A stretch of DNA of 34,214 nucleotides. It comes from Alphaproteobacteria bacterium (GTDB taxonomy: Bacteria > Pseudomonadota > Alphaproteobacteria > SHVW01). Positions within the stretch are counted from its first letter, which is position 1, and every line of letters starts with the position of its first letter. Location: NCBI GenBank assembly GCA_009694085.1, contig SHVW01000018.1:1-34214 (forward strand). The letters are read 5' to 3'. Made by a program: the position numbers and the translations under genes. Under the pieces are notes generated by a model, which saw only the letters and a program-made list of their open reading frames with translations, did not search any database and had not been told where the DNA came from. Shown here one piece after another: positions 1 through 34,214 of this stretch.

Positions 1-445
1 TGACGATGCGCCCGAAACGGCCGCCGTCAACAGCCTGGCGGAGAAACCGCATGGCCGGGTTATACCGGTTTTGTTTGACCACAGCGCAGATCACGCCATG
101 TTTCTTGGCCGCAGCGGCCAATTTTTCCGCATCCTCGAGAACGAGTGTAACCGGTTTCTCGACGACGACATTGACACCCTGTTCCACCAGGGCAAGCGCG
201 TGGGCTGCGTGGTTGCCCGATTCGGTCATGATGCAAACCAAATTCGGCTTAGCGCGAACCAGGCCATCGATGCCATCGACGATGTCGGCACCGAAAGCCT
301 GAGCGAACCGATCTGTACGCGCACCGACCAGATCGGCGACCGCCGTAACTTTGGCCACATCGCTCAGTTCATCGCGGAACACTTCCAGATAGCGTCCCGA
401 CACGCGCCCGCATCCGAGCAATCCGATGCGTACCAGATTGGTCAA
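1..445 (-). CDS. Gfo/Idh/MocA family oxidoreductase, N-terminal part (truncated by window edge)
   Basis: Reverse-strand translation from TTG at 445: (M)TNLVRIGLLGCGRVSGRYLEVF...ADIVDGIDGLVRAKPNLVCIMTESGNHAAHALALVEQGVNVVVEKPVTL; Rossmann GxGxxG and the EKP motif typical of the family. Absent from the ORF track because it runs off the window. Confidence 0.85.
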   Translation of the reverse strand, partial: MTNLVRIGLLGCGRVSGRYLEVFRDELSDVAKVTAVADLVGARTDRFAQAFGADIVDGIDGLVRAKPNLVCIMTESGNHAAHALALVEQGVNVVVEKPVTLVLEDAEKLAAAAKKHGVICAVVKQNRYNPAMRFLRQAVDGGRFGRIV

Positions 446-538
446 GACAAATACTCCAACAGCCGCGATAGGGTTCAGTGGCGAGCGCTAGGCTTACCCT
501 CTCTAGCACGGAGGTCCAAGCGGAAACCGCAGTGAAAC

Positions 539-2575
539 TCAGGCCCGGTCTCGAGCGTAAACGTTGATTTGGCTCGCAACCCAATATTTGCGAGGCGCTA
601 CTAACGCAAGCGGACCTGCTGCGGCGATAGGATCGCCCGGCCGTAAACTCTCAATCAACCGGTAGCCCGCCCGTGCGAAATGATCGGGAGAGTTAGCGCG
701 CCCGTTCCATAAATCCCAGCTACTCGTCACCGTCGTCTCCAGAATACGGCGGGGTTCAAGCCGAGCCGCGATGGACAAACAGCGGTCGAGATCGGCATCG
801 TCAAAACAACCGGTCACCACGAACATAGTGAGCAGATCGATCGAGCCGTGGCGAGCGCGAAAACTCGCCACATCCCAATCGAGTGCATCGGCCTGAAAGA
901 ATTGCGCTGGCGCGCATCCTCCCACTACGGGAGTGGCTGTCGAGGACAGCATCATACGGGTCGCTTCGACTCTCGCATTATGAAAGTCGCACCCAAATAG
1001 ATCGGATGCCTTGATGCCACACTCGTCTCGAAGATAGCGTAGCCATTGTCCAAAGCCACAACCCAGGTCAAAAACACGAACGGGAGCAGGGCCAAGCTGC
1101 GCGACTTGCCTGCGCAGAACTTCGCGCGCCAGATTCGGCGTGGCGTGCCAATTTGCATAAAGGTCCGCGAGCGCCCGCGCTCCACGCGTCGCGGCAAAGA
1201 CCGGATCTTCACGCCACGACTCGTCCGGTCTCTTTTTTTTCTGACGCGCCGCGACCCAGAAGTGAAAAAACGGATTCATCACATGCCAAGCCGCGTGACC
1301 GGCATCGATTCCCGTTCCAACAACGCTGTCATACTTCGCGTCGATGGGGCGGCCTTCGGCGAGGTGCTTGCTGTAGCAGCGGAGCGCGTCGACCGGGCGC
1401 GATTGAAGCAAAAACTCGATGCCGCGATCCAGTTCGCTGCTAGGATCGGTAGCTAGGGTTGTGAGAAAGGCGTGGGTCTCCGGGCGATCGCACACTAGGT
1501 TCAACGGCGTCATCGACGCGGCGCTAGCCGTGCAGAGTTCGATCGTTCCGGAAAGTGCAGCCGCAATGCCATCGCGCGCGACCAGCGCGGTGAATAGCCG
1601 ATCCAATGGGTAGAAATTCGCCTTCCACCGAAATGTGGCTCCATCAATACGCGATGCACGACACCAGGCATCGAGCGACTCGATTGGGCGCTGTAATATC
1701 GCGAGACAATGAGCGCGCAAGACATGCGTATGGGCATGGTCAGGTCTTCGTTGGGCGGCCGCATCAAGGTGTACTAATGCTCGGTCTGCTCGGTCAATTC
1801 GCAGATGGGCCACGCCTAGCGTAAATTGCCTTTCTGCTTGGTCAGGTGCGAGTCGCAAGGCCGCTTCCAGAGGAAGCAGGGCATCGGCCGCCCGATTAAG
1901 GCGTATTAGAACCTGGCCGAGTGCGAATTGTACTTTGGCAGCACCCGGATTGGCCGTCGCAGCGGCCCGGAGTGGCTCCAGTGCCGCCTCATCTTTTCCA
2001 ATGCGAGCCAGCGCGGCGCCGAGCTGGGCCTGCACACGCCAACTATCTGGCTTGAGTCGTGCCGCCTCGGCGAGATGAGGAATCGCGTCTTCGATCCGGT
2101 CTAGCCGAAGCAGCGACTGGCCGCAGCCATACTGATAGGCCCAGTTGCCGGGCTCGCGCGCAATCGCCGCCGACCATGCCGCGCATGCCAGTTCATGCCG
2201 ATTGTCGGCCGCCAACGCCGCGCCGAGTCCGCTCCAAGATCGCGCCGCGCCGGGATCGAGTGCCGTGGCCCGACCATAAGCGCCAGCCGCGACAGCGGCG
2301 TCGATTCCAAGCAGAGCTTTGCCAAGGGCGGCATGGGCAGCGGCGCGCGAGGGATCGAGCGCCTGCGCATGCAACAGCGCATCCGATGCTTCCCTGGGTC
2401 GGCCGGCATCCGATAAGGCCTGGCCGAGCAGATGAAAGGCCCCTGCATGGGCCGGCCCGATCAAAGCAGCCTCGCGCGCCAGTTCGATAGCTCTCGCGTA
2501 GTCGGCTTGCTGGAGTGCCGCGACCGCGCGTCGGAGCGCGTCCCCAAGCTTGCTGATCGGCGCCGACGCACTCAA
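539..2575 (-). CDS. TPR-repeat protein fused to C-terminal class I SAM-dependent methyltransferase
   Basis: Multiple 34-aa TPR-like repeats (e.g. AFHLLGQALSDAGRPREASDALLHAQALDPSRAAAHAALGKALL) followed by VRVFDLGCGFGQWLRYLRDECGIKASDLFGCDFHNARVEA (SAM-binding motif I). TTG start overlaps upstream stop (TTGA). Confidence 0.85.
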   Translation of the reverse strand: MSASAPISKLGDALRRAVAALQQADYARAIELAREAALIGPAHAGAFHLLGQALSDAGRPREASDALLHAQALDPSRAAAHAALGKALLGIDAAVAAGAYGRATALDPGAARSWSGLGAALAADNRHELACAAWSAAIAREPGNWAYQYGCGQSLLRLDRIEDAIPHLAEAARLKPDSWRVQAQLGAALARIGKDEAALEPLRAAATANPGAAKVQFALGQVLIRLNRAADALLPLEAALRLAPDQAERQFTLGVAHLRIDRADRALVHLDAAAQRRPDHAHTHVLRAHCLAILQRPIESLDAWCRASRIDGATFRWKANFYPLDRLFTALVARDGIAAALSGTIELCTASAASMTPLNLVCDRPETHAFLTTLATDPSSELDRGIEFLLQSRPVDALRCYSKHLAEGRPIDAKYDSVVGTGIDAGHAAWHVMNPFFHFWVAARQKKKRPDESWREDPVFAATRGARALADLYANWHATPNLAREVLRRQVAQLGPAPVRVFDLGCGFGQWLRYLRDECGIKASDLFGCDFHNARVEATRMMLSSTATPVVGGCAPAQFFQADALDWDVASFRARHGSIDLLTMFVVTGCFDDADLDRCLSIAARLEPRRILETTVTSSWDLWNGRANSPDHFARAGYRLIESLRPGDPIAAAGPLALVAPRKYWVASQINVYARDRA

Positions 2576-4218
2576 CCGCTCACCCGCTCATAGAGGTTAA
2601 GTTGGGCCGCCACCCAATACTTGTTGGGCAAAACTATATAAGGAGCGGTCTCCGCCGTCAGTGCCTCGCCAGGGTAAACGCGCTCGACCAAACGATACCC
2701 GGCACGGGCGAAATGTAATGCAGCATCTCGGCGGCCTCGGTTGGCACCCCAAACGTCAACCGGCGCCTGCTCAACAACATATGCCGGTCCAAGCTGTGCA
2801 ATGCGTGCCAAAACTCGATCCAGTTGAGAATCATCGAAAACACTGATGAAAGACATCATGAGGACAAGATTGGGGCGGCCATACGTGGCGACGAAAGCAT
2901 CGGGATCCCAGGATAATGCATCGCAGCCAAAAAAGTTGCCTGCTGAAACTTCAGCATGCCCCACATCCGGATCGGGTGACATTTCGACCAGCGCGCGCGC
3001 CATGTTGACCCTAGCATTATGAAAGTCGCATCCGAACAGATCGCGAATCGCCACACCGCAATCGTCGTGCAAATAGCGCAGCCAGTGACCGAAGCCGCAC
3101 CCCATGTCGAGCACGCGTAACGGCGCGGTCATTTTCGACACCCACTGCCTGACCTGCGCGCGCGCCAGGCTGGGTATCGTGATCCAGTCAAGATAGGCCT
3201 GCTCAAGCAGACGAGCGTTTTCCTGCTTGCCATAGGCATGCATCGTCCGCCAATGGTCTTGGACATCCACGGTACCGACAGGCATTGCCGCAGCTTGCTG
3301 CCAAGCGATGTAGAAGGGATTCATCGCATGCCAAAGCGGGTGGCCCGCATCGTTTCCCTGTTCGATGACGACTGCATACTTCTCAGCGGGTAATTGGCCG
3401 GCGATGACCAGGTCGGCAAAATAGCGAAGGGCGTCGAGCGGCCGGTCTTCCTCAAGCAGGCGCACGCCGGCATCGAAGGATGAAATGGGCTCGCTGCGAC
3501 AAGCGGCAGCTAGGGCCGCGCGCGTTTCGGCTGGCCGCCGGGGCACAATGCGGTCTGGCCAAGCCGGATTAATAGCCTGCCAAAACTGGATCGCAACCTC
3601 GCATGCCGCCCCTAGGCCGTCACGCTCGCGAATCGATTGCACAAGCTGCCGGGCGATGTAGAAATTGCCTTTCTCGCGCAGGAGGATGCCGGGGTCGAGT
3701 TCAAGCGCGCGACGCCAGGCTTCCACAGCGCCATCGTGGCGGTGGGCACGGCTAAATGCCAATGCAATGTTGTGGTGGGTTTGCCAAGTGTCGAGGCCGA
3801 GTTCAACAGCCTGCTCCAGAGATTTCGCAGCCTCAATCGGACGGCCGAGTTTGAGCTGAAGCAAGCCAAGATTATAGCGTAGGGTGGCATTGTCGGGTTC
3901 AAGCTCGACTGCGCGGCCGAACGCCGTTGCTGCCTCGGCCCGCCGTCCCATACGCGCGGCAGTCAGGCCGATCAACTTGTGGGTAAGCCAGCTTGCCGGT
4001 GCAAGCGCCGCCGACGCCAGCAACGGCAGCATGACCGTACCACTATCGCCCTTGAAAAATCGTGTCATTGCCAAATTGTAGCGGGCCGCACCGTTCGCCG
4101 GTTCGTTCATAATGTAATGCTGAAGCGTCGCCTCAGCCCGCGTCGCATCCTCGTTCAGAGTAGTGGCTCCCCCGACTGAAGCGATTGAAGCCATAACTCC
4201 AAATTGACCAGTTGCCAC
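2572..4218 (-). CDS. TPR-repeat protein fused to C-terminal class I SAM-dependent methyltransferase (paralogue of the adjacent gene)
   Basis: TPR-like repeats, then LRVLDMGCGFGHWLRYLHDDCGVAIRDLFGCDFHNARVN, near-identical in motif to the neighbour. Exact start uncertain: the annotated ORF overlaps the upstream gene by 64 nt. Confidence 0.83.
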   Translation of the reverse strand: MATGQFGVMASIASVGGATTLNEDATRAEATLQHYIMNEPANGAARYNLAMTRFFKGDSGTVMLPLLASAALAPASWLTHKLIGLTAARMGRRAEAATAFGRAVELEPDNATLRYNLGLLQLKLGRPIEAAKSLEQAVELGLDTWQTHHNIALAFSRAHRHDGAVEAWRRALELDPGILLREKGNFYIARQLVQSIRERDGLGAACEVAIQFWQAINPAWPDRIVPRRPAETRAALAAACRSEPISSFDAGVRLLEEDRPLDALRYFADLVIAGQLPAEKYAVVIEQGNDAGHPLWHAMNPFYIAWQQAAAMPVGTVDVQDHWRTMHAYGKQENARLLEQAYLDWITIPSLARAQVRQWVSKMTAPLRVLDMGCGFGHWLRYLHDDCGVAIRDLFGCDFHNARVNMARALVEMSPDPDVGHAEVSAGNFFGCDALSWDPDAFVATYGRPNLVLMMSFISVFDDSQLDRVLARIAQLGPAYVVEQAPVDVWGANRGRRDAALHFARAGYRLVERVYPGEALTAETAPYIVLPNKYWVAAQLNLYERVSG

Positions 4219-5981
4219 AGGAACATCATGTGATTGTCCCGGGTCTCGCCGCCCAGCACGATGCGGCGGTGTTCCAGTGCCAGGCGTTCCGCCTCGGCTA
4301 CGTTATAGATACCGCGCTCTGCAAACCGCTGGGAGCGGATCATGTCCATCAGCGGTGCAAACGACGCCTCGGCGAACCAGCGATGGGCCGGTGCATTCCA
4401 GCCGGTTTTGGCCACGCGGGTGCGCGTCTTCTCCGGCAGCACGCCTTTCATGGCGATGCGCAGGAAAGATTTCGTCACCCCGTCACGGATTTTCCACGCG
4501 GTCGGCACGCGCAGCATGAAGGAGACGAGCCGGTGATCGAGAAAAGGAAAGAAATCGTCCAAACCGATCGCCGCACTGTTGCGATCGCTCGCACGCAGGC
4601 AACAGGGCATGGTGTTGCGCGTCAACTCGTTGAGCGTGTGGCATTTGAGATAGCTGCGCAGCGGCCGCTCGAAATCGGGCCGAATCGCGCCGTGATCGAA
4701 ATAACCGGGATCGAGCGCGTGCCGATAGCGGTCCAACAACGACAGATTCGGACGGCATTGGCCGGGGCGAGCGGGGTCAGTCAGTTCCGCCATCATGCGC
4801 CGCGCCAGATCGCCGCTCTTGCGGAACACGGGGTGGTCGTGATGGCCGATCCATCGTTCGATTTCACGCGCGAGACGATCATGGTCGCCGGCCGCCAGAA
4901 GATCGGCGAAGAAGTAGAAAAAATAATCATACTCGCCGGCATGCTGCTCGTCGCCGCCGAGTCCGCCGAACAGCGCGTCAAAGCCTTCGCCACGGACACG
5001 TTGAGTTAGAAGATAGTGGGTCATCCAGGTGACGGTCGCGACGGGCTCGTCGTGGAAATCGACCATTTCGGCGACCAGCGCGAACAGATCGGGTTCGTCC
5101 ACCCGCACCGGCATCCAATCGGCAATACCGGCGTCGATGACGTCGCGAATTTCCCGGGTTTCGTCGTAGTACTCGTCGGAATAAACCGTCGAGACGGCGC
5201 GCGGTCTAGTGCCGGATAGACGATAGGCGGCGGTCACGACCGAAGAACTGTCGAGTCCGCCCGATAACATGAAGGCCGGCTGTGTTGATCGTTTAAGTCG
5301 GCGTGCGACTGCATCGGCGAATAGCGCCCTGTACTCTTCGGCCACACGCTCGACCGGTTCGGCGAACTCCTCGACCTCGGCAAAGCGCGCATAGGGTGCG
5401 ATCGTCACGGCGCCAGACCGACGAGACAGCATGTGACCGGGCGATACTTGATCGATGTCGGCGAAGGGCGAGCGCTGGGGATCGACATCGAAGAAGCGAT
5501 AATGGCCGGCGGCTACAGTGGCGACATAGTCCGGCCGGACCTCAGTCGTGACACCCGTTGCCGCGAACAGCGCGCGCGGCCGAGAAGCAAAGGCGAAAGG
5601 CCTCCCGGCGCGGGTATAGTAGAGCGGTCGCACGCCAAATCGATCGCGTGCGAGCGTGAGGTCGCCGGATCGGCAATCCTGAATCGCCAGGGCGAAATCG
5701 CCATTGAGCCGTGCCAACGTCGCTTCGACGCCGTAGCGTTCGAGGGCGCTGGCGATGCGCGCCGCATCGTTCGACCCGTCCGGCAAGTCCTCTGGATTAT
5801 AGATGGTACCGTCGAGCAGCACGATCCAGCCGGCGCCCTTGTGCATAGCTGCACGCGCATCGCCCGCCAGGGTCAACCCGTCCGGGCCGACCGCTCGAAC
5901 CGCAACCGGAATGGCGATGCGCGCGAGCAGGTCATCCGCGCTAACCCCTGGCGGCCCAACCGATCCCGCTATGCGTGCCAT
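4155..5981 (-). CDS. Asparagine synthetase-like protein with degenerate class II glutamine amidotransferase domain
   Basis: Synthetase P-loop FMLSGGLDSSSVV and C-terminal FPFLDHRLVSFMLRVPTAWKIRDGVTKSFLRIAM; N-terminus MARIAGSVGPPG aligns with canonical MCGIAG but lacks Cys. Start at 5981 chosen over the track's 6041, which runs into the upstream gene. Confidence 0.88.
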   Translation of the reverse strand: MARIAGSVGPPGVSADDLLARIAIPVAVRAVGPDGLTLAGDARAAMHKGAGWIVLLDGTIYNPEDLPDGSNDAARIASALERYGVEATLARLNGDFALAIQDCRSGDLTLARDRFGVRPLYYTRAGRPFAFASRPRALFAATGVTTEVRPDYVATVAAGHYRFFDVDPQRSPFADIDQVSPGHMLSRRSGAVTIAPYARFAEVEEFAEPVERVAEEYRALFADAVARRLKRSTQPAFMLSGGLDSSSVVTAAYRLSGTRPRAVSTVYSDEYYDETREIRDVIDAGIADWMPVRVDEPDLFALVAEMVDFHDEPVATVTWMTHYLLTQRVRGEGFDALFGGLGGDEQHAGEYDYFFYFFADLLAAGDHDRLAREIERWIGHHDHPVFRKSGDLARRMMAELTDPARPGQCRPNLSLLDRYRHALDPGYFDHGAIRPDFERPLRSYLKCHTLNELTRNTMPCCLRASDRNSAAIGLDDFFPFLDHRLVSFMLRVPTAWKIRDGVTKSFLRIAMKGVLPEKTRTRVAKTGWNAPAHRWFAEASFAPLMDMIRSQRFAERGIYNVAEAERLALEHRRIVLGGETRDNHMMFLWQLVNLELWLQSLQSGEPLL

Positions 5982-5994
5982 CCCTGCCCGCCGT

Positions 5995-6783
5995 TCACTT
6001 GACTGCGTAAACGATCCACATGGCCTGCATATAGCGGGCATAGCCGCGGCGCTCGGATTCCACGCGCGGTAGCTCGTAGGTCAGCTCACAGGGATCGACG
6101 GTCGCGCAGCCGCGGAGCAGGTCGGCATATTCCTCACGCGCAAAAAAATGAGCGAGGCCGATGGTTTCCAGGTCGAACTTATTGGCGACTTTGTCGGACT
6201 TGAGCCGAACCGTGCCGGGATCGTCGGCGAGTTGATGGGCACGCTGAGCGACGAAAGTGGAATGCCGCTGATTCAGCATATGACCGACGAATACGCCGCC
6301 GGGCTTGAGCACACGCACCACTTCGGCGAAGGCAGCCGCGCGGTCGGCGCGCGCGAGATGCTGGAACACGCAGGATTCGAGCACGCCGTCGAAGCTGTTA
6401 TCGGGGAAGGGCAGTGCGGTGGCCGAGCCGTGCTCCAAACGGCGCAAGCGATCTTGCAAGCCGCGGCGAGCGAAGGCCTGGCGCGCCAGATCGAGCGCGG
6501 TCGGCGAGATGTCGACACCGGATACCGCAATGCCGCGCTCGGCGAGCCAGACCAGGTTCGGCGCCGCCCCGCAACCCACTTCCATGAAGCTGAGTCGGCC
6601 GTAGTCCTTGGGCTCGATCCGACCGCGCAAATGGTGAGACACGGTGCGCACCAACGCTTCCACCGGTGCGGTGTTGTAAGCCGCGGCAGTCACCTGATCC
6701 TGGAAGGAAGTGTCCCAAGTTTGCTGCATCGCCTGGGCGCGCGTGTGGGCGTCGCCGGCTGCGGTTTCTGGCGCCTGCGTCAC
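5995..6783 (-). CDS. Class I SAM-dependent methyltransferase (Methyltransf_11-like)
   Basis: LSFMEVGCGAAPNLVWLAERGIAVSGVDISPTALDLARQ, ALPFPDNSFDGVLESCVFQHL, VRVLKPGGVFVGHML. GTG start at 6783 overlaps upstream TGA (GTGA). Confidence 0.88.
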   Translation of the reverse strand: MTQAPETAAGDAHTRAQAMQQTWDTSFQDQVTAAAYNTAPVEALVRTVSHHLRGRIEPKDYGRLSFMEVGCGAAPNLVWLAERGIAVSGVDISPTALDLARQAFARRGLQDRLRRLEHGSATALPFPDNSFDGVLESCVFQHLARADRAAAFAEVVRVLKPGGVFVGHMLNQRHSTFVAQRAHQLADDPGTVRLKSDKVANKFDLETIGLAHFFAREEYADLLRGCATVDPCELTYELPRVESERRGYARYMQAMWIVYAVK

Positions 6784-7145
6784 GATGCGTTCGTCAGATT
6801 GAGCGTATCGCCATCGAGCCAAGCGATCACGCGCATGGATTGGGCGGCGATGTAAGCCTCAAATTCGGCCATGCGATCCTCCTCGACCAGCAGCAGATAG
6901 CGCCGTTCGCCGCTGGCGACAAGGGCGGAACGCAACCCGAACTGCCGAAGCCGGCCGTTGAGCGAGGGTGTGGCGTAATAACCCCAGGATTTACGCACGA
7001 TGTCGTATTCGTGGCCGCCAGAGGCGGTCAGCGTGATCTGCTCATCCGCCGCAAGCTCGATATCGGCAACATGGGACAGGTGAATCTCGCGCCCTTTGTG
7101 GCCGACGGCGAAACGGCGGGGCGGGGTCCGCTCCTTCAGCTTCAT
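6780..7145 (-). CDS. Conserved-looking small hypothetical protein (121 aa)
   Basis: ORF bounded by ATGA/GTGA overlaps with both neighbours, arguing it is real; no motif recognised. Confidence 0.7.
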   Translation of the reverse strand: MKLKERTPPRRFAVGHKGREIHLSHVADIELAADEQITLTASGGHEYDIVRKSWGYYATPSLNGRLRQFGLRSALVASGERRYLLLVEEDRMAEFEAYIAAQSMRVIAWLDGDTLNLTNAS

Positions 7146-7852
7146 CGCTGTCCCTCCTGCCAGGCGCGCGCCAACGCCACGATGCGGTCGAGGTTGGCGC
7201 TTGCCAGATCGGTGCCGAGCCGTCCGGCGATCCAGGCCGCCCGCGCCAAATCGTCTGGCGTATCGACGGTCAGACCGACCCCACTATAGCGATCATCCCC
7301 GACCGTCACATTAGCGATGCGGAACCGATCCGCGTGCGCGTAGATGTAGCGCGTAACGTGCTCCCGGTCCCCGCCATCGTCGGTCAACGCCAGCATGCGG
7401 TCGAGCGCTTCGGTCGCCAAGACCTCGACGCTGACTCCGGGCGGGTAGCTGCGCGGAAATACATTGGTCGCCAAATCTACATCACCTTGGCGAAAACGCG
7501 CGATGACAGCACCAATCACAGCGGGATCGATGAACGGGCTATCCGCGCTGATCCGCACGATCGCCTGGAGCCGGCGCGCGAGCGCACAATCATGGGCGCG
7601 CCGGGCGACATCGTCGAGGGCGCCACGAAATACGTCTACGCCCTCGGATTTTGCGAAAGCGGCGATCGGGTCGTCGAGCGTTCGGTCGGAGGTGGCAACC
7701 ACGATGGGCGGCGAGCCCACAACCCGGCGCAAGCGGTCGATGACCCGGCCCAAAATGGGGCAGCCGGCCAGAGGGGTCATGGTCTTGCCCGGAAGCCGGC
7801 GCGAATCCAGTCGCGCAAATACAAGTATGGCGAGGTTCGGGTCGGCGCTCAC
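7142..7852 (-). CDS. SpsF-like cytidylyltransferase (glycosyl/acylneuraminate cytidylyltransferase family)
   Basis: LAILVFARLDSRRLPGKTMTPLAGCPILGRVIDRLRRV nucleotidyltransferase signature; RISADSPFIDPAVI; VDTPDDLARA. GTG start at 7852 overlaps upstream stop (GTGA); the longer 464-aa track ORF is an out-of-frame extension into the next gene. Confidence 0.87.
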   Translation of the reverse strand: MSADPNLAILVFARLDSRRLPGKTMTPLAGCPILGRVIDRLRRVVGSPPIVVATSDRTLDDPIAAFAKSEGVDVFRGALDDVARRAHDCALARRLQAIVRISADSPFIDPAVIGAVIARFRQGDVDLATNVFPRSYPPGVSVEVLATEALDRMLALTDDGGDREHVTRYIYAHADRFRIANVTVGDDRYSGVGLTVDTPDDLARAAWIAGRLGTDLASANLDRIVALARAWQEGQR

Positions 7853-8922
7853 GCGTTCTTGCCGACAACCCGCCGCCACTCCTCGACATACCACTCGCAG
7901 TATTTGCGATAGCCCTTTTCGAGCGGCCATTTCGGAATGAAGCCCAGCACGTCGCGGGCGCGGTCCATCGACAGCGTGCCGCGCACTGGCTTGTCGAGCG
8001 CGCGCGGACGCTCTTCCAAAATCGCGTTTGGCACGATGTCCTTCACGATGGCGGCAAGGTCCGCAATCGTGCGCGCATTGCCGAATGTCATGTTGAAAGT
8101 ATTCGACAAGCCCTGGCCATTTTGAAGCGCCAATGCGCGCACCATGCCCTCGACCAGATCGTCGATATAGGTGAAGTCGAGCCGCCCATCGCCGCCGCCT
8201 TCCAACAATAGCGGCCGTCCGGCCAGAGCGTTCTCCACGAAGGCCTGACTGACGCGGCGGCTGACGCAGCGCTCGCCGTAGAGCGCGCTCGGCCGGATGA
8301 TCGACACGCCAAGACCGTATTGGTGGCAGTAGTCGCGCAGCAAACGCTCGCCCATGTATTTGGCGTTCGCGTAGATACCGCGCGGGCTCGGACGCGTGTT
8401 CTCGTCGACGCTCGCCCCCTCGAAATCGCCATAGACCGTGCTCGACGACATGAACATGATCAGGTTGACCTGATCGTGAGTCAGCCGGCAAAGCTCGATG
8501 ACATTGCGCAACGTAACGAGTTGCAGATCGAAGCACAGACCCGGATCCTTGCGCGCATCGACCGCACTGGCGATAGCCGACATGTGGACCACCTTGGTCG
8601 GCTTGAACTCGTCGAAGGCACGGGCGAGATCGGAGAAATTGCGCGCATCGACATTTTTCAGCTTCACGCCGGCATCGCGCATCATCTCGACGCGGCTGCT
8701 GAGAAAATGCAGGTTGAGCCGGCGTTTCACCTGGTCGCCGCGATCGTGATAGGCGTTGTCGACCAGATGGTTGACCATCATGTTGTCGAGCACGCTGGTT
8801 TCCACGCCCAGCCGGCGCAGTTCGAGTGCCACATTATGGCCGATGAAACCGGCGCCGCCGACCAGCATGACGCGCTGGCCTTGAAGCTTGCGCGCAACGG
8901 TCTGATAGGGAATATCCGCCAT
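7849..8922 (-). CDS. NAD-dependent epimerase/dehydratase (extended SDR)
   Basis: VMLVGGAGFIGHNVALELRRLG nucleotide-binding motif; SSSTVYGDF and YANAKYMGERL (YxxxK); LDFTYIDDLVEGMVRAL. Confidence 0.9.
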   Translation of the reverse strand: MADIPYQTVARKLQGQRVMLVGGAGFIGHNVALELRRLGVETSVLDNMMVNHLVDNAYHDRGDQVKRRLNLHFLSSRVEMMRDAGVKLKNVDARNFSDLARAFDEFKPTKVVHMSAIASAVDARKDPGLCFDLQLVTLRNVIELCRLTHDQVNLIMFMSSSTVYGDFEGASVDENTRPSPRGIYANAKYMGERLLRDYCHQYGLGVSIIRPSALYGERCVSRRVSQAFVENALAGRPLLLEGGGDGRLDFTYIDDLVEGMVRALALQNGQGLSNTFNMTFGNARTIADLAAIVKDIVPNAILEERPRALDKPVRGTLSMDRARDVLGFIPKWPLEKGYRKYCEWYVEEWRRVVGKNA

Positions 8923-8951
8923 TACCTTCGGTCCTCTATTCTTCTGTTTGC

Positions 8952-10106
8952 CTAGCGACGGGCGCGGCGAACCGCGTCCTTCATGACCCGGCCGATGCGC
9001 GCGGCATCGCCCGGCTCGACATGGGGCCCCGTGGGCAATGAGATGGTTTGGGCGGCGAGCCATTCGGCAACCGGGAACTGGCCGGGCTTGTAGCCGTACT
9101 TCTCGCGATAGTAGGTCATCATCGGTATCGCCGCGGGATAGTGAACGCTGGTGCCGATGCCGGCCTTGTTGAGTTCGGCGACCGCCGCATCGCGGTCGAT
9201 GCTGCCATCTCTGGGCAGCACTGCGTTGAGGCAGTAATGGGTCGAGCGCGCCTTGCCCCGCTCGGGCGCGAAGACCGTAACTTCTTCGATATCGGCGAGC
9301 GCGGTTCGGAGATCGCGATAGTTCCGAGCGCGCTGCTCTTGAAAGCGGTCGAGTTTATCCAACTGAGCTAGGCCGACCGCGGCCTCGACCTCGTTCATGC
9401 GGTAATTGAAGCCGAGCGCGGTCACGTCATAAATGCCGGGTTTGGTACGGCGGTCGACCGTCTTGTCGTAGCCAAAGGATTTGCGCTGGGCGATGCGTTG
9501 GGCCAATACATCGTCGTTGGTCGTGGCCATGCCGCCTTCGATGGTTGTGATGTGCTTGACCGGATAGAAGGAAAAGCAACCCACGGCACCCAGCGTGCCG
9601 ACCTTGCGATTGCCGTAGGTCGCATCCATGGCGATCGCGCAATCCTCGACAATGAAGGCGCCAGCCTTCTCCGCGATCGGATTGATGCGGTCCATCTCAC
9701 AGGGCAGGCCCAGAAAATGCACGACCATGATCGCCCTTGTGTGCCCGTTGACCGCGGCCGACAACGCCCTCGAATCGACATTGCCGGTATCGGCTTCGAC
9801 ATCGACAAATACCGGTTTGGCCTGGCACAGTTCGGCAACGTGCGCGGTCGCCACATGGGTAAGTGCAGGCACGGCGACCTCGTCGCCCGGACCGACATCT
9901 TGGGCGAACAAAGCCAGATGGAGTGCAGCCGTGCATGATGAGACCGCGATCGCGTGCTTCGCCTCGACGCGCGCGGCAAAGCGAGCCTCGAATTCATGGG
10001 TCATGGGCCCATGCACCAGGGTCGTCCCCTGCAACACCTTGACCACCAGATCGATCTCGGCCTGGTCCAACATGGGCCGGCCGAAGGGTATGGCGCGCTC
10101 GTTCAT
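8952..10106 (-). CDS. DegT/DnrJ/EryC1/StrS family PLP-dependent sugar aminotransferase
   Basis: IPFGRPMLDQAEIDLVVKVLQG; AVSSCTAALHLALFAQDVGPGDEVAVPALTHVATAH; GCFSFYPVKHITTIEGGMATT (PLP lysine); GFNYRMNEVEAAVGLAQLDKLD. Confidence 0.93.
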   Translation of the reverse strand: MNERAIPFGRPMLDQAEIDLVVKVLQGTTLVHGPMTHEFEARFAARVEAKHAIAVSSCTAALHLALFAQDVGPGDEVAVPALTHVATAHVAELCQAKPVFVDVEADTGNVDSRALSAAVNGHTRAIMVVHFLGLPCEMDRINPIAEKAGAFIVEDCAIAMDATYGNRKVGTLGAVGCFSFYPVKHITTIEGGMATTNDDVLAQRIAQRKSFGYDKTVDRRTKPGIYDVTALGFNYRMNEVEAAVGLAQLDKLDRFQEQRARNYRDLRTALADIEEVTVFAPERGKARSTHYCLNAVLPRDGSIDRDAAVAELNKAGIGTSVHYPAAIPMMTYYREKYGYKPGQFPVAEWLAAQTISLPTGPHVEPGDAARIGRVMKDAVRRARR

Positions 10107-10147
10107 CGTCCTCGATACCTCAAAACCGCCAGCCCGCGAATTGCGGG

Positions 10148-11149
10148 TCAGATCGAATAACTGACGCGCACGGTACGCCCCGCCGCCACCGACTCCCATG
10201 CGGCGAAGCAAATATCCATGACGCGGAAGATGTCGCGGGCGCCGACCAGCGGCTCGCGGCCGGCCCGGATGCCCTCGACGAAACCGGGCAATAAATCGCC
10301 CTTTTCTATACCCGGATACGGCGTGGACACAACATGTTCGTTCCGCTCCTCGTCGCCGTCGAACCGCTTGGCCCGGGGCAGGTCGTTGACGAAGGTCTGC
10401 TTGGTTCCATAGACGTTGAGCGCGTGGAACTTCGTGCGCTGAGGTCCGAAGATCGACATGGTCTTGCCCACGGCGCCGCCCTCGAAACGCAGCAGGTTGA
10501 CGATCATGTCGTCGAATTTGTAGGCGCTGTCCCGGGTCAGGATTTTATTGCCCATCCCGCAGACTTCGACGACCTCGCGGTCGATCAGCCAGCGCATCAG
10601 GTCGATCAAGTGGATGCCGCCGCCATAGGTCACGCAGTAGAAGGCCATCCGCCCGCGCCAGCCCTGGGTGATCTTGCTCAAAATGTTGTGTACGTAGTCG
10701 CCTTCGATCGCCACGATCTCGCCGAATTCGCCCGATGCGATCTGGCGCTTGAGTTCCTGGAAGCGCGGGCTGCGGCGCAAGATCAGGTTGGAGGTGATAA
10801 ACCGGCCGCTGTCTTGCTGAGCACGCAGCAGCGCCGCCGCGTCGGCGCGTTCGAGCGCCACCGGCTTTTCCAGCATGACGTGCTTGCTCGCCCGAAAGGC
10901 GGCAATGGCCTGCTCGGCATGGGCATCGTCATGGGAGCAGATCGACACCACATCGATATCGGGATGCTCGACCACACGGCGATAGTCGGTGTGGCGATCG
11001 GCGATGCCGTGGCGATCGGCGACCTCGGCCAGTTTGGCCGGATCGATGTCGCACACGGCCTGAACGGTGACGCCAGGAATGGCCTGATAGCCGATCAAAT
11101 GCTGCTCGCCGATGCCGAGGCCGATCACGCCAGCCTTGATGGGCTTCAT
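10148..11149 (-). CDS. Gfo/Idh/MocA family oxidoreductase
   Basis: IKAGVIGLGIGEQHLIGYQAIPGVTVQAVCDID; DVVSICSHDDAHAEQAIAAFRASKHVMLEKPVAL; GGIHLIDLMRWL. ATGA overlap with upstream gene. Confidence 0.92.
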   Translation of the reverse strand: MKPIKAGVIGLGIGEQHLIGYQAIPGVTVQAVCDIDPAKLAEVADRHGIADRHTDYRRVVEHPDIDVVSICSHDDAHAEQAIAAFRASKHVMLEKPVALERADAAALLRAQQDSGRFITSNLILRRSPRFQELKRQIASGEFGEIVAIEGDYVHNILSKITQGWRGRMAFYCVTYGGGIHLIDLMRWLIDREVVEVCGMGNKILTRDSAYKFDDMIVNLLRFEGGAVGKTMSIFGPQRTKFHALNVYGTKQTFVNDLPRAKRFDGDEERNEHVVSTPYPGIEKGDLLPGFVEGIRAGREPLVGARDIFRVMDICFAAWESVAAGRTVRVSYSI

Positions 11150-11862
11150 ATCCGCGCCCTCATGTTGTCTGGCATCCAATGATAGGTCATCGCCTCGGCA
11201 GCGACACGGAAACCGAGGCGTCGATAAAGCGCCACCGACGCCGCGTTGTTTGCCTGGGTCCCGGCCCGGTAGCTTCGCGCATGGCCGGCATAGTGCCGAG
11301 CGCCGGCCTCCGTCAAGCGCCGGCCGATACCGCGGCCCTGGTGGCCGGCCGCCACCGCAACCAGGTCGATGGTTGCGATATCGCCGGCGAGCAAACACAG
11401 GTTGAAGCCAACAACCGTCCCATCGGCAACTGCGACAAGACAAGCGTCGGCGCGGCCGGTCAGGTCGTTCAACACCCAGGCCTCCTTAATCCGATCCCCA
11501 ATGGCAGGATCGAGGCGGGTGTCGGCGTGATAACGGTCGAAGCAGAAGGCCGTGCGGCCGATGGTGGCGCAAACTGCATGGTCGGCCGGTTTCGCCAGTC
11601 GCACGTCCGCCGGCCAATTCGGCAATGCCGCCGCCAGATCCAGTTCAAACGTGAGCAAGCGCTCGATGGCACGAAATCCCGCGGCTTCAAGCCGGGCCGC
11701 TTCAGTCGCTGCGTCCGTCGCTATACGCGCGACGACCAAATGTGCGGTCGCGAATTCGGGGCTGGCGAGCGCCGCAGGCAAATCGGCGCCGGCAGCCAGA
11801 CGGAACACCGGGCCGCCCAGAATGCTCGAATCGAACGGTTGGGGAACCAATAGCGCGGTCAC
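11146..11862 (-). CDS. GNAT family N-acetyltransferase
   Basis: IDLVAVAAGHQGRGIGRRLTEAGARHY...AGTQANNAASVALYRRLGFRVAAEAMTYHW (acetyl-CoA binding QGRGIGRRL). Confidence 0.88.
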   Translation of the reverse strand: MTALLVPQPFDSSILGGPVFRLAAGADLPAALASPEFATAHLVVARIATDAATEAARLEAAGFRAIERLLTFELDLAAALPNWPADVRLAKPADHAVCATIGRTAFCFDRYHADTRLDPAIGDRIKEAWVLNDLTGRADACLVAVADGTVVGFNLCLLAGDIATIDLVAVAAGHQGRGIGRRLTEAGARHYAGHARSYRAGTQANNAASVALYRRLGFRVAAEAMTYHWMPDNMRARI

Positions 11863-12704
11863 GGCACTGGTCTGGCGAACAAGCGGATTGTGTATTTGCT
11901 CGACGGCTCGCGCACACGTTCGATCACGTCGACACTGAAACCGGACCGGCGCACCAACAAAGCGGCCGACGCCATGGAGAATGCGGCGTGGTGTTCGACG
12001 AAGAATTCCTCACGATCCGGACTGTCCAGGATCGCCGCCTCGCCATCGGGCAGTTCAACATAGGCAACACCACCCGGTGCCAACCAGGCCCGCGCGCGCG
12101 CCAGCATGGCGATCATGTCGCCGACATGCTCGATCACCTTGTTGAACGCGATCAGATCGAAACCAGGCGTGGGAGGCAGCGTCATGAAGTCGCCGCACAG
12201 GGTCGCGCTTCCTGCCAGTTCCGCGACCATGTCACAAGCGCGCGCATCGGGATCGAGGGCGGTGCATTCCCAGCCCGCCGCTGCCATGGCGGCGGGAAAT
12301 ACGCCGAGCCCGCTGCCGACATCGAGCAGACGGCGACCGGCCAAGCCGGTACCGCCCATGTATGCCTGGATGCGCGCGACCCGTTGGCGATTGTCGGACC
12401 GCTCCGGCAGCAGCGCCATGACGCGCGCGAAGGTTTCACGCAGGCGCGGACCGTAGGTGGCCTGGGTATAAGCGCCTTCATAAAGGGCGCGCGCCAAATC
12501 GAAACCGTAGCGATTGACGATGTGGCCGCAGGATTCGCATTGCCACATGGAGCGCGCATAGGGCGCGATGGCGAAATCGGTCTCCCCCTGCGGCGGCCGA
12601 TCGTAGTCGATCAGATGGCGATGGCGCACGCCCTCGCACAGCGCGCAACGATCCGGCGCGGCTACCAAGACCAATCCTCGATCAGGAAGCCGGGGAGTGT
12701 CCAC
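11859..12704 (-). CDS. Class I SAM-dependent methyltransferase with N-terminal CxxC...CxxC putative zinc-binding segment
   Basis: CALCEG...WQCESCGHIV then RRLLDVGSGLGVFPAAMAAAGWECTALDPD; FDLIAFNKVIEHVGDM; LAPGGVAYVELPDG. Start uncertain (GTG 12704 or in-frame TTG 12668 near the upstream stop). Confidence 0.86.
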   Translation of the reverse strand: MDTPRLPDRGLVLVAAPDRCALCEGVRHRHLIDYDRPPQGETDFAIAPYARSMWQCESCGHIVNRYGFDLARALYEGAYTQATYGPRLRETFARVMALLPERSDNRQRVARIQAYMGGTGLAGRRLLDVGSGLGVFPAAMAAAGWECTALDPDARACDMVAELAGSATLCGDFMTLPPTPGFDLIAFNKVIEHVGDMIAMLARARAWLAPGGVAYVELPDGEAAILDSPDREEFFVEHHAAFSMASAALLVRRSGFSVDVIERVREPSSKYTIRLFARPVP

Positions 12705-13786
12705 CGATCGCCCCTTCGCTTCCAGATATCAAGATTGCGAAAGCGCTCGGCCGCCTCCCAAAACCAGGTTTCCGGCTTACCCGCAAAAACACAGAAACGG
12801 CGGATGCCGTCCTCGGGCGTTTGCAAGCCGATGCGCCGGATCGTGTCGATCGCCTGCGCGCGCGTTACCGTGCCGTAGCGAATCTGTTGGGACAGGTTGT
12901 CGAAGGATCGGAGCATGCCGAATTTGTACCATTTGAGGAAATGGTGGAGCGCAATGAAGTGGCAATCGATGTCGGCAAACGACCACACCCCGGTTTTTAG
13001 GTGCTCTTCGCCGCTTTCGAACCCGCGCGAGGCGGCGGCCCGGGCATTGTCCTCCGAATTCCATTTGAAGAACGAGCCGAGGAAGATCGATTTGGGCTGG
13101 AAGCGCCGGAAGGCCGCCTCATCGGGCAGGCGATAGGCGGCAAAGTCGCGCTCGGCCAAGCCCTCGGCCCCGACCCAGTCGGGCCACTCCGTTTGGTTGG
13201 TGACGCCGTGTTTCTTGATCCAGGCGAGATCGAGGTCGGTCGCCAGGCGGTCGGCCTCGGGCCCGCCGAATTCGAGCTGAGGATTCTCGCCCCACACCAC
13301 GAGCGGAATGGCGAAATCGACGGCCATGCGAATTGGAATGGCGAACAGCGCCATATGCATGGGGATAGCGGTGGCGCCCTTGCGCTCATAGGCGGCAATC
13401 ATAAAACGCCGCTCGGTCTCGGGATCGATGGTGGTGTCGACGTGATCGATGCCGAGCCGGCGCACCATGGTCTCCAGATTGCGCTGACCGATCTCGGTGC
13501 GTCCCGGCGTGCGCCAGGTCACGCCGAGCACCTTCAGCCCATGCTCCTGACAGCGGATGACCTGATACCAGCTATCCTTGCCGCCCGAGACCGGCACGAT
13601 GCAGTCATAGCCGGTCGACCGGCCCCTGGCGTCGGCGACGATGCGCGCGAAATCCCGGGCGCGCGAGGCCCAATCGATGCGCGTGTTCTTGTCATCATGG
13701 CCGCGGCAACCGGAGCAGATGCCGTCGCCATCGAGCACGATGCCCGGCCTGGTGTCGGGCAGGATGCAGCGCCGGCAGTATTTCAC
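12662..13786 (-). CDS. N-acetyl sugar amidotransferase (WbpG/PseA-like, ATP-PPi P-loop)
   Basis: YCRRCILPDTRPGIVLDGDGICSGC; DCIVPVSGGKDSWYQVI (PP-loop SGGKDS); GVTWRTPGRTEIGQRNLETMVRRLGIDHVD; VVWGENPQLEFGG. GTG start at 13786 overlaps the upstream TGA; the track gives TTG at 13795. Confidence 0.88.
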   Translation of the reverse strand: MKYCRRCILPDTRPGIVLDGDGICSGCRGHDDKNTRIDWASRARDFARIVADARGRSTGYDCIVPVSGGKDSWYQVIRCQEHGLKVLGVTWRTPGRTEIGQRNLETMVRRLGIDHVDTTIDPETERRFMIAAYERKGATAIPMHMALFAIPIRMAVDFAIPLVVWGENPQLEFGGPEADRLATDLDLAWIKKHGVTNQTEWPDWVGAEGLAERDFAAYRLPDEAAFRRFQPKSIFLGSFFKWNSEDNARAAASRGFESGEEHLKTGVWSFADIDCHFIALHHFLKWYKFGMLRSFDNLSQQIRYGTVTRAQAIDTIRRIGLQTPEDGIRRFCVFAGKPETWFWEAAERFRNLDIWKRRGDRWTLPGFLIEDWSW

Positions 13787-15615
13787 GGCCGCCAATCCCG
13801 ATGATGTTCCAGGAACGTCTGGGCCGAGATGAAACTAAACAGGAATTTTGAAAAGCTGTTGTCGGCCATGCTGCCATCCAGGAAAGATTCGATGGCGTCA
13901 CGCCGCACGATGTCGAAGATCGGGCCGTCCGCCAGCAGGCGCTCGCGGGTGGCGTTGTCGGTGCGGTCGACCAGACTGTCGATCGAGGCGTTGAAGCCGC
14001 GCTTGCGCTTGTCCAGCCGCACGCTGTCGGTCACCACGCCCTCGCCCGCCGCGCGCAACAGCCATTTGGCATAGCCGTCTTTGATCAAATGCTCGGCCGG
14101 GACGGTATAGAGGAATTCGGCTAGTCCACGATCGAGATAGGGCGAGCGGTTCTCCACTGAGTAGTACATGGAGTTGAGATCGTCTTCTTTAAGAATGACC
14201 GGTGTCGCCTCGTGGAATAGCTCGTTGAGCATGCGATTGCGCAGGAGATTGTCGGTGAATTTGGTTTCCTCGAACGGCTCGGCAAATGGCCGGACCAGCC
14301 ATTGCTGGAACAAATCGGCGTTGAGATAGATATGGCCCCGTTCGGCCGGATTGCGCGCGAACGCGAGCGGGTCCTTAAGCACGGGATTTTGAACATAGGC
14401 GCCGTAGCTGCCGCGCCAATCGGCGACCAGGCGATCGAAATCGGTCCTCCCGCTCATTTCGGCCAGCCACATGCTGTAGTGGTCGTAATAGCCAGTGAAC
14501 AGTTCGTCGGCCGCCGAACCGGAGATGGCGACACGATAGCCGCGGGCGTGGATCGCCTCGGACAGGAAGGCGTGGAGATAGTAAGTAATGGTCGCCACCG
14601 GCGCGTCGTGATAGGCGACCAGCGCGCGCATCCGATCGAAGAAGCCGTCGGTACTGGTGTGAACGCGAAAATTCTCGCAGCCTAGGAACTTGACCGTGGC
14701 CTCGATATTGTCGAGCTCGTGATAGCGCTCGTCGCTGTCGATAATCGAAAAGGTGTGCAGATTCTGGCCATAGCGTTTGGCGGCAATGCCGACCAACGTG
14801 GTCGAATCGATGCCGCCGCTGAGGCAGAAAGCAATGGGCACGTCGGCGCGCAGACATAGGCGCACGGCGTTGTCGAGCGCCGCCTTGGTACCCTCGACCG
14901 CCTCGCCCATGGACATGGCGCGTGGCTTGTAGTCGAGTTGCCAATAACGGATCGGCAGGATCGGCCCCGCATCTTCGATGACCGCGAAACTGGCGGCCGG
15001 CAGCTCCTTCACGTCGCAGTAGTAGCCGCGAGGCTGCTTGTAGAGCGATTTGTAGCCGGTCACCAAATAGCGCGCGACCTGCTCCGCATTGACCTCCGGT
15101 TTGGCGCCGGACAAAGCGGCCAGGAACTTTACCTCGGAGCCGAAATAGAGCGTGTCGTCCCGGCGCCAGAGTTGAAGCGGTTTTTCCCCGAAACGGTCGC
15201 GGCTGAGGATGACCTTACCGCGCGCGCGGTCGATCAGGGCCAGCGCCCACATGCCTTCCATCTTTTCGAAGGCGCGCTCGCCCCAATGGCGCCAGGCCTG
15301 CAACAAGACTTCGGTATCAGAGGTTGTGCGGAAGCGCTGGCCTTCGGCTTCCAGCTCGCGTTTGAGCTCGACGTAATTATAGATCTCGCCATTGGTGATC
15401 AGCACCAGATCGTCCTGGAAGAAGGGCTGCATGGCCCGTTCGTCCAGATCGACGATGGCGAGTCGGGCGAATAGCAGGGTCACCTGCAAGTCGCCAACCT
15501 GCTCCTGATGGAAGCGGGCGCCATCGGGCCCGCGCCGGCCCATAAGCTGGAGCGTGCGCTGGATGCGCTCGGGGCTGGGTCGGATGGCGCCGATGGCGCC
15601 GGCGATGCCGCACAT
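13783..15615 (-). CDS. asnB: Asparagine synthase (glutamine-hydrolysing), AsnB-like, intact glutaminase nucleophile
   Basis: MCGIAGAIG start, GRRGPDG, NGEIYNY, FCLSGGIDSTTLVGIA, SVENRSPYLDRGLAEFLYTVP. Confidence 0.92.
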   Translation of the reverse strand: MCGIAGAIGAIRPSPERIQRTLQLMGRRGPDGARFHQEQVGDLQVTLLFARLAIVDLDERAMQPFFQDDLVLITNGEIYNYVELKRELEAEGQRFRTTSDTEVLLQAWRHWGERAFEKMEGMWALALIDRARGKVILSRDRFGEKPLQLWRRDDTLYFGSEVKFLAALSGAKPEVNAEQVARYLVTGYKSLYKQPRGYYCDVKELPAASFAVIEDAGPILPIRYWQLDYKPRAMSMGEAVEGTKAALDNAVRLCLRADVPIAFCLSGGIDSTTLVGIAAKRYGQNLHTFSIIDSDERYHELDNIEATVKFLGCENFRVHTSTDGFFDRMRALVAYHDAPVATITYYLHAFLSEAIHARGYRVAISGSAADELFTGYYDHYSMWLAEMSGRTDFDRLVADWRGSYGAYVQNPVLKDPLAFARNPAERGHIYLNADLFQQWLVRPFAEPFEETKFTDNLLRNRMLNELFHEATPVILKEDDLNSMYYSVENRSPYLDRGLAEFLYTVPAEHLIKDGYAKWLLRAAGEGVVTDSVRLDKRKRGFNASIDSLVDRTDNATRERLLADGPIFDIVRRDAIESFLDGSMADNSFSKFLFSFISAQTFLEHHRDWRP

Positions 15616-15626
15616 GCCGCTCTGCC

Positions 15627-16637
15627 CTATACCAAATGTTCCAGCCGGATGATCGCACCCGGCGCCAGATCGGTCACCAACCGGCGGCCCAGAACGCGCC
15701 GCTCATCGCCCGGCGGAATACCGTCGCCCGGCCGGAGCCAGGCAATGTCGCCCGGCCCGATCACGGTGCCGGCCGAGAGTGCGCGCGCCGCCGCGATCGA
15801 GCGGCGGATGGCGGTCATCGATTCCACCTCTTCGGGCTGCGGCACCTTCTCGCCCGAACCCACAATCGCCTCGACCTCGCGAATCTCCCGGATCATCCGC
15901 GTCAATGTGGGCGGATCGGCCGAGAGCTGGTGGTCGCGGAACGCGGAATAATCGTTGGCTAGGGTGAAATGCTTCTCCACGATGCGCGCGCCGGCCGCCA
16001 CGGCTAGCACGCAGGCTTGGGTGCCGATGGTATGGTCGGAATAGCCAATCGTAGCGTCGAAAGCGCGCGCCAAGGTGCGAATCGCCGCCAGGTTGGCGTG
16101 GGCGGGCGGTACGGGATAGGCGGTTACGCAGTGCAGCAGGGCGAGCGGTGGCGCCACGCCTCGATCACGCCAGATGCGCCGGATCAGCGCGCGGGCATGA
16201 TCGATCTGGGCCATATCGGCAAGACCAGTGGATAGAATGGTCGGCTTGCCCTTGGCCGCGACGGTCTCGATCAGGGGATAAAAGGTGTTGTCGCCCGAGG
16301 CGATTTTGAAGGCGTCGACGATGCCATCGAGGAACTCCGCGCTGGGCAGGTCGAGCGGCGTCGAGATGAAGGCAAGACCGGCGCGGCGCGCTTGTTGCGA
16401 CAGGCGCGTAAACTGGTCCTCGCTGAGCTCGAAACCCTTCATGCGCTGGAAGCGCTCGGCCTGAACCGGCGAGACGAACAGCTCGGTGCGAAAAGTCTGG
16501 AACTTGATCGCCTGGGCGCCCGCTTCGGCGGCGCGCCCGACCAGCTCCTCCGCCACGCCGAAGGAGCCTTCGTGGTTGTTGCCGACCTCGGCGATGACCA
16601 GCACTTGGCGATCCGAATCGAACGGCCCGATTTTCAT
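15627..16637 (-). CDS. NeuB-like N-acetylneuraminate/nonulosonate synthase
   Basis: LVIAEVGNNHEGSFGVAEELVGRAAEAGAQAIKFQTF; FKIASGDNTFYPLIETVAAKGKPTILSTGLADM; LLHCVTAYPVPPAHANLAAIRTLARAFDATIGYSDHTIG; VEKHFTL; C-terminal SAF-like LSAGTVIGPGDIAWLRPGDGI. Confidence 0.93.
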   Translation of the reverse strand: MKIGPFDSDRQVLVIAEVGNNHEGSFGVAEELVGRAAEAGAQAIKFQTFRTELFVSPVQAERFQRMKGFELSEDQFTRLSQQARRAGLAFISTPLDLPSAEFLDGIVDAFKIASGDNTFYPLIETVAAKGKPTILSTGLADMAQIDHARALIRRIWRDRGVAPPLALLHCVTAYPVPPAHANLAAIRTLARAFDATIGYSDHTIGTQACVLAVAAGARIVEKHFTLANDYSAFRDHQLSADPPTLTRMIREIREVEAIVGSGEKVPQPEEVESMTAIRRSIAAARALSAGTVIGPGDIAWLRPGDGIPPGDERRVLGRRLVTDLAPGAIIRLEHLV

Positions 16638-17761
16638 GGTGTCCCCGGCCTCGTTTCGGGGCCTGTATAGAGGCCGGCCAGAGCCGATGCAATGGTCTCC
16701 GCCGCTGTTCGCGCCGCCGCGTCCCAGGAGAAACGGGACCGCACCCATTCGCCACCGGCAAGCCCGCGCGTGCGCGCCGCTTCGGGGTTCTCGTAGACCT
16801 GACGCATGAGGCGGCGCATATGGCCGATATCGGGCTCGGCCCACAGCCCGAAATCGCCGTCGGCGGCAATGAAAAAGGGCACGTCGACCGGCACCAGGCG
16901 ATAATCGATCGGATAGGCGTGGGGGCCCATGAACGCGGTTTGGCCGCTATAGCCGGTGACGATGGCGGGCAGGCCGCAGGCCATGGCCTCGATGATCGGC
17001 AGGCCCCAGCCCTCTGCGCGGGTCGGCGACACGAAGGCCTGGCAGGCGGTGTAGAGGCCGGCGATCCGCCCGTGGTCCTGAATCGGCGGGATTAGGAGTA
17101 GCCGCCCCGGCCGTTTCAATTTCAAGGCACGCAATTCGGCCCTAAAATCGATATCGGGATAATGGGGATTGTAGCAGGACAGCACGAGCCGGACATCTTC
17201 GCCCCGGGCGAATTCATCGTCGAACGCCTTGATCAGCCGCGCTGTGCCCTTGCGTTCCTCCCATTTGCCAATATTGATGAACTTGAAACCGGATCGGCGC
17301 GCCAGATCGGGCACGGGCGGCGCCTTCGGATTGAACAGATCGCCGTCGACGCCCTCGGGCACAACACGGATGCGGCTTCCGTCGAGACCGTTAGCGATAA
17401 AGATGTCGCGGTTCCACGCCGTCGGCACCCAGATCTGATCTGCACGAGCGAGCGGTGCGCGCCAATTGTCGGGCAATTTGGTCGCTTCCCAAACTGTATA
17501 AGCAATGCGCGGCCCTGGCGGCGCCCCGTCGAGCACATGCATCATTTGGCCATGGAGCAACGCGATCGAAGCCACGGGTCGGCCCGGCCAGATGCGTTGG
17601 ATGAGCGCTCGATCTTCGTCGAGCGGCCCGTCCAGGTCTTTGAGCGGCGTGGCGACCACCGGTATCAGCCGGGCGAGCCGGCCGAACAGATTGTCGGTAT
17701 GGACGTTGTAGCCAAGCCGCCCCCCGAACCAGCCGATGGCGTGAACCAGCGGCAGGGTCAT
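16634..17761 (-). CDS. Family 4-type glycosyltransferase (GT-B)
   Basis: RIRVVPEGVDGDLFNP; FKFINIGKWEERKGTARLIKAF; FVSPTRAEGWGLPIIEAMACGLPAIVTGYSG. ATG at 17761 overlaps the upstream stop. Confidence 0.9.
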   Translation of the reverse strand: MTLPLVHAIGWFGGRLGYNVHTDNLFGRLARLIPVVATPLKDLDGPLDEDRALIQRIWPGRPVASIALLHGQMMHVLDGAPPGPRIAYTVWEATKLPDNWRAPLARADQIWVPTAWNRDIFIANGLDGSRIRVVPEGVDGDLFNPKAPPVPDLARRSGFKFINIGKWEERKGTARLIKAFDDEFARGEDVRLVLSCYNPHYPDIDFRAELRALKLKRPGRLLLIPPIQDHGRIAGLYTACQAFVSPTRAEGWGLPIIEAMACGLPAIVTGYSGQTAFMGPHAYPIDYRLVPVDVPFFIAADGDFGLWAEPDIGHMRRLMRQVYENPEAARTRGLAGGEWVRSRFSWDAAARTAAETIASALAGLYTGPETRPGTP

Positions 17762-20700
17762 CAGCCCGTCGCCGCCTGCTTCCATGGCTTGACGACCCGC
17801 GGGGGGAAGGCGAGCGCAAAATCGGTTCGCGCCTGGGCCAAATTTGGGCTGTAACAAGGGTCCGCAGCGATTATGCGACCCCAGCGCTGGCAGAAAATCA
17901 GGCGCTCGCTCTCGAATTGGGATTTTCTCGGTGCGGCTTCGGGTTCTCCGAGAGTTGCGGATTCGTGATGATAGAGTTCCGCATAAGGCGTCCAAACTGT
18001 GCGATAGCCCCGTTCAGCCAGACGTAAACATAAGTCAACGTCGTTGTAGGCGATCGCAAGGTTTTTCGAATCGAAGCCGCCGACTGCCTCGAACACATCA
18101 CGCCTCACGACCATGCAGGCCGCCGTCACGGCAGAAAAACTTTGCTGCAAGATGGCGCGCCCGAAATAACCCGGCTGACCGCGTGGCAATCCCTTGTGGG
18201 CGTGCCAGGCAGTATAAGCCGGCGCCAATACGATGCCACCGTGTTGGATGGTGCCATCTGGGTAATAGAGTTTGGCGCCGACCGCGCCGACATCCGCCCT
18301 TGTGGTTAGCTCCACCATGACCCTTAGCCATTCCGCATTAATGGCCTCGACATCGTTATTCAGAAAACAAAGCACGTCACCGGTAGCTGAATTCGCCGCC
18401 TGATTGTTGATATCCGAGAAATTGTACTCCCCCTGATAGGACAGCACGCGTGCGCGGCCAGAAGCTGCCAATGCGGCCAAGTATTTGAGTGTGGCTGGCT
18501 CGCAGCTCATATGATCAACGATAATCAGCTCAAGATTGGAATAGTCCGTTTTCGCTATGACGCTTTCGATGCATTGCACGAGAAGATCGAGCTTATCGCG
18601 CGTTGGAATGATGACGCTCACGCGCGGTGGCGGGTCGGGCAAGGGATAGACGACGCGATGAACATTGCCGTTAAAGGTAGGAACAACTGTCGCATCGGGA
18701 TGGCTCGTACGCTTGAGATGGGCCTTGATCGCCTTCCGCGCGATGCCATGAGCATAGGTCTTTTGGTCACCTGCAAGCGCAACTGAACCGACGATGGCAC
18801 GCCAATGGTAAAGGATGAAGGGAATATGACGCACGCGTGCAATACCGCAGGCGTCGATGCAGCGCAGCGCTAGGTCATAGTCCTGGCTACCTTCGTAGCC
18901 GATACGAAACTTGCCGACCTGCTCGACCAGCGCGCGACGATAGACGCCGAGATGTGACACCATGTTGTGCGACAGCATAAGGTCCGGGTTATACTCGCTT
19001 TTGAAATACGGGTCGAAGCGCCGCCCTTCCTCGTCAATTTTGTCTTCATCGCTAAAGACAATGTCCGCATCGGGATGGGCTACGACTTCTTCGGCAACCA
19101 TGTAAAGCGCGTGCGATGGCAGCTCGTCATCATGGTCGAGCAAGACGACGTACTGGCCTGATGCCAACGACAGCGCGCTGTTGGATGCCTGCGAGATGTG
19201 GCCATTTTCGGCACGAAACGTCACCTTGATGCGAGAGTCGCGGCGAGCATAGTCGTCGAGCAAGGCCCGCACATGAGGCGCGGTTGACGCGTCGTCGGCG
19301 ATGCACAGCTCCCAATGGGGATACAGCTGCTCCCTCACCGAATCGATGGCACGGCGAATCCATCGTTCCGGAGAATTGTAGGTCGGCATTACGATTGAGA
19401 ACAGGGGTGCCGGCTCCATCGCCGAGATGCGCGTGGCTATTGCGGAACGGTCTGCCTCGGTCAACGTATCGTATGCCTCGATCCAATCTTGATAGCTATG
19501 GGCGTGCGCCGGTCGCGTCATACGATTGAAGATCGCCGCCAGCCCACCCGACTGCGACAGCGCGTAGCGGGTCTTGGCGATCAACTCGTGTCGTTTGCGG
19601 GAGTCGAACAGCGCCTGGCCGAGCCAGAGGCGCAGCCAATGCCACGCCAGTATCAGCGAGCCGACTTCGATAATCCGTAGATCGGACATCTGGAATGAGG
19701 ACGCGGGGCCGACAGGCTCGATACGAAGCGCGGAAAGATTCGCTGGCAAATCCACAACGGTGGTCACATCACCCTGCGCCAGAGGCAAGCGAACTGCCGA
19801 TCCCTCGTCATATGTCGGCCTGTCCCCCGCATACAGCCATGTTTGCAGTAGAGTTCTCGAGTTTGAGATCAGGCGGTAGCTGACAATGGCCCGACACGCC
19901 GGGATGCTTCCGGCGGTCGTCTCGAGACGAAAATGCCCAACCGGTCCCGTAAAGCGGAAATCGCTGCCGACCGCTTCCACGTTTTGCCACGGCGCCAAGC
20001 TCACGGGATGGCGGCGATAGCGGAGATAGGTTGCCGGGTAGCGCAGGAACCGAAAAAGTCCGCGAGCAAGCCGGCCGACGACGCGCAGTGGTGCTGCCAG
20101 CCTCCAAGATGTCGAACGGAAAATTTCCTGCCGGGCGATCTCCGCTTGGGCCAACATGCCGTTCAGCGCGGCCACATCGTGATCGCGCCGCTCCAGGCGA
20201 GATGATAGTTGCCTGTGCCCATGCCTAAGTTCGGACAGAGCCGTCCGTTGTGCATCAAGGCGCGCCTCACGCTCCGCAATGCGGCTATCCCGCTCGGTAA
20301 TGCGCGTGTCGCGTTCAGCCAAAGATTGTTCCAAGCCGTGAACACGGCGATAGAGTTCATCTATGAGGGGCGCAGTTGATTCGACGACTGGATCGTATAA
20401 CGAGCCTGCAGTTTCCATTTGCTCCGCGATGCTATCGAGCCGTCGGCGCGGTTCCTCGACATCCCGGGCTTGAAGTTCCAGGAAAGCGGCGTGGACCTCA
20501 CGCACCCAGCGCGACAGAGCGGGATCGGAAAGCACGGCATCATCGGTAAGACTGAAGGTTCGACGCCCGCTCTCAAGAAACGACGCGACGTTGCTCGTAA
20601 TGTCCGTTGTCGAATTCGGCCAGGATATCTCTAGTGCGTGGCCAACTTTACCCAGCGCCGTACTCCAATCAGAGATCAAGTCTCCATAGCTCAGGAATGC

Positions 20701-21240
20701 ACGCCGCGCGCCACGCGTGTCCCGCTCGGCTTCGAGCGCATGACGGAGCCACAAAAGAAGGCCTTTCCCCTCGCTGAATCCGTCGCGCCGGCTTAGCGAG
20801 CGCGCCACTTCCAAGGGATGGCGCAATACGATCAAGAACGCCGGTTCGACCGCGGCAGCGGTTAAAATGTCCCGCCATATCGGAACCAGTCGACATGTCC
20901 GCGGGTCCTTGACCGCCCAAAGCCCAACCCCGGAAAAATCTCGGGTGATGATGTCCGCCAAACGCTGGCGAAAAGGCGCCAGATCAGAACGCGCCGCAAG
21001 TGCGCCCGGCATGGCCCGCACATCGTCCCAGCGCCTTCCAAGAAACGCCAACACCTCCTCATGCACCTCGACCACGTCCTGGTGTTCCCAGAACCCGGTC
21101 TCGTTGTTGCCCTCCATAGCAGCCATCAAGTTACTGCCCAGCTCGGCGCCCATTAGGTTGATCAGGCGGGTCACCGCGGAGGTGCCGCTGCGGTGCATGC
21201 CGAGCACAACGATGGCGCGGGAGCGCGGCGTTTCAGACAT
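17761..21240 (-). CDS. Multidomain sulfotransferase - coiled coil - GT2 - GT2 glycosyltransferase (about 1159 aa)
   Basis: N-terminal IVVLGMHRSGTSAVTRLINLMG (PAPS-binding loop-like); coiled-coil ERDTRITERDSRIAEREAR; LFSIVMPTYNSPERWIRRAIDSV...VVLLDHDDELPSHAL...IVFSDEDKID (first GT2); RVSVIIPTRDKLDLLVQCIESVIAKTDYSNLELIIVDH...LCFLNNDVEAI (second GT2). Start at MSETPRSR (21240). Confidence 0.9.
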   Translation of the reverse strand: MSETPRSRAIVVLGMHRSGTSAVTRLINLMGAELGSNLMAAMEGNNETGFWEHQDVVEVHEEVLAFLGRRWDDVRAMPGALAARSDLAPFRQRLADIITRDFSGVGLWAVKDPRTCRLVPIWRDILTAAAVEPAFLIVLRHPLEVARSLSRRDGFSEGKGLLLWLRHALEAERDTRGARRAFLSYGDLISDWSTALGKVGHALEISWPNSTTDITSNVASFLESGRRTFSLTDDAVLSDPALSRWVREVHAAFLELQARDVEEPRRRLDSIAEQMETAGSLYDPVVESTAPLIDELYRRVHGLEQSLAERDTRITERDSRIAEREARLDAQRTALSELRHGHRQLSSRLERRDHDVAALNGMLAQAEIARQEIFRSTSWRLAAPLRVVGRLARGLFRFLRYPATYLRYRRHPVSLAPWQNVEAVGSDFRFTGPVGHFRLETTAGSIPACRAIVSYRLISNSRTLLQTWLYAGDRPTYDEGSAVRLPLAQGDVTTVVDLPANLSALRIEPVGPASSFQMSDLRIIEVGSLILAWHWLRLWLGQALFDSRKRHELIAKTRYALSQSGGLAAIFNRMTRPAHAHSYQDWIEAYDTLTEADRSAIATRISAMEPAPLFSIVMPTYNSPERWIRRAIDSVREQLYPHWELCIADDASTAPHVRALLDDYARRDSRIKVTFRAENGHISQASNSALSLASGQYVVLLDHDDELPSHALYMVAEEVVAHPDADIVFSDEDKIDEEGRRFDPYFKSEYNPDLMLSHNMVSHLGVYRRALVEQVGKFRIGYEGSQDYDLALRCIDACGIARVRHIPFILYHWRAIVGSVALAGDQKTYAHGIARKAIKAHLKRTSHPDATVVPTFNGNVHRVVYPLPDPPPRVSVIIPTRDKLDLLVQCIESVIAKTDYSNLELIIVDHMSCEPATLKYLAALAASGRARVLSYQGEYNFSDINNQAANSATGDVLCFLNNDVEAINAEWLRVMVELTTRADVGAVGAKLYYPDGTIQHGGIVLAPAYTAWHAHKGLPRGQPGYFGRAILQQSFSAVTAACMVVRRDVFEAVGGFDSKNLAIAYNDVDLCLRLAERGYRTVWTPYAELYHHESATLGEPEAAPRKSQFESERLIFCQRWGRIIAADPCYSPNLAQARTDFALAFPPRVVKPWKQAATG
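20254..20316 (-). repeat. Three tandem imperfect 21-nt repeats encoding heptads ERDTRIT-ERDSRIA-EREARLD (coiled coil)
   Basis: Direct reading of reverse strand: GAACGCGACACGCGCATTACC / GAGCGGGATAGCCGCATTGCG / GAGCGTGAGGCGCGCCTTGAT. Confidence 0.8.
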
Positions 21241-22012
21241 AGCCGAATGCCGCCAGTCCGTCGGCGCCGGCCTGGGCCATTTCCGCCACGCGCGGGCGCG
21301 GCAGATCGCGCCAGCGGCCCAGCGAGCTGGGGGGATGGATGGTCGCGGCAACGCCCGCGAGGTCGCCGGCCAAGCCGCTCCGGTCGAACAAATCGTGCAA
21401 CGTCGCCATCGGCTGCCGGCACAAATCTTCCATCCTCACCTGGATATAACGCTGACCCAGCCGGCGGCGGCCCCAGCCGGCAACGTCGCGATTGGCGCGC
21501 GCCCATAGCCGGATTGAGTCGGCGAATTGCGGCTCCGCCGGCGCGCGACCGAACAGCGCGGCGAAATGCTTGTTAAGCTGGTTCTGATTGTCCGACAGCG
21601 CCATGTCGCGACCGTCCCGGATGACGTGAATGAAGGTCAGATCGGGGTGGAGCGCCGCGATCAAGGGCAAGATATACATACTGCGCGGGTTCTTCCAACC
21701 CCAGCGTAAAGTAGCGGCGGGGGCGGCAGCGCGATAGGCGGCGATCGTCCCTTCGAGCCGTTCCAGCAGCGGCCGGCGCAACGCAACCGGCAAGGCCGAG
21801 GGCTCATAGTCGAGCGATCGCGCGACGCCGATCACCGTGTTGATGGCGTCGTCGAGCAATGGCTCGAAATCCATGGCGTCGCCGGCGCCATTCAAGTTGG
21901 CGCCCATATAGACTCCGGCAGCGGTGAGCACGCCATGGACAGCGCGCGTACCGGACCCGCCGGTGGCGCCCACCACGATGGGTGGCATGTGGGATGCAGC
22001 CAAGGCGGTCAA
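21233..22012 (-). CDS. Sulfotransferase family protein
   Basis: PPIVVGATGGSGTRAVHGVLTAAGVYMG (phosphosulfate-binding-like loop); LRWGWKNPRSMYILPLIAALHPDLTFIHVIRDGRDMALS (IRDGRD motif). Start TTG 22012 (TTGA overlap) or ATG 21988. Confidence 0.8.
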   Translation of the reverse strand: MTALAASHMPPIVVGATGGSGTRAVHGVLTAAGVYMGANLNGAGDAMDFEPLLDDAINTVIGVARSLDYEPSALPVALRRPLLERLEGTIAAYRAAAPAATLRWGWKNPRSMYILPLIAALHPDLTFIHVIRDGRDMALSDNQNQLNKHFAALFGRAPAEPQFADSIRLWARANRDVAGWGRRRLGQRYIQVRMEDLCRQPMATLHDLFDRSGLAGDLAGVAATIHPPSSLGRWRDLPRPRVAEMAQAGADGLAAFGYV

Positions 22013-23319
22013 TCCCGGGTCAGTTCGGAACGGATGCGGAAATCGACGACGCCGTCGATCAACAGCCCGGTTTCGGCGGCGACCCGAAACATGACGGCGT
22101 CGACGATACGATGCACGAACACGCGTTGGCCGTCGATCACCGCCGCCGCGCCCGCGTTGAGAAAATAGCTGCCGGGCAACAGCAGGCAGGTGAACACGAA
22201 GCGCGCGGTCACGACCTGACCCGGCTCGACCGAGTCCAAACCGTCCCACGGGCCGGCCGTGCCGCTGCCGCCGAGATCGTGGCCGATCACGGTGCGGATG
22301 AACATGCCGCAGCGTACCTTCTCGCGTTTGCGGTCGAAGCGCACGCGGAAGGTATAGACATAGTCGCGACCGCGCATGAGCACGTTGACCGGCTCGCCCG
22401 CCAAGGTGGTCACACGCGGCTCCAGGATTTCCGCACCCTGGCGGTCGTATTCCATGCGGCTCTTCGACACCATGTCGGGATCGAAGCGCTCGCCCTCGAC
22501 CGGTTGGGCCGCAGTGCTTGTGTCGGCACTGTCCGATGGTTGGCGCGCGCGGATATCGGCGATGAGACGCGCGGGATCGGCGGCCTTGTCGTAGAGCAGC
22601 CGGTGGTAGGCGGCGATCACCGCCTTTGGCGTGTCGATTAGGACCGCCGCGCCGCGCTCCATTAGGATGGCACGGTCGCACAACTCGATCACCGCATTGG
22701 CAGCGTGGGAGACGAACAGGATGGTGCTGCCGCGCTCCTGGACCTGGCGGATGCGCGCGAAGCATTTGCGCTGGAACGCCTCGTCGCCGACCGCCAGCGC
22801 TTCGTCCACGATCAGCACGTCGGGATCGACCGAGATGGCGACCGCGAAGGCCAGCCGCACATACATGCCGCTGGAATAGGTCTTCACGGGCTGGTCGATG
22901 AAGGGCGCGATTTCCGCGAAGGCGACAATGTCGTCGAAGCGCCGTTCGATCTCGGCTTGGCCCAAGCCGAGAACGCTGGCATTAAGGAAGACATTTTCGC
23001 GCCCGGTGAATTCGGGATTGAAGCCGGCACCCAGTTCGAGCAGGGCCGCAACCCGGCCATTGACCTCGACCGTGCCATGGGTGGGCGTCAGCGTACCGGC
23101 GACGATCTGCAACAAGGTGGATTTACCCGAGCCGTTGCGCCCGACGATGCCCACGGTTTCGCCGCGCGCAACCTCGAAGGACACGTCGCTGAGCGCCACG
23201 AATTCTTTGTAGAAGCGTCGGCGGCGCCAGATCGACTGCTTCAACCGGTCTTCCGGCCGGGCATAGACCTGGAACGATTTGGTCAGCCCGACCGCGCGGA
23301 TCGCCGGGTCAGACGACAT
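22009..23319 (-). CDS. Polysaccharide ABC transporter ATP-binding protein (Wzt-like) with C-terminal extension
   Basis: Walker A GIVGRNGSGKSTLLQIVAG, signature TYSSGMYVRLAFAVA, Walker B DVLIVDEALAVGD; about 190-aa C-terminal domain after the NBD as in Wzt substrate-binding domains. Confidence 0.92.
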   Translation of the reverse strand: MSSDPAIRAVGLTKSFQVYARPEDRLKQSIWRRRRFYKEFVALSDVSFEVARGETVGIVGRNGSGKSTLLQIVAGTLTPTHGTVEVNGRVAALLELGAGFNPEFTGRENVFLNASVLGLGQAEIERRFDDIVAFAEIAPFIDQPVKTYSSGMYVRLAFAVAISVDPDVLIVDEALAVGDEAFQRKCFARIRQVQERGSTILFVSHAANAVIELCDRAILMERGAAVLIDTPKAVIAAYHRLLYDKAADPARLIADIRARQPSDSADTSTAAQPVEGERFDPDMVSKSRMEYDRQGAEILEPRVTTLAGEPVNVLMRGRDYVYTFRVRFDRKREKVRCGMFIRTVIGHDLGGSGTAGPWDGLDSVEPGQVVTARFVFTCLLLPGSYFLNAGAAAVIDGQRVFVHRIVDAVMFRVAAETGLLIDGVVDFRIRSELTRD

Positions 23320-24148
23320 CGGCGAAGCCCCGGCGCGTGCGCTCGAAGCCCCAATAGCCGAGCCAGGCGACCACCAGTCCGATGAGCGCGTAAAGCGCCA
23401 GGCCGGACCAATCGGGCAGCCGGCCCCAGAGGAGAACCGCCCGGGTTTCCTCGATGATCAGGGTCAACGGGTTAAGCCACAGCCAAGGCCGCATCGCCTC
23501 GGGCAGCGCCGTCAGCGGAAAGAAAACCGGGCTGAGGAAAAGGAGCACCGTGACCAAGGGCTGGGTGAGTTGGCCGATGTCGCGCAGATAGACGCCAAGC
23601 GCCGCCAGCCCCCAGGTCAGGCCCAGAAGGAGCAGCACGAACGGTGCCCACACCACCGGCAGCAGAAGCGCCGTTATCGGCGGTAGTCCGACGGTGATGA
23701 CGTAAAAGATGAACAAGATGACCAGGCTGACGGCCGCGTGGAACAAGGCGGCGATCAGCGTCACATAGGGCAGGATGTCGAGCGGGAAGACGATGCGTTT
23801 AACATAGCTGGGGTTGCCCACCACCAGCCCGGTCGCGCGCATGACGCATTCGCTGAACAGGCCATGCACGATCAAGCCGGCGAACAGGATCGCAGCGAAG
23901 CCGATCGGCGCGTCGCCCACCCGCACGCCCCAGCGCACTTCGAAAACGAAACCGAAGACGAAGGTATAAACGGCGAGCATAAGTAGCGGGTTGGCGAACG
24001 ACCAGAGCAGGCCGAGCAACGAGCCGCGATAGCGCCCCTCGACCTCGCGCGCCGCAAGCTGCCGGATCAGGAAGCCATGGACAAAAGCGATGCCGAACAG
24101 GCGCGGCAGGGCGGCGGAAAAACTGAGCGAGGTGACAGGCTGGGCCAT
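23309..24148 (-). CDS. Polysaccharide ABC transporter permease (Wzm-like, ABC-2 family)
   Basis: Hydrophobic multi-TM protein: RDLAARE-like IRQLAAREVEGRYRGSLLGLLWSFANPLLMLAVYTFVFGFVF; LGVYLRDIGQLTQPLVTVLLFLSPVFFP; WLNPLTLIIEETRAVLLWG. Confidence 0.92.
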   Translation of the reverse strand: MAQPVTSLSFSAALPRLFGIAFVHGFLIRQLAAREVEGRYRGSLLGLLWSFANPLLMLAVYTFVFGFVFEVRWGVRVGDAPIGFAAILFAGLIVHGLFSECVMRATGLVVGNPSYVKRIVFPLDILPYVTLIAALFHAAVSLVILFIFYVITVGLPPITALLLPVVWAPFVLLLLGLTWGLAALGVYLRDIGQLTQPLVTVLLFLSPVFFPLTALPEAMRPWLWLNPLTLIIEETRAVLLWGRLPDWSGLALYALIGLVVAWLGYWGFERTRRGFADVV

Positions 24149-24249
24149 GGCTCCTGATCCCCGGCGCCATCAGGGGGACGGGGTCGATTCAGGGTCTTAG
24201 TGCATCGGCCCAGCCGGCGCAAGGCCAAGCTGCGAATCTGCCTTTTGCC

Positions 24250-24822
24250 TCAAGGCTTTGCCCCTGCCGCCGTGAGTATCGTTTCGATCGCGCCATAGCC
24301 GCGCCGGCGGGCATGGGCGAGCGGTGTCGCGCCATCGCGGTCGGCCAGATCGACCTTGGCGCCCGATGCCACCAGCAGGCGCGCGATCTCGGTATGAGCC
24401 GGGCCGCCATCGCCCAGGATGATCGCCTCGAGCAGCGCGGTCCAACCGAGCCGGTTGACGTGATCGAGGGGCGAGCCCGCTGCAATCAGCATGCCCACAA
24501 CCTCGACATGGCCATGGTGGGCGGCGGGAATGATCGGGATGCCGCCATAGCGGTTAAGCACGGTGAGCGCAGCGCCCGCGTCGATCACCAGTTTCACGAT
24601 CGCCGCATGGCCCGCCACGGCGGCAACGGCCAGGAGATCGTCGCCCTGAGCGTCGCGCCCATGAATGTTTGCCCCGGCAACAAGCGCGCGCCGTACCGCC
24701 GCGACATCGCCGCGCAGTGCCGCTGCCAGCAGTGCCGGATCGGCGGTTTGGGCGCCCGCGCTCACGCCCGTCATCCCGGCGAGCATGCCGGCCGACGCCG
24801 CGAGAACGTCACGGCGCCGCAT
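24250..24822 (-). CDS. Ankyrin-repeat protein with N-terminal (Tat-like) signal sequence
   Basis: [26 protein letters not shown] signal-like N-terminus; repeats such as [75 protein letters not shown]. Confidence 0.85.
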
Positions 24823-25687
24823 TGCCGACGATACGCAACAGATATTCGCCATAGCCGCTTTTGGCGAGCGGGGCGGCGAGAAGGCGCAGCTGAGCGTCGT
24901 CGATGAATCCCATATGGTGCGCGACCTCTTCGACGCAGGCGATCTTGAGGCCCTGGCGATCTTCAACCGTGCGCACGAATTCCGAGGCCTGGAGCAGGGA
25001 TTCATGGGTGCCGGCGTCGAGCCAGGCATAGCCGCGTCCCATGCGCTCGACCTGGAGCTGGCCGCGTTCGAGATAGACGCGGTTGACGTCGGTGATCTCT
25101 AGCTCGCCGCGCGGCGAGGGCTTGATGCCTTCGGCCACACGCACGACATCGTTGTCGTAGAAATACAGGCCCGTGACCGCCCAGTTCGATTTCGGCTTGG
25201 CCGGCTTTTCCTCGATCGAGACGGCACGGTTATCGTCATCGAAGGCGACCACGCCATAGCGCTCGGGATCGCGCACGAGATAGCCGAACACGGTCGCCCC
25301 CTTGGCGGCCTGCTTGACCGCGCGCTGCAACATCTCGGTCAGGCCGTGGCCGTAGAAAATGTTATCGCCCAGCACCAGTGCGCAGGAATCCCGGCCGATA
25401 AAATCGCGGCCGATCAGAAAGGCCTGGACCAACCCCTCCGGCTTGGGCTGGGCCGCATAGGAAATGCGCACGCCCCATTGGGTACCATCGCCCAGCAGCA
25501 TGCGAAACTGATCCCGATCTTGCGGCGTGGTGATAACGAGTATGTCGCGAATGCCGGCCAGCATCAGGGTCGACAAGGGATAATAGATCATGGGCTTGTC
25601 GTAGACCGGCAAGAGCTGCTTGCTGGTCACCCGTGTCAACGGGTAGAGCCGCGTGCCCGAACCGCCGGCCAGAACAATACCCTTCAT
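24809..25687 (-). CDS. rmlA: Glucose-1-phosphate thymidylyltransferase
   Basis: [87 protein letters not shown]. Confidence 0.97.
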
Positions 25688-26598
25688 GACGACCCCTTCG
25701 GCGCCTGCAATTGATCCAGAACCTCGCTCAGCCCATCCTGCCATGGCCGGCGCGGCGGCGCGAAGGCTTGCTCGACGCGCGCGCAATCGAGCACGGAATT
25801 GGCCGGGCGGCGCGCCGGTGTGGGAAATTCGGCCGTCGAGATCGCCGTGACCTTGGGCTGGCGGCCGGTGCGCGCGGCCGCACGCTCCACGATGGCGCGG
25901 GCGAAGCCGCACCAGGTGGTCGGACCGGTTGCCGCATAGTGATAGGTGCCCCAGGGGATATAGCGGCTCTCGGACCGTGCCGCGTCGAGCTTGACGGCGA
26001 TCGCCAGGATCGCGCGCGCGATGTCGCCGGCCGAGGTCGGGATGCCGTGCTGGTCGTCAACCACGCGCAGCTCGTCGCGCTCGCCAGCCAGCCGCAGCAT
26101 GGTGCGCACGAAATTCGCGCCATGGCCGGCATAAACCCAGGAGGTGCGCAGGATCAGGTGTTGATTGAGCCGGCCGCGCACGGCGCGCTCGCCCGCTTCC
26201 TTGCTGGTGCCATAAACGCCGAGCGGAGCGACCGGATCGGTTTCGACATAGGCGCCCGCTTTCGAACCGTCGAACACATAGTCGGTCGATACATGGATCA
26301 ACGGCAGGTCGAGCCGCGCGCAAGCCTCGGCCAGATTTCCCGGCCCATCGCGATTGACCGCGAAGGCGTGCGCGGTATCCGTCTCGGCCTTGTCCACTGC
26401 GGTATACGCGGCAGCATTGACGACGACGGTGCAGCCCTCGGCCTTTGCCGCACTCAGTGCAGCTCCAACGGATTCGCGATCGGAAATATCGAGCCGGCCG
26501 CGCGCCAGTCCCAGCGCATCGGGTGCCCCGCCCACAAATGACTGGCGCATCAACTCGACGCCGAGCTGGCCGGCGCAGCCCGTGACCAGCAGCTTCAC
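25684..26598 (-). CDS. rmlD: dTDP-4-dehydrorhamnose reductase
   Basis: [93 protein letters not shown]. Confidence 0.96.
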
Positions 26599-26602
26599 GG
26601 CG

Positions 26603-27670
26603 TCACACGACCTTGCGGGCGCGGCCGAGGCGCTGGCCGGTGTAGACCGTGAACAGCGGCTCCCACCAGTCCCGGCGCTTCAAGTACCACTCGACCGTCT
26701 TGCGTAGGCCGCTCTCGAAGGTCTCGCGCGGCGCCCAACCCAATTCGCGCTTCAGCTTGGTCGCATCCATGGCGTAGCGCATATCGTGGCCCGGCCGGTC
26801 TTCCACAAAAGCGATCAGCTTTTCCCGCGGCTGATTGGCCGGCGCCAGCTCGTCAAGCAGCGTACAGATGCGCCGGACCACATCGATATTGGCGCGCTCG
26901 GCATCGCCGCCGATATTGTAGCTGTCGCCAGGCCGACCCTGTTCGAACACCAGCTTGAGCGCGCGCGCGTGGTCTTCGACATAAAGCCAATCCCGCACAT
27001 TATCGCCCTTGCCATAGACCGGCAGCGACTCGCCGCGCAGACCCTTGATGATCATCAGCGGGATCAGCTTTTCCGGGAAATGGTGGGGTCCATAATTGTT
27101 GGAGCAATTGGTCAGCACGGTGGGCAGGCCGTAGGTTTCGTGCCATGCGCGCAAGAGATGGTCGGAGCTGGCCTTGCTTGCCGAATAGGGCGAGTTCGGC
27201 TGGTAGGGCGAGGTTTCGCCGAACGCGCCCTCGGGCCCGAGCGAGCCGAAGACCTCGTCGGTCGAGATATGGTGGAAGCGGAAGTCACGCTTTACTACGC
27301 CCTCCAACTCCGCCCAATAGTGCCGGGCCTGGTCGAGCAGGGTGTAGGTGCCGACCACATTGGTGCGGATGAAAGCGTCGGGCCCGTCGATCGAGCGGTC
27401 GACATGGCTTTCCGCCGCCAAATGCATGATCCCGTCGGGCCGATGCTCGGCCAGGATGCGGCGCACCGCCTCAGCATCGCAGATATCGGCTTTCTCCAGG
27501 CGATAGCGCGGGTGGTTCGCAACGTCGGCGAGCGAGGCTAGGCTGGAGGCATAGGTCAGCTTGTCTAGATTGATAACCGACCAATCGGTTTCGCCGATCA
27601 GCAAGCGGATGACCGCCGAACCGATAAAGCCGGCGCCGCCGGTGACGATGATCTTACGCGCACGGGCCAT
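26603..27670 (-). CDS. rmlB: dTDP-glucose 4,6-dehydratase
   Basis: [107 protein letters not shown]. Confidence 0.97.
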
Positions 27671-28234
27671 TCAGGGGCTCCAGGTGAAATGGGCGGGCAG
27701 ATCGGCCAACCCCGGCAGTTTGCGGTCCTTGTCCGAAAGAATTGCCTTATCGGGCACAACCGGCCAATCGATACCGACGGCTGGGTCGTTCCAGAGAAAG
27801 CCGCGCTCATGCTCGGGGGCGTAGTAATCGGTTACCTTGTAAACCACCTCGGTATCGGGCTCCAACGTGCAATAGCCGTGGGCGAAACCAGCGGGCACCA
27901 GGATCTGGTTCCACGCCTCGGCGCTGATGCGCGCGCCGACCCACTTGCCGAAACTCCGCGAGCCCCGGCGGATATCCACGGCGACGTCGAAGATGGCGCC
28001 GCGGGTGACCCGAACCAGCTTGGCCTGGGCCATGGGCGCGATCTGAAAATGCAGGCCGCGCACCGTGCCCGGCTCCGCCGAGGACGCGTGGTTATCCTGG
28101 ACGAAATCGAGATCGATTCCCGATGCCGCAAAGGCCTTGCGGCTATAGGTTTCGGAAAAGAAGCCGCGCCGGTCGCCGAACTTGGCAGGCGTGACAATCT
28201 TAACTTCAGGAATCTGGGTATCGACGACCTTCAT
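27671..28234 (-). CDS. rmlC: dTDP-4-dehydrorhamnose 3,5-epimerase
   Basis: DRRGFFSETYSRKAF; VQDNHASSAEPGTVRGLHFQ; LVRVTRGAIFDVAVDIRRGSRSFGKWVGARIS; LVPAGFAHGYCTLEPDTEVVYKVTDYYAPEHERG. Confidence 0.97.
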   Translation of the reverse strand: MKVVDTQIPEVKIVTPAKFGDRRGFFSETYSRKAFAASGIDLDFVQDNHASSAEPGTVRGLHFQIAPMAQAKLVRVTRGAIFDVAVDIRRGSRSFGKWVGARISAEAWNQILVPAGFAHGYCTLEPDTEVVYKVTDYYAPEHERGFLWNDPAVGIDWPVVPDKAILSDKDRKLPGLADLPAHFTWSP

Positions 28235-28266
28235 TCCGAGCGGTTTCCCCTGAGAAATGGCGCAGG

Positions 28267-28296
28267 CCTATAACATGGCCGCTACCGGCCCGGCAA
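28267..28296 (-). promoter_or_regulatory. Candidate sigma70-type promoter for the minus-strand glycan operon (upstream of rmlC)
   Basis: Reverse strand TTGCCG - 18 nt - TATAGG, about 30 nt upstream of the rmlC ATG, with GGGGAA SD-like sequence at 28245-28250. Confidence 0.35.
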
Positions 28297-28447
28297 CTTC
28301 CGGGCAATTGATAGGGGAATCGCTTGAAGACTCGGGAAACTAGATTGTTCGGCTGGGGTGACAATCCGAGGTAGGTAAACGGGGCACCGCAACAGGCTCG
28401 GACGTAAAGACCTCACATCGCAGATCACGTATTGAGCCGTTCAAGCG

Positions 28448-28463
28448 ATTGCCCTGGGGCAAT
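28448..28463. promoter_or_regulatory. Perfect palindrome ATTGCCC-TG-GGGCAAT, candidate operator
   Basis: 7-bp perfect arms, 2-nt spacer, directly abutting a TTGACA hexamer (28463-28468). Confidence 0.45.
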
Positions 28464-28492
28464 TGACACCAAGGGTTGCCGGGCCGATGCTT
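28463..28492 (+). promoter_or_regulatory. Candidate promoter for the histidine kinase gene (consensus -35 TTGACA, weak -10)
   Basis: TTGACA at 28463-28468; only weak -10 candidates (GATGCT/ATGCTT) at 17-18 nt spacing. Confidence 0.25.
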
Positions 28493-28570
28493 TGTACTTA
28501 CGGCACTGTATCCTCCCGAAGCAGTCGCCGAACGGTCTCGCGCAACGAGCTCGCAGGCAAAGGCATCGCC

Positions 28571-31213
28571 ATGTCGCGCTTTGGCAAGATTTCGGTCAAG
28601 TTGCCGCTCGCGGTCGCAGCCTCGGCGCTCGTGATCGGTGTGGCAATTGCTGCCATCCTCATTCCGATCACCCGAACGGCCATTCATGCCGCCGCCCGCG
28701 AAGAACTACAAGCGACCCAGGCAAGGAACCGCGCGCAGGTCGCGGAGTTCGCACGCCAGCTGGAGATCGAGGTAATCGATGGCGCGCGTCGACCCGCCGT
28801 CAGGTCGATGTTGGTTTCGTTGAGCGATCTCTGGTCCCGCATGTCCGGCGAGGAGCGCCGGGCGACGGCGACGCGCTACACCGATCACAACCCATTACCC
28901 CCTAACGCGCGTGCCGGTCTTGCCGATGCCGGCGATGGCGGGGGCTACAGCTCGCTGCACCGCCTCAACCACCCTGCGATCGCGAGTTGGGCGCAGCTTC
29001 ACGGCTTCGATGACGCCATGCTGGTGACCCCGGAAGGCGACGTCGTCTATTCCGTGGCCAAGGAGGCGGATTTTTTCGGCAATTTGTTGCTCGGTCGATT
29101 TCGCGAAGAAGGAGCGGCCATGGCATTCGCCGAAGCCATGGCGCGCTACACGGCGGGGAAGGTAACATACGTCGATTTCACCAAATACGAGCCCATTGGG
29201 TTCAAACCGGCGGCGTTCCTGGCCGTCCCCATCGCCGGTGACAACGAAGGCGTTATGGCTGGCGTTCTGGTCATCCGCGTGCCGATCGACCGCCTGAATG
29301 CCGTTATGACGAGCACCATCGGCATGGGCATGACGGGCGAGGCCTATCTCGTCGGTCCCGACCGGCGTTTGCGTACCGATTCGCGCTTTCAGCGCGGACA
29401 GATCCTGAACGCGACGGCCATGTCCGCCGGCATCATCGCGATCTTGGTCGGCTTGCTGGCCGTGCTTTATGCACGGACCATCACGCGACCGTTGGATGCC
29501 ATAATCGAGGCGATGGCCGCCCTCAGCACCGGCGACCGCGCGGTCGCCGTGCCCCATCTCCGCCGTAAGGACGAGATCGGCGCCATGGCCGGCGCGCTCC
29601 AGGTGTTCCGCGGCGCGCTGATCGAAGCCGACCAACTGGCCCAGCAGACCCGCGACAACGAGGCGTGGTTGCGCGCGATCCTGGATTCGAGCCCGGTCGG
29701 CATCCTGGTCGCGCGCGAGGGCGGCAGATTCGTATACGCCAATGCCGGGTTGGCCGGCATGCTGGGCATGTCGCGCGACCAGCTTCTCCAATCCCACGCG
29801 GCGGACATCTACCTCAACCCCGCCGACCGCGCCATCTTCCTCAAGCGCATTCGCGCCGACGGCAGCGTGCGCGACTGGTCGTTCGCGTTCCGCCGCGCCG
29901 ATGGCTCGACCGGCTGGGCGTTGTTGAACTCGCAGGTCGGCCAGTTCGAAGGCGAATCCGTCTATTTCTCCTGGTTGTTCGACGTGACCCGAAGCAAGGG
30001 CGCGGAAGACGAATTGCGACGCATCACCTTCGCCATGGAGAACGCGCCGCAAGGCGTCGTCTGGTTCGATCCCGAGGGCCGTATCGTCGAAGCCAACGCC
30101 AAGGCGCATGCGATGCTTGAGTACCGGCCCGGCGATATCGCCGGTCGGCCCGTGGGCGCCATCGGTCAGGGGCTTGACGATCGTGTGTATCTCTTGATTT
30201 GGGACGCCGTGAAGGGGCGTACGGAGGACAAACCCAGCGAACAAATCTTCATCCGTGCCGATCGCAGCACGCTGCCGGTCGAGACATTGACCAAATTTAT
30301 CGCCTTCGGCGGGCAAGAATATCTGTGCACGTATTTCCAGGACATCACGAAGCGCAAGGAGGCGGAGATCAAGGCGGCAAAAGAAACGGCGGAGGAGGCG
30401 ACCAAGGCGAAATCGTCTTTCCTGGCGATGATGAGCCGCGAAATCCGCACGCCCATGAACGGCGTGATGTCGATGGCGGAGATGCTGGACCAGACGAAGC
30501 TGACGGCGGACCAGCGCTCGATGTCGTTGGTCATTCGCGCGTCGGCGCAGTCATTGCTGACGATCATCAACGACATCTTGGATTTTTCCAAGATCGAAGC
30601 GGGCAAGCTGGATATCGAGAGTGTGCCGTTCTCGCTGCTGGAAGTCGTCGAAGGCGCGGGCGAGTTGATGGCGGCGCGCGCAGAAGACAAAGGGATTGAG
30701 CTGATCGTGGACATCGATCCCACGATTCCCGACGGCTTGATCGGCGACCCCACCAGACTGCGGCAAATCATGCTCAACTTGACGGGCAACGCCGTCAAAT
30801 TCACCGAGACCGGCCATGTCGCCCTGCGGGTCGCGCCCTTGCGCGGCGATGCCGGGCGCCTTCGCTTCGAGGTGACCGACACCGGCATCGGCCTGACGGA
30901 AGAACAGCGCGCCAAGCTATTCCAGCCTTTTGTCCAGGCCGATACATCGACCGCGCGCAAATTCGGTGGCACTGGGCTCGGCCTATCGATTTGCCATCGG
31001 CTTGTGGAGATGATGGGGGGCAGATTGGTACCACCTCGATCGCCGGACAGGGTTCGACTTTCTGGTTCGAACTGCCATTCGGACGCGGCACCGCGACGCC
31101 GAACGGTCCGGAAATCCCGATGTCGGATGCCCGCATCGTCGCCGTGGGATTCGCCGGTGCGGCGCGCGGCGCGCTCGGCCATCACCTGGCCGGCGCCGGC
31201 ATCGAGGCGGTAA
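28571..31213 (+). CDS. Sensor histidine kinase (TM-sensor-HAMP-PAS-PAS-HisKA-HATPase_c), apparently frameshifted and lacking the phospho-acceptor His
   Basis: TM VKLPLAVAASALVIGVAIAAILI; HAMP-like ARTITRPLDAIIEAMAALSTGD; HisKA KSSFLAMMSREIRTPMNGVMSMAEML; HATPase N box LMLNLTGNAVKFT, VTDTGIGL, GGTGLGLSICHRLVEMMGG, after which the frame is lost at G-run 31015-31020. Confidence 0.85.
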   Translation: MSRFGKISVKLPLAVAASALVIGVAIAAILIPITRTAIHAAAREELQATQARNRAQVAEFARQLEIEVIDGARRPAVRSMLVSLSDLWSRMSGEERRATATRYTDHNPLPPNARAGLADAGDGGGYSSLHRLNHPAIASWAQLHGFDDAMLVTPEGDVVYSVAKEADFFGNLLLGRFREEGAAMAFAEAMARYTAGKVTYVDFTKYEPIGFKPAAFLAVPIAGDNEGVMAGVLVIRVPIDRLNAVMTSTIGMGMTGEAYLVGPDRRLRTDSRFQRGQILNATAMSAGIIAILVGLLAVLYARTITRPLDAIIEAMAALSTGDRAVAVPHLRRKDEIGAMAGALQVFRGALIEADQLAQQTRDNEAWLRAILDSSPVGILVAREGGRFVYANAGLAGMLGMSRDQLLQSHAADIYLNPADRAIFLKRIRADGSVRDWSFAFRRADGSTGWALLNSQVGQFEGESVYFSWLFDVTRSKGAEDELRRITFAMENAPQGVVWFDPEGRIVEANAKAHAMLEYRPGDIAGRPVGAIGQGLDDRVYLLIWDAVKGRTEDKPSEQIFIRADRSTLPVETLTKFIAFGGQEYLCTYFQDITKRKEAEIKAAKETAEEATKAKSSFLAMMSREIRTPMNGVMSMAEMLDQTKLTADQRSMSLVIRASAQSLLTIINDILDFSKIEAGKLDIESVPFSLLEVVEGAGELMAARAEDKGIELIVDIDPTIPDGLIGDPTRLRQIMLNLTGNAVKFTETGHVALRVAPLRGDAGRLRFEVTDTGIGLTEEQRAKLFQPFVQADTSTARKFGGTGLGLSICHRLVEMMGGRLVPPRSPDRVRLSGSNCHSDAAPRRRTVRKSRCRMPASSPWDSPVRRAARSAITWPAPASRR

Positions 31214-32379
31214 CGTGGTTGAATCATGGTGTCGATGTCCCGCCATCGAGCACGCCGACCGTCGCGTTCATCCATGGCACGGAGAGCGGCGCGGGCATTG
31301 CGCTAGGCCAGAAACTCATGGCCGCGGATGGCGCGGCGAATTTTCGCGTCGTGTTGGCCGCGCCGCGCAAGTTGGCCTCCACGCTTGCCGAGGCCGACCG
31401 CGTCGGTCTGTTCGCCGCGCTGACCCTGCCGTTGCGCCGCCACCGGCTGTGGCATGTGATTGCGGCGGCGCTCGGCCGAGCGGAACTCGATGCCCGACAG
31501 GCCATCGCGGCGGACGTAGATATCGGCTGGGCGCCGCCATCGGTGGACGAGGCGCGCGCGGCCGGCGCGCTGATCCTGGTGGCCGAGGACAACCGCACCA
31601 ATCAGATCGCGATCAAGCGCCCGCTGGACCAGCGCGGCTATGCCCACGAGATGGCCGATAATGGCGCGATCGCGCTGTCGATGTATCGATCCGGATCATA
31701 TGGCCTGTTGCTGACCGATTTCCACATGCCTGAGATGGATGGCTTCCAGTTGACGGCGGCAATCCGCAAGCATGAAGAAGGCGGTGACCGCCGACTGCCG
31801 ATCGTGGCGTTAACAGCCGATGCATTGCCCGGCACGGAACAACAATGCCTGAGCGCCGGCATGGATGGCTATCTGACCAAGCCGATCGACTCCAAGGCGC
31901 TGACCGGGGCGCTGGCGAAGTGGCTGCCCCAAGCCCAGGCGCTGCGCCGGCCGGCAAGCGATGCGGCGGCGGACACGGCCGCGCCGGGGGCGCCAATAGC
32001 CGGCCGGCCGGCGGCGCCCAAACCGGCGGTGCCCGCTATCGACCCGCAGATATTGGACCTGGCGCGACTGAGCGAGACGTTCGGCGGACTGGACGGGGCG
32101 GCGCGGGAGTTCATCGCGGGCTTCGTCGCCGATGTGCCGCGCATGATCAGAGCGATCGAGACGGCGCTGACGGCCTCGAACTCGACGAAAGCGCGCGACG
32201 CGGCGCATGCGCTGAAGGGCGCCGCGCGCTCGACCGGCGCGGTTCGGCTGGGGCAGATCGCGTCCGACATCCAGGACTGCCTGGACAGCGACGACATGGA
32301 GACCGCCGCCATGCTGGCCAGTTTGCTCGCCCAGACCCACGCCGAGTTGCGCGATGCCACGCATCAACTAATTGCATAG
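30991..32379 (+). CDS. C-terminal continuation of the hybrid kinase in another frame: end of HATPase, inactive-looking REC-like segment, receiver (REC) and HPt domain
   Basis: Real homology begins near 31022 (QIGTTSIAGQGSTFWFELPFG); REC ILVAEDNRTNQIAIKRPLDQRGYAHEMADNGAIALSMYRSGSYGLLLTDFHMPEMDGFQ...LTADALPGTEQQCLSAGMDGYLTKPID; HPt ARDAAHALKGAARSTGAVRLGQIASDIQ. Independent start unclear. Confidence 0.8.
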   Translation: MPSACGDDGGQIGTTSIAGQGSTFWFELPFGRGTATPNGPEIPMSDARIVAVGFAGAARGALGHHLAGAGIEAVTWLNHGVDVPPSSTPTVAFIHGTESGAGIALGQKLMAADGAANFRVVLAAPRKLASTLAEADRVGLFAALTLPLRRHRLWHVIAAALGRAELDARQAIAADVDIGWAPPSVDEARAAGALILVAEDNRTNQIAIKRPLDQRGYAHEMADNGAIALSMYRSGSYGLLLTDFHMPEMDGFQLTAAIRKHEEGGDRRLPIVALTADALPGTEQQCLSAGMDGYLTKPIDSKALTGALAKWLPQAQALRRPASDAAADTAAPGAPIAGRPAAPKPAVPAIDPQILDLARLSETFGGLDGAAREFIAGFVADVPRMIRAIETALTASNSTKARDAAHALKGAARSTGAVRLGQIASDIQDCLDSDDMETAAMLASLLAQTHAELRDATHQLIA

Positions 32380-32387
32380 GGGCGAAC

Positions 32388-32783
32388 ATGATTCCAGTCG
32401 CATACGATCAGTTGACGGTCCTCGTCGTCGAGGACGAGGAGCATACCCGCGTGATCATCAAGGCGCTGCTGCGCCAGATCGGCGTGCACTCGATCGTCGT
32501 GGCAGCCAACGGCAAGGAAGGCTTGAACGAGGTGCTGCGCACGCGCCCGCACATCGTGCTGTGCGACGTTCACATGGAGCCGGTCAACGGCCTGATGTTT
32601 CTGAAGACGCTGCGAGCGGTGAAGATGGAAGCCTTGAGGAACACGCCGGTGATCTTCCTGACCGCCGATGCCCAGAAAGACACCGTGATGTTCGCGCGCG
32701 AACACAAGGTGGACGGCTATCTGGTCAAGCCCGTGGCTCTCAGCGAGCTCAAGGCCAAAATCGATCACGTCATGAAGAGGTAG
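32388..32783 (+). CDS. Single-domain response regulator (CheY-like receiver)
   Basis: LTVLVVEDEEHTRVIIKALLRQIG; HIVLCDVHMEPVNGLMFLKTLR; PVIFLTADAQKDTVMFAREHKVDGYLVKPVALSELKAKI. Confidence 0.92.
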   Translation: MIPVAYDQLTVLVVEDEEHTRVIIKALLRQIGVHSIVVAANGKEGLNEVLRTRPHIVLCDVHMEPVNGLMFLKTLRAVKMEALRNTPVIFLTADAQKDTVMFAREHKVDGYLVKPVALSELKAKIDHVMKR

Positions 32784-32851
32784 CGGGCTCACTTCTCCCG
32801 ACGCATTGACAGGCCCACCGCCAGCCCCTAAACCCCGAGCGGTTCTGCAGA

Positions 32852-33931
32852 ATGGATGCAACGATGCGGGTTCTGGTCAGCGGCGGCGCCGGTTTCGTCG
32901 GGTCGAACCTGGCGCTCGCCTGGAAGCGCGACAGGGCCGACGATACCGTTACCGCACTCGACAATCTGCGCCGTCGCGGCAGCGAATTGGCACTTACCCG
33001 CCTGATCGCGGGCGGCGTGGCGTTCTGCCACGGCGACATCCGGCTGGCCGGCGATCTGGCCGATACCGGCAAGTTCGATCTGCTGATCGAATGCTCGGCC
33101 GAACCGTCGGTGCAGGCGGGGTACGACGGCGCGCCGGCCTATGTGGTCGATACCAATTTGACCGGCACGATCAACTGCCTCAACGAGGCGCGCAAACATG
33201 GCGCCGCCGTGATTTTCCTGTCCACCAGCCGGGTTTATCCGATCGCCCGCCTGGCTGCCTTGCCGCTGGCGCCACGCGGCCAGCGACTGACCTTGGCGCC
33301 CGATGCCGGCGGACCGGGCTGGTCGGCCCAGGGCGTCGCCGAGGATTTCCCGCTCGATGGTGCACGCTCGCTCTATGGCGCGACCAAACTCGCCTCCGAG
33401 TTGATCATCGAGGAATACCGCGCCATGTACGGCTTGAAGGTCGTGATCGACCGCTGCGGCGTGATCGCGGGGCCCTGGCAGATGGGCAAGGTCGATCAAG
33501 GTTTCGTCGTGCTGTGGGCGGCGCGCCATCTCTATGGCGGTGCGCTCGCCTATATCGGCTATGGCGGCCATGGCCATCAAGTGCGCGACGTGTTGCATAT
33601 CGGCGATCTCTACGATCTCGTGCGCATCCAGGCCGGCGATCCGGCCGCCTTCGGTGCCGGCGTCTTCAATGTCGGCGGCGGCGCGGCGGTCAGCACATCG
33701 CTGGCCGAGTTGACCGAGCTATGCCGGACGGCGACCGGTCGACGCATCGCGATTGCAACCGAGCCCGCTACGCGCGCTGCCGACATACCGTTCTATGTCA
33801 GCGATCACCGCAGGATTACGGCTGCCACGGGCTGGCGGCCCCAACGCGACATGACCCGCATCGTTGGCGACGTGGTGGATTGGCTGAATGCCAATCGTGC
33901 CGTCCTCGAACCGATTCTGGGGGCGCCTTGA
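32852..33931 (+). CDS. NAD-dependent epimerase, CDP-paratose 2-epimerase-like
   Basis: MRVLVSGGAGFVGSNLALAWKRD; ECSAEPSVQAGYDG; VAEDFPLDGARSLYGATKLASELIIEEYRAMYGLKVVIDRCGVIAGPWQMGKVDQGFVVLWAARHLYGGALAYIGYGGHGHQVRDVLHIGDLYDL, strongly reminiscent of CDP-paratose/tyvelose epimerases. Confidence 0.88.
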   Translation: MDATMRVLVSGGAGFVGSNLALAWKRDRADDTVTALDNLRRRGSELALTRLIAGGVAFCHGDIRLAGDLADTGKFDLLIECSAEPSVQAGYDGAPAYVVDTNLTGTINCLNEARKHGAAVIFLSTSRVYPIARLAALPLAPRGQRLTLAPDAGGPGWSAQGVAEDFPLDGARSLYGATKLASELIIEEYRAMYGLKVVIDRCGVIAGPWQMGKVDQGFVVLWAARHLYGGALAYIGYGGHGHQVRDVLHIGDLYDLVRIQAGDPAAFGAGVFNVGGGAAVSTSLAELTELCRTATGRRIAIATEPATRAADIPFYVSDHRRITAATGWRPQRDMTRIVGDVVDWLNANRAVLEPILGAP

Positions 33932-34214
33932 TCCTCGCCCAATTCGGTTTCTATCTCGTCGTCGGCGGTCTCAGCTTTTTCGTCGATATCGGCGCCTTCA
34001 TGGGATTGCGCGCGGTTGGGATGCCGCTCTATCTCGCCTCCATCGCAAATTTCGTACTCGCCACCATCGCCAATTACTTCCTATCCTATGTCCTCGCCTT
34101 CAAACGCGGCCGCTTCGCGCGCGGCTCCGAAATTGCGCGCCTGTTCGCCGTCGCGGGAGTTGGGCTTGCGCTAAACACCGGCTTCGTCTGGCTGTTCCTG
34201 CGCTCCGATTTATT
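33928..34214 (+). CDS. GtrA-like membrane protein, N-terminal part (truncated by window edge)
   Basis: TTG start overlapping upstream TGA; (M)ILAQFGFYLVVGGLSFFVDIGAFMGLRAVGMPLYLASIANFVLATIANYFLSYVLAFKRGRFARGSEIARLFAVAGVGLALNTGFVWLFL, a multi-TM GtrA pattern. Confidence 0.82.
   Translation, partial: MILAQFGFYLVVGGLSFFVDIGAFMGLRAVGMPLYLASIANFVLATIANYFLSYVLAFKRGRFARGSEIARLFAVAGVGLALNTGFVWLFLRSDL

Follow-up and report, generated by a model that had tools for sequence, protein, structure and literature searches.

AsnX, our name for an AsnB-like protein of 608 amino acids, is encoded in a 34,214-nucleotide window of alphaproteobacterial DNA (the whole stretch analyzed here, contig SHVW01000018.1). 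Judged from its residues, the glutaminase half of AsnX is catalytically dead, while the synthetase half is complete. We hold, with about even confidence, that AsnX is a glutaminase-dead, carboxylate-adenylating amide ligase that derives from AsnB-type amidotransferases and decorates a nonulosonic acid, a bacterial surface sugar of the sialic-acid type.

The AsnX gene lies on the minus strand (5981..4155), at the position given by the initial annotation (4155-5981), and was characterized with domain profiles, motifs, a tree and an AlphaFold2 model. Its product begins MARIAGSVG, without the Cys nucleophile, as had been pointed out; in the first six residues (MARIAG, 5964..5981, minus strand), Ala occupies the position of the AsnB nucleophile. 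The initial annotation had proposed checking whether this start is conserved, and the relatives indeed share an M-x-R-I-x-G N-terminus. Cys2 was found in 0 of 15 AsnX members from at least four phyla, which carry Ala, Pro, Thr or Ser there or miss the residue altogether. The ATG of AsnX is at 5981, and the stop codon of the preceding methyltransferase gene is 13 bp before it. A second in-frame ATG at 6041 exists only because the AsnX frame overlaps this upstream methyltransferase gene; a product starting there would again have no Cys2, contrary to the possibility, considered at the outset, that an upstream start supplies an N-terminal Cys. In the relative at locus L006 (69% identical), an in-frame stop stands five codons ahead of the same MARIAG ATG, and in L008, L009 and L011 a stop precedes the homologous start by three to four codons. 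Because both the M-x-R-I-x-G start and the nearby upstream stops recur across independent genomes, a mis-called start or a sequencing error in AsnX was ruled out.

Loss of the glutaminase active site, the central claim of the initial annotation, is borne out well beyond the nucleophile. The N-terminal Ntn (glutaminase) domain (approximately residues 1-205; 5367..5981, minus strand) is degenerate by identity drift, with its fold predicted by AlphaFold2; the Pfam match to GATase_7 begins only at profile position 24 and that to GATase_6 only at position 37. Arg31, Arg50 and Glu77 (E. coli numbering, Met = 1) are lost in all AsnX members aligned, the position of Glu77 being variable, and Asn75 is replaced by Asp in 13 of 14; Gly76 is kept and Asn80 mostly kept. 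The previously described replacement of NGEIYN by DGTIYN is present at residues 57-62. The AVGPDG reported in place of RGPDG is likewise in the sequence, but it is not a conserved replacement: GPDG is absent there from every other AsnX member, so that the RGPDG-equivalent segment as a whole is degenerate and AVGPDG was dismissed as a remnant of the motif. Across the equivalent of E. coli residues 2-72 (~70 residues), mean pairwise identity is 20.5% among AsnX members, compared with 48.6% among the intact AsnB proteins of the same clusters, whereas the synthetase domains of the two groups show the same degree of conservation (55.1% and 56.2%, respectively). Two actinobacterial members start beyond the nucleophile region and lack the beginning of the Ntn fold, because the reading frame of the upstream methyltransferase occupies the Cys region. 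Comparative sequence data thus confirm that the glutaminase site was already lost in the ancestor of a clade spanning several phyla, and that its absence is neither a private mutation nor a sequencing error.

The synthetase half presents the opposite picture. The P-loop SGGLDSSS (residues 240-247) and the C-terminal domain are retained, as first noted, and the Asn_synthase domain is complete (PF00733, 175 bits against a gathering score of 21). The ATP pyrophosphatase P-loop core (SGGLDSS, residues 240-246; 5244..5264, minus strand) conforms to SGG[LM]DSS in 14/14 members. Asp344-Glu345, Tyr351 and Lys525, the last at or beside the catalytic Lys (Lys449 in E. coli; 4407..4409, minus strand; Lys in 14/14), are also invariant among members. 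Within GGLGGDE (residues 339-345; 4947..4967, minus strand), which retains Asp344-Glu345, Leu341 takes the position of E. coli AsnB Glu348, a residue thought to handle ammonia. This position is Leu in 14/14 AsnX members and Ser or Thr in the cluster AsnB, so that neither resembles asparagine synthetase; on this position together with the cluster context, we rejected AsnX as the asparagine synthetase of the cell. Residues invariant only in AsnX (Glu350, His381-Asp382-His383, Lys388, Cys460, Trp528, His533 and Asn583-His584-Met585-Met586) suggest, on sequence grounds, a dedicated substrate site. A Glu-Tyr pair is important in the AsnB-like nitrile synthetase PesC, as established by mutagenesis (PMC13060819), and the Glu-Tyr pair of AsnX appears from its spacing to correspond to it, with a one-residue insertion in AsnX. 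The AlphaFold2 model of AsnX has two domains (pLDDT 89.3, pTM 0.90), and its fold matches in the PDB are TsnB9, beta-lactam synthetase, asparagine synthetase and carbapenam synthetase (CarA). Given these matches, the Ntn fold probably survives in AsnX, with the glutaminase half serving as a scaffold only.

AsnX was searched for in 385 class-level genomes, 399 phylum-level genomes, a scan of GTDB contigs and a plasmid collection. The family is rare and well bounded: with the window protein as query in a 41-genome survey, every member reached 266 bits or more, two of these members being halves of one split gene, and the highest score outside the family was 152 bits. Members occur in Alphaproteobacteria (several families), Burkholderiales, Armatimonadota, Elusimicrobiota, Actinomycetota and SAR324 (partial), at loci whose G+C content runs from 25% (L016) to 67% (L006). 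In a tree of 50 proteins, AsnX forms one clade (100/100) that stands apart from every glutaminase-intact AsnB, and the intact cluster AsnB forms another (100/100); these separate clades rule out AsnX as a recent duplicate of the intact AsnB of its operon. Among the 385 class-level genomes, cluster AsnB is present in 22 and AsnX in 5, and all five AsnX genomes fall among the 22 (hypergeometric P = 4e-7, or 1e-4 without the genome of the window and its congener); in the remaining 17 of the 22, cluster AsnB occurs without AsnX. One of the five (G032) has its AsnX gene split across two contigs, the best piece scoring 3.7e-80 and so narrowly missing the 1e-80 limit of the class-level search. Direct inspection found the intact cluster AsnB in 13 of 14 AsnX genomes as well, the exception being the metagenome-assembled genome behind L013.

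AsnX sits in an operon whose genes all lie on the minus strand. Downstream are two proteins assigned by domain profiles as TPR plus methyltransferase, one overlapping the 3' end of AsnX (2572..4218) and the other following it (539..2575), a homologue of the latter also lying downstream of AsnX in L006. Directly upstream, across the 13-bp gap, is the class I SAM methyltransferase MT_A (5995..6822; Methyltransf_11, 87 bits), whose homologues adjoin AsnX in L006 and L015 and lie nearby in L007 and G032. The methyltransferases adjoining AsnX belong to more than one family, and the L008/L023 locus has no methyltransferase directly upstream of AsnX. Next comes a conserved 121-aa protein of unknown family (6783..7145), whose homologues are fused to the methyltransferase MT_B in L007, L015 and L060. 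It had no match in Pfam, NCBIfam or a fold search, and a role as carrier protein was rejected for it on that account. The operon continues with a CTP_transf_3 cytidylyltransferase for sugar-acid activation (7142..7906) and an NAD-dependent sugar epimerase/dehydratase (7849..8928), both from domain profiles; a DegT/PseC-like sugar aminotransferase (8952..10106; PF01041, 376 bits; TIGR03588, 308 bits, below its cutoff of 423); a Gfo/Idh/MocA-type sugar dehydrogenase (10148..11158); a WecD-like GNAT N-acetyltransferase (11146..11862); and MT_B itself (Methyltransf_23, 11859..12704). A WbuX-family N-acetyl sugar amidotransferase of the acetamidino synthase family (12662..13795; TIGR03573, 300 bits, cutoff 203) is followed by an intact AsnB-like amidotransferase with an MCGIAG start and Ser for Glu348 (13783..15615), and by a NeuB-family nonulosonate synthase (15627..16667; PF03102, 227 bits; TIGR03569, 296 bits, below its cutoff of 400). 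The second AsnB is thus on the same strand as AsnX (15615..13783), in agreement with its initial description as a member of the same operon.

With NeuB, the cytidylyltransferase, DegT, GNAT and WbuX found both in the window and around relatives, AsnX is located in clusters of nonulosonic-acid (NulO) type. Much of the operon gene set recurs around AsnX on Azospirillum plasmid p5 and in Armatimonadota, Elusimicrobiota, Afipia, Methylocystis and others. Loci that have AsnB only retain NeuB-AsnB, often with WbuX and the 121-aa protein, and are without AsnX and its methyltransferases. Counted in windows of ~10 kb on each side, homologues of MT_A, MT18210 or MT19124 (at least 40% identical) are found at 13/14 AsnX loci and 0/18 AsnB-only loci (p = 4e-8), indicating that AsnX and its methyltransferase(s) form a module that a NulO-type pathway may or may not carry.

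Based on these data, we propose a plausible mechanism for AsnX. The synthetase half would bind ATP-Mg and form an acyl-adenylate on a carboxylate, and the acyl group would then pass to an amine other than glutamine-derived ammonia, much as in beta-lactam synthetase, which carries out this transfer within one molecule. The pathway context is of the nonulosonic-acid type, judging by the CTP transferase, dehydrogenase, DegT, epimerase, GNAT, NeuB, intact AsnB and WbuX, and co-occurrence shows AsnX to be part of it as a decorating module that is optional and includes one or two methyltransferases. The product would likely be an amide carried either by the nonulosonic acid itself or by the sugar from which it is made. 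An aminoacyl group, methylated or not, is one example, for which the N-methyl-glutamyl legionaminic acid (Leg5Ac7NMeGlu) of Clostridium botulinum flagellin (PMC2674064) offers an analogy. PtmG and PtmH, an acetamidino synthase and an N-methyltransferase, also act on legionaminic acid (PMC13317340); together these modifications provide a chemical precedent for decoration by a ligase plus a methyltransferase. Three options had been raised initially for AsnX: use of free ammonia, use of ammonia from a partner, or a different ATP-dependent ligation on a sugar. The balance of evidence tips toward the last of these, given the Leu at Glu348, the clade-specific invariants, the lost start of the glutaminase fold in some members and the methyltransferases in a nonulosonic-acid-type cluster, although sequence alone separates the options incompletely.

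A dead glutaminase by itself does not prove an organic amine acceptor, since the synthetase domains of the AsnB family can take free ammonia. The main rival, which we regard as unlikely yet worth serious weight, is that AsnX is an ammonia-dependent amidotransferase, which would convert a sugar carboxylate to a primary amide or amidine with NH4+ that is either free or released by a glutaminase encoded in the operon, be it the intact AsnB or another. Leu in 14/14 AsnX members at Glu348, the residue generally associated with ammonia handling in AsnB, speaks against this, as do the two members without the start of the Ntn fold. Partner supply would fit the intact cluster AsnB in 13/14 AsnX genomes checked, but that AsnB has a complete synthetase domain of its own and manages without AsnX in 17/22 genomes. 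AsnB-type enzymes do accept ammonia in vitro, as documented for PesC (PMC13060819). The versatility of AsnB-like enzymes also opens a further, rather improbable reading, in which AsnX activates the carboxylate of the same sugar for another outcome, namely an ester, thioester transfer, an amidine, a nitrile or a lactam. Nitrile synthesis by PesC (PMC13060819), hydroxamate formation by TsnB9-type enzymes (PMC13418202) and the amidine chemistry of WbuX in the same operon are all consistent with it, but at this locus only the neighbors speak for it.

That AsnX is instead a pseudoenzyme with a non-catalytic or regulatory role in the pathway could be argued from the loss of catalytic residues in one half; we consider this improbable to a still greater degree, because members 37-68% identical to the window protein all keep the ATP site, Asp-Glu, Tyr and Lys, and conservation of the AsnX C-domain matches that of the intact AsnB. 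Least probable, and very doubtful in our estimation, is an action on a peptide or protein in place of a sugar, in the manner of lasso or macrolactam-forming cyclases. Those cyclases are also without glutaminase function, and AsnX matches their models weakly (189 bits for lasso and 87 bits for macrolactam cyclases), but these scores are far under the cutoffs (525 and 300) and the genes around it encode sugar enzymes. Neither a lasso leader peptidase nor a precursor or RiPP gene was recognized among the neighboring genes of AsnX in the window and at the loci of its relatives, and a lasso/RiPP cyclase identity was rejected on model score and gene context.

We return to the proposed amide ligase and its significance. 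The concept is not new, since dead glutaminases are already known on AsnB-like synthetases such as beta-lactam synthetase and lasso cyclases, and AsnX adds a further independent instance of an AsnB scaffold in which the glutaminase is lost and the adenylating half kept. We found no description of the AsnX clade, its gene context or its residue pattern in the open-access literature. Amidine, N-methyl-amidine and amino-acid substituents of nonulosonic acids are chemically known, while the enzymes attaching amino-acid-type groups appear from the literature to be largely unassigned; AsnX, as a rare, well-delimited clade tied to methyltransferases and a defined NulO-type operon, is a concrete candidate ligase. 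More tentatively, and with somewhat less than even confidence, we suggest that this clade of glutaminase-dead ligases couples a carboxylate to an organic amine, giving a methylated amide of aminoacyl type on bacterial nonulosonic acids, as a sugar-decorating counterpart of beta-lactam synthetase carried as a mobile module in at least four phyla.

Among known systems, E. coli AsnB and human ASNS share with AsnX the two-domain architecture, the ATP P-loop and the Asp-Glu, Tyr and Lys of the synthetase site; AsnX differs in lacking Cys2, Arg50, Asn75 and Glu77 of the glutaminase, in having Leu for Glu348, and in scoring 203.9 bits with NCBIfam TIGR01536, under the cutoff of 267.1. Beta-lactam synthetase and CarA, both PDB fold matches, have in common with AsnX a dead Ntn glutaminase, an adenylating domain and no ammonia donor. 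These two enzymes serve antibiotic pathways, where they close a lactam within one molecule, and they have Tyr at the Glu348 position, which is Leu in AsnX; identity is 16-18% across the structural match, and the gene context differs. The lasso peptide and macrolactam cyclases (NF033535 and NF033561) are likewise AsnB-like synthetases without glutaminase function, but AsnX falls well short of either model (189 bits against 525 and 87 bits against 300). With WbuX/PtmG and the AsnB-like sugar amidases of O-antigen clusters, AsnX shares a nonulosonic-acid or O-antigen context and ATP pyrophosphatase chemistry. WbuX is a separate family (TIGR03573), and the AsnB-like sugar amidases known so far are glutamine-dependent. 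The closest solved structure by both sequence profile and fold is the hydroxyamidotransferase TsnB9 (7ylz), which moves glutamine-derived hydroxylamine onto trichostatic acid (PMC13418202); AsnX is without the residues for a glutamine-type donor. Comparison by profiles and residues with AsnB, beta-lactam synthetase and lasso cyclases, as the initial annotation had envisaged, thus places AsnX within the Asn_synthase superfamily and, by the features tested, outside all three families.

Directly after AsnX, the AsnB-like protein that lacks the glutaminase cysteine, lie two adjacent TPR and methyltransferase proteins (539-4218, minus strand); in the congeneric genome (L006), a homologue likewise follows AsnX. 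The gene at 6783-7145 (minus strand) encodes a small protein of 121 aa that has no match in Pfam or NCBIfam and is kept across most loci of the NulO-type cluster. It carries the motif R-K-x-W-G-[YF]-Y-A-T-P-S-L-N-G-R-L and is fused to the methyltransferase MT_B in three loci (L007, L015, and L060). Its predicted structure is β-rich (pLDDT 78), with no fold match in the PDB. Elsewhere in the window, a hybrid histidine kinase gene (28463-32379, plus strand) is interrupted near 30,950-31,050 by a frameshift that leaves two separate ORFs, reflecting either a sequencing error or a pseudogene.

The AsnX contig of Streptomyces sp. AcH 505 (L010) has a G+C content of 62% and shares 77.5% identity over 4.2 kb with the Afipia cluster; it was excluded from the counts because it is probably contamination. 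In the cluster copy on plasmid p5 of Azospirillum brasilense, three genes appear fragmented (L021:4634-7479), namely those for the CTP transferase, Gfo/Idh, and DegT, and this copy may therefore be inactive or carry sequencing errors. In genome G032, AsnX is divided between two contigs (L051 and L028) and starts with MSRICG, placing Cys at position 5, not 2.

The cluster also encodes a glutaminase-intact AsnB (13783-15615, minus strand), the stop of which overlaps the start of WbuX in the window. Glu348 (E. coli AsnB numbering) is absent from this protein too, being Ser/Thr throughout the clade, and the gene adjoins NeuB nearly always and WbuX often. Thus, the intact AsnB is probably a sugar amidotransferase or an ammonia source for WbuX, rather than an asparagine synthetase.
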